Origin: a virus
Virus record (IMG/VR): IMGVR_UViG_3300005537_000036
Span: 1-45,381 of that record
Length of the DNA: 45,381 nucleotides
Strand: one strand, 5' to 3'
Shown in pieces: positions 1 to 45,381 of the stretch. Numbering within the stretch: position 1 is the stretch's first letter; each line of letters opens with the position of its first letter. Both the position numbers and the translations under genes were made by a program. Under the pieces are notes generated by a model. The model made no database searches. It was not told the DNA's origin and was given only the letters and a program-made list of their open reading frames with translations.

Positions 1-400
1 AACCAGCGTCGATGACAGCAGCCGCAACCTGATCGAGTGAGTCAGCCAGGTTATAGCCAAGCACGTTCAGAGTCGCATTGTCAACGTCCACAAAGCCAGT
101 GGCTCGCAGGACAGCAGTAAGTTCCACGCCATTCCCATACTCGGCAAGAGTAGCTGATACCTGAGTTGGGTTGCTGAGAGCAACCGGGCTGATATCAGAG
201 GTTTCGGTCAGGGTGGAAGTAGCTGCTGAGAGATTCGACAGAATAGACCAAGTAACGACGTTACCCGGCATAGCCTGAAGTGCAGGCTTCACATCAGCAA
301 CCATGTCGAAGGTAGGCTGGGACCGGAGGTCCATATAAAGGAGCCGGTCATAAGCGGTCTTGACAATGTTGCCAAGGGTAGCAGATGAAGTAGTTGCCAT
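1..400 (-). CDS. Major capsid protein, N-terminal part (continues at 45381)
   Basis: These bases encode the first 133 residues of the capsid subunit, starting at ATG 400-398 behind an AAAGGATAAG-type ribosome site. The frame is still open at base 1 and joins in phase to base 45381 through a TGT codon; the complete protein is 300 aa. The N-terminus (MATTSSATLGNIVKTAYDRL, then a Thr/Ser-rich stretch and a later AEYGNGVELT segment) resembles N4 gp56-like HK97-fold capsid proteins, which are about this length. It lies directly after the scaffold gene, the usual order for capsid assembly genes. The family is my recognition from pattern; the circular join is read directly. Confidence 0.85.
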   Translation of the reverse strand, partial: MATTSSATLGNIVKTAYDRLLYMDLRSQPTFDMVADVKPALQAMPGNVVTWSILSNLSAATSTLTETSDISPVALSNPTQVSATLAEYGNGVELTAVLRATGFVDVDNATLNVLGYNLADSLDQVAAAVIDAG

Positions 401-410
401 TTCTTATCCT

Positions 411-1019
411 TTAGCGTGGAGTGGCCTGCATGTGGAAGGAAGCCCTACGGGCATAGATAGGAGGGTCAATCAACCCACCAAAGCCCTGAGGATCAATAAT
501 GGGACCCATGCGCCCGCTGGCGACATCGTTATCCCACTTGGGGAGTAGTTCGTTCACAACCTTGAGCTGAATCTCCTCAATTTCCAACTTCTCATCAGGA
601 GACAGGTCATAGGGACGGCTGTAGAACTTTCGGTTACCTTCAATGAGCTTCTTGGCGTAGGCTTCCATTTCATCCTCAGCAGCAGGAGGAGCCTCGCCCT
701 GGCCAGCACGCTGGCTATAACGAGCCCATTCAGTATTCACATCTGGATCGATTCCAACGTTATCCTTGATAAACGTCTTGATGGCGTCCTTCGTGGTAGG
801 AGCGTCAGAAGGGTACAGGTTAGCTAGAGACTCAGGGACACCCAGGTCACGCAGGGTTGCCTTTACCTCAGTAGCATGGGCAGCTTGCTGAGCAGCAACG
901 AGATTCTCCTGAGCAGACTTAGCAGCATCAGCCTGGCGTTGAGCCCACGCCTTCAGGTGCTTTACGGCTTCAGGATCCCCGAGGTCCAAATTGTCTAGGT
1001 CGAGATCAGTATCAGGCAC
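411..1019 (-). CDS. Capsid scaffold protein
   Basis: A 202-aa acidic, helix-rich protein with GTG start at 1019 behind AGAGGAAT. The N-terminal 60 residues are rich in Ala, Gln, Lys and Asp and look like a coiled coil. The C-terminus is basic and aromatic (ARRASFHMQATPR), like the capsid-binding tail of phage scaffolds. It ends 10 nt before the major capsid start and is the first gene after the promoter at 1151-1180. Function is inferred from position and composition. No protease motif was seen, so it is probably a simple scaffold that leaves the procapsid. Confidence 0.7.
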   Translation of the reverse strand: MPDTDLDLDNLDLGDPEAVKHLKAWAQRQADAAKSAQENLVAAQQAAHATEVKATLRDLGVPESLANLYPSDAPTTKDAIKTFIKDNVGIDPDVNTEWARYSQRAGQGEAPPAAEDEMEAYAKKLIEGNRKFYSRPYDLSPDEKLEIEEIQLKVVNELLPKWDNDVASGRMGPIIDPQGFGGLIDPPIYARRASFHMQATPR

Positions 1020-1062
1020 AGAGTATTCCTCTTATTCAAGGACAATGTTGTCTACCCTGCGC

Positions 1063-1089
1063 TTCTCGCACCCGAGTTCTCGGTGAGAA
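1063..1089 (-). promoter_or_regulatory. Leader hairpin before scaffold gene
   Basis: TTCTC at 1063-1067 pairs with GAGAA at 1085-1089, with CCGAG/CTCGG nested inside. It lies in the presumed untranslated leader of the scaffold-capsid transcript. There is no T-tract, so an mRNA-stabilising hairpin or weak attenuator is as likely as a terminator. Confidence 0.4.
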
Positions 1090-1142
1090 TTGCCGATTCG
1101 GTTTAGCAAGTAGGAGTGGGTAGCGCCTACCTGGACCGCATC

Positions 1143-1159
1143 TGATACATATTGTATCA
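1143..1159. promoter_or_regulatory. 17-bp palindrome over the -10 box (possible operator)
   Basis: TGATACA-TAT-TGTATCA is a perfect 7-bp inverted repeat around three bases. It overlaps the -10 box of the minus-strand promoter for scaffold and capsid, the place where a regulator dimer would block RNA polymerase. No gene product here is known to bind it; WhiB or a host factor is possible. Confidence 0.45.
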
Positions 1160-1180
1160 CAGGGCAGATTGGTTTGTCAA
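1151..1180 (-). promoter_or_regulatory. Sigma-70-like promoter for scaffold and capsid
   Basis: On the minus strand TTGACA (1180-1175) and TACAAT (1156-1151) are separated by 18 bp. The start of transcription would be near 1144, about 125 nt upstream of the scaffold start. It gives the capsid genes extra transcription inside the late block. Confidence 0.65.
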
Positions 1181-1209
1181 GCGATTTCTTTAGATTTCTC
1201 CAGATTTCT

Positions 1210-2439
1210 TTAGATTGATGGTCCAGGACTACCGATAGGGCTGGTCACAGGGGTAGTTGAGTAGTTCGCACCAGTCCTAGCACGGATTGTCTGTTCCTCG
1301 GTACCAGCAGTAGGACCACTAGCGACCATACCACCAGCATTGAACTCGCCCTTATAGGCAGACTCAGCCCTGGCTTCCAGGTCGGTTATATGGGCAAAGG
1401 TGAGAGGAGCCATCTGAGTTCCTGTGTTCTTAGCATATTGCTGAGCGAGCTTTCCACCATCCAATCCAGCCATCATCTCATAGAGTTGCTGAGGAGTGAC
1501 GTTGTTGATGCCTGCATAGTCCTGAAACTGCTGTTGGAGGGCTGGACCATAGACATTGACGATCTTATCCCACATCTGAGACCTCTGTTCTAGTTCAGAG
1601 GCACTCACCTGCCCAGTAAAGAGGTTTACATAGGCATTAGGGTCATTAGGAGCATCTGCCCCATACCTCTTGAGGACTGACTTGTAGTCATTCTCGGTAG
1701 CGAGGTAATCAGCAGGATTGGGAACAGCGAGTCCAGCCTGCTGCATGGCGAATATGCCTGGAAACCTCTTCTGGAACGTGGGCTGCTGATACATGGATAT
1801 CATGATCTGAGCAGGAGTCTGACCGCTTGTAATTTGCTGCCACGCCCAGGATGCAAGGTCCTGAAGCCCATACTGCTGAAGTACAGCATTGACCTGAGCC
1901 ATAGCGTCCTGCTGTGCAGGAGTACCTGCCGCCGGTCCACCCGACCCAGATCCAGAGCTACCAGCAGCCGCAGCGGCTGCTAGAGCCTGTGGAGAGTTCA
2001 TAGCTCCAGGCTGTTGATAGTAGGCTGTCAGAGCATCCACATACGGCTGGATTTGCTGCATACTCAAACCATTAGCAGTAGCATACTGCTGGAGGGCGGT
2101 TGGGTTGTTGTAGAAATAACTCAAGGCACCCAGGGAAAGACCAAATGGATTACCACCGACTGCTGTAGATGCAAGACCTGCCTGCAAGGCCATAAATGCC
2201 TGCTGCTGATCTGAAGTCATCCCCTGAAGTCCGGCCTGGTTCTGAGCAACCATATTCAAGACCTCAGACTGTTCCTGAGGCGTTAGGTTGCTAATGATAG
2301 GAGATGGACTCTGTATTGCACTTAGGGGAACGCCGGTAACCTTCGAGTTGGCAACGTTGGCTTCAATTAGAGCCTTCTCTTGAGGAGTAGCGTTACTATA
2401 CGCCTGAAGGAACTTGGATACAGCGGCAGAGACGGCCAT
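1210..2439 (-). CDS. Virion-associated protein, Gln/Ala-rich
   Basis: A 409-aa protein with very high Gln, Ala, Tyr and Pro and no recognised catalytic motif. A Gly/Ser-rich linker (GSSGSGSGG) lies near residue 165 and splits it into two helical parts. It starts one base before the stop of the NlpC/P60 gene and is the last gene of the run of three large Gln-rich proteins. Its composition and placement suggest an internal or ejection protein injected with the DNA. That role is inference. Confidence 0.55.
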   Translation of the reverse strand: MAVSAAVSKFLQAYSNATPQEKALIEANVANSKVTGVPLSAIQSPSPIISNLTPQEQSEVLNMVAQNQAGLQGMTSDQQQAFMALQAGLASTAVGGNPFGLSLGALSYFYNNPTALQQYATANGLSMQQIQPYVDALTAYYQQPGAMNSPQALAAAAAAGSSGSGSGGPAAGTPAQQDAMAQVNAVLQQYGLQDLASWAWQQITSGQTPAQIMISMYQQPTFQKRFPGIFAMQQAGLAVPNPADYLATENDYKSVLKRYGADAPNDPNAYVNLFTGQVSASELEQRSQMWDKIVNVYGPALQQQFQDYAGINNVTPQQLYEMMAGLDGGKLAQQYAKNTGTQMAPLTFAHITDLEARAESAYKGEFNAGGMVASGPTAGTEEQTIRARTGANYSTTPVTSPIGSPGPSI

Positions 2440-3932
2440 TATAGGGGCTTTCCAAACGTCTGGAGGATAGTGGTTTCTAGGTCAGCAGACTTCTGCTTTG
2501 CCTCTTGGCTATACTGGTAGCCATAGCTAGGGTCAGATCGAATGTTGTTCATGAAGCTGTAGATATCAGGGATACCACCCGTCTGTCCACCTCCGGTAGT
2601 TGAGGCGCTAGTAGTGGCATTAGATCCAGCGGGTTGAGTATTGAAGATAGCCTTAGACCATTTCGGATCGTTGAAGGAAATAGAATCAGGGCTAACTCCT
2701 AGAGCGGTAGCTGCTGCATTGGCGTATGGGGCAAGGTACTGTTCCGGTGTAACTCCACGCTGAATAGCAGCTACTAGCTGTGGATAGGAGGAATAGGCAT
2801 TCATAGCCTGCTGCTGTAGGTTTGCCTGCCACTGCTCCAAGGTAGATGTCCCTTCATTGATGTTAGTTAGCCACGTCTGGAGCGTGCTGTCTGGAGTGGG
2901 AAGTAGATATGAAGCTGCATCCTGCTTTAGTTGTGACAACGTAGACGAAGGACCAGCGGTGCTGGAATACTTACCAATCTCACGGGTAAGCTCCTGTGCA
3001 GTCCAGCCCATGTAGAGTGACTGTGTAGCAAGGTAGTTTGCCTGATCAGTTGTGAGATTGATCCCCTGTGTCCCGGCTTGGTCTTTGACAGCCTGAACCT
3101 GCTGCTGAATCTGCCGGGCTGCTTCCTTGGGATCAGCACCATAGGTTTCAATCCAACCACGTTGGGCTGCTGAGTGAGTCTTATACCAGTCTGTCTGAGT
3201 AAGAAGTCCCTGGAGAATCTGAAGCCCATTGGATCCGGTTAGGTGCTGATTGATCGCATAGCCGATAATGTTAGCAAGCTGTGGATCGTTGAGCATAAAC
3301 TCAAACTGTGGTGCATTGGTCTGAACCCATTGCTGCTCAGCAGCAGTCAGAGCTGGATACTGCTTGCCTGGATTGTAGGGTTCAATGTTGGCCTGGTTGG
3401 TGGCTCCATTTGTAGATGGGTCTGGGTTACCACCAATTGAGTTATCCAGTGATGTAGGAGCTTGACCTGCATACTTCCTAGCTGTTTCTGAAGCTGGTGC
3501 CAGGTTTGGAGAACGACGGATGAGGTTTAGCTGTTCATTCCCGAAGAACCCACCGGAGATATCGGCGACTGCAATACCACTCGTAGGATTCTCAGCAGAA
3601 ATCATCTTGCCGTTACCAATATAGATTCCAACGTGAGCGTTAGAACCAGTGGCATCACCGAAGAACAGCAAGTCACCAACCTGAGCGTTTGCTAGCCCTC
3701 CTGACACATCCGTAAGTGCAGAGGAAGAACGCTGTGCTCCGGTATCCCTACCAATGGACTGACCAAGCTGTGCGAATAGCTGCTGAACGAATCCAGAGCA
3801 GTCAACACCCTTGCCTAGAGTATCACCACCCCAGACGTAAGCACCGCCCAGGTAGCTCATCGCATTGTTGACGAGTGTATCTACACTGTCTGTCTGTCCT
3901 GTGACAGAGGGATCACTAAAGAGACTTGACAT
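2439..3932 (-). CDS. NlpC/P60 virion-associated peptidoglycan hydrolase
   Basis: A 497-aa protein from ATG 3932, which overlaps the upstream stop as TAATG behind GAGGCAAG; a TTG nine codons earlier is less likely. Residues 17-125 form an NlpC/P60 cysteine peptidase: Cys45 in the DCSGF motif and His100 in the AHVGIYIG motif are the expected catalytic pair. Such enzymes cut the peptide stems of cell-wall peptidoglycan. The remaining 350 residues are Gln-rich and helical, like the neighbouring genes, with no motif I know. Sitting among internal virion proteins rather than with the lysis genes, it probably opens the wall locally during DNA entry. Confidence 0.8.
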   Translation of the reverse strand: MSSLFSDPSVTGQTDSVDTLVNNAMSYLGGAYVWGGDTLGKGVDCSGFVQQLFAQLGQSIGRDTGAQRSSSALTDVSGGLANAQVGDLLFFGDATGSNAHVGIYIGNGKMISAENPTSGIAVADISGGFFGNEQLNLIRRSPNLAPASETARKYAGQAPTSLDNSIGGNPDPSTNGATNQANIEPYNPGKQYPALTAAEQQWVQTNAPQFEFMLNDPQLANIIGYAINQHLTGSNGLQILQGLLTQTDWYKTHSAAQRGWIETYGADPKEAARQIQQQVQAVKDQAGTQGINLTTDQANYLATQSLYMGWTAQELTREIGKYSSTAGPSSTLSQLKQDAASYLLPTPDSTLQTWLTNINEGTSTLEQWQANLQQQAMNAYSSYPQLVAAIQRGVTPEQYLAPYANAAATALGVSPDSISFNDPKWSKAIFNTQPAGSNATTSASTTGGGQTGGIPDIYSFMNNIRSDPSYGYQYSQEAKQKSADLETTILQTFGKPL

Positions 3933-5140
3933 TATGCTTGCCTCACGAACTGAGCCCAATCATTGAGCACGTTAGCAACGAACATACCATTTACTTCTGG
4001 AGCCTCATTCTGGAGTGCATACTGTTCAGCAGCATCGGTTGGGCTGGGTGGAGCGATATAAGGGACAAACTGATATCCAGCATTACCACCACTAGAATCG
4101 CTACCAGGGGGAGCGGCAGGAGTTGGGGTAGGAGCAGGTTGTGCTGGCTGGTTAGCGGGATTGTCAGGACCACTATTGACGGTTCCAGTAACAGGCGCTG
4201 GCTGAGGATGTTGTCCTTGTGGAGCTTGTGGATTTCCTCTACCACGGTTAGCCTGTCGAGCAGTAGGGGCTGAAGCGGGGGGCTGGGGACCACCCTGACT
4301 ACCACCAGCAGTCTGTCCAATCTCACCAACACCACGATGCTGAGCATCGGCAGTAGTCCTGGGAGCAGGAGGAGCGCCTGAAGGAATTGGGTTACCGTAA
4401 GCGTCTAGAGGCTGATTTCCCTGTGCTTGAGATAGAGCAGCCGCAGGACCTCCCAAACCAATCTCCGCACCATGAACTGTACCTGCCTTAGTAGCTAGAG
4501 CAGCAGTTGGCTTATACCTGTCAATGATTGCAGCTACCGCTGCCTGTTCCTCAACAGTTGCTCTACGACCCATAAGCTGCTCAAATACAGAGTCTGTAGC
4601 GGATGCTACGTCAAGCTGGCTAGGCATGGCAACGGGAATGGGCCAAGCATTACCAGTCGGACCCTGTGCTCCTTGGGAGTACTTATAAGCAGCAGTCCAC
4701 TGATTCACAGCAGCATCCACGTTGTATCCGTAATGGTTCTCCTCAGCCCACTGTAGGATATTAGTGGTCATAGTAATGGTCCAGTTCTGTGGATCTAGCT
4801 GTCCCATAGTTAGAGGAGGAACCGTAATGCCGGCTGCCTGAGCAGCAGTAACAAGTTTCTGTTGGAATGCAGCCAACTGTGCTGACCAACCACCATTGGG
4901 AGCAAGGAGTGGTCGTAGGAAGTCAAGAGCCTTGGTTTGTAGCTGTTGCAGATCTGAGTTACCAGCGGCTGCCTGATTGAGGGCATCCTGTAAACCCTGA
5001 GGAAGATTGGCAATGGCAGGTGTAGAAGTCGGATTGGCTACCTGTGCTGCTTCAGCAGCACTAGCCTTAGAAGGAGCTTTGACAGCTTTGGGAGTGGTAG
5101 CCCTAGAAGCAGGCGTAAGTTGAGGAGTGCCAGTAACCAT
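3932..5140 (-). CDS. Internal virion protein, Pro/Gln/Ala-rich
   Basis: A 402-aa protein. The first 40 residues are Ala/Lys/Thr-rich. Residues about 45-235 are helical with conserved-looking aromatics. Residues about 240-345 are a disordered Pro/Gln/Gly stretch, and the C-terminus (ALQNEAPEVNGMFVANVLND) is helical again. It overlaps both neighbours at start-stop junctions. No enzymatic motif was found. Placement between the giant internal protein and the NlpC/P60 protein suggests a component of the ejection apparatus, which is inference. Confidence 0.55.
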   Translation of the reverse strand: MVTGTPQLTPASRATTPKAVKAPSKASAAEAAQVANPTSTPAIANLPQGLQDALNQAAAGNSDLQQLQTKALDFLRPLLAPNGGWSAQLAAFQQKLVTAAQAAGITVPPLTMGQLDPQNWTITMTTNILQWAEENHYGYNVDAAVNQWTAAYKYSQGAQGPTGNAWPIPVAMPSQLDVASATDSVFEQLMGRRATVEEQAAVAAIIDRYKPTAALATKAGTVHGAEIGLGGPAAALSQAQGNQPLDAYGNPIPSGAPPAPRTTADAQHRGVGEIGQTAGGSQGGPQPPASAPTARQANRGRGNPQAPQGQHPQPAPVTGTVNSGPDNPANQPAQPAPTPTPAAPPGSDSSGGNAGYQFVPYIAPPSPTDAAEQYALQNEAPEVNGMFVANVLNDWAQFVRQA

Positions 5141-8100
5141 TATGCAGTCGCAAAGTCATTCAGTTCGTAACGGAATAGGTATTGAAACGCCTCATCCAGA
5201 GGTGAAAGGTTGGTTAGTGGAGGAAGATTAGCTATAATTATACCAGGATCTGAGGTTCCAGCCTTCGCTTCAGCCTGAGCTACCGCATCTGGATTCCTAG
5301 TCTGTACATCTTCCAGATACACCTGGTTGAGGTAGGTTCGTACTGGCTGGGCAGTCTTGGAAGTGAGAGATGATAGCCCCTGGGCTTGGAGTGCAGTCTT
5401 GGCCTGGTTGTAGTTGAGTAGAAAGTTGCGAAGTCCAGTAATACCAGTCATGTTATTAGAGGCTGGATCGTCAGCAGCCTGTTGCAACTCCTGAATAGCA
5501 GCAATTCGTTGAGCTTCACGGTCAGATGCAGCATTACGATATGCTAGCCAGCCAGGGTACATGTCATCAATCTGCTGCTTCTGAGCAGCATACCAGGGAG
5601 CTAGAGCCCTCGATGAGACTCCAGCAGCTACTGCCTGGTCATAGATTGGCTTTACCTTGCTGTAGAACAAGTTATCTCCCTGTCGGATAGCAACCTGAAG
5701 CAGCCATTCATTCGGTGTCAACGAGGTCCGCTGTCCTGTAATCTTCTGCTCCTGATAGGCAAAGCTACTGAAACCCTGATCCTGAGGAGCAAAGAAGGCA
5801 GCTACGTTGGGGTAGTTGGTGAAGAAGTCTGGATGGCTATTGTAGAAGTCTTGGAATGCCTGAGTCGGTAGCGTTCCTTTGCTAACCTGCGTCGAACCAG
5901 TAAGATACGCCTCTGCATTAGGGCCGTATTTGTCAAGCGCCATCTTCGTTGCAGCCTGTGGACCGAACTTTGCTCGCATCTGTCTAATGTCACTAGGAAT
6001 CTTCATACCGTCCGTGTTAGGAAGGGGAGCATATGGGCTAAAGAAGGCCTCTGCCGATTGTACCACATGCAATAGCCTAGATTCGTTCAATACACTCTGC
6101 TTGACATCGTTGAAATGACGTGTTACCCGAGCTTGGTAGTCTGCATCTGTTTCTCCAGGGTTCTGAGGAGGAGGATTGAAGTCTCCCTTCATCCAGTGAT
6201 ATTGCAGAGCTGCTATGACAGACTTCCCATAGGCGTTGTCTCGTAGATCACCTTGAACTGCCATACTAAGTTTGTTTACCCACGACGGTGCAATCTGTCC
6301 AAGGATGGTATTGGCAAAGCCCATGCCAGGCTGGTTCACAGATCCAAAGGAAGGACCAAAGAGAGCATTCTCCACAGAGAGGGCCTTATCCTCAGCACCA
6401 CGAGACACTGTTGGGAGAGCGTGGGTAACCAAGAAGTTCACAGGGACAGTGACAATGGGACTGAGCCCAGGAAGGGTCTGTGTGCTAAAGGGCAGCATTG
6501 GAGGAACGAACGGTAGGTTGGCAGTCGGAGCCTGAATTGACAGGAAGTGCTGAGCAAAGTCATTACCCACTGGGAAGTGCCACTCTAGCTGCCCATAGGG
6601 ATTCTGGTCGAACCAACCATCAGTCTTCCCGGCGGCTGTAATGTTAGCAAGCGCCCTTACAAACCCAGGATTCTTCTCAAAGGTAGTTCCCCAGCGCTTG
6701 ACAAACTGAATCCAGGCATAGTTGAATGGGATGAAGCTCTTGGTAAGGACATCAAGACGAGTTCGTTCTGAAGTGCGGTGAATAGCACTTAGTACGTCAC
6801 GGGTTGTAGAGTTGGCTGCCTGGTGGGCTAGTTCGTCACGGCTTATTTCTCCAGCATCCAGGGCGCCAGTATCAGTAGCTCGCTTTAGAAGGCTCTGATA
6901 GGTCTTCATGTACTGCATCTGCCACGTTGGAGTTCTAACGGTGTTGTTCAGGAACGTAGCTGTGCTGTGATGGAATCCTTCCGAGAAGGTATGTAGCAAT
7001 CCGCCGCCCGTCTTAGAACTAGGACCCCAGATGTTGTATGGAAGCGTACTCCGATCTATGCCAGCCAGGTCGTTCATGGACAGGTCACGAGTTGCAAGGA
7101 CCGGCCTGAGTCCCTTTGGTACGATTGGACCAATGTCACCAGGACCTTTGAACAGCAGGTTGTACATCATAGTAGGAGGAGTGGCGTCAGGATGATCTAC
7201 ATATGCCAACTTCCCGGCAGCCATAATGGCTGCCTTGCTTTGATTCTCCACATTCAGCATTGCTATACCGACAGGATCACGTCGGATTTGGTAGTTAGCA
7301 ATCTGAATTAGGCTTCTGTCGTAACCAGATTCGCCTCTGAGCATATACTTTCCAACGATACCAGATTTAGTCCCTTCCTGCTGCAACCATCGAATGGCTG
7401 GATTGAGATGAGTAGGAGGTTCTCTGTATCCAGTGTCTGAAATGCCAAGTCGTAGCTTTCGTACTGAAGCCACGTCCCTATCCATACCGGCTGATAGGAC
7501 TTCTCGTGGAGTTGCCATCTTGGGAACGTCTTTGAAACCAGTAACTTCGGTTGTCAGATGATCGTGGACGAATTGAAGTGCATCTGCCAGTTCGTGGCGA
7601 ACTGGTCCAGCCTTGGGATTCATAGTGAAGCTCTTGATCCAGGCGTCTGAAGCACTATTAGCCCACTCTAGAGGATGGACTCCAAAGCGTGCCATTGAGT
7701 TCAAACCTTCATCGAGAGCAACACGCAGTATGTAGGCAGGACGAGCCAGCCACAGAACCTTCATCTTGTTGGTTACAGCAGTTGCTCGTTCCTCTAGGGA
7801 TGCTCCCTTTCGCATGAGTTCACCCTTGACACCAGGCATACCAAGGCGACGAGCTTCACCTAGATCAGCATAGGTTGGAGCCGCAAAGGCATCTATGTTC
7901 TGTCCAAGGTTGAGTTTGTCCTTGGCTAGCTTTACCTGAGCCATTCCAAGCCAGTTATGCTCTGAGGCCATACGCTTGATCTGGTCATCTGTCAATCCAA
8001 GAGCCTTTAGACCTCCTTGAGGTCCAAATTGAGCATCATAAATCATCTGGAGCTGGTCTGACTTGCCTGCCCTAATGAATTGGTCCATCTTGCTCGCAAT

Positions 8101-9300
8101 GAAGGCGTTATACGCCTGCTTCTCCTGAGGTACGTTTAGACCTCGCATATACCATGTCTCAAACTGCTTCTTAGCCTGATCTACAGCGTCAAAGGTGCCA
8201 TTTGACATATCCCACGTTGCAGAAGGAGTAACATGAAGGAACTTGGGGCCTTCCCACATATGAAGTTGCTGTACCTGCTTCAGAACCGGAGCCTTATACA
8301 TGGCTGGCAGTCTATCAATGGCAAACCTGTCGGTTCGGGATCCATACAGAGCCGCATGGGTTGCAAGAACGTGGAGTCCAGTCTGAACATCTCTAGCATC
8401 ACTAAGAGCGACTGCGGTTGCCTGAGGAATATGAGAGCCACTCGCTGCTGCTTCTCGGATGATGGTATAGGGGTTCTGACCCCTAGCCCACTCTACGAAA
8501 GCCGTTGTCGGTTTGTAATTCCTAGCAAACGTCTCAATTCCTTCAACACCATCCTTAGCAGCGGCAGCCAACCTAGCATCCTCCATTGCCTTGACGGCCT
8601 TGAATGGAGTACCAAGATAGGATGAAGGGTCACTAGACATTGCAAATCCAGCATCTGCTGTACCAGATATAATCTTGAAACCGACCGAGCCTGGAGTGAA
8701 GTGGACGCTGCTAGCCAGCATCTGACCCATTGTCTGACCCTTCATGGATGCCTGCCATGCCTGGCTGAGATCACCCTTGGTAGTATGTTCAATGGCTCCG
8801 ATAGCGCCGACAGCGCCGGCGCCAAGGAGAGCAGCGCCACCAGCCGCTGCCCATACAGGAGCAGTACCAGCAGCGATTACCCCACCAGCAATAGCACTAG
8901 CACCACCGACGACAGGCATTACCCAGCCAGGGACTCCTGCACTCTTGGCAAGCCTATCCAGATGGTCAAAGAACCTCTTACCATCTCCCAATACGTTCAT
9001 AACAGCCCCAAAGTGGCTCAGAAGGCCCTTGTGCTTGGTTATGGTATTGGTTGGGACGTTACCGACTACAGGGTCAGTGGATGTAGACGTGTCAGGGCCT
9101 GGGTCCTGTCCTGCCTGCTGAATCGATGCCTGTTGTGCTGAGTAGTTGGCTAGTAGCTGGACTGCGGGAGTTTCATAGCTGCTATTGGCAGCCGTGAAGG
9201 CAAGAGAAGGCTGAGCAAAGATGCTAGAACTCGGCTGGGCCGCATTGGCCTGGTCGAAAGGAGCCAGATTCTGGCTTAGAGTGTCTAGGGGATCTGCCAT
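5140..9300 (-). CDS. Very large internal virion (DNA ejection) protein
   Basis: At 1386 aa this is the largest gene. A disordered N-terminus (about 85 residues) is followed by a Gly/Ala-rich hydrophobic segment near residues 128-172 (GWVMPVVGGASAIAGGVIAA and on) that could cross a membrane. The rest is long, mixed helical sequence with no nuclease, protease or transglycosylase motif that I recognise. Podoviruses commonly carry one protein over 1000 aa that is stored in the capsid and extruded to form a channel across the cell envelope; length, hydrophobic segment and neighbours match that. A tape measure is the alternative, but no long-tail genes are present. Confidence 0.6.
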   Translation of the reverse strand: MADPLDTLSQNLAPFDQANAAQPSSSIFAQPSLAFTAANSSYETPAVQLLANYSAQQASIQQAGQDPGPDTSTSTDPVVGNVPTNTITKHKGLLSHFGAVMNVLGDGKRFFDHLDRLAKSAGVPGWVMPVVGGASAIAGGVIAAGTAPVWAAAGGAALLGAGAVGAIGAIEHTTKGDLSQAWQASMKGQTMGQMLASSVHFTPGSVGFKIISGTADAGFAMSSDPSSYLGTPFKAVKAMEDARLAAAAKDGVEGIETFARNYKPTTAFVEWARGQNPYTIIREAAASGSHIPQATAVALSDARDVQTGLHVLATHAALYGSRTDRFAIDRLPAMYKAPVLKQVQQLHMWEGPKFLHVTPSATWDMSNGTFDAVDQAKKQFETWYMRGLNVPQEKQAYNAFIASKMDQFIRAGKSDQLQMIYDAQFGPQGGLKALGLTDDQIKRMASEHNWLGMAQVKLAKDKLNLGQNIDAFAAPTYADLGEARRLGMPGVKGELMRKGASLEERATAVTNKMKVLWLARPAYILRVALDEGLNSMARFGVHPLEWANSASDAWIKSFTMNPKAGPVRHELADALQFVHDHLTTEVTGFKDVPKMATPREVLSAGMDRDVASVRKLRLGISDTGYREPPTHLNPAIRWLQQEGTKSGIVGKYMLRGESGYDRSLIQIANYQIRRDPVGIAMLNVENQSKAAIMAAGKLAYVDHPDATPPTMMYNLLFKGPGDIGPIVPKGLRPVLATRDLSMNDLAGIDRSTLPYNIWGPSSKTGGGLLHTFSEGFHHSTATFLNNTVRTPTWQMQYMKTYQSLLKRATDTGALDAGEISRDELAHQAANSTTRDVLSAIHRTSERTRLDVLTKSFIPFNYAWIQFVKRWGTTFEKNPGFVRALANITAAGKTDGWFDQNPYGQLEWHFPVGNDFAQHFLSIQAPTANLPFVPPMLPFSTQTLPGLSPIVTVPVNFLVTHALPTVSRGAEDKALSVENALFGPSFGSVNQPGMGFANTILGQIAPSWVNKLSMAVQGDLRDNAYGKSVIAALQYHWMKGDFNPPPQNPGETDADYQARVTRHFNDVKQSVLNESRLLHVVQSAEAFFSPYAPLPNTDGMKIPSDIRQMRAKFGPQAATKMALDKYGPNAEAYLTGSTQVSKGTLPTQAFQDFYNSHPDFFTNYPNVAAFFAPQDQGFSSFAYQEQKITGQRTSLTPNEWLLQVAIRQGDNLFYSKVKPIYDQAVAAGVSSRALAPWYAAQKQQIDDMYPGWLAYRNAASDREAQRIAAIQELQQAADDPASNNMTGITGLRNFLLNYNQAKTALQAQGLSSLTSKTAQPVRTYLNQVYLEDVQTRNPDAVAQAEAKAGTSDPGIIIANLPPLTNLSPLDEAFQYLFRYELNDFATA

Positions 9301-9771
9301 TTAGAAACTTGGTGACCTGCTAGCTTCCATTCGCAACTGTTGGTAGAGGTTCATTACGTTCTCAGGGACAGAGTCAGCTCTGGCCATAAGGTCTTCCAAC
9401 GCTGCAATAACGGTTGACTGAGGAATTACCTTCTGACCACGAATTGAAGATGGAGCAGTTACGGGTTCATTAGGTCGTTGTGTCGGGTGACTAAGGAGTT
9501 CAAGACTGTTTGGCGGTAGTGGAGCCCCAAGTGGCTGTTGACGTTGAGGAATAGGAGAAGGTCCGGTAGGAGCAGGCCCAGCCCCCAGCGATGGCGGAGG
9601 AGTACCACCCGGGGATGCCGGAAGGGGGACGGCTTGCTGAGCCTGCTCAAGCTGCTTGGCTTTCCCATAAGGTAGGCCAGTAGGTACTCTAACTGGTTGC
9701 CCAGGAGCTTGATCTGTACGTTGTGAGAATTGGCCTGGACCACTAACAGGCGGTGCTCCAACAGTTGCCAT
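9301..9771 (-). CDS. Small Pro/Gln-rich virion protein
   Basis: A 156-aa protein, mostly disordered, rich in Pro, Gln and Gly, with a helical C-terminus (STVIAALEDLMARADSVPEN). It ends one base before the giant internal protein begins and starts on the last base of the next gene upstream. Function is unknown. A linker or minor internal protein is a guess from position. Confidence 0.5.
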   Translation of the reverse strand: MATVGAPPVSGPGQFSQRTDQAPGQPVRVPTGLPYGKAKQLEQAQQAVPLPASPGGTPPPSLGAGPAPTGPSPIPQRQQPLGAPLPPNSLELLSHPTQRPNEPVTAPSSIRGQKVIPQSTVIAALEDLMARADSVPENVMNLYQQLRMEASRSPSF

Positions 9772-9956
9772 TACTTACCTTTCTTAGCGTCTCGCCTTCC
9801 CTGTGCAGAAAGCTGAGCCATCTTCTTATTGCCATACTTCTTACGACCAGCAGCAGCAGCGATAGCTGCACCTTTCTCACCGCCACCAGCGGCGGCAGCA
9901 ACTGCTGCAAACCTACCTCCCTGGCCTAGAGGTGCTTTCTTATTGGGCTTAGCCAT
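9771..9956 (-). CDS. Small basic Ala/Gly/Lys-rich protein
   Basis: A 61-aa very basic protein (MAKPNKKAPLGQGGRF, an Ala/Gly run, then KKYGNKKMAQ and a Lys-rich end). Composition suggests nucleic-acid contact inside the capsid. Short basic proteins of this kind occur between portal and capsid genes in several phages. Nothing more specific can be shown. Confidence 0.55.
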   Translation of the reverse strand: MAKPNKKAPLGQGGRFAAVAAAAGGGEKGAAIAAAAGRKKYGNKKMAQLSAQGRRDAKKGK

Positions 9957-9965
9957 GTTTAGTCC

Positions 9966-10424
9966 TTAGAAGGGAGGAGTACCGGGTGGAATTAGCTCAC
10001 CGACAGCGGTGCAGTTGACTTCGGTGAAGGTACCGGCGTTGACGGTCTGAAGGGTAAGAGTGACTGAGTTGGCAGCAGGGGCGATGACGACAAAGTGCGT
10101 CTGAGCAAAGCCAGATCCTGAGTCACCAACTAGACCTGATGCAGCATTGGCGCCTGCATAGGCGGTGCAGCGGAGATAGTTACCGGCAGCCGGAGTTACG
10201 TTGGTTCCAGCAGTAGCAACAATACCTGTCGCCTGAGCAGCGACCGCACCAGCCGCAGCTTCACCACAAGCACATTGTAGAGTAATGACGCCAACCCAAG
10301 TACGACCTGCTGGAACAGTTAGGAGCGTAGTCGCTGCCTGTGTCGTAGTGACAGAGGAGAAGGCGTCGAGAAGGTTAGCAGAGTAAATTGGCTGCGGGCC
10401 GGGAATTACTGCAAGAGTAGCCAT
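9966..10424 (-). CDS. Small beta-rich virion protein
   Basis: A 152-aa protein rich in Ala, Thr, Val and Gly with alternating hydrophobic residues, as in a beta sandwich (VITLQCACGE, HFVVIAPAANSVTLTLQTVN). It starts 11 nt downstream of the portal gene. Composition resembles the 117-aa and 130-aa proteins at 35554 and 44475, so all three may be head or fibre decoration proteins. That is inference. Confidence 0.5.
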   Translation of the reverse strand: MATLAVIPGPQPIYSANLLDAFSSVTTTQAATTLLTVPAGRTWVGVITLQCACGEAAAGAVAAQATGIVATAGTNVTPAAGNYLRCTAYAGANAASGLVGDSGSGFAQTHFVVIAPAANSVTLTLQTVNAGTFTEVNCTAVGELIPPGTPPF

Positions 10425-10435
10425 ATGTTAGTCCT

Positions 10436-12187
10436 TTATTGAGGGATGCCTGGTGGCCCTGGAGGTCCAGCACCGGGCTGGATCCCAGGAACCACGTTCG
10501 CACGATTCGCCAACTGTGTTTGAGGAGCGGTCCTAGCCCCACGGACCAACTGATTCTGCGCTTGCTTTACTAGATTGCCTGGGCTAAGCAACTGATCAAG
10601 CTGAGGAGCTTGGCCAGGAGGAGCCTGTCCAGGCTGTCCTGTCTGTGCCATCTGACTCTGTTGCTCTTGCTGTTGCTCCATCTGGATTCGAGTAATATCT
10701 TGCCAGATGTCTTCAATTTCCTTCCCTTCCTTGCGCTCTGAAATCATACGGGCGACTACATCTGGAGCCAAGGAGCCCTGGGCCAACTGACCTTCGATTG
10801 ACTTGGTAAGAGTCATACGCATATCGTCTACGTCCATCTTCTGGATTTCACGAATTGGGGAGTCGATTTCAGGTAGACGTTCCATAACACTTAGTCGGGA
10901 GAGGTTATGAGCCCCTTGCAACTGGAGCATACGTACTGTTTCGGCGGGGTCGGCCCCGGAGAGAGATCGCACGTACACCACCATGTCTTCGGAGAAGTCT
11001 CCTGAACCCTCACTTCCCATTGTTCGGGCCATAGGTGGGATGAGTCCATAGGCTCTAGAGAAAGCGTCATCAAGGACAGTCTGGAGGTAGGCGACGTTAT
11101 CGTCAACTGTAACTGTGAGCTGTTCCAGTCCTTTGCCGGTAGCGATGCTAGCCACTGGCTCCCCCGAGAGTTGGGCGGGAAATTGACCACCAAGGCGGAT
11201 TGCCCTTTCGAGTCGATCAAGCTCATTGAATATCTGGGGGGACATATTGTTGACGAGCTTGTTGGCAGATGCCCCTGGCATTGGAACGATCTGGTTGACT
11301 GCTCCTGGTCCCATTGCCCAACGGCCCTGGTTTGAGGAGACTTCACCAATGACCACAGTTTCCGCAGAGACTTGCTGCCCAGCATAAGACATCACCATTC
11401 CAAAGAGTTTCGCCTGTGCGATGAGAGCAGCAATTACGTTATCAAATTGGCCGTGAAAGTCGAGGTCGCAAGAGAAACCACGAGGAATAATGACCATAGG
11501 CTGTCCAGGCACAGGCGATGACTGGTAGTCGAGGAATCCAATCCCCGGCTCTAGCATGGCAGTGGTGACACCATCTCCATCGAAGTATTCACCAATGGTG
11601 ACGTTCTGGACTTCCTCAGTTGCCTTCGTCGGTAGGTACCTGTCAATATCTGAACCATACATAGCCCTAGCCTGCCAGACAGACATCTGGTTTGCAAAGA
11701 GTACATTGACAACATCAGGCTTGTGGGGATAGACTGTCCCTGGGAAGCAGGTAAGGGGATCCCTGACTTCAATAATGGGGATGTGGTATTCAGGGGCTGG
11801 TCTGACAACCAACGGTGCCATATCGTGAGTAACTAGCCAATATGCAGCCTGGCGCCTAGTTCCAGCTAGGTTCATTCTGTTGGTGTAGTCTAGAAGCCTC
11901 TGTTCATGCTTCTCGGCCTTTAGTCGCTGTGAGTCACTATTTGTGTCGATGAGTGGTTGGACATCAAGGCGTGGCATGCGGCCCACACGTTGAGATATAG
12001 TCCGAGCAGCAGCCCAGATAAGGTTACCAACAACCGGTTCTTCACCAGGCTTCACCAAGTCCTTGAATACGATGTCGAGTTTGTTAGAGAGTACATCCCG
12101 TACCCGTTGTCCTTGCCAGATACGGTGCTGGTGAGCCCCTTGGCGTTGCTTATAACACTGGTAGATGTAATCGGGGCTGACAGCCAT
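10436..12187 (-). CDS. Portal protein
   Basis: A 583-aa protein that begins one base after the terminase stop. It fits phage portals in length, in order (terminase then portal), and in layout: an N-terminal region that opens with aromatic and basic residues, a mixed core, a long helical part near residues 400-520, and a disordered Gln/Pro-rich C-terminus. Twelve copies would form the vertex channel through which the terminase pumps DNA. There is no single diagnostic motif, so the call rests mainly on position and overall pattern. Confidence 0.75.
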   Translation of the reverse strand: MAVSPDYIYQCYKQRQGAHQHRIWQGQRVRDVLSNKLDIVFKDLVKPGEEPVVGNLIWAAARTISQRVGRMPRLDVQPLIDTNSDSQRLKAEKHEQRLLDYTNRMNLAGTRRQAAYWLVTHDMAPLVVRPAPEYHIPIIEVRDPLTCFPGTVYPHKPDVVNVLFANQMSVWQARAMYGSDIDRYLPTKATEEVQNVTIGEYFDGDGVTTAMLEPGIGFLDYQSSPVPGQPMVIIPRGFSCDLDFHGQFDNVIAALIAQAKLFGMVMSYAGQQVSAETVVIGEVSSNQGRWAMGPGAVNQIVPMPGASANKLVNNMSPQIFNELDRLERAIRLGGQFPAQLSGEPVASIATGKGLEQLTVTVDDNVAYLQTVLDDAFSRAYGLIPPMARTMGSEGSGDFSEDMVVYVRSLSGADPAETVRMLQLQGAHNLSRLSVMERLPEIDSPIREIQKMDVDDMRMTLTKSIEGQLAQGSLAPDVVARMISERKEGKEIEDIWQDITRIQMEQQQEQQSQMAQTGQPGQAPPGQAPQLDQLLSPGNLVKQAQNQLVRGARTAPQTQLANRANVVPGIQPGAGPPGPPGIPQ

Positions 12188-14047
12188 TTAGCTATTATAC
12201 ACCATCTTTCGTGTATCTCCAGTACGCATATCTACGATTGCTCTACGTTCCATTAGGTATGGGGGCATATCAGGTACGTCGAACCATTGGCCATCCATAG
12301 GCATTCGGAGCCGCTTGATGTGGAATAGGTGAAACCAGGAGGCAAGAACCGTGTCATCGGTTTCCCCAGAAGGGTAGACAAGGAGTTCGTCAATAAAGGG
12401 CTGTACCTCTCGTCGTGACTCGGGATCACCCCAGGGGAGGTCGATACGCTCATACTCGAATGCTGGTCCAAGTGACTGAACTCCATATTGGGGGTCTACC
12501 TTGTTCCGATGCGTGGTGTGGGGAATCATGGTCAGGCCAAGTTCCAGCCTCATCTGCTGGTATTCCGTTGACTGAAGCAACCACCTCTGAGCTGCGTTGA
12601 TCTCAACAACCCAAATAGGGTCATGACCCATAGATCTCAGTTTGACTGTCCACTGTCGCATAAGGGCCAGGTATTCTGGCGCCGCCATTCGTCTACGTCT
12701 AACCTGGGCAATGAGGTAAGACTTGTCCTCCTGTTCAACGTAAGCCCAGCATTGTGCGACGGCCCATTCAGTTGGGCTAGGGTCCAACGTACACATGACT
12801 CTAGAGTTTCTAGGGACCATCCAAGTCGTTCTCGAAGTATTCTTACACTTCTCAATCCAGTCTGGTTTGACGAGGGCGTCGTCTTCTGGCAGCTCCACCT
12901 GATTATAAATGAACTCGAATCGGGAACTGGTATGCTGTCCACTTCGTAGAGAACGCAGTTTACGGTATCCAAAGCGTGCAGGCCACAACACACATCCATC
13001 GGGCCACGGTTTGTCATGCAAGCACCGTTCTTTGCAAACCATACAGTGTTCCCCAGAGCATCTACCATCGTCGTGGGCTCGGTAAATGATTGGGAACCAG
13101 ATGGGATCGTCGTTATCGTCTCGCTGCTTCCAGAGCTTTCCGTAGAGGTCGTAGCTTGTAAATCTAGTTCCAACTGTGCAGATGGTTCCTTCCGGTTCCA
13201 ATCGGGAGATGAGTTCGTCGGAGAACCAAATGAGGAGTTTCTCGGCCGCTTCGGGCGTATTGCTATTCTTCGTATCAACGATGTCATCGGCAATGATGAG
13301 GTTTACACGCCAACCGTAGATGTGAGATCCAGCACCAGCCGCAATGAAGGTAGGTTCCTTCCTTGCCTTAGTTCCCTCTAGCAAATCAACAGTGATGGCA
13401 TCTTGCTTCCACACGTCAGGATACTCTGGCTTGAACCTCCCAAAGTGCTTCTGGAGCTTATTGTTCCTCTCTAACTCCTGCTTGATCTGAGACAAGAACG
13501 CCTTTGCCATATTATCAGACTTAGAGATGAGGAGACAGGCATAACTCATCCCCATTGCCCTATATCGGCACATCTCCCAGATTGGATAGTCGATGGAGAA
13601 ACACTGACTCTTGCCATGCCCAGGAGGACATAGGACCAGGAGCTTGGATTCCTCCCTCTTAGCAATCTTGGTAGAGATTTCATCCTGGAATGGAGGAGTG
13701 TCCCTCCCAAAGAACTCCCTCCTAAACTCACTGAAGTTGGTAAGCCAGCCCCTCTCCTGAGGATTCAACTCGTCCCAGCTACGTGGGGGAGGAAGGTTGA
13801 CAGCAGCAACAAAGTCCTCCTGTACCCAGCCGGGAGAACCACCATGATCCTTCATCCCGTGGATATGCTTCCAGACTGTCCCGTAATGCCAGCCCAAACG
13901 CCTTGCCGTTTCTGATATACTACCAGTCTCGGAGAAGACCCGATTCATAGCTTCCTTGTCAGCAACCGTGACATGACGGCCTGGCTTACGGCCAGTCTTG
14001 TTTCCTTTGTTCCTCCGATTAGTCTGGTCTGTTCGAGCTACGGGCAT
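12188..14047 (-). CDS. terL: Terminase large subunit with N-terminal HTH domain
   Basis: A 619-aa DNA-packaging motor. Residues about 25-65 form a helix-turn-helix (adkeAMNRVFSETGSISETARRLGW pattern) of the kind normally found in small terminase or resolvases. The ATPase follows, with Walker A in LVLCPPGHGKSQ and Walker B in NLIIADDIV. The nuclease half has the acidic residues of CTLDPSPTEWAVAQ, WVVEINAAQRW and DDTVLASWFHLF. No separate small terminase was seen, so the HTH may do its DNA-recognition job. The ATG lies about 11 nt from the -10 box with no Shine-Dalgarno sequence, so the message is probably leaderless or nearly so. Confidence 0.9.
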   Translation of the reverse strand: MPVARTDQTNRRNKGNKTGRKPGRHVTVADKEAMNRVFSETGSISETARRLGWHYGTVWKHIHGMKDHGGSPGWVQEDFVAAVNLPPPRSWDELNPQERGWLTNFSEFRREFFGRDTPPFQDEISTKIAKREESKLLVLCPPGHGKSQCFSIDYPIWEMCRYRAMGMSYACLLISKSDNMAKAFLSQIKQELERNNKLQKHFGRFKPEYPDVWKQDAITVDLLEGTKARKEPTFIAAGAGSHIYGWRVNLIIADDIVDTKNSNTPEAAEKLLIWFSDELISRLEPEGTICTVGTRFTSYDLYGKLWKQRDDNDDPIWFPIIYRAHDDGRCSGEHCMVCKERCLHDKPWPDGCVLWPARFGYRKLRSLRSGQHTSSRFEFIYNQVELPEDDALVKPDWIEKCKNTSRTTWMVPRNSRVMCTLDPSPTEWAVAQCWAYVEQEDKSYLIAQVRRRRMAAPEYLALMRQWTVKLRSMGHDPIWVVEINAAQRWLLQSTEYQQMRLELGLTMIPHTTHRNKVDPQYGVQSLGPAFEYERIDLPWGDPESRREVQPFIDELLVYPSGETDDTVLASWFHLFHIKRLRMPMDGQWFDVPDMPPYLMERRAIVDMRTGDTRKMVYNS

Positions 14048-14058
14048 AGTCGGTGTAT

Positions 14059-14087
14059 ACTATAGCATATCTAGAAGGGAATGTCAA
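14059..14087 (-). promoter_or_regulatory. Promoter of the virion operon
   Basis: On the minus strand TTGACA (14087-14082), 17 bp, then TATAGT (14064-14059). Transcription would start about 4 nt before the terminase ATG. It overlaps the start of the divergent DUF4406 gene at 14089. Confidence 0.75.
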
Positions 14088-14088
14088 G

Positions 14089-14406
14089 ATGCTAATTTAT
14101 CTTTCTGGTCCATACACCTACCCAGATCCTGTTTATAATACTCACTTGGCGATCAAGGAGGCAGATAGGGTACTGGCTCTAGGCCATACTCCTCTTATCC
14201 CTCATCTAAACCTCGTCTGGCAGATGGCATCTCCTAAGCCCTATGATGAGTGGTTACAGATTGATTTGGAGATTATGAGTCATTGTGATGTGGTATATAG
14301 GTTTGGTGGAGAAAGCCACGGTGCTGACGTTGAAGTAAGGGAAGCTGTAGAAATTGGTCTTCCTGTGATATATTCTCTTGACAAGCTAGCTGACTATGTA
14401 GTATAA
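14089..14406 (+). CDS. DUF4406 / nucleoside deoxyribosyltransferase-like protein
   Basis: A 105-aa protein starting at ATG 14089 behind AGAAGGGA; the frame is open from 14053 but that start has no ribosome site. The fold signature is visible: LSGPYTYPDP at the N-terminus, a central HCDVVYRFGG, and ESHGADVEVREAVEIGLPV with the family's Ser-x-Gly-Ala and Glu. Relatives bind nucleotides and include 2-deoxyribosyltransferases. In phages a role in nucleotide salvage or NAD-related metabolism is possible but unproven. It is the first gene of the plus-strand block and contains the promoter for the following tRNA. Confidence 0.75.
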   Translation: MLIYLSGPYTYPDPVYNTHLAIKEADRVLALGHTPLIPHLNLVWQMASPKPYDEWLQIDLEIMSHCDVVYRFGGESHGADVEVREAVEIGLPVIYSLDKLADYVV

Positions 14407-14407
14407 T
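14378..14407 (+). promoter_or_regulatory. Consensus promoter driving the tRNA and RNA-rich region
   Basis: Perfect TTGACA (14378-14383) and perfect TATAAT (14402-14407) with an 18-bp spacer. The predicted start, about 14414, is one base before the tRNA. It is the best match to consensus that I found. Confidence 0.8.
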
Positions 14408-14414
14408 TGCTATA

Positions 14415-14487
14415 ACTACCCGAGTGAAGCGGTTTCCACGCCTGTCTCATAAGCAGGAGATTCTGGGTTCGACTCCCAGGGGCAGTA
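14415..14487 (+). tRNA. tRNA-Met (anticodon CAT)
   Basis: A 73-nt cloverleaf. Acceptor ACTACCC/GGGCAGT has one A-C mismatch. The D arm is weak (three pairs) with GG in its loop. Anticodon stem CCTGT/GCAGG has loop CTCATAA with anticodon CAT at 14448-14450. The variable loop is 5 nt, and T arm CTGGG-TTCGACT-CCCAG is perfect. CCA is not encoded, and position 8 is G rather than the usual T. Elongator Met versus Ile2 (lysidine-modified CAT) cannot be decided by eye. Confidence 0.75.
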
Positions 14488-14519
14488 CGAGCAGGGCAAC
14501 CCGGGACCCTGCGTGATTT

Positions 14520-14588
14520 GCCCCCCCTAGAGTGAAATCCATATCCGAAAGGAAAGGGGATTTGGCAGGTGCGACTCCTGCTGGGGGC
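14520..14588 (+). ncRNA. tRNA-like structured RNA element
   Basis: GCCCCC (14520-14525) closes with GGGGGC (14583-14588). Directly inside the 3' side is a T-arm look-alike (GCAGG-TGCGACT-CCTGC, 14565-14581). The middle is not a tRNA D or anticodon arm but a long hairpin, AAATCC/GGATTT, capped by TCC-GAAA-GGA (a GNRA loop). The three helices form a three-way junction. It may be a decayed tRNA, a processing signal, or the start of the larger RNA-rich region. No known ribozyme core was recognised. Confidence 0.45.
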
Positions 14589-14591
14589 TCT

Positions 14592-14753
14592 ATGGGAATG
14601 TCTCTTGTACGAACTGGCCGCAAAGGTGGCCGTAGGAATGCTGAGGAGAAGCTACGTAATGCCTTCACTAAGGCAGGCCCTTGCAAGATCACCCATGCGG
14701 ATGGTAGTATTACCGTTGAGCGCCCTAAGAAGGGCGCAATTACGAAGTTCTAA
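14592..14753 (+). CDS. Small basic protein
   Basis: A 53-aa basic protein from ATG 14592 (ATG 14598 is an alternative; both have weak ribosome sites, GGGGG or GGGA). It has an Arg/Gly/Lys N-terminus (SLVRTGRKGGRRNAEEKLRN) and a beta-like end (CKITHADGSITVERPKKG). Codon choice looks protein-like. It lies between the tRNA-like element and the non-coding region. Function unknown; nucleic-acid binding is possible from charge. Confidence 0.5.
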   Translation: MGMSLVRTGRKGGRRNAEEKLRNAFTKAGPCKITHADGSITVERPKKGAITKF

Positions 14754-14875
14754 CAATCTGTTCTGTCAGTAGGTCTGGATTAGCACCCGCCGTTGGTCGG
14801 GGATGGTGACCCGAAGTACCAGGTAGTCATCAGTGGATAAGAGCCCCAGAAATTATCTGACCTTCAGAAATATTT

Positions 14876-14900
14876 GAACGGTATATATATACCAACGTTC
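14876..14900 (+). repeat. Inverted repeat around a TATATA core
   Basis: GAACG (14876-14880) pairs with CGTTC (14896-14900), and the inside GTATATATATAC is itself palindromic. This could be an RNA hairpin or an easily melted DNA site. Confidence 0.5.
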
Positions 14901-14958
14901 AGGTGGGAGCGGTTGAGGTGGCCGGTTTCCATCCTAGGAGTTCATAGAAGTTGCTCGG

Positions 14959-14996
14959 TCTTCTTCTTTCTCTTTGCCCTTTCTCTTTCTTCTTCT
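14959..14996. repeat. Perfect polypyrimidine mirror repeat (H-DNA motif)
   Basis: The 17-nt arm TCTTCTTCTTTCTCTTT (14959-14975) is followed by GCCC and then its exact mirror TTTCTCTTTCTTCTTCT (14980-14996). Homopurine-homopyrimidine mirror repeats are the known requirement for intramolecular triplex (H-DNA). Both arms are 100% pyrimidine on the plus strand. Confidence 0.75.
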
Positions 14997-15064
14997 AGGA
15001 TGCTAGGTTGCCGGTAGGCAGAATCTGGATAAGGGAGAGATATATCCAGAGAGAGGATCAGAGA

Positions 15065-15122
15065 GCCCCGGCGGAGGGTGGTCAGGAGACCAAGGGCAGG
15101 GAGCCCGTCCCGGAGCCGGGGC
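15065..15122 (+). ncRNA. GC-rich branched hairpin
   Basis: GCCCCGG (15065-15071) pairs with CCGGGGC (15116-15122). Inside are two smaller hairpins, TGGTC-AGGA-GACCA and GGGC-AGGGA-GCCC, giving a three-way junction. It is strikingly GC-rich compared with its surroundings, as expected of a folded RNA domain. Confidence 0.45.
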
Positions 15123-15226
15123 ATGGATATAGGCATCTACCTGCATATTCTTTATGGGACATATGGATGACTATGGCGATTTGTACCATTTGTGCATATT
15201 AGCACCCCCGGGTCATACCTCACATA

Positions 15227-15267
15227 TGAGGCAATCTGCAGAGTTGTCCACATCTGAGGCAATCTGC
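15227..15267 (+). repeat. Direct repeat pair TGAGGCAATCTGC
   Basis: The 13-mer occurs at 15227-15239 and 15255-15267, 28 bp apart. Spacing near whole helical turns would allow a protein to bind both on one face. Confidence 0.6.
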
Positions 15268-15277
15268 GTAACAGGGT

Positions 15278-15329
15278 GAGAAGCACCTTTGCAGTCATAC
15301 AGGGCATATGCCTGAGAAACACCTTTGCA
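15278..15329 (+). repeat. Direct repeat pair GAGAARCACCTTTGCA
   Basis: A 16-mer at 15278-15293 and 15314-15329 differs at one base and is spaced 36 bp. It follows the previous repeat pair directly, so together they look like a small iteron array or repeated RNA loops. Confidence 0.6.
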
Positions 15330-15640
15330 CACCTATGTACCATATTGCAGCTTAGTTCAGTAATGCAGTTACCAACCATTTGTTCCCAGAGTGGACAAAG
15401 CGGACAATTGGGATATGGGACATTCAGCCCATCTCGGAAGACTAGTCCGTTAGAGCTATTTCCCGAATAGTTATTGCGATTGGTCGCCGGGAGGCGCATA
15501 CTGGTGGTAGGCCAGTCAAGTGCGATAAGGGCCGCAAGGGAAGGGGAATCACCGGCCACGCTTAGACGTGGACGTGCAAAGTCCCTACATAGCTTAGGTA
15601 GCACCTACCCTAAACCTAGGCGCATACACAAACCGCCAAT

Positions 15641-15707
15641 CGGGACAGACAATTGGGATTATTGTTCTGTCAACGTGACTCGACAGTAGTCCTTACTGTC
15701 TGTCCCG
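15641..15707 (+). repeat. Nested inverted repeats upstream of the 293-aa gene
   Basis: CGGGACAGAC (15641-15650) is exactly inverted as GTCTGTCCCG (15698-15707). A second perfect hairpin, GACAGTA-GTCCT-TACTGTC (15682-15700), overlaps its right arm, so two mutually exclusive folds are possible. The left arm region also repeats ACAATTGGGAT found at 15405-15414. It lies 65 nt before the gene at 15773, so a switch-like regulatory role is plausible. Confidence 0.45.
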
Positions 15708-15772
15708 ACCATAGGACAGACTCGTACAATGCAAAGTGCGTTGTATTAGCGGCCATTGAAAGGTGGCTAACT

Positions 15773-16654
15773 ATGGATAAGCGAGTGCTGGATGTCCTCG
15801 ACGTGGCTCTCAACGACCCGGAGACCAACGACAAGTCCAAGTCGTTCCTCGAACGGTTCAGGGATGCCATCCTCAAGCGGGAGGAGTCCGACCGGAACGC
15901 CGCAGCCTTGGCCTCTGTCCTTCGGGACTTGACCAAGTTCGTGACGCAACTCTCGGCAACCTCTGCGCAGATCGAGAACACCTCACAGCCGGTGCAAGTG
16001 AGCGACGAAGTGTGGAATCCTCTGGTCGACAAGACCTCTGGCCTTCCCCACATGGTCACACTCGTCACCCAGGCTCGGGACTCGGTGAAGTCTCAGACGA
16101 CCTCAGATGCCGACCGCTCAGCGGGCGATCAGATGTCGAACCAAGCCCTCACCCTGATCAACTCGGCGCTGTTCGCCGACATCCCCGAGTCTGTCATCCA
16201 GGCGGCGACACTCCTCCGTGAGGCTTGGGGTGGGACAGCTCGTCCTCCGGCCAGAGTCACGCAGGTGACAGAGGCTGGGACTCGTCCCAACTCCAACTTC
16301 CTCGGCAAGAGGGTCATCTACCGCTGTATGTACGGTGACTTCGAGCGATCCTCGTCAAGGGGTGACCGGAGCAACATCGTCGCCAACGTTCAGCGGCACA
16401 TCCAGGATGCCCATCCCGAGCTGTTCGTCGGCGATGTGGCCAACGTCTCTTGGAGGCAGGACCAGTACGACAAGATGTGGAAGGACGGCATGTCGAGCAT
16501 CGACATCGGTCCGATCAGCATCTTCATCGACGAGGGTCCCACCGGCCAGGATGTGTTCGCCGAGCGTGTCTCGGTTGGCGGTGAGTCGGTTCAGCGGGTG
16601 GCGGAAGTCACCTCGGAAGAGGTCGTCGCTGACGACGACGAGACTGATGAGTGA
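15773..16654 (+). CDS. 293-aa acidic-tailed protein of unknown function
   Basis: Starts at ATG 15773 behind GAAAGGTGG; the frame is open further upstream but without a ribosome site. The N-terminal half is helical (VLDVLDVALND, FLERFRDAILKREES, then a Thr/Ser/Gln helix). A segment near residues 180-215 (IYRCMYGDFE... NVQRHIQDAHPEL) looks like a C2H2 finger that has kept both His but only one Cys. It ends in DDDETDE. Codons end in C or G far more often than in neighbouring genes, which suggests high expression or recent transfer. The gene stands alone between the structured region and a terminator. I do not recognise the family. Confidence 0.8.
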   Translation: MDKRVLDVLDVALNDPETNDKSKSFLERFRDAILKREESDRNAAALASVLRDLTKFVTQLSATSAQIENTSQPVQVSDEVWNPLVDKTSGLPHMVTLVTQARDSVKSQTTSDADRSAGDQMSNQALTLINSALFADIPESVIQAATLLREAWGGTARPPARVTQVTEAGTRPNSNFLGKRVIYRCMYGDFERSSSRGDRSNIVANVQRHIQDAHPELFVGDVANVSWRQDQYDKMWKDGMSSIDIGPISIFIDEGPTGQDVFAERVSVGGESVQRVAEVTSEEVVADDDETDE

Positions 16655-16699
16655 CCGCCGCTGGAGAGGGTGGTAAATCCTCTCGATTCGACGAGACAA

Positions 16700-16739
16700 C
16701 AGAAGAGGCTCAGGACCATAGGTCCTGGGCCTACTTCTG
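16700..16739 (+). terminator. Strong hairpin after the 293-aa gene
   Basis: CAGAAG/CTTCTG, AGGC/GCCT and CAGGACC-ATA-GGTCCTG stack into one long hairpin, preceded by a smaller TCTCG/CGAGA hairpin at 16681-16696. There is no long T-tract, so termination is likely but not certain. Confidence 0.6.
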
Positions 16740-16763
16740 ATTCTGCATGAAAGCGAGGTGTAT

Positions 16764-16964
16764 ATGTCTCCGCCGACCCAATTCAATCCTGACCATATTG
16801 GCCTCTCCCACGTCCACGTATGGCGTATCACCACTCACACAGTCAAAGGGGAACTGAGGCATAAGTACCATTATCTCATGGACTTGTGGGTGAGTCCTTT
16901 CGAGCCAAAGCTACCCCAGTTCCTATACATTCCAGTCCAGGAGGATTTAGGTGAGACAGCTTAG
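16764..16964 (+). CDS. Small hypothetical protein
   Basis: A 66-aa protein from ATG 16764 behind GCGAGG; GTG 16758 is less likely. Rich in His, Tyr and Pro (HIGLSHVHVWRITTHTVKGE, HKYHYLMDLW). No family recognised. First gene after the terminator, so its promoter should lie at 16740-16760 or read-through occurs. Confidence 0.55.
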   Translation: MSPPTQFNPDHIGLSHVHVWRITTHTVKGELRHKYHYLMDLWVSPFEPKLPQFLYIPVQEDLGETA

Positions 16965-17028
16965 AGCAACAATTGATGGTGCAATCACGGGGCTGCTGGT
17001 GGCAGCCATCATCTGGTGGCGATTGTGA
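16951..17028 (+). CDS. 25-aa single-pass membrane peptide
   Basis: GTG 16951 lies behind a good AGGAGG (16939-16945) and overlaps the previous gene by 14 nt. The peptide is a short basic N-terminus followed by one hydrophobic helix (GAITGLLVAAIIWW). It belongs to a run of very short membrane proteins before the Rpf gene. Confidence 0.5.
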   Translation: MRQLRATIDGAITGLLVAAIIWWRL

Positions 17029-17034
17029 GGTTAC

Positions 17035-17133
17035 ATGCAAGACGCACCACACATCTGGATCGCTTGCGTGCTTGGCTTGATTATTGGTTTGTTCCTCTGT
17101 GTCTTGCCGTGTGCGCTCTACTTATATGGATGA
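17035..17133 (+). CDS. 32-aa single-pass membrane peptide
   Basis: ATG 17035 behind GAGGTT. The sequence MQDAPHIWIACVLGLIIGLF followed by LCVLPCALYLYG is one long hydrophobic helix. Its stop overlaps the start of the next frame as ATGA. An open frame of 61 codons (17016-17201) overlaps it in another phase, so only one of the two arrangements need be real. Confidence 0.45.
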   Translation: MQDAPHIWIACVLGLIIGLFLCVLPCALYLYG

Positions 17134-17201
17134 ACTATAACGCCTGGATGGCATACGATCGCTATGTTGCGTGGTGGTCACGTTACCCAGCATACAAGTA
17201 A
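17130..17201 (+). CDS. 23-aa Trp/Tyr-rich peptide (or C-end of a 58-61-aa protein)
   Basis: ATG 17130 overlaps the previous stop (ATGA). The peptide MNYNAWMAYDRYVAWWSRYP is unusually aromatic. The same frame is open back to GTG 17016 or 17025, in which case the product is a 58-61-aa membrane protein with a helix at about residues 24-40. Translational coupling favours the short form, but I cannot exclude the long one. Confidence 0.35.
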   Translation: MNYNAWMAYDRYVAWWSRYPAYK

Positions 17202-17212
17202 GGAGTGAGCCT

Positions 17213-17512
17213 ATGAGTATAATCTCAGCATTCTTGCTGGCCCTAAAGTCATGGGTCATGCCCCATAGTCCCTTTGACAACGTAGCTGTCTGTGAGAGCG
17301 GAGCTAATTGGTCCATAAACACAGGTAATGGCTACTATGGTGGTCTACAGGAAGATATGACCTTCTGGGTTACTTATGGAGGCTTAGAATACGCTCCACG
17401 TCCTGACTTAGCTACCAGAACTCAGCAAATCGCAGTTGCAATGCGAGCTAGAGACTCTGGTCGAGGCTATCGGCCTTGGCCCAACTGTGGATGGAGGGCT
17501 TCTCTTGGCTAA
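17213..17512 (+). CDS. Rpf-like lysozyme (resuscitation-promoting-factor domain)
   Basis: A 99-aa protein from ATG 17213 behind GGAGTGAG. Residues 21-94 are a nearly complete Rpf domain: FDNVAVCESGANWSINTGNG with catalytic Glu28, then YYGGLQ, YAPRPDLATR, QQIAVA and a final WPNC. Cys27 and Cys92 match the family disulfide. Rpf enzymes cut peptidoglycan glycan chains and belong to actinobacteria, which points to the host. The first 16 residues form only a short hydrophobic stretch, so export may depend on a membrane partner such as the tiny membrane peptides either side. It lies in the early block, away from the late lysin. Confidence 0.9.
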   Translation: MSIISAFLLALKSWVMPHSPFDNVAVCESGANWSINTGNGYYGGLQEDMTFWVTYGGLEYAPRPDLATRTQQIAVAMRARDSGRGYRPWPNCGWRASLG

Positions 17513-17606
17513 GAAGCTACTTGTGATCCTACTCTTGATGATATTAGTCAAGCGTAGATTGCCATACGAGTACAAAGAATGCATCTTCTATCACGAAGGA
17601 GGCTGA
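17505..17606 (+). CDS. 33-aa membrane peptide
   Basis: TTG 17505 overlaps the Rpf stop and lies behind GGAGGG. Its hydrophobic helix (KLLVILLLMILV) is followed by a basic then polar tail. Coupling to the Rpf gene suggests a holin-like or anchoring partner, which is inference. Confidence 0.5.
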   Translation: MAKKLLVILLLMILVKRRLPYEYKECIFYHEGG

Positions 17607-17777
17607 ATGGATGATGATCTTTCTCTAGAAATCTGGAGATACTTTGACTCGGATGGTAACGAGCAAGGTTGGCAATGGTGCTGCTCTTGTGACCATCTAG
17701 GTCTTGGCTATCCAACCTTTCGAGTTGGAGTAGAGGCCTTAGCCAAACACTATGAGGAGGTTCACGAACATGGATAG
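17607..17777 (+). CDS. 56-aa putative zinc-finger protein
   Basis: ATG 17607 directly follows the previous stop, with GAAGGAGG as ribosome site. WCCSCDHLGLG followed by HYEEVHEH gives a Cys-x2-Cys ... His-x4-His arrangement that could bind zinc. Function unknown. Its 3' end contains the AGGAGG used by the next gene. Confidence 0.6.
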   Translation: MDDDLSLEIWRYFDSDGNEQGWQWCCSCDHLGLGYPTFRVGVEALAKHYEEVHEHG

Positions 17778-17994
17778 CTGGGAAACTGCTGTCTGGCTAG
17801 AGCGTTGCATTGACGCTATTGATGCGATGCTTGTGTCAGGTATGCAAGAGGAGGAACAATCCGAGTTGCTAGTTGCCAGCCGTTGTCTGCGTAAGGTGAG
17901 ACGTATACGTAACGTCAGATCCTACATGACTGAGGACGTGCCACTGAATGTAATCGAAGCTGCAAAGAGCATCTTCAACAGGAGTGAGGAGTGA
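17770..17994 (+). CDS. Small helical protein
   Basis: A 74-aa protein from ATG 17770, chosen because AGGAGG (17755-17760) is correctly spaced; ATG 17752 has no site. It is almost wholly helical with an acidic middle (SGMQEEEQSELLVASR) and a basic stretch (RKVRRIRNVR). No family recognised. Confidence 0.6.
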   Translation: MDSWETAVWLERCIDAIDAMLVSGMQEEEQSELLVASRCLRKVRRIRNVRSYMTEDVPLNVIEAAKSIFNRSEE

Positions 17995-18149
17995 AACGAA
18001 TCGTATGGTGGCTCGTAGGATTAGCCGTCGTAGGATTCTACTGCTACTCCTCAGGGGCAACGTGGGCTGATGTATTCGATCTTGCATTCTGTGGAACGCT
18101 GATGAGCATTGTCATCTATCGGTATAACCGATACGGTACAAAGTTCTAG
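17991..18149 (+). CDS. 52-aa two-helix membrane protein
   Basis: GTG 17991 overlaps the previous stop as GTGA, behind AGGAGTGAGGA. Two hydrophobic segments (IVWWLVGLAVVGFYCY and FDLAFCGTLMSIVIYRY) with a basic end suggest an inner-membrane hairpin. Last gene of the small-peptide cluster. Confidence 0.6.
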   Translation: MKRIVWWLVGLAVVGFYCYSSGATWADVFDLAFCGTLMSIVIYRYNRYGTKF

Positions 18150-18154
18150 TAGTC

Positions 18155-18243
18155 GGGCCATGTAGGTTTACCAGAGGTAGAGTCACAGTAGGTCCTATCA
18201 CTAAATGACTCCCTGCTGCCAGGTTCAATTCCTGGGTGGTCCA
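18155..18243 (+). ncRNA. Aberrant tRNA or tRNA-like RNA
   Basis: Acceptor GGGCCAT pairs with GTGGTCC (two G-T pairs), discriminator A, and the T arm CCAGG-TTCAATT-CCTGG is perfect. The 89-nt length would suit a long-variable-arm tRNA. However, I could not find a normal anticodon stem with a 7-nt loop: GAGTCA/TGACTC (18180-18185/18206-18211) encloses 20 nt instead. It is either a tRNA with an insertion, a decayed tRNA, or a tRNA mimic. Confidence 0.5.
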
Positions 18244-18475
18244 CGGTCTTGTCCCACTAACTTCGGGTCCTACCGAAAGGTTCCTGGATCAAGTTGGTAC
18301 CAGGGATGAGACTATGATGCAGTAAGTCCATGCCACATCAAGGAGTGGTATCGGTCAGAACCCAATAATAACTCTTTCTAGGCTTCCACCTTGGCCGGTG
18401 ACTAGAGGAGCTAGGTTGGTACATGACTGAGGCTTACTGCATCACCAATCGAGACAACTAAACAAGGAGACTGAA
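18244..18475 (+). promoter_or_regulatory. Structured leader of the oxidoreductase gene
   Basis: These 232 nt contain no gene. GATGCAGTAAG (18316-18326) pairs perfectly with CTTACTGCATC (18433-18443), enclosing about 106 nt. An upstream hairpin, TTCGGGTCCTACCGAA, and several smaller helices precede or fill it. AAGGAG then serves the ATG at 18476. A long closing helix just before a metabolic-type gene is the layout of a riboswitch or other cis-regulatory RNA. No known class was recognised. Confidence 0.45.
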
Positions 18476-19756
18476 ATGGTCGTGGTTTCAGATCAGGATG
18501 CATGGGGAGGTTCTCCACTTCGTCCCATCTTGGAGACGATTGCGAGGAATCGAGATCCTGAAGTCCACGGAGGGATCAGAGAAATCCTAGACCGGCAGGA
18601 TATCATTATGAGCTACTATGCTCGTCACCTAGCCGGTGCTGCATTGATGCCACAAGCTCGTGACCGAGTGACACGCTACCTAAATCGGTTATGGGTTCGC
18701 AACAGGCTACCAGAGGATCTCAGTGACAAGGAAGTCATCATCGGCTCTGGCATTAGTGCTGCTACCTACGCAGCAGCCAGGGTCAGGATGGGCTTTCCAA
18801 AGCCAATAGTCCTCGAACGGTATGGTGCTGAAGAGGTTGGCGGAACATTCGCCATGAGCATGAAGCCTGTGTTCTACCTCAACAGCCGTAACCGTCCTGG
18901 TCCAGTTGGTTTGCCAGGTGAGGGATTAGCTCTGAACTACATCCCTGGTGCAGTGATCCAACCCAGCGACATCAGTGACGCAGAGTATCAAACCAACGCT
19001 GACCTTGCTTGGATCATCAGGGCAACTTTGGCTGAGTTCGCCCATGTTGTTCCCAACGTCACTGCCGACTATCTGGATCTAGATCTGAAGGCCGGTAGGA
19101 TCATAGATGCTCGTGGTCTAGGGGATGAGCAGGGCAGTCCCAATGGGAAGACAACCATCTCCTACCGGCAGTTCATGCAGCGAATGGGAAGTATGATGTT
19201 CCCACTCAAAGGCATGAAGCGAGTTGCAGTCATCGGTGGTGGTGATGGTGCCAAGTGCGTCGTAGAGTCCTTGCTTGGTATCGGTCCACCAAGGCCAGGG
19301 ATGGCAAGTCATGACACAGTGGAGAAGATTGGTTGGTACTCAGCCAGTCTTCCAAACACCAGGCAGAATTGGATTGCTAGAGAACGGCCTCGGTATGGAC
19401 GTTTGGGGGTCTTTCTCTCCACAAAGCCAGCTCGCCTTGCGAGGTATGGTACCGCAGCCGGTCCGATAGTGCCATGTCTTGATGGTACCATTGTCAATGG
19501 GCTTAGGTACGACATTGCAGTCATCTGCTGTGGCTACAAAGGATCCATTGTGGATATGGGTTCCATCAATCCAGAAGGTACAGCTAGGCAGTCTGGAAAG
19601 ACATACTACATCGGCCCTTGTGCTGGCATACCACCAACCGACCAAGAGCGGAACTTCAGAGTCGACCAGTTCGGAAATGAGGTGGGAATATTCAGATTTG
19701 CTAATCGTACTGCATCGCTCGCAACCAAACTGCCAGCCGTGACAACTGAAAGGTGA
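18476..19756 (+). CDS. FAD-dependent NAD(P)-binding oxidoreductase
   Basis: A 426-aa protein, ATG behind AAGGAG. Residues 85-125 form a Rossmann FAD site: VIIGSGISAATYAAA with Gly90, Gly92 and Ala95, then PIVLERYG with the acidic residue that ends strand 2, then EEVGGTFAM. A second dinucleotide motif, RVAVIGGGDGAKCVVESLLG, lies near residue 250. This two-motif layout is that of thioredoxin-reductase-like and monooxygenase-like flavoproteins, but no CxxC active site is evident. The first 80 residues are an unfamiliar helical extension. The substrate cannot be told; it is an unusual auxiliary metabolic gene, with a structured leader and small zinc-binding genes after it. Confidence 0.75.
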   Translation: MVVVSDQDAWGGSPLRPILETIARNRDPEVHGGIREILDRQDIIMSYYARHLAGAALMPQARDRVTRYLNRLWVRNRLPEDLSDKEVIIGSGISAATYAAARVRMGFPKPIVLERYGAEEVGGTFAMSMKPVFYLNSRNRPGPVGLPGEGLALNYIPGAVIQPSDISDAEYQTNADLAWIIRATLAEFAHVVPNVTADYLDLDLKAGRIIDARGLGDEQGSPNGKTTISYRQFMQRMGSMMFPLKGMKRVAVIGGGDGAKCVVESLLGIGPPRPGMASHDTVEKIGWYSASLPNTRQNWIARERPRYGRLGVFLSTKPARLARYGTAAGPIVPCLDGTIVNGLRYDIAVICCGYKGSIVDMGSINPEGTARQSGKTYYIGPCAGIPPTDQERNFRVDQFGNEVGIFRFANRTASLATKLPAVTTER

Positions 19757-19761
19757 ATTCG

Positions 19762-20076
19762 ATGAAAGTCGAAGTATTTAGGTGTGACCATCCACACAAA
19801 CGGACTTACGCCGCAGAGTTTCAAATTAGCTATACCACTCCAGATGGTGAGATGGAAACGGTTGATGTCTGCCGTGGCCATCTTGGAGGGAGTGTGTTAG
19901 ACGTGTTGGTGGGTCAAGCCATTGGCTACCTGGCCGTGGAGGCAATTTCTAATCCTACCACGTCATCCGATGCATACTTGTGCGAGTACAAGGGGTGTGT
20001 CAGAGTCTTTGGCACCGAACATGCTCGTACCATGCATTACGTCAAGGCTCACGGCTATAGGAGGGGAGATGGCTAG
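19762..20076 (+). CDS. C2H2-type zinc-finger protein
   Basis: A 104-aa protein from ATG 19762 behind GAAAGGTG. The C-terminal third holds CEYKGC, 12 residues, then HYVKAH: a Cys-x4-Cys ... His-x4-His finger. The N-terminal domain also has Cys/His pairs (FRCDHPHK, DVCRGH), perhaps a second site. It overlaps the next gene by 8 nt. Possibly a DNA- or RNA-binding regulator. Confidence 0.7.
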   Translation: MKVEVFRCDHPHKRTYAAEFQISYTTPDGEMETVDVCRGHLGGSVLDVLVGQAIGYLAVEAISNPTTSSDAYLCEYKGCVRVFGTEHARTMHYVKAHGYRRGDG

Positions 20077-20380
20077 GCTTCGAGGAGTAACTGACCTTGA
20101 AGATGCATTTCTCGAATGCCGTGACTTGAAGCATTCCTGGCGAATCACTGGCAAGGCATCCTTGGTGGCTCCCAATCGAGTAGCTAGAGAAATCCAATGC
20201 ACTCGGTGCAAGACCAAGGCCAAGGACTTCTTCACCATCACTGGTGAGACCTACAGGTCACGTCAGTACGACTATCCAGAGGGCTACCTGCTGAAAGGTC
20301 AGTCAGAACGTAAGCTGCAATTCAAGGTAAGGGACGCCCGCGCCGAGCTATTACGACGTGTCCTGAAAGGATCCAAGTGA
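20069..20380 (+). CDS. Actinophage-type zinc-ribbon protein
   Basis: A 103-aa protein from ATG 20069 behind GAGGGGAG. The pattern LEDAFLECRDLKHSW, later IQCTRCKT and YDYPEGYLL, is one I associate with small zinc-ribbon proteins common in actinobacteriophages. Function is not known. It overlaps both neighbours by a few bases, so the group is translationally coupled. Confidence 0.7.
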   Translation: MARLRGVTDLEDAFLECRDLKHSWRITGKASLVAPNRVAREIQCTRCKTKAKDFFTITGETYRSRQYDYPEGYLLKGQSERKLQFKVRDARAELLRRVLKGSK

Positions 20381-20607
20381 TATTCGCTCTAATCACCAAG
20401 ACTGGCGATCCGATACCGGATACTGTTCTCTGCTTCGATCACCTCACTGACGAGGCTTCGAGACGGACCGCTTTCGTTAGAGCAGCCAAGACACCTCTTA
20501 CTAGGTCCCACGTCAATGGAGTTCCTGATAAGGTCTGGAACATGGGGGACTTCAGGAATTGTACCAATCACAAGGATCTTGTCTGCATCATCTGTGAAAG
20601 GCGATAG
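20377..20607 (+). CDS. Small hypothetical protein with Cys motif
   Basis: A 76-aa protein from GTG 20377, overlapping the previous stop, with AAAGGA upstream. It ends CTNHKDLVCIICERR, a possible half zinc knuckle. No family recognised. Confidence 0.6.
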   Translation: MIFALITKTGDPIPDTVLCFDHLTDEASRRTAFVRAAKTPLTRSHVNGVPDKVWNMGDFRNCTNHKDLVCIICERR

Positions 20608-20817
20608 GTGCCAACTGACCACAACTTCAATCACCCAATTTGCGACTCCTGTTGGAACGGGATCATGGGACCTCGCAAGCCGTATCGGGTAACTATTACC
20701 AGCACAGAGACGTGCTGCTGGTGTGGTCTTAGGACTCGTAGTGGCATCTACCGCCGCATGGTTAGTACCAAACTTCCCCACTGCCCACTCAACAAAGGAC
20801 CAAAGGATGCCGCATGA
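20608..20817 (+). CDS. Small zinc-ribbon protein
   Basis: A 69-aa protein from GTG 20608, directly after the previous stop, behind GAAAGGCG. CDSC and CCWC pairs about 24 residues apart form a classic four-Cys zinc ribbon. Function unknown; part of the zinc-protein cluster downstream of the flavoprotein. Confidence 0.65.
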   Translation: MPTDHNFNHPICDSCWNGIMGPRKPYRVTITSTETCCWCGLRTRSGIYRRMVSTKLPHCPLNKGPKDAA

Positions 20818-21007
20818 ACATTACCTAATCCTGGCGAGGAATGACATGGATCTAATCCTGCCCCAGCAGTGTGACATTCTCACCATCGGCCCAGTAGCAG
20901 CCAACACTGACAAGGAAGCAGGGGCTTGGGCTATTCGCCAGTATCCAGAGTGGCATATCGCTTCAGACGAAGAGATAGAAGCCTGGAGGAATCTTTGGGA
21001 CACATAA
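20807..21007 (+). CDS. Small hypothetical protein
   Basis: A 66-aa protein from ATG 20807 behind AAAGGAC, overlapping the previous gene by 11 nt. It has an alpha/beta pattern (HYLILARNDMDLILP, DILTIGPVAANTDKEAGAWA) with no known motif. Last gene before the terminator at 21059. Confidence 0.6.
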   Translation: MPHEHYLILARNDMDLILPQQCDILTIGPVAANTDKEAGAWAIRQYPEWHIASDEEIEAWRNLWDT

Positions 21008-21058
21008 AGGAGGTAAGCCTATAGACTAACACTACATAGCTCGCAACACCCATGCTGG

Positions 21059-21088
21059 GAAAGGGGATGGGTTTATCCATCCCCTTTC
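21059..21088 (+). terminator. Terminator hairpin
   Basis: GAAAGGGGATGG (21059-21070) pairs perfectly with CCATCCCCTTTC (21077-21088) over a 6-nt loop. It separates the zinc-protein operon from the DnaA-box region. The trailing sequence is only moderately T-rich. Confidence 0.7.
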
Positions 21089-21134
21089 TCTGTGTCCAAA
21101 GTTATGTCCTCTATTACCTCTATTAGTCCTCTTT

Positions 21135-21250
21135 CCGTCCACAGGTATTCCACACATTTATCCACAAGCATTATCCACACATCTTTCCACAGGCTGTGTA
21201 AACCTTTATCCACACTGAGTCCACAGGAAGATCCACACAATATCCACCTT
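21135..21250 (+). other. DnaA-box cluster (putative replication origin)
   Basis: Three perfect TTATCCACA boxes (21158-21166, 21171-21179, 21206-21214) lie in the same orientation. Close variants sit around them at about 21136, 21146, 21183, 21217, 21228 and 21239, and a reverse TGTGTAAAC lies at 21195. The whole stretch is gene-free and lies between a terminator and a promoter. DnaA is the host initiator, so this may be the phage origin or a site that titrates DnaA. Confidence 0.7.
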
Positions 21251-21277
21251 GACAACTCTTCCGGTTTGGCGCATAAT
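21249..21277 (+). promoter_or_regulatory. Sigma-70-like promoter after the DnaA boxes
   Basis: TTGACA (21249-21254), 17-bp spacer, CATAAT (21272-21277). It would start transcription near 21284 for the AAA-ATPase to WhiB operon. The last DnaA-like box abuts the -35 box, so bound DnaA could regulate it. Confidence 0.7.
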
Positions 21278-21330
21278 GCCGGTACCAGGGAAACCTCTGG
21301 CCAAGAACGGATGTAACGAAAGGTGGGATA

Positions 21331-21609
21331 TTGTCAAACGAAGAACAAGTCCTCGATCTCGTATGGGACCTTCGCAATCTTGCAGACTGGCTAGAGAAGC
21401 ACTCTAGTGAAGTGCCAGAAGATTGTCTGATCCATGCGGGTGGTCAACCACTCCTCTTCTTCCCAAAGAACAGGGATACTCAAGATGTGGTTATCGAGTT
21501 GCTAATGAAGGACTCGGACCAGCATCACTTTGTCGAACGGATCAATCCCCATTGGGCTACTCGTAACTTCGGGAAGCTCAAAGTCGCAAGCATGTTGGTT
21601 GAAGCGTAA
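21331..21609 (+). CDS. Small hypothetical protein
   Basis: A 92-aa protein from TTG 21331 behind AAAGGTGGG. Acidic helical N-terminus (EEQVLDLVWDLRNLADWLEK), then a mixed domain. First gene after the promoter at 21249. No family recognised. Confidence 0.65.
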   Translation: MSNEEQVLDLVWDLRNLADWLEKHSSEVPEDCLIHAGGQPLLFFPKNRDTQDVVIELLMKDSDQHHFVERINPHWATRNFGKLKVASMLVEA

Positions 21610-21791
21610 TGACCATGCGTCACATACCTATCGTACACAAGGATGGGTGCCGATACGGTAAGACGCTTGTGGTAATGCCGACAACGGTGCGATATGAGGA
21701 TACACATTTCCGAATCATCGACAAAGACGGCAACAGTAGGGTCGTGCAGCGTGTAAGCTATAGGTGCAATGCCTGTGGCGTAACACTTTAG
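21609..21791 (+). CDS. Small hypothetical protein with CxxC end
   Basis: A 60-aa protein whose ATG overlaps the previous stop (TAATG); the second ATG at 21615 is also possible. Beta-rich, ending YRCNACGVTL, one half of a zinc ribbon. Function unknown. Confidence 0.6.
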   Translation: MTMRHIPIVHKDGCRYGKTLVVMPTTVRYEDTHFRIIDKDGNSRVVQRVSYRCNACGVTL

Positions 21792-21803
21792 GAGAGATGA
21801 TGC

Positions 21804-21974
21804 ATGACTATTTGCCGTGGTCCACGTTACTACTTCCCGGACGAAGAACCAGATTGGGATGACGAAGAGGAAGAGGAAGTAGAAGATGATGAAGTCCAGG
21901 ACCGTTGTCCTTTCTGTGGAGTTCATCACAACCGTAAGCGTTGTTGGAGACAGGAAACTTACCTAGCGGCCTAG
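21804..21974 (+). CDS. 56-aa acidic protein with Cys/His zinc motif
   Basis: ATG 21804 behind GGAGAG, 7 nt away. The middle is a run of Asp and Glu (PDWDDEEEEEVEDDE), followed by RCPFCGVHHNRKRC, a Cys-x2-Cys ... His-His ... Cys cluster. An acidic stretch plus zinc knuckle could mimic DNA or bind a basic protein; that is speculation. Confidence 0.6.
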   Translation: MTICRGPRYYFPDEEPDWDDEEEEEVEDDEVQDRCPFCGVHHNRKRCWRQETYLAA

Positions 21975-21982
21975 GAGGTGCC

Positions 21983-22183
21983 GTGGAGCTAGACAAGGAG
22001 CAAGTGGTAGCCATAGTGATAGCTATGCGTCAACGTGATCTATATCAGGAAGCGTTACAGATGCTAGCTCAGGCAGAAGGGAATACACTTGCTTTCAACG
22101 TACTACAAGCAGCAGATCAAATCAACAACCTACCCATAGGAGGTATTAGTGGACGACATGGGCACATCCGTGAAGCGACTTGA
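21983..22183 (+). CDS. Small helical protein before the AAA ATPase
   Basis: A 66-aa protein from GTG 21983 behind AGGAGG. Two helices (AIVIAMRQRDLYQEALQMLA, TLAFNVLQAADQ). It overlaps the ATPase gene by 35 nt, so the two are coupled and may interact. Confidence 0.6.
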   Translation: MELDKEQVVAIVIAMRQRDLYQEALQMLAQAEGNTLAFNVLQAADQINNLPIGGISGRHGHIREAT

Positions 22184-23603
22184 GAAGGAAGTGCTACAAC
22201 TCCTTGCAGAGGCTGGTGGAAAGCTCACCGCAGAGGATGATGTGGTCTTCCAGGGTACGAAGATCATCTTGCCGGAGAAGAACAGTCTTCAGCAGACTGT
22301 GGATTTCCTACAGCGCAAGATGCAGATGGACGAGGAAGAGACTCGTTTCGGCAGGGTTTACAACTACCGACCCTGGGATGGTGCCAGAGCTACCATGCAC
22401 GCCATCCGTCGCACCTTCGGTGCAATGGGTCAGGAAGCAACCTACACCTTCTTCGGGAAGCAGCCTCCTCAGCTCGTGGATCTTCCAACTGGTGTCAATA
22501 CTACGGAGCAGGTGCCGTGGGGTAAGGTAACCATTCCTCTCCTACCCGGTACTGTATTCCACGTCGGAGCATCTGAGCATCCAGAACTCGGATCGATCTT
22601 TGCTCTTGCAGCAACTGGCCCCAGGAAGTATCGGTTCGAGATCGAGGGAGTCTTCAACCTTATCCAGAAGGAACTGGAAACCAACTCCATGTACCGGGGT
22701 AAGGCTTTCGATGGAGCAACTCAGCCCAACTTCCTTGACCTGTCAGGTGTCGATCCTGATAAGGTTGTCTACAGCCAGGAAGTTATGACTCAGTTGGAAG
22801 CCAACGTCTGGGCTCTCCTTCGCTACACCGAGAACATGCGTCAACTGTCCATTCCCTTGAAGCGAGCTGTCCTGTTCGAGGGTCCGTATGGGACTGGCAA
22901 GACGCTGGGTGCCTATCTCACTGCTAAGGAGGCAGTAGACAATGGCTGGACATTCGTTTACTGTCGGCCCGGTCGTGATGACCTTGACTACACCATCCAA
23001 ACAGCCAGGCTTTACCAGCCCGCAGTTGTGTTCTTTGAGGATATCGACATCGTGGGTGGAACTGACGGTGGGGCTAACTCACTTTCACGCCTTCTCGACC
23101 TATTCGATGGTCTTCAGGCTAAGGATTCTGAGATCGTTTGCGTCCTCACTACCAACCACGTTGACCAGATCCATAAGGGAATGGTTCGACCTGGACGCCT
23201 TGATTCCGTAATCCACATCGGTGAGCTGGATGATGACGGCATGGTCAAGCTGATCACTTCAGTAGTTCCTCCTCAGCTCATGAGCCCAGATATCCAGTGG
23301 GATAAGGTCTGCCGGGCAATGGAAGGGATGCTTCCTGCATTCGTCCGTGAAGCCATTGACCGTACTCTCCGCTACAACCTGGCACGTAATCAGGGAAGGG
23401 CAACTCAACTGACCACTGATGACTTTGTGGAAGCAGCAGTCGGCCTTCGGCCGCAGTTGGCTCTCATGTCAGATGCTGGAGAGCGGGAGAAGCGACCGAC
23501 TCTGGAGACTGCAATTTCGTCTACTGTCCGTGAAGCAGTATCTAGCCTCAGGATCAGGAACGAAGAATGGGGAGATAGCCAGATCATCGACCCCGAAGAC
23601 TAG
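22149..23603 (+). CDS. AAA+ ATPase
   Basis: A 484-aa protein from GTG 22149 behind AGGAGG; ATG 22158 is possible. Residues about 1-225 are an unfamiliar substrate or oligomer domain opening with a helix. The AAA module follows: Walker A FEGPYGTGKT near residue 240, Walker B VVFFEDIDIV near 298, sensor CVLTTNHVD near 335, and arginine finger RPGRLD near 348. It is of the classic Cdc48/proteasomal-ATPase type rather than MoxR. It has no C-terminal HbYX tail (ends IIDPED), so docking onto a 20S proteasome is not supported. Such ATPases recur in actinophages without a known job. Confidence 0.8.
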   Translation: MDDMGTSVKRLEKEVLQLLAEAGGKLTAEDDVVFQGTKIILPEKNSLQQTVDFLQRKMQMDEEETRFGRVYNYRPWDGARATMHAIRRTFGAMGQEATYTFFGKQPPQLVDLPTGVNTTEQVPWGKVTIPLLPGTVFHVGASEHPELGSIFALAATGPRKYRFEIEGVFNLIQKELETNSMYRGKAFDGATQPNFLDLSGVDPDKVVYSQEVMTQLEANVWALLRYTENMRQLSIPLKRAVLFEGPYGTGKTLGAYLTAKEAVDNGWTFVYCRPGRDDLDYTIQTARLYQPAVVFFEDIDIVGGTDGGANSLSRLLDLFDGLQAKDSEIVCVLTTNHVDQIHKGMVRPGRLDSVIHIGELDDDGMVKLITSVVPPQLMSPDIQWDKVCRAMEGMLPAFVREAIDRTLRYNLARNQGRATQLTTDDFVEAAVGLRPQLALMSDAGEREKRPTLETAISSTVREAVSSLRIRNEEWGDSQIIDPED

Positions 23604-23613
23604 AAAGGAGCAA

Positions 23614-23697
23614 ATGACACGGCAGAAGTCAAGAAGCTCAAGAGGGGGCCGCTTCGGCGGCTCCCTCAAGGGGAGCTACACAACAGGCTCGAACTGA
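23614..23697 (+). CDS. 27-aa basic peptide; possible -1 frameshift leader
   Basis: ATG 23614 behind a good AAAGGAG reads MTRQKSRSSRGGRFGGSLKG and stops at 23697. The -1 frame through the same bases gives a protein-like helix (GELHNRLELNEDIWEGI) that runs into the next gene but has no NTG start of its own. A G5 run (AGAGGGGGC) and a perfect UUCG-capped hairpin, GAGGG(G)GCCGC/GCGGCTCCCTC, at about 23641-23666 lie where the switch would occur. It is either a true small peptide, a recoding site, or a miscounted homopolymer. Confidence 0.4.
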   Translation: MTRQKSRSSRGGRFGGSLKGSYTTGSN

Positions 23698-23720
23698 ATG
23701 AGGATATCTGGGAAGGCATT

Positions 23721-24002
23721 ATGCTGGTGTGCTCAGCAGGGTCAACTCTGCTAGCTCTCGTAAACCAGTTTAGCTTTACCCAGGACTCAACGGATGAGCA
23801 AGAAATCATCCACTGGATCGACAACCTGTTCATTGCCCATTCAACTCTCGGAATGGCTATCGCCAAAGCATCTGGTATCAAGCTCGAAGACATGATGAAG
23901 TTTACAGGGAAGGGAGGTGGTAAGGGAAGTGTCATGGGTACCGTCCTCACAGGAGCGAAAGATCGAGGAAATGATCAGCGAAAGCATGGAGGTTATCTCT
24001 AA
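23721..24002 (+). CDS. Small Gly/Met-rich protein (C-part of a longer frame)
   Basis: ATG 23721 behind GGGAAGG gives 93 aa. The first half is helical with hydrophobic faces (STLLALVNQFSF, IIHWIDNLFIAHSTLGMAIA), the end Gly/Lys-rich. The same frame stays open upstream to 23604, so the real product may be about 129 aa and begin in the 23614 peptide. Function unknown. Confidence 0.55.
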   Translation: MLVCSAGSTLLALVNQFSFTQDSTDEQEIIHWIDNLFIAHSTLGMAIAKASGIKLEDMMKFTGKGGGKGSVMGTVLTGAKDRGNDQRKHGGYL

Positions 24003-24264
24003 GCCAGAAATCCTCGAAGCTCTCATGGTGGTTGCTGGAGCAGGAGCTGCGGTCTGTGCTACAATGATAGGTGACATAAGCGAGTTTGGTCTCAAGACGG
24101 AAGGAACTCCTCCTGCTAGTCAGACGACAAAGTTGTCAATGCTAGCACTTCGCCAGGCAATAGCCAAGTACACCACAGTAGAAGTACAAGCTCACCTTGG
24201 TGTAGAAGGGTTCAAGGAAGTCAAAGAGGTCCTAGAGGAGAAGCTGAAGGAGGCAAAGCTGTAG
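23971..24264 (+). CDS. Small helical, partly hydrophobic protein
   Basis: A 97-aa protein; ATG 23971 was chosen because GATCGAGGA precedes it and it shortens the overlap with the previous gene to 32 nt (the frame is open from GTG 23917; ATG 23983 is also possible). A hydrophobic segment (ALMVVAGAGAAVCATMIG) is followed by an amphipathic C-terminal coil (VEGFKEVKEVLEEKLKEA). Its stop TAG overlaps the proposed methyltransferase start. Confidence 0.55.
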   Translation: MISESMEVISKPEILEALMVVAGAGAAVCATMIGDISEFGLKTEGTPPASQTTKLSMLALRQAIAKYTTVEVQAHLGVEGFKEVKEVLEEKLKEAKL

Positions 24265-24920
24265 AACCGTACTACCAGGATGAGTATTGCATCATCTACA
24301 ATGCGGATTGCAGAGACGTATTGACTGAGTGGCCCTCTATGGGCCACTTTGTCGATCTCATTCTAACTGATCCGCCTTACAACGTTGGGAAGGACTTTGG
24401 TGAAGCTACAGACGACTCTCGAAGTAGAGAGGAATACACTAGATGGTGCGCCGAATGGTTTGCCCTTTCGCAGACGGTTTGCCGTAGAGCGATTGTCTTC
24501 CCTGGACATGGGAATTGGTCAACGTGGTATGACCCGTCTATACGAAAGCCGAGTTCAGTGGGCTGTTGGTACAAACCGGGTAACTTTGCGAGTAGTCATC
24601 TGGGTATGGAGGAATGGGAACCCTGGCTCTACTGGGGAACAAGAGTAGGCGGCTCTTCAGTTATCAAACAAAGCCTGTCGATAACAGGCGGAACTGGTGG
24701 CCATCCTACTCCCAAACCAATTCCACTCATGTCCAAGCTAATCCAGAAGATGAAAGCGACATCGGTGCTTGACCTGTTCTGTGGTTCAGGGACCACGTTG
24801 GTAGCTGCCAAAGCTCTAGCTATCCATGCGGTTGGGATAGAAATAGAGGAAAGGTGGTGTGAAGTGTCAGCGAGGCGTCTAGACCAGGGGGTTCTAGATT
24901 TCAACAAGGAGGCTGCATGA
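24261..24920 (+). CDS. Beta-class DNA adenine/cytosine-N4 methyltransferase
   Basis: Motif IV, DPPYNVG, precedes the HPTPKP element and the S-adenosylmethionine motif DLFCGSGTT, the order of beta-class N6-adenine or N4-cytosine methyltransferases. The first NTG codon is TTG 24321, but the 20 codons before it read EPYYQDEYCIIYNADCRDVL, the usual N-terminus of this family. AAGGAGG (24247-24253) stands 7 nt before GTA 24261, which overlaps the previous stop as GTAG. I therefore place the start at 24261 (219 aa), with a rare GTA initiator or a base error. It probably protects phage DNA from host restriction; the target is unknown. Confidence 0.8.
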   Translation, partial: VEPYYQDEYCIIYNADCRDVLTEWPSMGHFVDLILTDPPYNVGKDFGEATDDSRSREEYTRWCAEWFALSQTVCRRAIVFPGHGNWSTWYDPSIRKPSSVGCWYKPGNFASSHLGMEEWEPWLYWGTRVGGSSVIKQSLSITGGTGGHPTPKPIPLMSKLIQKMKATSVLDLFCGSGTTLVAAKALAIHAVGIEIEERWCEVSARRLDQGVLDFNKEAA

Positions 24921-25243
24921 ACATTCACAAGTTCCGGCTCACTAGTGAAAGTGGGAGTAGACTAGTTATTCCACTGGATGACTATTGGTGGCAGCGGTTT
25001 GATGAGCGGAACGGGATACGAGAGGTACGTACATTTCATTTGGGCGATGAGCGCCCAAGGGTACATGCATTACCAGTCCTCGTACCGTTCGTAAACCGCT
25101 ACATTTCAGACTGTATCCACTCCTGCTTCAACCGATACAACGGGAACTACCAACTCCCATTCCACCATGATGAGGAAAGCAACTCCTGGATGTCTATCCT
25201 ATGTCTTGTAGAGGTTTCGGTTCTCTTGAGTTTAGGAAGGTAA
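24917..25243 (+). CDS. AlkB-like 2OG-Fe(II) oxygenase, N-terminal part
   Basis: ATG 24917 overlaps the methyltransferase stop. The 108-aa frame carries FNRYNGNYQLPFHHDEESNS, which matches the AlkB substrate-to-iron segment with the metal ligands His and Asp (HxD, here HHDEE). After SWMSIL the sequence stops resembling the family and ends at 25243, while the +1 frame continues it. Taken alone this part lacks the second iron-binding His and the 2-oxoglutarate-binding Arg. It is either half of a frameshifted enzyme or a programmed frameshift product. Confidence 0.65.
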   Translation: MNIHKFRLTSESGSRLVIPLDDYWWQRFDERNGIREVRTFHLGDERPRVHALPVLVPFVNRYISDCIHSCFNRYNGNYQLPFHHDEESNSWMSILCLVEVSVLLSLGR

Positions 25244-25440
25244 AGCAGTTTGAACCACCCCAATACGATCTAAGGGATTGCTTTGGTGAACCAGACTACT
25301 CATTCCATCTGAAGCCAGGTGAGATGGTTCTTTGGGATCAGGAGTTCAACCAGCAATATAAGCATGGAGGTTGCTTTGGGGGAGGACGTATTACACTCGC
25401 ACTTAGATGGAGGAAAGAATATTGGAACTTACAAAGGTAA
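25201..25440 (+). CDS. AlkB-like 2OG-Fe(II) oxygenase, C-terminal part
   Basis: This frame continues the oxygenase: GFGSLEFRKV is the family's strand after the HxD loop, LKPGEMVLWDQ the next, QYKHGG carries the second iron-binding His, and RITLALRWR the 2-oxoglutarate Arg pair. ATG 25201 has no ribosome site, so separate translation is unlikely. Joined at about 25195-25210 by a +1 shift, the two parts give a protein of about 174 aa. AlkB enzymes oxidise alkyl or methyl groups on nucleic acids; beside a methyltransferase it may edit modified bases. Confidence 0.65.
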   Translation: MSCRGFGSLEFRKVKQFEPPQYDLRDCFGEPDYSFHLKPGEMVLWDQEFNQQYKHGGCFGGGRITLALRWRKEYWNLQR

Positions 25441-25760
25441 GTAACGGCTCATACACCACGTTCAAGGGCAAGAAAGCCCTCAAGAAAGAGGTCCCTGGAG
25501 ACGAGAACACTCATGAGTGGAAAGTCACTCTAAACGTTCGTGGTCCAGTACAGAAGGACGGTCAGGACTTCTACGCAGTCCAAGCCAAGTGTAGGGCTGT
25601 AGATGGACAGGACCAGATGCCTCTTCAAGCACTAATCTCTGCTCTGTTTGAGTTGGAGATTTGTATTGGAGAGCTTGCTCCGATAATGAAGGAGTGGGTA
25701 GCAGCCAGGCAGGAAGTAAAGATTGCGGACTACCTGGGAATCGAAGCATCCACCGTATAA
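25422..25760 (+). CDS. Hypothetical protein
   Basis: A 112-aa protein. TTG 25422 is favoured because GGAGGAAA (25409-25416) precedes it; ATG 25407 has no site. N-terminal beta-rich domain (YTTFKGKKALKKEV, WKVTLNVRGPVQKDGQ), then helices (ALISALFELEICIGELAP). It overlaps the oxygenase end. No family recognised. Confidence 0.65.
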   Translation: MELTKVSNGSYTTFKGKKALKKEVPGDENTHEWKVTLNVRGPVQKDGQDFYAVQAKCRAVDGQDQMPLQALISALFELEICIGELAPIMKEWVAARQEVKIADYLGIEASTV

Positions 25761-26013
25761 GAATCCTCATCCACTCCCAAGACCTCTCACTAAGAGTGAG
25801 GCTCAGTGTCCTGGGTGTGGGAGGGTCTTCGGTGGGAACACTACCTGCGAACTTCATAAGCGGTATCACAGGGGTGGCTCACTGACTTGTAAGGACCCCG
25901 CAGAAGTGGGGTTATCGGCCAGCGAAAGACGGGGGGTGGTAGTCTGGCACCGTCCAGGTCCTACAACGGGAAATAGACCGTTCCCCGAGGGTAATGGTGA
26001 CAATCCAGACTGA
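25723..26013 (+). CDS. Canonical C2H2 zinc-finger protein (antisense overlap)
   Basis: A 96-aa protein from TTG 25723 behind AGGAAG, overlapping the previous gene by 38 nt. Cys29-x2-Cys32, 12 residues, His45-x3-His49 is a textbook C2H2 finger, followed by GGSLTCKDPAEVGL and a Trp-containing VVVWHRPGP, a layout I associate with small actinophage zinc-finger proteins. Its last 148 nt are antisense to the end of the primase-helicase gene, so both strands code there. Likely a nucleic-acid-binding regulator. Confidence 0.7.
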   Translation: MRTTWESKHPPYKNPHPLPRPLTKSEAQCPGCGRVFGGNTTCELHKRYHRGGSLTCKDPAEVGLSASERRGVVVWHRPGPTTGNRPFPEGNGDNPD

Positions 26014-27479
26014 ACCACGATCCCCGAGTTTGTGATCCTGAAGTCAACACGGTGTCCTAGGGACCCTACATTGGACTTGATCACGACTACGCCAGAGCTT
26101 TCCACAAGCAGGACTTGCCGAGCCAGGGATGTGAAAGCGTTGGAACCAAGAATGCGGTGGGCTGGAGCCTCGGCGGACTCCTTCCGAAGATGGGCGATCC
26201 CAACAACGGTCTTGCCAAGGGCCACTAGAGGCTCCAAGCCACGCCGCACATCTGCATCCCGGTACGTGTCAGTCTCACCAAGCGCAGAAACAATCGGATC
26301 GACAATGATGAGTTCGATCCCTGGAAACTTCCTCAAGACCCTCATCAGGTCTGGAACACTCGAAGACGTTAGAAAGGGAATATGGCGTGCATCCCACACA
26401 TGAATCCGATCCAGGTCAGCCCCAAGCAGCTCAGCCCGATGACGAAGAGTATCAGCAGGATCATCCTCAAACGTTATATACAATGACTCCTGACCAGCTT
26501 TACTCATTTCAGATGCTAGCCACATCGCTAGATACGATTTCCCTCCTCCTTGCAACCCTGCCAGAATTGACAGCTTGCCGTGAGGAACTCTATCTTCCCA
26601 TACCCAGCTCACTGGAACAGATTGAATCGCTGATAGCGTTGTTGTTGGAAGTGAGGAATAACCTGGCGTTAGATGTACAAGCTCTCTTAGATGACGTTGG
26701 AAAGGAAAGTTAGTATCTAGAGATATATTATTATATATAATATCTAGATTATTATTATCTAGAGAGATATATATATTATAATATATACTAATATCCCCCT
26801 TCGGGGGAATAGATATATTATTATTTATATATATATTATCTAGATATAATACTCTAAGATCTCTAGTTACTTCCTCCACGTCTCCAGCAATCTGATTTGC
26901 CATCTTCCTTCCAGGTTCATCCCAATCCGGGATAATGCAAACCTTTGCATCTTGGAAGTAAGACGAGAACTCAGATCGCCAACCGGAAGAACCTCCTGAA
27001 ACACAAGTAGCAACGAAACCAAGGGACTCAAGAGTATGAACATCCTTCTCTCCTTCCACAATGAAGATCCATCTCTGGTTGCTGATTGCATCAACCAGTT
27101 GAGGGAGACGATACAGCAAGCGGGGTACGCCATCGAGATTCCATTCCCATCCGTCACTCGTGGGACGACGCTGCCTGAATCGCTTACCAATGTATCGGTC
27201 GACAACGTAGACAAGCCTACCCTCAAGATCACGATATTCGTAGCTTGCAAGAGGTGATTCATCCGTGTTGTCAAACACATCTTCCCAGGTCAGGTCAAGT
27301 GCTTTGAGCACGTCACGAACATCACACCCTGCGTGACAATGTACCAACAACTGACCATTTCTTCCCGTCGAGACAGAAAGTGACTGGATTCGGTCGGAAT
27401 GTGCGGGACAACGGGCTGAAACTGTGGTACCATTCCTGGTAACACCATCGAGCCTGGCAAGAAAGTCGGTTGGTGTCAT
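25866..27479 (-). CDS. DNA primase-helicase (zinc finger, TOPRIM, RecA-like ATPase)
   Basis: A 537-aa replication protein. Residues 24-52 form a CHC2-type zinc finger (CPAH ... HCHAGC). A TOPRIM core follows with VEGEKD at 141-146 and PDWDEPG at 184-190. Residues 212-258 are an Asn/Ile/Tyr-rich linker encoded by a very AT-rich insertion. The RecA-like helicase has Walker A GLQGGGKS at 308-315 and Walker B LIIVDP. It would synthesise primers and unwind DNA at the fork. It is the only minus-strand gene in this block, with its own promoter and an ATG about 10 nt from the -10 box without a ribosome site, so translation is probably leaderless. Its C-terminus overlaps the zinc-finger gene. Confidence 0.85.
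   Translation of the reverse strand: MTPTDFLARLDGVTRNGTTVSARCPAHSDRIQSLSVSTGRNGQLLVHCHAGCDVRDVLKALDLTWEDVFDNTDESPLASYEYRDLEGRLVYVVDRYIGKRFRQRRPTSDGWEWNLDGVPRLLYRLPQLVDAISNQRWIFIVEGEKDVHTLESLGFVATCVSGGSSGWRSEFSSYFQDAKVCIIPDWDEPGRKMANQIAGDVEEVTRDLRVLYLDNIYINNNISIPPKGDISIYYNIYISLDNNNLDIIYNNISLDTNFPFQRHLRELVHLTPGYSSLPTTTLSAIQSVPVSWVWEDRVPHGKLSILAGLQGGGKSYLAMWLASEMSKAGQESLYITFEDDPADTLRHRAELLGADLDRIHVWDARHIPFLTSSSVPDLMRVLRKFPGIELIIVDPIVSALGETDTYRDADVRRGLEPLVALGKTVVGIAHLRKESAEAPAHRILGSNAFTSLARQVLLVESSGVVVIKSNVGSLGHRVDFRITNSGIVVQSGLSPLPSGNGLFPVVGPGRCQTTTPRLSLADNPTSAGSLQVSEPPL
26714..26866. repeat. AT-rich palindromic insertion inside the primase-helicase
   Basis: About 150 bp made almost only of A and T, with four TATCTAG units (26714, 26742, 26756, 26838) forming near-palindromes, and one GC clamp CCCCC-TTC-GGGGG at 26795-26807. 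Base composition differs sharply from both flanks. The frame stays open, so the element adds about 47 residues between the TOPRIM and helicase domains. It may be an in-frame palindromic element or a DNA-unwinding site. Confidence 0.65.
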
Positions 27480-27488
27480 AGGGGGACA

Positions 27489-27519
27489 AGTATACCAGTT
27501 CTAGGAAGGGAAAGTGCAA
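27489..27519 (-). promoter_or_regulatory. Promoter of the primase-helicase gene
   Basis: On the minus strand TTGCAC (27519-27514), 19 bp, then TATACT (27494-27489). The start of transcription would lie about 3 nt before the ATG at 27479, giving a leaderless or nearly leaderless message. Confidence 0.5.
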
Positions 27520-27526
27520 GGAAGCA

Positions 27527-27823
27527 GTGGATAACCCTGGGGATCTTCTGTGGATCTTTCTGGGGATAACTAGAAGGGAAACTGACGAGTTGAGTAGAAA
27601 GTACAATCCACATACCGACGAACTCGTAGTCCGGGGAGACGGGATCGTGCGAGCTGTACCCAAGAAGCGAACTGTCCAATACCCATACGTAAATCATCAG
27701 GATCCAACTGATACGGTGATTGCCAAGTTCTTCCGTGGTGAGCCGGTTGATCTGGATGCTTTCACTTCAGCCGTTGAGGCTTGGAACGAGTGGGCAAAGC
27801 GCCGTAGGAGTGGTCAGGTCTAA
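27527..27823 (+). CDS. Hypothetical protein
   Basis: A 98-aa protein from GTG 27527 behind AAGGAAG. N-terminal hydrophobic helix (GDLLWIFLGITRRETDELSR), basic middle (VPKKRTVQYPYV), helical end with acidic and basic faces. Its first 45 nt contain GTGGATAA-like words that resemble DnaA boxes but code in frame. No family recognised. Confidence 0.6.
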   Translation: MDNPGDLLWIFLGITRRETDELSRKYNPHTDELVVRGDGIVRAVPKKRTVQYPYVNHQDPTDTVIAKFFRGEPVDLDAFTSAVEAWNEWAKRRRSGQV

Positions 27824-28008
27824 TGGCTACGCTCATACTACATCATCAGGAAGACGAAGAGGTTGAGGTGACACCAGACTTCTGTTATCAGAAGGCTGCG
27901 GAGTGCATTATAGGTTCTTACAACGGTAGTGGCCTCGAAACTGCAAAGCAGTGGCGAGAGTTGGGAGATAGTATCTTCTTTGCTTACTACGAGAAGGTGG
28001 TGGTATGA
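27823..28008 (+). CDS. Small acidic hypothetical protein
   Basis: A 61-aa protein whose ATG overlaps the previous stop (TAATG). Acidic N-terminus with a beta strand (HHQEDEEVEVTPDF), helical end. Function unknown; coupled to both neighbours. Confidence 0.6.
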   Translation: MATLILHHQEDEEVEVTPDFCYQKAAECIIGSYNGSGLETAKQWRELGDSIFFAYYEKVVV

Positions 28009-28202
28009 AATACCTAGAAGCACTTGTTGCTCAGCAGAAGGAGAAGGTCGAACTCCGATGCGAGTATTTCGGTCAGACAGGGAAGCCAGTCCTCGAACTG
28101 AGCATGGATGAGGAGATCGTCTCAGTAGATCACGAGGGTTCAAGCTGGTGGGTTTACATCATGAGGTACGTTTACGAAGGACAGGAAGGAGAACACGAAT
28201 AG
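28005..28202 (+). CDS. Small hypothetical protein
   Basis: A 65-aa protein from ATG 28005 behind GAAGGTGGTG, overlapping the previous stop (ATGA). Helix, then alternating strand pattern (VELRCEYFGQTGKPVLELSM, WWVYIMRYVYEGQ). Its end contains GGAAGGAG used by the next gene. No family recognised. Confidence 0.6.
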   Translation: MKYLEALVAQQKEKVELRCEYFGQTGKPVLELSMDEEIVSVDHEGSSWWVYIMRYVYEGQEGEHE

Positions 28203-28624
28203 CACAGACGTATACACCAGACCGCTGGCGTGACTTGAGTATTATTGCTCAGTCGGCAGCGAAGGTAGCGGCAGACCTCTACCTTGCACAAGATTCGGAG
28301 AAATACACTGGTGAGCGATTCCCATATCAGGAGTGGCATAAGGCGGTGTTCGACTCGACTCTGGAGTTGGTGGGGTTTCCACCTGATCAAGCATCAGTTC
28401 CCGGGGACAGTGGAGGTTCCAAACAACGAGAGAGCGGAAAGAGGCCTTACGCCGATACCCAATTCAAGTTCGGAAAGTACAAGGGAATGACGATTGGAGA
28501 AATCGATGATTCGGTCGGTTCCGATGGAAAGACAGGTCACTCCTATCTTGAGTGGTTCTCCGACCAGGGAGATGATTCGGACTTCATGGTCAAGGCAGTC
28601 AGGGGCTACCTACGTGCTGCATGA
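28199..28624 (+). CDS. Protein with FGKYKG (DUF3820-like) domain; ATA start proposed
   Basis: The C-terminal part reads FKFGKYKGMTIGEI ... SYLEWF, the signature of a small domain found with exonuclease-type proteins (DUF3820-like). The N-terminus is helical (IIAQSAAKVAADLYLAQ). The nearest NTG start is GTG 28148, deep in the previous gene and without a ribosome site, and would add an Arg-rich tail. AGGAG (28187-28191) is 7 nt before ATA 28199, which overlaps the previous stop as ATAG. I place the start there (141 aa). It may be a nuclease accessory; the exact function is unknown. Confidence 0.65.
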   Translation: MAQTYTPDRWRDLSIIAQSAAKVAADLYLAQDSEKYTGERFPYQEWHKAVFDSTLELVGFPPDQASVPGDSGGSKQRESGKRPYADTQFKFGKYKGMTIGEIDDSVGSDGKTGHSYLEWFSDQGDDSDFMVKAVRGYLRAA

Positions 28625-28985
28625 TCGCTGGGCAGCAGTCCTCGATGTGGTGGGTGAGATGTTCTTCCAGGACCACAAGTGGGGAGATCAGTCTCATCTT
28701 GCAGATAGCCCACCAAACATAGAGGATCATACCTACCAGGTCGAGTCTAGGTTCGGTCTAGTAAGTGGAGACCTCTGTCGTTCCACCAATGAGTCCATGT
28801 TCCACAAGGGACGTGGTAGCTGGTCAGGAATCCTCCTAGAGGAGGTTGGTGAAGCAATGGATGAGGCAATGGCTGGTAACTCGAAACAGCTTAGGGAGGA
28901 GCTAGTTCAGGTTGCCGCAGTTGCAGTCCAGTGGATTCGTGCAATCGATAAGCGAGAAATGGAGGAAGATATTGACCAACCCTAA
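28611..28985 (+). CDS. MazG-like nucleotide pyrophosphohydrolase
   Basis: A 124-aa protein from GTG 28611, overlapping the previous gene by 14 nt. The C-terminal half, LLEEVGEAMDEAMAGNSKQL then REELVQVAAVAVQWIRAID, matches the helical MazG-like fold with its Glu-x-x-Glu and later acidic metal ligands. These enzymes hydrolyse NTPs or dNTPs to monophosphates. In phages they may lower (p)ppGpp or shape the nucleotide pool. The N-terminal HDRWAAVLDVVGEMFFQDHK segment is typical of actinophage versions. Confidence 0.75.
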   Translation, partial: YVLHDRWAAVLDVVGEMFFQDHKWGDQSHLADSPPNIEDHTYQVESRFGLVSGDLCRSTNESMFHKGRGSWSGILLEEVGEAMDEAMAGNSKQLREELVQVAAVAVQWIRAIDKREMEEDIDQP

Positions 28986-29625
28986 CAAGTCGTTACTTGT
29001 ACTCGTTGTTGACAGGTCAGGTTCTATGGCTACCAACAACTTCCATCTAGAAATGGAGGTGGCTCTAAAGAGCCTTATCGAGGATCAGAAGAAGGAGCCA
29101 GGTTACTGCGAACTGTATGTTGCTCAGTTCGACGACCAGTACCTTGTCACCTACGATGGTAACCTTCAGAATGCTCATGCAGTCAACATCACGCCTCGTG
29201 GCTCAACAGCCATGCTGGGTGCAATCGGCAAGACCATCACCGACGTGGGAAATAAGCTGTCTCGACTTCCAGAGTCAGAACGTCCTGGTCATGTAGTAGT
29301 TGCCATCATTACGGATGGTTACGAGAACCACTCCAAGTATGAAGAGTGGTCTAAGCCGTATGACAGCTACGAGAAGATCAAGTACATGATCGATCATCAG
29401 ACCGAGAAGTACGGCTGGAACTTCACCTACCTGGGTGCCAATCAGGATGCGATTACAGTTGGAGCAAAGCTAGGTGTTGCCTATGCTGGGACCATGACGT
29501 ATGCACCGACTTCTGCTGGGTCTGCTTCTGCGAGTGCTTCACTTGGAGCTTACACTAGCACGGTAAGGTCTGGTGGTCAGGGACAATACACAAACAGCCA
29601 GCGGAAGGGAGCGATGGCAAGCTAA
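28972..29625 (+). CDS. von Willebrand factor A-domain protein
   Basis: A 217-aa protein from TTG 28972 behind GGAGG; earlier starts have no site. The metal-ion-dependent adhesion site is complete: VVDRSGSM (Asp-x-Ser-x-Ser), GSTAML (Thr) and IITDGYEN (Asp). The last 35 residues are Ser/Ala/Gly-rich and probably disordered. vWA domains hold partner proteins through the metal, often working with AAA+ ATPases, and this phage has one at 22149. No signal peptide was seen, so it should act in the cytoplasm. Confidence 0.85.
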   Translation: MTNPNKSLLVLVVDRSGSMATNNFHLEMEVALKSLIEDQKKEPGYCELYVAQFDDQYLVTYDGNLQNAHAVNITPRGSTAMLGAIGKTITDVGNKLSRLPESERPGHVVVAIITDGYENHSKYEEWSKPYDSYEKIKYMIDHQTEKYGWNFTYLGANQDAITVGAKLGVAYAGTMTYAPTSAGSASASASLGAYTSTVRSGGQGQYTNSQRKGAMAS

Positions 29626-29816
29626 TGGCACTAGAGGCAAATGACCACGAGGCATTCCTTCTCGGCTTTCTTGCAGGATGTTGTCTTGAACACAAGGATG
29701 TGTTAGAAGACTTTACTGCTGACGTTACCGCAGAAGGAGTCATCAAGCCACAGTTCCAAGTGACCATGATGGGAAAGCGACTGGAGGTGAAAGTGCGAGA
29801 GGTTGGCGAACCCTAA
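29625..29816 (+). CDS. Small acidic hypothetical protein
   Basis: A 63-aa protein whose ATG overlaps the vWA stop (TAATG). Helix (HEAFLLGFLAGCCLEHKDVL) then strands (KPQFQVTMMGKRLEVKVREV). Coupling suggests it works with the vWA protein. Function unknown. Confidence 0.6.
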   Translation: MALEANDHEAFLLGFLAGCCLEHKDVLEDFTADVTAEGVIKPQFQVTMMGKRLEVKVREVGEP

Positions 29817-30237
29817 TGGGCTCAAGGGATACCGATGGGAACGAGCAGTTGCTCAATGTCTGGCAGCAGTGGGTTTCAAAGTCCGCAGAACAGGCAAGAG
29901 CAGAGAAAGCGAAGGCGACATCGAGGGAATCCCAGATTGGGTCATCGAGTGTAAGGACCAAACTGATCGTAGACTTGATGCATGGCTTGACCAAGCTAAG
30001 AGATCTGCGATACGAACAGGGAAGCCTTACTACTGTGTTGTCCAGAAGTCCAGAGGTCATAGTGCGGAGGAAGCCTATGTATACATGAGATTAGAGACGT
30101 TCGTAAAGTTCTTAGCAGAAAGTAGGCTTGTTGCGGATTCCACACGAGAATCGGATTCGTCGGCAGGAACGGAAGATGAAGGGACAGTTGCGCTGCGAAT
30201 GGTGCAATCGTATGTTCCAGATTCCGAGGTGGCTTGA
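29803..30237 (+). CDS. Holliday-junction-resolvase-like PD-(D/E)XK nuclease
   Basis: A 144-aa protein from TTG 29803, with GGAGG 15 nt and GAGAGG directly upstream. The nuclease core is visible: YRWERAVAQCLAAVGFKVRR with the early Glu, GDIEGIPDWVIECKDQ with the Asp and Glu-x-Lys, then DQAKRSAIRTGKPYYCVVQK. This order is that of archaeal-type Holliday junction resolvases and related phage nucleases. It would resolve branched DNA before packaging or in recombination. The C-terminal 35 residues look disordered and overlap the next gene. Confidence 0.75.
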   Translation: MANPNGLKGYRWERAVAQCLAAVGFKVRRTGKSRESEGDIEGIPDWVIECKDQTDRRLDAWLDQAKRSAIRTGKPYYCVVQKSRGHSAEEAYVYMRLETFVKFLAESRLVADSTRESDSSAGTEDEGTVALRMVQSYVPDSEVA

Positions 30238-30376
30238 ACAAGAACTGACTACCCGGAATGGCAGACCTAAGCCATTCTGGGAAGTCTGGGAACTCAAGCG
30301 AGAAGGTATCTTCTACTGTCAGAATCCCAGATGCATAGACAACAGATCGGAGGTTATAGTGGAAGAAGATGCCTGA
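30176..30376 (+). CDS. Small zinc-binding protein
   Basis: A 66-aa protein from ATG 30176 behind GGAACGGAAG, overlapping the nuclease gene by 62 nt. CEWCNRMF and, 33 residues later, CQNPRC form a four-Cys zinc site. Basic and Trp-rich between (RWLEQELTTRNGRPKPFWEV). Possibly binds nucleic acid beside the two nucleases. Confidence 0.65.
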   Translation: MKGQLRCEWCNRMFQIPRWLEQELTTRNGRPKPFWEVWELKREGIFYCQNPRCIDNRSEVIVEEDA

Positions 30377-31286
30377 TGGATCAGTTTATTGGGATACAGA
30401 CAAGGAAGTATGGGTTTACAGAGCTTCGGGGCTGGGCTCGTGTCTTCGGGCCTTGGTGGCCGCTCGCAGAGGAGTTGAACCTAGAAGTCACGACGGTGAA
30501 TCTCTACAAATCATGCAAGAGGGTGTGCTGCATGAGGATGCGATTCTGCGTCGACTGGAAGCGGAAGGGATCACGCTCCTTGGCAGAGGTCAAACCCAAG
30601 TGGAACTCCCCATTCCTGGGACTAACGCTGTGGTACGTGGACACATTGACGAGGAGACGGCTGATTCTGTCGTGGAAGTCAAGGCACGAAGCCGGTCTGC
30701 GTACTATCGTTGGCAACGTCAGGGATTTGACGGGTTCCCGGAAATGGCATGGCAAGTATCCTTCTACGGAGCAGCTCTCCACAAACCCGTCCTCCTAGTT
30801 ACAAAGAACCGAGACAGCGGTGAACTCTTCAAAGTCACAGTCCATGAGCTACCTCATTCACTGAATGACATCATAAGTCGTGTCTTGCTAGTAGAGAACC
30901 TAGCAACAGCTACTGAGGATTACCCTGCCTGTGACCGTGACGGGTTCATGTGCCGTTTCTACTTTCTCCACGATGACTACACAGAGAAGCCCGAGAAGGA
31001 GTACAGTGAAGGCAGTTATCGTCTCAAGTCGGTCATCAAGAAACTCCAAGACGCCAAGGAAGACCTCAAGATCGCAGAAGCTGAAGTTGCAGGATTACGA
31101 GACATGGCTATGGAGTTGCTACATGGAGAGACAGCAGTTGATGCCGGTACTTACAAAGTCGAAGTACGCACCGTTGAGCGTAGGAGACTAGATACTCAGA
31201 AGCTACGAAAGGAGTTGGGAAAGAAGAAACTCGATGAATACTACATCACCGAAGACTCGGAGCAGCTTATTGTCCAGGCTTCTTAG
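30369..31286 (+). CDS. Cas4/RecB-like PD-(D/E)XK exonuclease
   Basis: A 305-aa protein from ATG 30369 with GGAAGAAG just upstream. The nuclease motifs are HEDAILRRLE, RGHIDEE (Asp), SVVEVKARS (Glu-x-Lys) and WQVSFYGAAL (Gln-x3-Tyr). Cysteines at the N-terminus (SGLGSCLRAL) and after the core (YPACDRDGFMC) could hold an iron-sulfur cluster as in Cas4/RecB relatives. The C-terminal third is a coiled coil plus a beta domain. It probably processes DNA ends for recombination or replication. No CRISPR genes are near, so a Cas4 immune role is not suggested. Confidence 0.8.
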   Translation: MPDGSVYWDTDKEVWVYRASGLGSCLRALVAARRGVEPRSHDGESLQIMQEGVLHEDAILRRLEAEGITLLGRGQTQVELPIPGTNAVVRGHIDEETADSVVEVKARSRSAYYRWQRQGFDGFPEMAWQVSFYGAALHKPVLLVTKNRDSGELFKVTVHELPHSLNDIISRVLLVENLATATEDYPACDRDGFMCRFYFLHDDYTEKPEKEYSEGSYRLKSVIKKLQDAKEDLKIAEAEVAGLRDMAMELLHGETAVDAGTYKVEVRTVERRRLDTQKLRKELGKKKLDEYYITEDSEQLIVQAS

Positions 31287-31476
31287 GAAGCTTGTAACTA
31301 AGCTCCGAAACGAACCAGTCATGATCCAATCAGCGTTACAGTTGCTTGGGTCAGGGATTGCCAAGTATGCGTTTCAAGTCTCAGCACAACAGTTGATTGA
31401 AATCAACGCCGTCACTGTGCCGTTGCTGGGTCTAGCAGTAAGGTCCGTAGTTACCCCTGTCAAGAAGGGAGGCTAA
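31270..31476 (+). CDS. Small partly hydrophobic protein
   Basis: A 68-aa protein from TTG 31270 behind CGGAGCAG; ATG 31321 is an alternative. A basic N-terminus is followed by a hydrophobic C-terminal half (SALQLLGSGIAKYAFQVSAQ, TVPLLGLAVRSVV). Function unknown; overlaps the nuclease stop. Confidence 0.5.
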   Translation: MSRLLRKLVTKLRNEPVMIQSALQLLGSGIAKYAFQVSAQQLIEINAVTVPLLGLAVRSVVTPVKKGG

Positions 31477-31737
31477 TTGGCTGAGCCACTGAGGACGTGG
31501 ATTGAAGATGCTCTATGCAAGGGAGTACCACAAGAGGTCTTCTTTCCACCTCCTGAGAAGACTGGAGGACGTGGTGGAGATGGACTCCTATACCTGGAAG
31601 CTAGGATGTGGTGTGAAGCCTGTCCAGTCCGTGAGGAGTGCTTAGAGTTCGCTCTTGAAACGAGAGCAACCCACGGCATGTGGGGTGGTATGTCACCACG
31701 ACAGAGGAGGAGAATCTGGAGGAAGGGAAACGCCTAG
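31477..31737 (+). CDS. whiB: WhiB-family iron-sulfur regulator
   Basis: An 86-aa protein from TTG 31477 behind AAGGGAGG. All family marks are present: Cys14, then WCEACPVREEC with Cys46, Cys49 and Cys55 to hold a [4Fe-4S] cluster, the turn HGMWGGMSPRQR, and a basic tail for DNA contact. WhiB proteins occur in actinobacteria and their phages and act by binding the housekeeping sigma factor. It may redirect host polymerase to phage promoters or repress host genes. Confidence 0.93.
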   Translation: MAEPLRTWIEDALCKGVPQEVFFPPPEKTGGRGGDGLLYLEARMWCEACPVREECLEFALETRATHGMWGGMSPRQRRRIWRKGNA

Positions 31738-32141
31738 TGGAGAAAGCAACATACGGTTTCTGGGGCTGTCTATCAGTCTTTGTAGCTGTCCTCATCATTG
31801 CTGGTATTACCCTCATTGGTTGGGATGTAGGCTGGTGGTTCAAGACTCAGAACGCTAACCGACAAGCACATCTCATTCGTCATGGCTACTCTAATCAGCA
31901 GACGTTGAGAGATGAAATAACCAAGAACATTGGTGATGTGGATCAGATCACGGTGCAGATTGCACAGACGACAGGTCCGCTACATGGTGCCTTGAGGGCA
32001 CAGCGGTTTGCAGTTGCTGGAATCGTCTGTCATGATGCAGATCAAGTGACTGGTGATCCTCTTCCACAGGACCAAGCATCTTGGGTAGCAGCAAACTGCG
32101 CTAATGGCGTAGTCAGTCCGAGTAGTGGATACAATCAATGA
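31737..32141 (+). CDS. Single-pass membrane protein
   Basis: A 134-aa protein from GTG 31737, overlapping the WhiB stop (TAGTG) with GGAAGGG upstream. One N-terminal membrane helix (GFWGCLSVFVAVLIIAGITL and on) is followed by about 100 residues that should face outside, with a Cys pair (VCHDAD, NCANGV) able to form a disulfide. Function unknown; perhaps envelope modification or exclusion. Confidence 0.7.
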   Translation: MEKATYGFWGCLSVFVAVLIIAGITLIGWDVGWWFKTQNANRQAHLIRHGYSNQQTLRDEITKNIGDVDQITVQIAQTTGPLHGALRAQRFAVAGIVCHDADQVTGDPLPQDQASWVAANCANGVVSPSSGYNQ

Positions 32142-32254
32142 GTCGTCCCTACCCACACGAGAGGATGCATAACGTCTATCCGCCAATGCTTTGGCCTGCC
32201 ATGTTTCCACTAGCCATCATTATATGGATAGTAAGTGGAGACTGGCTTTGGTAG
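32138..32254 (+). CDS. 38-aa membrane peptide
   Basis: ATG 32138 overlaps the previous stop (ATGA). A polar start is followed by one helix (MLWPAMFPLAIIIWIVSG). Part of the membrane-protein group before the lipoprotein. Confidence 0.5.
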   Translation: MSRPYPHERMHNVYPPMLWPAMFPLAIIIWIVSGDWLW

Positions 32255-32424
32255 CCGCCCTTGTCGGCCTGGCGCTGATGATGGCAATGGTTTGTACCTG
32301 GGGTGGAATCGAGGCTCTTATGAGCCAAGGTTCTGCACTAGATACAATTCTACCTGCCATCATGATGTTCATACTCGCTATCGCATTTGTCTGTCTAGCA
32401 GCAGTCGCTGTGAACGACTACTAA
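32224..32424 (+). CDS. Two-helix membrane protein (holin-like size)
   Basis: A 66-aa protein from ATG 32224, overlapping the previous peptide by 31 nt. Two hydrophobic helices (LALVAALVGLALMMAMVC and ILPAIMMFILAIAFVCLAAV) joined by a short loop. Holins can look like this, but it is not beside an endolysin, so the call stays open. Confidence 0.6.
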   Translation: MDSKWRLALVAALVGLALMMAMVCTWGGIEALMSQGSALDTILPAIMMFILAIAFVCLAAVAVNDY

Positions 32425-32434
32425 AGGAGGAAAC

Positions 32435-33007
32435 ATGAAGAAGTGGCTTGCTTTACCATCGGTTATTCTTGCGGGTGTGGCACTCTTTGGGTGCAGCAGC
32501 GGTATCACGACTACATCAGGTCAGAAAGCGGAGAATCAAGCACAGGCAGCCGATACACAGATTCTAGTGAACAACCAGCCAGTACCCCACTACAACTACA
32601 GTCAGATCCGTCAGAATCTGATCGAGCTGGAGAATGCACAGGCTAACGGAGTCCAGACGACTTCCTTCTTCTTCAATCAGGGAGTCCAGGATCCTATTGG
32701 CTCATGTCCTAGCATTGGTGCTCCAATTCCTGTAAGTGACCAACTCACCAACCCTCAGCAGGTGATCAATGCCTACGACAATGGAGTATCACAAGCCGTC
32801 ATTTCTCAACAGGATCCTACAGGCATATATACAGGCCAAGGGTCCGGCACCTATGTCATCTGCATCAACGACTCAGGACAAGCCTACGCCAGCTATTGGG
32901 AAGGGTTCGTTGAGACCGTCTTCGGACCAGCATCATGGAATACGACCACACATCAGGTACAGCTCCTCGGACCACCAACTGGAGGGTTCAGTAAGGCCAA
33001 GGGCTAG
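32435..33007 (+). CDS. Secreted lipoprotein
   Basis: A 190-aa protein from ATG 32435 behind AAAGGAGG. The signal peptide MKKWLALPSVILAGVALFGC ends in a lipobox (LFGC) with Cys20 as the lipidation site. The mature part starts with a Thr/Gln/Ala linker and has two Cys (GSC, VIC). It would be anchored on the outer face of the host membrane. Phage lipoproteins often block superinfecting phages; that is a guess here. Confidence 0.8.
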   Translation: MKKWLALPSVILAGVALFGCSSGITTTSGQKAENQAQAADTQILVNNQPVPHYNYSQIRQNLIELENAQANGVQTTSFFFNQGVQDPIGSCPSIGAPIPVSDQLTNPQQVINAYDNGVSQAVISQQDPTGIYTGQGSGTYVICINDSGQAYASYWEGFVETVFGPASWNTTTHQVQLLGPPTGGFSKAKG

Positions 33008-33135
33008 TGGACTATGCGGGGAGATTCCTACTGGTAGCAGTGATCTGGATATGGATCCTCCTGCTGACCTGGATAGAAACAGGCAAACTAATCCCGTGGA
33101 AGAAGAAAGGAAAGGTAGACGAGACAGAAAGATAA
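33007..33135 (+). CDS. 42-aa membrane anchor (N-part of a frameshifted protein?)
   Basis: GTG 33007 overlaps the lipoprotein stop. A single membrane helix (FLLVAVIWIWILLLTWI) is followed by a basic, charged linker (PWKKKGKVDETER) and TAA 33133. The +1 frame directly at the stop continues as a long coiled coil with no start codon of its own (next entry), so this may be the anchor of a larger protein made by +1 frameshifting at AGA-TAA. Confidence 0.6.
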   Translation: MDYAGRFLLVAVIWIWILLLTWIETGKLIPWKKKGKVDETER

Positions 33136-33352
33136 GATTCAGTCAGCGGTCAAAGTAGCTGATGGTGCTTTAGCTACTTTCCGTTCAGCCCACGACCAGC
33201 TACAGGTAGCTGTTGATAAGCTATCTGAGGCAAAGGATGAGCACAATGAGCTAGCTAGTCACCATGCACAACAAGCAGGCGAGGCTCATAAGCTCATTCA
33301 GCAACACAACAAGACCATCGACAAGCTAAAGGAGTTCTTGGGAGAGGAGTAA
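33134..33352 (+). CDS. Coiled-coil domain without its own start codon
   Basis: From AAG 33134 the frame reads 72 codons of unmistakable coiled coil (KIQSAVKVADGALATFRSAH, VAVDKLSEAKDEHNELASHH, ending KEFLGEE). The only NTG in it is a TTG four codons from the end, and the frame is closed upstream at 33116. A +1 slip at AGA-TAA joins it to the 33007 membrane anchor, giving about 114 aa with a transmembrane N-terminus and coiled-coil stalk. ATT 33137 as a rare start, or a one-base error, are alternatives. Confidence 0.5.
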   Translation, partial: KIQSAVKVADGALATFRSAHDQLQVAVDKLSEAKDEHNELASHHAQQAGEAHKLIQQHNKTIDKLKEFLGEE

Positions 33353-33562
33353 TTACTCTCCGCCCTTCTGCTTGTAAGCAGCGACGAAATCAGCAGCAGA
33401 CTCCTCTTCGGTCATATCCCCAAGGATATCATCGATCTCATCTAGGAGTGCTTCAGTCCTAGCCTTCTCGGCTTCAGGATCAGTTACATGCTTAGGGATT
33501 GGGGAGGCTTCGGCCTCCCCTTTCTTATGCTCTGATTTAGGTACTCTAACTTGTTCTGACAT
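33353..33562 (-). CDS. pup: Pup-like prokaryotic ubiquitin-like protein
   Basis: A 69-aa protein. The C-terminal third, ALLDEIDDILGDMTEEESAA then DFVAAYKQKGGE, matches actinobacterial Pup: the LLDEIDD(I/V)L helix that binds the proteasomal ATPase, the DFV-x-AY segment, and the terminal Gly-Gly-Glu. Ending in Glu rather than Gln, it would not need deamidation by Dop before ligation by PafA. A nine-residue acidic stretch between the two motifs is longer than I recall for host Pup. The N-terminal half is charged and disordered, as expected. It is the last gene of the virion-lysis strand, so probably made late, and could tag proteins for, or jam, the host proteasome. Confidence 0.85.
   Translation of the reverse strand: MSEQVRVPKSEHKKGEAEASPIPKHVTDPEAEKARTEALLDEIDDILGDMTEEESAADFVAAYKQKGGE
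33501..33526 (+). terminator. Rho-independent terminator of the plus operon, inside pup
   Basis: GGGGAGGC-TTCG-GCCTCCCC (33501-33520) followed by TTTCTT on the plus strand. It lies 150 nt past the last plus-strand gene and within the antisense coding sequence of the Pup-like gene, where it encodes part of the flexible N-terminal linker. Confidence 0.8.
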
Positions 33563-34175
33563 AGCTTATCCCGGGTTCCTCTTGAATTGTTGCTTCACTA
33601 GCTATCGTCCAGCTTCCGTAATCTTCTTTCTCTGCATAGTTTACATCACAAGTAACTCCATCTATGACAATCTGCTCTCCTGTCTGGTAGATGTGAGCCT
33701 CAGGATGGACTCTGCCAGAGGACCAGGCTATAGTTTGCCAGATGTACTGAACATGGCCATCCTTATACATCTGGTCACAGATGAAGTAATCACCATAAAG
33801 TCCAACTGGATAACCACTTGCCTTCTGGAACGCATCCACATAGGCAGCTATATTGGCCCAGTCTCCCTGGGGTGCGTCGTAGTCAACTGCTATGTAGATA
33901 GGGCTGGTAGTCGGCTGGTGATCGGTGACTGCCTGGAACTTGGCAGCATTGCCATCCACGGTACCACTAGAAGGCCCTGAAACCGCCCGGTTGGCACTAT
34001 CCTCCCAAACAGTCACTAGACGCCTTCCTGTGGAGCAAATAGCTAGCGCTTCCAGGGGATTCACTAATTTACTAGTGTCGTGGCTATAGTATCTCGCTAC
34101 AAATGAGTAATCTTCAGGTATCTTCAGTACATTTGGGTGGCTCCAAGCATAATCGATGCCTTTAGTGACTATCAT
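33546..34175 (-). CDS. Endolysin, DUF1906 glycoside-hydrolase-like
   Basis: A 209-aa protein from ATG 34175 behind GGAGGA. The TIM-barrel marks of the DUF1906 / Rv2525c-like family are present: KGIDYAW at the N-terminus, VARYYSHDTSKLVNP, LVTVWEDS, IYIAVDYDA, YPVGLYGDYF and CDVNYA near the end. Members act on cell-wall glycans of actinobacteria and serve as phage lysins. No signal peptide was seen, so release should need a holin, for which the 78-aa protein just upstream is a candidate. It overlaps the Pup gene by 17 nt. Confidence 0.8.
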   Translation of the reverse strand: MIVTKGIDYAWSHPNVLKIPEDYSFVARYYSHDTSKLVNPLEALAICSTGRRLVTVWEDSANRAVSGPSSGTVDGNAAKFQAVTDHQPTTSPIYIAVDYDAPQGDWANIAAYVDAFQKASGYPVGLYGDYFICDQMYKDGHVQYIWQTIAWSSGRVHPEAHIYQTGEQIVIDGVTCDVNYAEKEDYGSWTIASEATIQEEPGISYVRTS

Positions 34176-34398
34176 TCCATTTCCTCCAGTTCCTCCAGTA
34201 GACGCCTACCCAGACAAGGCAAGCTGGTATCAGGGACCATTGCTGTAAGACAATCGCATAGTAGATCCAGAGGCCTTCGGCGAACAGGTTGATCAACCAT
34301 CCTACTCGCTTCTTGTTCCCTGCTAGCAACAACCCTACAGCACCAGTAGTACACGTTACAGCTCCAATAATGTTTGTGAAGACAAGGCTACTCATCAT
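34162..34398 (-). CDS. Putative holin
   Basis: A 78-aa protein with three hydrophobic stretches (VFTNIIGAVTCTTGAVGLLL, VGWLINLFAEGLWIYYAIVL, LIPACLVWVGVYW) and a basic end. It lies directly before, and overlaps, the endolysin gene. Size, topology and position fit a holin; direct proof is lacking. Confidence 0.6.
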   Translation of the reverse strand: MMSSLVFTNIIGAVTCTTGAVGLLLAGNKKRVGWLINLFAEGLWIYYAIVLQQWSLIPACLVWVGVYWRNWRKWNDSH

Positions 34399-34678
34399 CC
34401 CCTGCTTCTAGGTCCCAGATGGAAACCACACACCCCCAGGGAATATAGGTTAGATCCCCGTAGAAGGGAGTGTCATCGTATCCGCTTCCGATAGAACCTG
34501 CAATAAGGAGTCCGTCAACTTTCGCAGCGACAACAACTCCGAACGTAATACAGCTAGCGAACTGCGACACTCTGTCAAGCTGTTCAGGATCCGTCCATCC
34601 AGACTTTCCAGTGATGTCATTCCAGACGACTCGACAGATGTTTCCGACATGCTTCTTACCTTCTCTCTGTTTCACCAA
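34388..34678 (-). CDS. Hypothetical protein
   Basis: A 96-aa protein, beta-rich with an acidic C-terminus (GCVVSIWDLEAGDDE) and two other Cys (NICRVV, ASCITF). It overlaps the holin-like gene by 11 nt. No family recognised. Confidence 0.55.
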   Translation of the reverse strand: MVKQREGKKHVGNICRVVWNDITGKSGWTDPEQLDRVSQFASCITFGVVVAAKVDGLLIAGSIGSGYDDTPFYGDLTYIPWGCVVSIWDLEAGDDE

Positions 34679-34880
34679 TTAGCCTTTCATACTCTTCCTC
34701 TTCCAGAATGACATACCTCTTACCGTATAGAGCCTCTCCACTTCTCACTCGTACTGGCGAAATAGGACTAATGCGGCAGAGGAAACTCTCCTCAAACCAA
34801 TGCCCGATATACTCATACCTCCGACACTGAGCTACGTACTGATCTGCTTCCACCTTCTCTAGTAACTGCTGTGCTTTCAT
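34656..34880 (-). CDS. Hypothetical protein
   Basis: A 74-aa protein with charged helical ends (MKAQQLLEKVEADQYVAQ, EEEEYERLIGETERR) and a compact middle. It overlaps neighbours on both sides. Function unknown. Confidence 0.55.
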   Translation of the reverse strand: MKAQQLLEKVEADQYVAQCRRYEYIGHWFEESFLCRISPISPVRVRSGEALYGKRYVILEEEEYERLIGETERR

Positions 34881-35245
34881 TCCTTGTCCCTTCTCTGTTC
34901 GTCGTAAAGTCCTTCACGTTCCATTACCTGTTCAAAGTATATCACCTGAGACCATTCAAGAAGTTCCAGATTCTGACGCTCCAGGCGAGACACCATGCTT
35001 GCCATAGCTTCCTCACGTCGACGATCTTTCTCCTGAAGGTCTTGAGCACGCACCTCAACCCTCGCTGCTACCCATGCCGTGTAATGGCTGATGACGTTGG
35101 CCCAGATCGAAAGTATAGCTACCCACAAGACGCTGTGAGTCCAGACCGTCAAGGTAGGAATGATTAGGGTGAACCAGACAATAGTAAATGTAAGATTCAG
35201 CTTCCGAATGAATCGGGGGGATCCTAGGGAGTCTTTCAGGCTCAT
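34877..35245 (-). CDS. Membrane protein with C-terminal coiled coil
   Basis: A 122-aa protein. Two hydrophobic segments (TFTIVWFTLIIPTLTVW and VLWVAILSIWANVISHY) are followed by a long charged helix (RAQDLQEKDRRREEAMASMV and on). Its place in the lysis region suggests a holin partner or spanin-like helper. This is inference. Confidence 0.6.
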   Translation of the reverse strand: MSLKDSLGSPRFIRKLNLTFTIVWFTLIIPTLTVWTHSVLWVAILSIWANVISHYTAWVAARVEVRAQDLQEKDRRREEAMASMVSRLERQNLELLEWSQVIYFEQVMEREGLYDEQRRDKE

Positions 35246-35270
35246 ACATGAAGCGACCTCTTAGTATGGA

Positions 35271-35573
35271 CTAAACATGAATGGCTACCAGAACTGCAAC
35301 TATAGCCATGACGAAGTTGATGATAACCCCTGCTGTCAAGATGGTTTCAGTCTTGTTGCTATGGTTGTCAACATTGTCAACTTCCTCAGCCTCAAACTTA
35401 CCCTGAATCTTGGCAAGATCCTCACGGACTAGAGACATATCCTGTTGGATTTGAGCAGTAGACTCAAAGAGCTTCTCAGTCATCTCCAACTGAAGCTGGA
35501 TTAGCTGCTTCTGAGTAGCTGGCCTGTCAGCATTGGTTTCGGCTGAGTTTCCGTTAGACATGATAGTACCCAT
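35271..35573 (-). CDS. Coiled-coil protein with C-terminal membrane anchor
   Basis: A 100-aa protein (ATG 35573, or ATG 35561 four codons later; neither has a strong ribosome site). Disordered N-terminus, a heptad-like helix (LIQLQLEMTEKLFESTAQIQ), and a C-terminal hydrophobic helix (ILTAGVIINFVMAIVAVLVA). Tail-anchored proteins of this form occur in phage lysis cassettes. It overlaps the preceding virion gene by 20 nt. Confidence 0.6.
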   Translation of the reverse strand: MGTIMSNGNSAETNADRPATQKQLIQLQLEMTEKLFESTAQIQQDMSLVREDLAKIQGKFEAEEVDNVDNHSNKTETILTAGVIINFVMAIVAVLVAIHV

Positions 35574-35907
35574 TTATCATCACCGTCAAAGCTCCTGTAG
35601 GATTCTGGAGTCCTGCAATTATCTCACCGGGGGCGAGTACCCATGTTACAGCGAGAGGAGTGCTGGTGCTTCCTGAGAATGCGATAGCGTTGAGTAATTT
35701 AGTTGTTCCTGATACAGATGCTCCGACCGCAAGTAGGTCAAGGGTAAGTGTGGCAGATGTAAGGCTAGTATTGGCTACCCAAATCTGCTTTATGATACAC
35801 TGCTGCACCGCAGCTCGTCCTGTAGTAATCGTGGCAGGAACAGTAAATAGAGTGGTATTAGATCCTGTCGGTTGTGCTGGTCCGTAGAATCGCTGAGGGA
35901 GTATCAT
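35554..35907 (-). CDS. Beta-rich virion protein
   Basis: A 117-aa protein rich in Thr, Ala, Val and Leu with alternating strands (VQQCIIKQIWVANTSLTSAT, PLAVTWVLAPGEIIAGLQN). It resembles small tail or fibre accessory proteins made of one beta sandwich. It lies between the large tail protein and the lysis genes. Confidence 0.55.
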   Translation of the reverse strand: MILPQRFYGPAQPTGSNTTLFTVPATITTGRAAVQQCIIKQIWVANTSLTSATLTLDLLAVGASVSGTTKLLNAIAFSGSTSTPLAVTWVLAPGEIIAGLQNPTGALTVMINGYYHV

Positions 35908-36104
35908 TAGTTATTCAAGATGTTTAGTAGTTCAATATCATCGGGAGTGTCAGGAGTGTAGATCTTAGCAGCGATTGGAAAGATGATACTAGTAGGATTG
36001 GCACCTAGGGCTAGAGTGTTAGTCTCATACTGAGTTTGAACACTAGGATTGACAGTAGTAGTGGACGCTCCTACATATCCAGTACGGGCAATGGAAGTAC
36101 TCAT
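35907..36104 (-). CDS. Small virion protein
   Basis: A 65-aa Thr/Ala/Pro-rich protein with an acidic helical C-terminus (PDDIELLNILNN). Its start overlaps the stop of the 797-aa tail protein. Function unknown. Confidence 0.5.
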   Translation of the reverse strand: MSTSIARTGYVGASTTTVNPSVQTQYETNTLALGANPTSIIFPIAAKIYTPDTPDDIELLNILNN

Positions 36105-38497
36105 TATGGGACCTCGTAGCAGGTAAGGAGGACTAGGTTGGCCCAGCCTCGCTCTGGCGACTTCTGACGGAACACCTTGAGAGCAGCTACTCTAACATTG
36201 AGAACAGTAGTGTGTTCCTCACCATAACCAACTGGCTGGAACTGCACAATTGTCTGACTGTCTCGTAGTCCTGACAACGTAGCCTCAATATTAGCAGCTA
36301 AACCAGCTCCGCTGAGTGGATAAGGAGTCTTGTTGTTCAGGTCCATATACTGGTAGGCTTTCACAGCGATCTGGTAGATCCTACGAGGCTTGACACCGTA
36401 GATAGCCCCTAGACCAGCCTTCTTCAGAATAGGAGTGTTGTTCGGTAGGTGGACTATATCCTGGGTAAAGGTGACTCTAGTAACAGCAGTTCCAGACGAG
36501 ACTCTCACAGGGGTTTCAAGGTACGTGGGAGCTACATAGCCAGCGGGAGGGGTGGTACCAAAGGTCAGACCAGCTATAGACGAGAGTGACATGAAGGTAT
36601 TACCACCATCCTGTGACCACGATAGAGCTAGAGCAGAACCAACTCCTAGTGGAAGGCTACCAATCTCTCCCTGGAGAATCATCTTCGTCTTGTCAATGTT
36701 CCAGTCCATAAGTGACGATGTGAGATAGCCAGTAGCAAGGTAGGCTGACTGCTGCATCCAGACTCCTGTACCAGCTATAGAGAAGACAAGCTGTCCGTGA
36801 AACACAGTAGCATCCGCCATAGTAGCGACAGTACCAGTATCAGCAATACCAATATGAGTAGACCAACCACCAGTGGTCGGGAAGTAGACTCCTAGACCAG
36901 TATAGCCCTTGATTCCAACACCAGTGACCGCTGCTTGAGGATTATTGATAGTAAAGTAGGCTTTGTCCAGGTATGAAGTACCTGCTCCAATACCGTAGTC
37001 ATAACCATCGTCAGCGCCAAAGGCTTGGATCAGCTCAATGGTTAGAGTTCCATTGCTCTGTGGGAAAGCACGGTAGAGAACTCCCAACCCAACACTCGTA
37101 CCATGAGTCCCTTGGCGTCTACCACCAATAAGCATACCGGCTCCCAGGAATGGGATAAGGGTCAGAGCAGTCTCACCAGGAGGCATAGCGACTGCTACGA
37201 AAGGAGCGTTGGTTCCATCCCAGGCATAAATCTGAGATCTACCAGCCTTGGTTGCAGCGAAGTAGATGAATCCAGCAAGCTCGCTAATATGCGACACTGT
37301 GAATCCATCTGGTAAGATGTAGATAACGGTTGACGTTGAGCCAGGGCCAATGCTGAAGAACTGCCATTGAGTAGATGATCCAGGTACCAGTCCAGCTCCG
37401 TAGAGTGAATCCTTAGCCCACGCTATGACTTCACAGTCATTCACGGTAGAGTAAATAGCTGGATTACCAGCATTCGTGGCTTCTAGGTCGTCCAGGTCAA
37501 AGGTGCTAGTAACCGTTGGAATGAGGCTAAGCCACTCAATAGAGTTGATCGTGGACAAGGAAGGAGTACCAACTACAGCCATGTCAGATATATTCCAGGT
37601 GGCTTTACGCCAGTTCCAAGAGATGCCTGCTGGAATGGTATAGTAGAAGTAGTTAGAGGAGTCCTGCTTGAACCTGACAGTTAGAGTATCAGGACCAGGA
37701 TTGCCATTGATGCTAGCAGCCCAGTCGATACTGAATTGCACATAGCTAGACCAGTTCTGAGATGTTCCATATGTATAGACTAGAGGATTACTACCAGGAC
37801 CAAAGGTGAAGCGAAGGAAGCCAGTTCCCTCTACCTGCCCATTGGTGATAATCTGTGGACTACCACCAGACTGTGAGAAGTTGGTAATAGCATCAAAGGA
37901 GTTTAGCTGGGTATTGGTACCAGTCGGGATTTCACTTACTCCCTCTACCCCAACTGCACACCAGACATTCTTTCCGTCAGTAGCCAGATCAGATGCTGAA
38001 TGACTAACAGCACCATTAGGAACAGTAGTAGCATCTGAGCCATTGGAAGTTGAGACTCGGCTTAGGTTAGGACCACCTACTGCGGTGTAGATGTATCTAT
38101 CCGTAGCTGCCATAGTCCCTGTACCAGCAGTTACAATCTTCTGAGTGCTAGGAAGCAGGGAAGCCTGACCAATGGTGGAGAACAGATCAACTCCTACCGA
38201 AGACTGGAATGCTCTTTCCGATGGATAGTTAGGAAGGTTCTGGTCAATCCTAGCCTGTCCTGCTCCATAGTCCCAGGAACGTTGGCTGACCCAATAGAGG
38301 AGGTCCAGCTTGTTCTCGGTCATCTCCTCGTTAGAGATATCAGTACGTTCCAGCAGAGTATCAGCTTCAGTGACTAGGTAGGCAGTCTTCCAGGGCGAAA
38401 GAAGCTCCCTATCCACCTCCCAAGACACAAGGTAGCCGACACCATTCAGGGCAAAGTCATAGAGATAAGGCAGGGAACCATCAGCGAGAATAGCCAT
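36104..38497 (-). CDS. Large tail (nozzle or hub) protein
   Basis: A 797-aa protein, nearly all beta, Gly/Thr/Ser-rich with repeated Tyr and Asp (DRYIYTAVGGPNLSRVSTSN, SQIYAWDGTNAPFVAVAMPP). Blade-like repeats about 50 residues long suggest a beta-propeller core, as in podoviral nozzle or tubular tail protein B. It overlaps the adaptor gene by one base, the gene order usual for tail tubes of podoviruses. The first 100 residues are more helical and may bind the adaptor ring. No enzymatic motif was found. Confidence 0.65.
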   Translation of the reverse strand: MAILADGSLPYLYDFALNGVGYLVSWEVDRELLSPWKTAYLVTEADTLLERTDISNEEMTENKLDLLYWVSQRSWDYGAGQARIDQNLPNYPSERAFQSSVGVDLFSTIGQASLLPSTQKIVTAGTGTMAATDRYIYTAVGGPNLSRVSTSNGSDATTVPNGAVSHSASDLATDGKNVWCAVGVEGVSEIPTGTNTQLNSFDAITNFSQSGGSPQIITNGQVEGTGFLRFTFGPGSNPLVYTYGTSQNWSSYVQFSIDWAASINGNPGPDTLTVRFKQDSSNYFYYTIPAGISWNWRKATWNISDMAVVGTPSLSTINSIEWLSLIPTVTSTFDLDDLEATNAGNPAIYSTVNDCEVIAWAKDSLYGAGLVPGSSTQWQFFSIGPGSTSTVIYILPDGFTVSHISELAGFIYFAATKAGRSQIYAWDGTNAPFVAVAMPPGETALTLIPFLGAGMLIGGRRQGTHGTSVGLGVLYRAFPQSNGTLTIELIQAFGADDGYDYGIGAGTSYLDKAYFTINNPQAAVTGVGIKGYTGLGVYFPTTGGWSTHIGIADTGTVATMADATVFHGQLVFSIAGTGVWMQQSAYLATGYLTSSLMDWNIDKTKMILQGEIGSLPLGVGSALALSWSQDGGNTFMSLSSIAGLTFGTTPPAGYVAPTYLETPVRVSSGTAVTRVTFTQDIVHLPNNTPILKKAGLGAIYGVKPRRIYQIAVKAYQYMDLNNKTPYPLSGAGLAANIEATLSGLRDSQTIVQFQPVGYGEEHTTVLNVRVAALKVFRQKSPERGWANLVLLTCYEVP

Positions 38498-39432
38498 TAG
38501 ATACCAGTCTGTCCAACCCAGACCTTCTGAGGAACACGGTCAAGGCGCTTAGCACGAATCTGTGTAGCTCTGTCATACCAACGCTTCTCAAGGTCGTTGA
38601 GCCATTGCATATTGAAGTTACTAGGTAGAGGAGTTGCCTGCTCACGGTAGAACATTGCTTCATCCAGACGCCATCGAGGCGTCATACGGACACCGACCAC
38701 GTAGAGAACAGCACCAATGGCAATAAGATCATCACCTTCTGCTGGGAACGTTGCGTCAAGAACATCTGTCTCGTTGACAAGGTTAGGCCAGCGCTTCTCA
38801 TAGAGGACATGGATAGCTCTACCTGGCATACCAATGCGCTCATAGACCTCGAATCCAAGACCAGTAGAAACCACAGACGTATCGTAGGTGTTTAGGTCAG
38901 AGTGATCTACGTCCATATACCTATTGAAACCTGGGAGTAGCCATGCAACACGACGGACTGCAAGTGCATCAGAAGGAGCTGCATAGATCCAGATGGTAGG
39001 CTGGAATGAACCAGCAGTAGTAATATCCCACTGTAGCTTGGGGAAGTAGAAAGAGCACCAGTCGTTTAGAGCAACGTTGACACCTTCCCAAATAGTCTCA
39101 TGCAGGAAGCGAGGATCACGACGAGCGAATGTACCGCTGGTGTGAGCAGCAGCATAGCTAGACTCGAATGCTCTATTAGCAGTAACGGTCCCAGGACCAG
39201 CAGTCCCACTATTAGCAACAGATGCAAGTATCTGGAATAGCTCAAAGTCTACCTCCATACGTGAACCGACAGGCCACTGACTGACATCATTTACTGTAAA
39301 CTGAATACTACCGCCAGTAGGGGTAGCAGCAATATTAGAAGTAATGAAGTCAATGGAGTTCACGTCTTCCAGAAGTCGGTAGACACGAAGCTCTATATCT
39401 GATAGCTGAACGTTGCTGATGGGAAAGGGCAT
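38497..39432 (-). CDS. Head-tail adaptor-like protein
   Basis: A 311-aa protein from ATG 39432 behind GGAAGAG; the frame is open 14 codons further without a site. It starts SNVQLSDIELRVYRLLEDVN and alternates helices and strands, including PRFLHETIWEGVNVALNDWC and LDEAMFYREQATPL. Position between small head genes and the large tail protein fits the podoviral adaptor ring that joins portal to tail. The call is from context and general pattern. Confidence 0.55.
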   Translation of the reverse strand: MPFPISNVQLSDIELRVYRLLEDVNSIDFITSNIAATPTGGSIQFTVNDVSQWPVGSRMEVDFELFQILASVANSGTAGPGTVTANRAFESSYAAAHTSGTFARRDPRFLHETIWEGVNVALNDWCSFYFPKLQWDITTAGSFQPTIWIYAAPSDALAVRRVAWLLPGFNRYMDVDHSDLNTYDTSVVSTGLGFEVYERIGMPGRAIHVLYEKRWPNLVNETDVLDATFPAEGDDLIAIGAVLYVVGVRMTPRWRLDEAMFYREQATPLPSNFNMQWLNDLEKRWYDRATQIRAKRLDRVPQKVWVGQTGI

Positions 39433-39433
39433 A

Positions 39434-39751
39434 TTACTCTTCCTTCTTCTCCAACGTAATTGGAGGCTTACCAATTAGTTCTTTCGCTACATCAGGATGG
39501 TAGGTCGTTGCCATGTCGTCCGCTCTAAAGGGTCTTCCGAGACGATCTGATTCACTCAGGGCACGAATAGACTGCTTCGTCTGAGTACCCCACGGCAGCG
39601 ACCCTTCATCCACGGCTCGCTTGAAGAGTGCAAGCTCCTGGTTCTTGTTCTTCTCTGCCTCGAAGGCGCTGTAACGATCACAGAAGATTGTCATAAGTTT
39701 GCAGCCAAAGCAATCTTCTACAAAGAATGGATGGGTTTCAAGATGTTTCAT
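39434..39751 (-). CDS. Small protein with CxxC motif
   Basis: A 105-aa protein. HPFFVEDCFGCKLMTIFC near the N-terminus has a Cys-x2-Cys plus one more Cys and could bind metal. The rest is charged and helical. Similar short proteins sit beside tail genes in other actinophages; function unknown. Confidence 0.55.
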   Translation of the reverse strand: MKHLETHPFFVEDCFGCKLMTIFCDRYSAFEAEKNKNQELALFKRAVDEGSLPWGTQTKQSIRALSESDRLGRPFRADDMATTYHPDVAKELIGKPPITLEKKEE

Positions 39752-40980
39752 TAGACCACCTTGTAGGCTTGGATACCTGTTCCGCCGATGTCGGAAGCAT
39801 AACCGGACAATAGAATCTCATCTCCTGTAAATACTGAGCCTGGAGGAGCTAGGGTAATGTAGGTACCATACCCGGTAGGGGCATTCGTGGTGACGGCATT
39901 CATTAGTTCCTCTGCAAGTATATCATCAATTACGTAGGTTCGTCCACCAAGATAGAGCCGCTGTGGCGCAGACCAGGCAGATTGGTCAGTTCCCATAGTC
40001 TCAAAGCCTCGTGGTCCAAAGAGGTACTTGTTACGAGGATTCTCAGTCCAGGGGTAAGGACCAATCCACTCTTCCCAGACTCCATTAGAATTGCGAATGA
40101 CAGTAGACGGTACACCTCTATGAACCCTGGTCCAGAGGCTAAAGACAGGCTCAGTCTCTAGAGGGTAGTTGATACGATAGATCTGAGGGGATGGGAATAG
40201 CCACAGAGGTCCAATATCATGAGGGTTACGGCTGACCGTAGCAACCGACTTCCATCGAAGCCTCAGGTAAACAGTAGGAGTCTGAGTGGCTAGACCAATA
40301 TGGGGCGGTTGGGCCGGAGGAGGAGTAAGACCTGCACGACCCTGTAGGACAACAGATACTCTGCTTCGGGTAGACCGAATGCGGCTGTTACGAAGTTCGA
40401 CCTCGACAACGATGGGAACAGTTCCCTTGGTGGCAGGAACCTGCGCTCCGTTGTGAATAATGATAGCAGGAACTCGGGTACGGCTTAGAAGCCTTGACCG
40501 ATGCTGAACCGCCAGAATTACCTTGGCATTAGGAGTAGGAACGCTGGGAGGTGGTACTGCTGGATTGCGTTGTAGAACAGTACGGTTGACGAACGACCGT
40601 AGCCTTGAAACAATGGCCGCTCTAGTAGCGTCAGGACTCTCCTGAATTGGCTGAACTGGCGGTAGAGCGAAGGGAGCCGTGGCGTACTCACGAGTGATAG
40701 TATGAGTATTGAAGCCTTGGCTGAATAGACGCTTGCTCGTCTTGACAGCAGTTACGTTGACAACGATTGCTACAGTAGTACCGGGTTGTGCTCCAGTAAT
40801 TACCTCAACCGAAGCATTGATGATTGTTGTGACATTAGCAGACTGACGGTAGAAACGCCGACGTTGCTGAGTGTCAGTAACAACAATCGCATGAGGCGAA
40901 GGAACAGGGAATGTGCCAAGGCGTCCGGTATTGGATTTGATTACAGGCGGGTTGGGTTGACGCCTACCAAGGCGTGCCAT
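39751..40980 (-). CDS. Tail or fibre structural protein
   Basis: A 409-aa basic, Pro/Arg/Val-rich protein. The first 260 residues are repeats of a beta-type pattern with Arg-rich turns (VILAVQHRSRLLSRTRVPAI, VSVVLQGRAGLTPPP); the last 150 are aromatic and globular. It overlaps neighbours at single bases. Probably a virion protein of the neck or fibres; no known motif. Confidence 0.5.
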   Translation of the reverse strand: MARLGRRQPNPPVIKSNTGRLGTFPVPSPHAIVVTDTQQRRRFYRQSANVTTIINASVEVITGAQPGTTVAIVVNVTAVKTSKRLFSQGFNTHTITREYATAPFALPPVQPIQESPDATRAAIVSRLRSFVNRTVLQRNPAVPPPSVPTPNAKVILAVQHRSRLLSRTRVPAIIIHNGAQVPATKGTVPIVVEVELRNSRIRSTRSRVSVVLQGRAGLTPPPAQPPHIGLATQTPTVYLRLRWKSVATVSRNPHDIGPLWLFPSPQIYRINYPLETEPVFSLWTRVHRGVPSTVIRNSNGVWEEWIGPYPWTENPRNKYLFGPRGFETMGTDQSAWSAPQRLYLGGRTYVIDDILAEELMNAVTTNAPTGYGTYITLAPPGSVFTGDEILLSGYASDIGGTGIQAYKVV

Positions 40981-41690
40981 TACCAGCTCGTTCCTACGAG
41001 AACAGTTGTATTAGGAGCGACTGTTACATTACCAATCTCACCTGGCGCACCACCAGAGCTTGATGGAGTAGCAGCGACAAAGGCGATAAAGGTAGCAATC
41101 CCACCAAAGGCAAGACGGTTGTTTGTCCAGTTGGCAGTATCTGTATATGCACCAGTCGAGGAAACAATGCGCTCACCAGTGAACAGCAGGTTATTAGTAA
41201 AGGAGTGAGTGGCATTGGTCCAGGTATTGCTTGTAACCGAGCCAGACCAGCCCATAACCGTAAACACCAACTCATTAGCATTTGTAGTGGTAGCAGTGGT
41301 ACCAGTAGCCTGGGTCTGCTCAGTAGAACCACCATCACGGCCCACTGCTGTCTTGTCTAGAGGACTAGAGTTGACGTTCCCTGTATACTCATGCTGGTCA
41401 ATATTGATAGTCCCATTGGATCCTGAGAATGACCACGTAACATTCTTAGACTCAGCAGCACCAGCGATCTTATATGCCAGAGCTACTGTAATAGCACCAT
41501 TGGAACAATCCTCATGAAAGGCTACTGAGTAACCAGAAGGAGTAGTAACACTAGAGAAACCAGACGCAAGAAGGCAGACAGATATAAGCAGATCACCCTG
41601 CGTTGGGGTGTTAGGGTAGGAACAGGTAAGGGTAGTGTTATTACCCGTGCTAGCAGTACAGTCTTGTGCAGTAACTCTAGATATAGCCAT
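40980..41690 (-). CDS. Fibre-like beta-sandwich protein
   Basis: A 236-aa protein from ATG 41690, overlapping the tailspike stop (TAATG); an ATG three codons earlier is less likely. Thr/Ser/Asn-rich beta pattern (ATTTNANELVFTVMGWSGSV, NRLAFGGIATFIAFVAATP), like carbohydrate-binding or concanavalin-type fibre domains. Probably takes part in receptor binding with the neighbouring tailspike. Confidence 0.6.
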   Translation of the reverse strand: MAISRVTAQDCTASTGNNTTLTCSYPNTPTQGDLLISVCLLASGFSSVTTPSGYSVAFHEDCSNGAITVALAYKIAGAAESKNVTWSFSGSNGTINIDQHEYTGNVNSSPLDKTAVGRDGGSTEQTQATGTTATTTNANELVFTVMGWSGSVTSNTWTNATHSFTNNLLFTGERIVSSTGAYTDTANWTNNRLAFGGIATFIAFVAATPSSSGGAPGEIGNVTVAPNTTVLVGTSW

Positions 41691-43297
41691 TAGGTCCAAC
41701 CACCTCCTGGATTGGAGGAATTACCTAGATAGCTTAGCATACTATAATAGGGATTGGCAGTACGCCAGATGTTAGCTGGGTTGTGGGAGTCAGCCAGAAT
41801 ATCAGACTCGGACAAAGCACTATGTCCAGCATCCATAGTAGGAGCGACTAGCGAGTCGTTAGTAACAGTAACGGTGACAGTACCACCACTCTGAAGGATA
41901 ACATAGCCAGGAGATGTAATGGCGCTACCAAATCCACTACTCCAAGATGCAGCCCAGATAGTAACGTGGTCCATTGTAAAGCTATTAGGTCCCGCACCAG
42001 CATCGGTAGCAAACTGACGGTGGGTAGTAGTATCAGACACGTTGTTGTTGACTGGCATCCAAACCCGAGCCATAGAGTTACCTGACCACCCTGGGTTAGA
42101 AGTTCCACCACCCTCGCAGATAATTGGATGACGGAAACCAGCACCAGTCATAGAGTCTAGGATTTGATTATTAGTGCAAGTACCGGCAGTTGAGATCATC
42201 TCAATACCGTCCATGTGGTTTACGTCAGGAGTTGGCTGACTGGTCCCCGCACCAGTCTCAAAGGACAGTAAGACGTTCTTCTGAGTCATACCCTGAATGA
42301 CACAGTTGGTAGCTCGCTTTAGGAAGAAGGAAGATGTCTTTATGTCATGCAGACTTGGACCGTACCAGCCACAGTTGGTAGGACCTCCTGTCACAGCACC
42401 ACCAGGACCAAACGTGACGATGCCCCAAGGGAACACCTGCCATGCGGTCACACCCGTATAGTCCTGATGGTCTGTATACCAAAGGATCACTCTATCAGGG
42501 TCTGTACCTGACAACGATAACTGAGTACCACCAATACTACCATAGTTGAAGCTAGTGTTGACGAAGGCAATCCCACCAAGTACGAGACGGGACACGTAGC
42601 TATCAAGGCTTAGGATTCCACCATCACCAGTCCAGAGAAGATTCCCGTTGGCGTCAGTACCACCGCCTTGACAAATCCATCCTAGTGGATCTTGTGCCAT
42701 TACTTGCAGCCAACCGTTATACTTACCACCAGTCGGTCTCTGTGCAGGACCAATAAGTGAGGATCCAGCAGTAATAGAACCAGATCCCCCCGTGCAACCA
42801 GTGAAGCCACTGGAGTTCAGTCCAGTGTAGGTAATAGTCTGAGGTCCATTGGATGAGTTGATCTGGAACGTTGCTGAACCAAGCCAGTCGGCATCCCCCG
42901 GCTTAGACAGGGCAACTGAAACATTATCAGTCGTGTTGATTGTACCCAATGGTAACGTGCCAGTGGTTGCCGATGTAGTACGACCAGCACTACCCAACTG
43001 CATGACACCAGAGTTATAGATGCCAGCAGTCATCGTCCGTGGGCTATTAGCCGTGGTATTCGCTACGAAGATAGTAACATCGTGTAGGGGCGAGTTGATG
43101 TAACGCCAGATGTTATTACCAAGGTCCATGACCCCTTTAGACTTTGCCATAATAGAGCGAGCACTATTACGGACAATAGTAGGTCGGACTAAAGGGCGAT
43201 CATAACGAACAAGCGCAGCCGGAGTTGTCGTATAGACAACCGGAGGCGGCGCTTGCAATACCCCAGGGACGGTCCCTCGCCCCGCAATCGGGGCCAT
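41690..43297 (-). CDS. Tailspike-like beta-helix protein
   Basis: A 535-aa protein. The first 60 residues are a Pro/Val/Arg-rich virion-binding head. The remainder is Gly/Asn/Thr-rich with short turns and stacked hydrophobics (SFFLKRATNCVIQGMTQKNV, MDGIEMISTAGTCTNNQI), the pattern of right-handed parallel beta-helices found in phage tailspikes. Such spikes bind and often cut host polysaccharide. Acidic residues in the helix could be catalytic but I cannot assign them. Confidence 0.65.
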   Translation of the reverse strand: MAPIAGRGTVPGVLQAPPPVVYTTTPAALVRYDRPLVRPTIVRNSARSIMAKSKGVMDLGNNIWRYINSPLHDVTIFVANTTANSPRTMTAGIYNSGVMQLGSAGRTTSATTGTLPLGTINTTDNVSVALSKPGDADWLGSATFQINSSNGPQTITYTGLNSSGFTGCTGGSGSITAGSSLIGPAQRPTGGKYNGWLQVMAQDPLGWICQGGGTDANGNLLWTGDGGILSLDSYVSRLVLGGIAFVNTSFNYGSIGGTQLSLSGTDPDRVILWYTDHQDYTGVTAWQVFPWGIVTFGPGGAVTGGPTNCGWYGPSLHDIKTSSFFLKRATNCVIQGMTQKNVLLSFETGAGTSQPTPDVNHMDGIEMISTAGTCTNNQILDSMTGAGFRHPIICEGGGTSNPGWSGNSMARVWMPVNNNVSDTTTHRQFATDAGAGPNSFTMDHVTIWAASWSSGFGSAITSPGYVILQSGGTVTVTVTNDSLVAPTMDAGHSALSESDILADSHNPANIWRTANPYYSMLSYLGNSSNPGGGWT

Positions 43298-43300
43298 AGG

Positions 43301-43780
43301 TTAGATCCTTGTAACCCACATAGAGCTAGTCACACCAACCTGCTGTGCAGGGGTAATTTCCAGCCCGAAGCCCATGTTACCTGAGTTGAAATAGTCAGGC
43401 TCATCGCCAAGCGGATAGTCGTAAATGACGGTACCACCGTTAGGAGTCAAAGACCACTCGTCAAAGTAAGCCTTGACAGTCGGTTCAGCGGTGAAGTTGA
43501 AAGCACCCGCCATGTTGGTAGCCGCAATGGTACGACCTGACACCTGAAGAGGAGTTGAAGCAGTGGAGGTACCAGAGGTAGCAACAGTGTAGACATACAG
43601 ACGCACGATAACAGGCGTGTTAGATGCAGTAACACCGTTGAAACCAAGACGGACCTTCTTCAACTGAAGCCCATAGTCAGTAGCGGTAGAGGTAACGGTC
43701 ATTGCCGTCTGGAGAGCCGGAGAAGCAAGGCTGTTCCAGAACGTAGCGCCGGAGTCGACCTTATAGATAGGAGCAGTCAT
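43301..43780 (-). CDS. Beta-rich virion protein
   Basis: A 159-aa Thr/Ala/Val-rich protein with repeated strands (LQLKKVRLGFNGVTASNTPV, IVRLYVYTVATSGTSTAST). It lies four bases before the tailspike gene. Probably a decoration or fibre-base protein. Confidence 0.5.
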   Translation of the reverse strand: MTAPIYKVDSGATFWNSLASPALQTAMTVTSTATDYGLQLKKVRLGFNGVTASNTPVIVRLYVYTVATSGTSTASTPLQVSGRTIAATNMAGAFNFTAEPTVKAYFDEWSLTPNGGTVIYDYPLGDEPDYFNSGNMGFGLEITPAQQVGVTSSMWVTRI

Positions 43781-43792
43781 TCAGGTACCTTT

Positions 43793-44098
43793 CTAGCTGT
43801 AATTACAAGCACCGGCGCAATCGTCGGCGTCAGGGCGAATACACGTTGGAGTGAGAAGGTCGTCACCAGAACCCTGGATATGAGCATCGTCAATAGGATT
43901 TGGAACAGATACCATGCGATCCCTCGTTCCGGGAATGGGGTCAAAGGGGGCTACCATATTCTGTTCAACGTTTCGACCACGAGCCTCACCTTCACGAGAC
44001 GAGTCGTAGTTTACTGAACCATCGGGATTCTGACGGATAGGAGGATGACTAGCACCACCGTAACCACCCTCCATGCCACCAAGATTAGAACCCGCCAT
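43793..44098 (-). CDS. Small disordered virion protein
   Basis: A 101-aa Gly/Asp/Pro-rich protein, largely unstructured (GGMEGGYGGASHPPIRQNPD), with two Cys near the end (TCIRPDADDCAGACNYS). Placed among head genes. Function unknown. Confidence 0.5.
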   Translation of the reverse strand: MAGSNLGGMEGGYGGASHPPIRQNPDGSVNYDSSREGEARGRNVEQNMVAPFDPIPGTRDRMVSVPNPIDDAHIQGSGDDLLTPTCIRPDADDCAGACNYS

Positions 44099-44100
44099 AC

Positions 44101-44463
44101 TTAGCCCTCACCAACCATAGGAGTAGGATCTGGAAGACGATGCGTTACAGGCTGCCCGTCGAATGGGTCGTACTGAATTGGCCAGCGGCCAATAGTAGCA
44201 GTCTTACCATCCGAGCTAACGGGGACCTTATTCTCAACGTAGCTGATGTTGGAACCCTGGAAAGCAGCATCCCAAGTCGGCATCATACCAAGACCCGAGA
44301 CAGGAGACTGACCAGCAATGTTGTCAGTATGCATTGCATCTCGGATAGTGGAGTCGACACCTTCAACGGTCTGACCGGCATTAGTATTGACAGACTCAGC
44401 CGACTCGCCAGGATTCATACCAGTGGTCGGTTCTGAACCACCGAAGCCATAAGTTTCAGCCAT
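44101..44463 (-). CDS. Small hypothetical head-region protein
   Basis: A 120-aa protein, Gly/Thr/Pro-rich, probably extended or disordered (GFGGSEPTTGMNPGESAESV), with a more ordered end (TATIGRWPIQYDPFDGQPVT). It lies between the decoration-like gene and the next small head-region gene. Function unknown. Confidence 0.5.
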   Translation of the reverse strand: MAETYGFGGSEPTTGMNPGESAESVNTNAGQTVEGVDSTIRDAMHTDNIAGQSPVSGLGMMPTWDAAFQGSNISYVENKVPVSSDGKTATIGRWPIQYDPFDGQPVTHRLPDPTPMVGEG

Positions 44464-44474
44464 TTAGTAAACTC

Positions 44475-44867
44475 CTAAGCAGAGACGATAGAGTTGCAGG
44501 TGTAAGTCGGAGTAGTAGCAGTACGAACAAACACCAGGAGGGCATTCTTGCCAGTAGCAACCGCAGTGTTACCCTGGAGAGTAACGCTTGAACCACCAGC
44601 AAGGGTGATGGTGTTAGTACCCAGGTTCAGGAGAACGCAGGTAAACGTATCACCCACTGCCGGGTTGTTAAGAGCAGCATCCAGGTTCGCAGCAGTATCC
44701 GTGGTAAAGGTCACAGCACCGGCATTAGCCGAGGAGATAACCCCACCGATAAGCTGGGCGGCAGTCATGGTCTGAGAGCCAGTAGTGAATGCCTTGGTAG
44801 TGGTAGTAGTAACAGTAACCCCGGACTGGAAGGCAGTAATGCCGGGCGGATAGGAAAGGGTAGGCAT
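44475..44867 (-). CDS. Capsid decoration-like protein
   Basis: A 130-aa Thr/Ala/Val-rich protein (GVTVTTTTTKAFTTGSQTMT, VTFTTDTAANLDAALNNPAV). It starts 11 nt after the major capsid stop. Small beta proteins directly after the capsid gene are commonly head decoration proteins. A ribosome site, AAGGAG, precedes the ATG. Confidence 0.6.
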   Translation of the reverse strand: MPTLSYPPGITAFQSGVTVTTTTTKAFTTGSQTMTAAQLIGGVISSANAGAVTFTTDTAANLDAALNNPAVGDTFTCVLLNLGTNTITLAGGSSVTLQGNTAVATGKNALLVFVRTATTPTYTCNSIVSA

Positions 44868-44878
44868 TCAGTATCTCC

Positions 44879-45381
44879 TTATGCGTTGAGAGCGCCAGAG
44901 CCAGATTCAATACGGTACAGAGCAGCGGTACGGAACCGTGCATAACCCAGGAGGGCATACCAGCCGTAGTTCACGATGCGCCGCAGACGGTCAGTCACAG
45001 GAGACTGAACAAGGTGAGGATCAATAGCAACTGCCTTAGCGAGAGCCTGCTGGCCGACGATTACAGTCGCATACACGTTGGCACCACCGGAACCAGCACC
45101 AGCGAAGATGGGAGCACGAGGAGTCTCGACAAGAGCCATACCCTCAAGAGCACCAACCTCACCAGCGAAGATCGCCTCGGGCGTGCTGTAGATGTGAGCT
45201 TCACGCCATGACGTGTTAGCTGCGGCAGAGGTCGCAGACCGAACGTCATAGCTCACATACGGGTGAATGAACCCAACATAGTAGTTACTCTTCTTCGGGA
45301 CAGCCTTGTTAGCCCGCATGTTAGCAACCGCATTACGGAGGTCAGTAGTAGAGCAGGTGCTTGAAGTGGTAAGGTTACCAC
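44879..45381 (-). CDS. Major capsid protein, C-terminal part (continues from 1)
   Basis: These bases encode the last 167 residues of the capsid subunit, in phase with 1-400 across the window ends. It includes KSNYYVGFIHPYVSYDVRSA and SWREAHIYSTPEAIFAGEVG, then VETPRAPIFAGAGSGGANVY and a closing GWYALLGYARF. The PYVSYDVR ... FAGEVG ... ALVETPR order is that of the N4 gp56-like capsid family and confirms the identity better than the N-terminal half. The gene must be read as one when the circle is closed. Confidence 0.88.
   Translation of the reverse strand, partial: GNLTTSSTCSTTDLRNAVANMRANKAVPKKSNYYVGFIHPYVSYDVRSATSAAANTSWREAHIYSTPEAIFAGEVGALEGMALVETPRAPIFAGAGSGGANVYATVIVGQQALAKAVAIDPHLVQSPVTDRLRRIVNYGWYALLGYARFRTAALYRIESGSGALNA

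Follow-up and report, generated by a model that had tools for sequence, protein, structure and literature searches.

A virus record of 45,381 bases from IMG/VR (IMGVR_UViG_3300005537_000036), analysed over its full length and referred to here as the window, carries a lone gene for a homologue of Pup, the small tag which actinobacteria attach to proteins destined for the proteasome, and not a pupylation locus. Similar lone genes recur in other, unrelated phages, and the copy in the window is an unusual variant of this phage class. The disordered N-terminal segment of Pup serves to thread a tagged protein into the ATPase of the proteasome. Our preferred reading, to which we give slightly better than even weight, is that the window gene supplies a working, ligatable tag which host PafA would attach late in infection.

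A Pup Homologue Encoded by a Phage

The translated product of the gene (MSEQVRVPKSEHKKGEAEASPIPKHVTDPEAEKARTEALLDEIDDILGDMTEEESAADFVAAYKQKGGE, 69 aa; Table 1) matched the Pfam Pup profile (PF05639) over profile positions 17–69 of 69, with an E-value of 4.3e-8 and a score of 34.4 bits against a curated cut-off of 27. Its relatives of solved structure at E <0.01 were Pup chains throughout (best E 2e-5; phmmer, PDB), and no family matching it was found in PHROGs. The profile search bears out the initial annotation, which had called the protein Pup-like from the motifs LLDEIDDIL, DFVAAY and KQKGGE, each of which was found in the sequence, and strong sequence evidence backs its assignment as a Pup homologue encoded by a phage. 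The C-terminal Gly-Gly-Glu or Gly-Gly-Gln required of the family is present in the end KQKGGE.

The protein had also been described as disordered, which holds for residues 1–28, where the predicted model has no helix, and does not hold for residues 29–53 and 56–65, which are modelled as helices at low confidence (mean pLDDT 67). Such a pattern, as modelled, would be expected of Pup.

Pups of M. tuberculosis and C. glutamicum share with the window protein their size, an N-terminal part predicted to be disordered in the window Pup, the LLDEIDD..DFV.AY core and the QKGG[EQ] end, and the helix motif starts from residue 38 in both M. tuberculosis Pup and the window Pup. In contrast to these, the window Pup is phage-borne with no adjoining dop, prcBA or pafA, has a five-residue linker insert and EES for EEN, and carries Lys where Val or Ile is usual before Gln. 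The bacterial sequences of the M. tuberculosis Pup alignment served as search seeds, and in the alignments A1–A3 some phage Pups and two bacterial Pups were entered by hand, the matches themselves being database sequences.

Table 1. Features of the window and gene contexts of pup in other phages and viral contigs.
Feature	Position	Strand	Remarks
pup gene, 69 aa	33353–33562	−	ATG start, TAA stop, encoded C terminus KQKGGE; Pfam PF05639 and PDB Pup chains
ALLDEIDDIL, codons 38–47	33422–33451	−	counterpart of PafA-bound helix H1 and end of Mpa-binding helix; M. tuberculosis Pup alignment, PMC5286830
GDMTE, codons 48–52	33407–33421	−	five-residue insert in H1–H2 linker; seen in none of 36 other phage Pups or 51 distinct host Pups
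AADFVAAY, codons 56–63	33374–33397	−	counterpart of helix H2; alignment, PMC5286830
KQKGGE, codons 64–69	33356–33373	−	predicted ligatable C terminus; translated sequence
Terminator-like hairpin, TTCG loop, TTTCTT tail	33501–33520	+	inside pup coding sequence; would serve convergent plus-strand genes
Endolysin (Rv2525c-like glycoside hydrolase)	33546–34175	−	directly upstream of pup; PF08924 E 4.4e-17; phrog_13480 endolysin E 2.5e-26
Convergent coiled-coil ORF, about 72 aa	33137–33352	+	no standard start codon found; phrog_26723 (unknown function) E 3.4e-5
Small ORF followed by the coiled-coil ORF	32992–33352	+	before convergent pup
AAA-ATPase	22149–23603	+	phrog_10440 E 3e-90
Putative virion proteins	1210–12187 and 36104–43780	−	lysine 2.7%, long lysine-free runs
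Dagobah			endolysin directly before pup
L127			amidase (endolysin) directly before pup
L124			Rv2525c-type lysin shortly after pup
L109, L111, L022			amidase or endolysin within about 2 kb of pup
L119			holin near pup, within about 2 kb
L122			UvsY before pup, UvsW-like DNA helicase after
L136, L142	pup 6540–6716 in L142		UvsY-pup-UvsW-like order, by eye
L114 type			terminase (phrog_9) after pup
L128 type			terminase (phrog_2) after pup; set unrelated to L114 type
L117			Sak4-like genes before pup
L125			thymidylate synthase after pup

Gene Neighbourhood and Probable Host

The record also encodes a terminase large subunit, an NlpC/P60 tail protein, a primase-helicase and an endolysin. Translational coupling of pup to the endolysin gene is probable because the two genes overlap, as read directly from the sequence: the pup start codon falls inside the final 17 bases of the endolysin gene. 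The minus-strand block which contains the endolysin gene ends with pup, and the pup stop abuts that of the convergent ORF (TAATTA, 33350–33355). Of the earlier proposal that pup is expressed late from the end of the lysis strand, the position is confirmed and the late timing is a reading of gene order only; that order supports a late, lysis-linked placement.

The hairpin within pup consists of GGGGAGGC-TTCG-GCCTCCCC followed by TTTCTT, and the same bases encode KGEAEASP of the Pup N-terminal region. Two terminator-like sites were found where 1.3 were expected, which is statistically weak, although the stem is strong. The first of the small plus-strand ORFs facing pup has one hydrophobic segment (LLVAVIWIWILLL), and these ORFs could be holin- or spanin-like.

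The host is likely to be an actinobacterium because relatives of the primase, AAA-ATPase and lysin are mostly carried by actinobacterial phages: those of the primase almost all by Arthrobacter, Microbacterium, Gordonia, Mycobacterium and Streptomyces phages, the best relatives of the AAA-ATPase by Gordonia and Mycobacterium phages, and those of the lysin by Mycobacterium, Gordonia and Rhodococcus phages and one Alicyclobacillus phage. Searches with the terminase and endolysin found no close relatives of the window phage. Relatives of the AAA-ATPase occur across phages of many hosts and some are annotated as FtsH-like or as metalloproteases. The enzyme was rejected as an ARC-like partner of Pup, its family being broad and present also in Pseudomonas, Klebsiella and Escherichia phages.

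Recurrence of Pup among Phages

A scan of IMG/VR with an alignment of the window Pup and two bacterial Pups yielded 23 viral contigs, and a scan with an alignment of eight phage Pups yielded 50 loci on contigs partly shared with the first; together they gave about 45 further Pup-bearing viral contigs of 4–296 kb. Sequences were extracted from 36 contigs, from Dagobah and from the window, and 37 phage Pups were compared in detail. The Pfam Pup profile was matched by all 18 members of alignment A2. When the 18 phage Pups were aligned together, their divergence was too great for the alignment to be used in a pattern scan.

Three matches were set aside. The only IMG/VR match of the window Pup alone (L002) is due to chance, since it is a terminator-like hairpin sequence outside any pup and the identical hairpin sequence is part of the window pup coding region. 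A match in Sleepyhead (E 8) was noise. MT835496 (L108, 'Bacteriophage sp.', fecal, 159 kb), in which Pup follows a large ORF resembling a proteasomal ATPase by eye, was excluded from the phage set because it was treated as bacterial; it is seemingly a bacterial chromosome fragment carrying a proteasomal locus.

In the sampled contigs the neighbours of pup are phage genes in several unrelated contexts (Table 1). The contigs L122, L136 and L142 are T4-like, which suggests that T4-like phages of pupylating hosts exist.

The domain shared by Pup ligase and Dop (PF03136) was found in none of 48 records, the window and Dagobah included, with C. glutamicum matching as a control; many of the records are fragments and the absence holds for the sequence present in them. 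The contigs, as recorded, are therefore not misfiled host proteasome loci, and the phage Pups, if ligated, would rely on host enzymes. Lacking PF03136, the window does not hold a complete dop-pup-prcBA-pafA locus.

At least one cultured phage carries the gene: the Streptomyces phage Dagobah (MT711977), whose HUN42_00036 is annotated as 'ubiquitin-like protein Pup'. This number is a lower bound because tblastn has low sensitivity when the queries are short acidic Pups; with three phage Pup queries it missed Dagobah at the limits used. Like the window Pup, the Dagobah protein ends in GGE and is encoded directly after an endolysin gene, whereas that endolysin is of the Amidase_2 and not the Rv2525c type, the phage is a different one, and the protein has 78 aa, a VQVGGE end and a different sequence without the linker insert. 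The Pups of the uncultured IMG/VR phages (L109, L119, L122, L124 and others) are likewise lone Pups without a ligase but lack the insert and stand in varied gene contexts. In the available text of the paper on the Dagobah genome there is no mention of Pup or of ubiquitin, and a full-text literature search on phage Pup, with subscription papers and preprints outside its scope, gave no relevant paper. Thus the protein family is known and one database annotation preceded this work, while the phage gene class has apparently not been described.

The C-Terminal End

A Pup ending in GGE needs no deamidation by Dop (PMC3511204), so that the initial annotation was chemically right in proposing that the phage protein would skip this step. 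The property is nevertheless not distinctive: a final Glu is found in 18 of the 37 phage Pups and in 22 of the 51 distinct host Pups (Fisher p 0.67), the host sample being biased towards the most query-like matches and towards mycobacteria and their relatives. We rejected the Glu end as a phage hallmark, and it is not a phage adaptation since host Pups carry it at a similar share. The other 19 of the 37 phage Pups end in Gln; they would need host Dop and therefore fit the host pathway.

Two viral Pups have the altered ends AQGQ and QQSGQ (6627–6857 in L021 and 2–154 in L129); these may be non-ligatable and could represent decoys or decaying copies. The Lys of QKGG, invariant in the compared host Pups, is kept in 64% of phage Pups and replaced in others by Arg, Ser, Ala, Val or Gln, a loss which may block tagging of Pup itself.

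The Linker Insert

When bound to PafA, Pup residues 38–47 and 51–58 form two orthogonal helices, while in Mpa-bound Pup residues 20–51 form one long helix (PMC5286830). The first helix motif of the window Pup begins at the same residue as in M. tuberculosis Pup, which places GDMTE in the linker between the PafA-binding helices and where the Mpa-binding helix ends. The acidic insert between the motifs pointed out in the initial annotation is real and has no equivalent among the other Pups compared (Table 1). Spacing between the motifs, a common feature outside the PF05639 definition, does not vary among the 51 distinct host Pups and is the same as theirs in 35 of the 37 phage Pups; the window Pup deviates by five residues and the second exception, L021, by one extra residue.

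The low-confidence model shows a break between the two helices of the window Pup, and we infer that both could still bind, with altered geometry. An effect on partner recognition is possible, and the insert is predicted perhaps to shift the balance among ligase, depupylase and ATPase.

Selection on Phage pup Genes

Within phage pup families other than that of the window, dN/dS of the last 32 codons lies mostly at 0.02–0.25, the values being rough since synonymous sites are saturated in several pairs. Exceptions are L017/L128 (0.82), L017/L134 (0.41) and L107/L126 (0.94). The N-terminal half is looser, and some pairs approach or exceed 1 there. Purifying selection on the C-terminal 32 codons is thus strong in most cases, and a disordered leader joined to a constrained binding and ligation half is the pattern that a working Pup would be predicted to show.

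Possible Roles in Infection

The initial annotation offered three possible roles, labelling of host proteins, saturation of the host proteasome or shielding of phage proteins; the retained C terminus, ligatable by prediction, tilts somewhat towards a working tag. This preferred reading builds on what the analysis established: the protein is homologous to Pup, its gene follows the endolysin gene, the record lacks the enzymes, other phages carry pup as well, and selection acts on the C-terminal half in other phage pup families. In it, pup would probably be co-translated with the endolysin as the last gene of a late minus-strand block, and its product would keep the disordered leader, the Mpa/ARC- and PafA-binding region and a C terminus directly usable by PafA. 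With no ligase or deamidase in the record, host PafA would have to attach the phage Pup, PafA and a proteasome being assumed for the host. The phage protein would then top up or replace the host Pup pool late in infection, and pupylation and turnover of host proteins would continue or be redirected. This reading is favoured over a decoy, a lysis-specific tag and decay because the GG[EQ] end, the binding half and a leader predicted to be disordered are retained. The recurrence of the endolysin-pup order in Dagobah and L127, with an Rv2525c-type lysin near pup in L124, also speaks for it, while against it the unique insert could impair PafA or Mpa binding, and in most other phages pup has no endolysin gene beside it, so that lysis-linked timing is not general.

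An abundant phage Pup could instead act as a decoy, occupying PafA, Dop or Mpa/ARC and sparing phage proteins from pupylation and degradation, with its own ligation incidental. We consider this unlikely, though not strongly so. The conserved half is the same binding half, but mere binding would make the intact GG[EQ] end superfluous, and 35 of the 37 phage Pups have nevertheless kept it. Lysine poverty would fit pupylation pressure: mycobacteriophages are reported as lysine deserts rich in lysine-free proteins (PMC10665810), and the virion proteins of the window phage fall below those of lambda (4.8%) and T7 (5.7%) at similar GC, these being two controls only and from another host group. However, other Pup phages are mixed in this respect, and the comparison does not support a general shortage of lysine among them.

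It is less probable still that Pup serves as a lysis-linked tag on a membrane or cell-wall protein, or limits the level of endolysin, thereby setting lysis time. The overlap with the endolysin gene and the lysis genes beside or within about 2 kb of pup in Dagobah, L127, L124, L109, L111, L022 and L119 agree with such a role, but other phages carry pup among recombination genes or by a terminase or thymidylate synthase gene, so the link is not general; moreover, the last place in a late block is commonly occupied by accessory genes too. Slightly less probable again, and very unlikely, is that the captured gene is decaying or neutral cargo: the unique insert, the terminator hairpin of the opposite genes within the N-terminal coding region, the failure to find close relatives of the phage and a Pfam score well below the 76.1 bits of the typical phage Pup L109 are outweighed by an open frame with start, stop, helix residues and GGE intact, by purifying selection in other phage pup families and by the presence of Pup in unrelated phages.

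Implications for Phage Biology

The ubiquitin-like conjugation that bacteria reportedly direct against phage, in which Hor et al. are said to have described in 2024 a host-encoded modifier that interferes with phage assembly, resembles the present case in that a small protein modifier stands between phage and host. It differs in that the modifier is ubiquitin-like and encoded by the host, whereas that of the window is a phage-encoded Pup.

The lone Pup of the window phage and of many uncultured phages gives the appearance that viruses tap the protein-disposal system of their hosts. A literature search for a role of the Pup-proteasome system in phage infection found no study, and the occurrence of an enzyme-less tag in many unrelated phages makes its role in infection directly testable. 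More tentatively, and short of calling it probable, we suggest that actinobacterial phages have captured pup repeatedly and employ it by itself as a viral effector to redirect the host pupylation-proteasome system, with the ligase-binding region remodelled in this phage by the linker insert, in a bacterial-virus counterpart of ubiquitin hijacking. If phage Pups do redirect degradation, phages would exploit a bacterial ubiquitin-like system as eukaryotic viruses exploit ubiquitin, and targeted degradation in actinobacteria would gain useful tools in the form of natural Pup variants.
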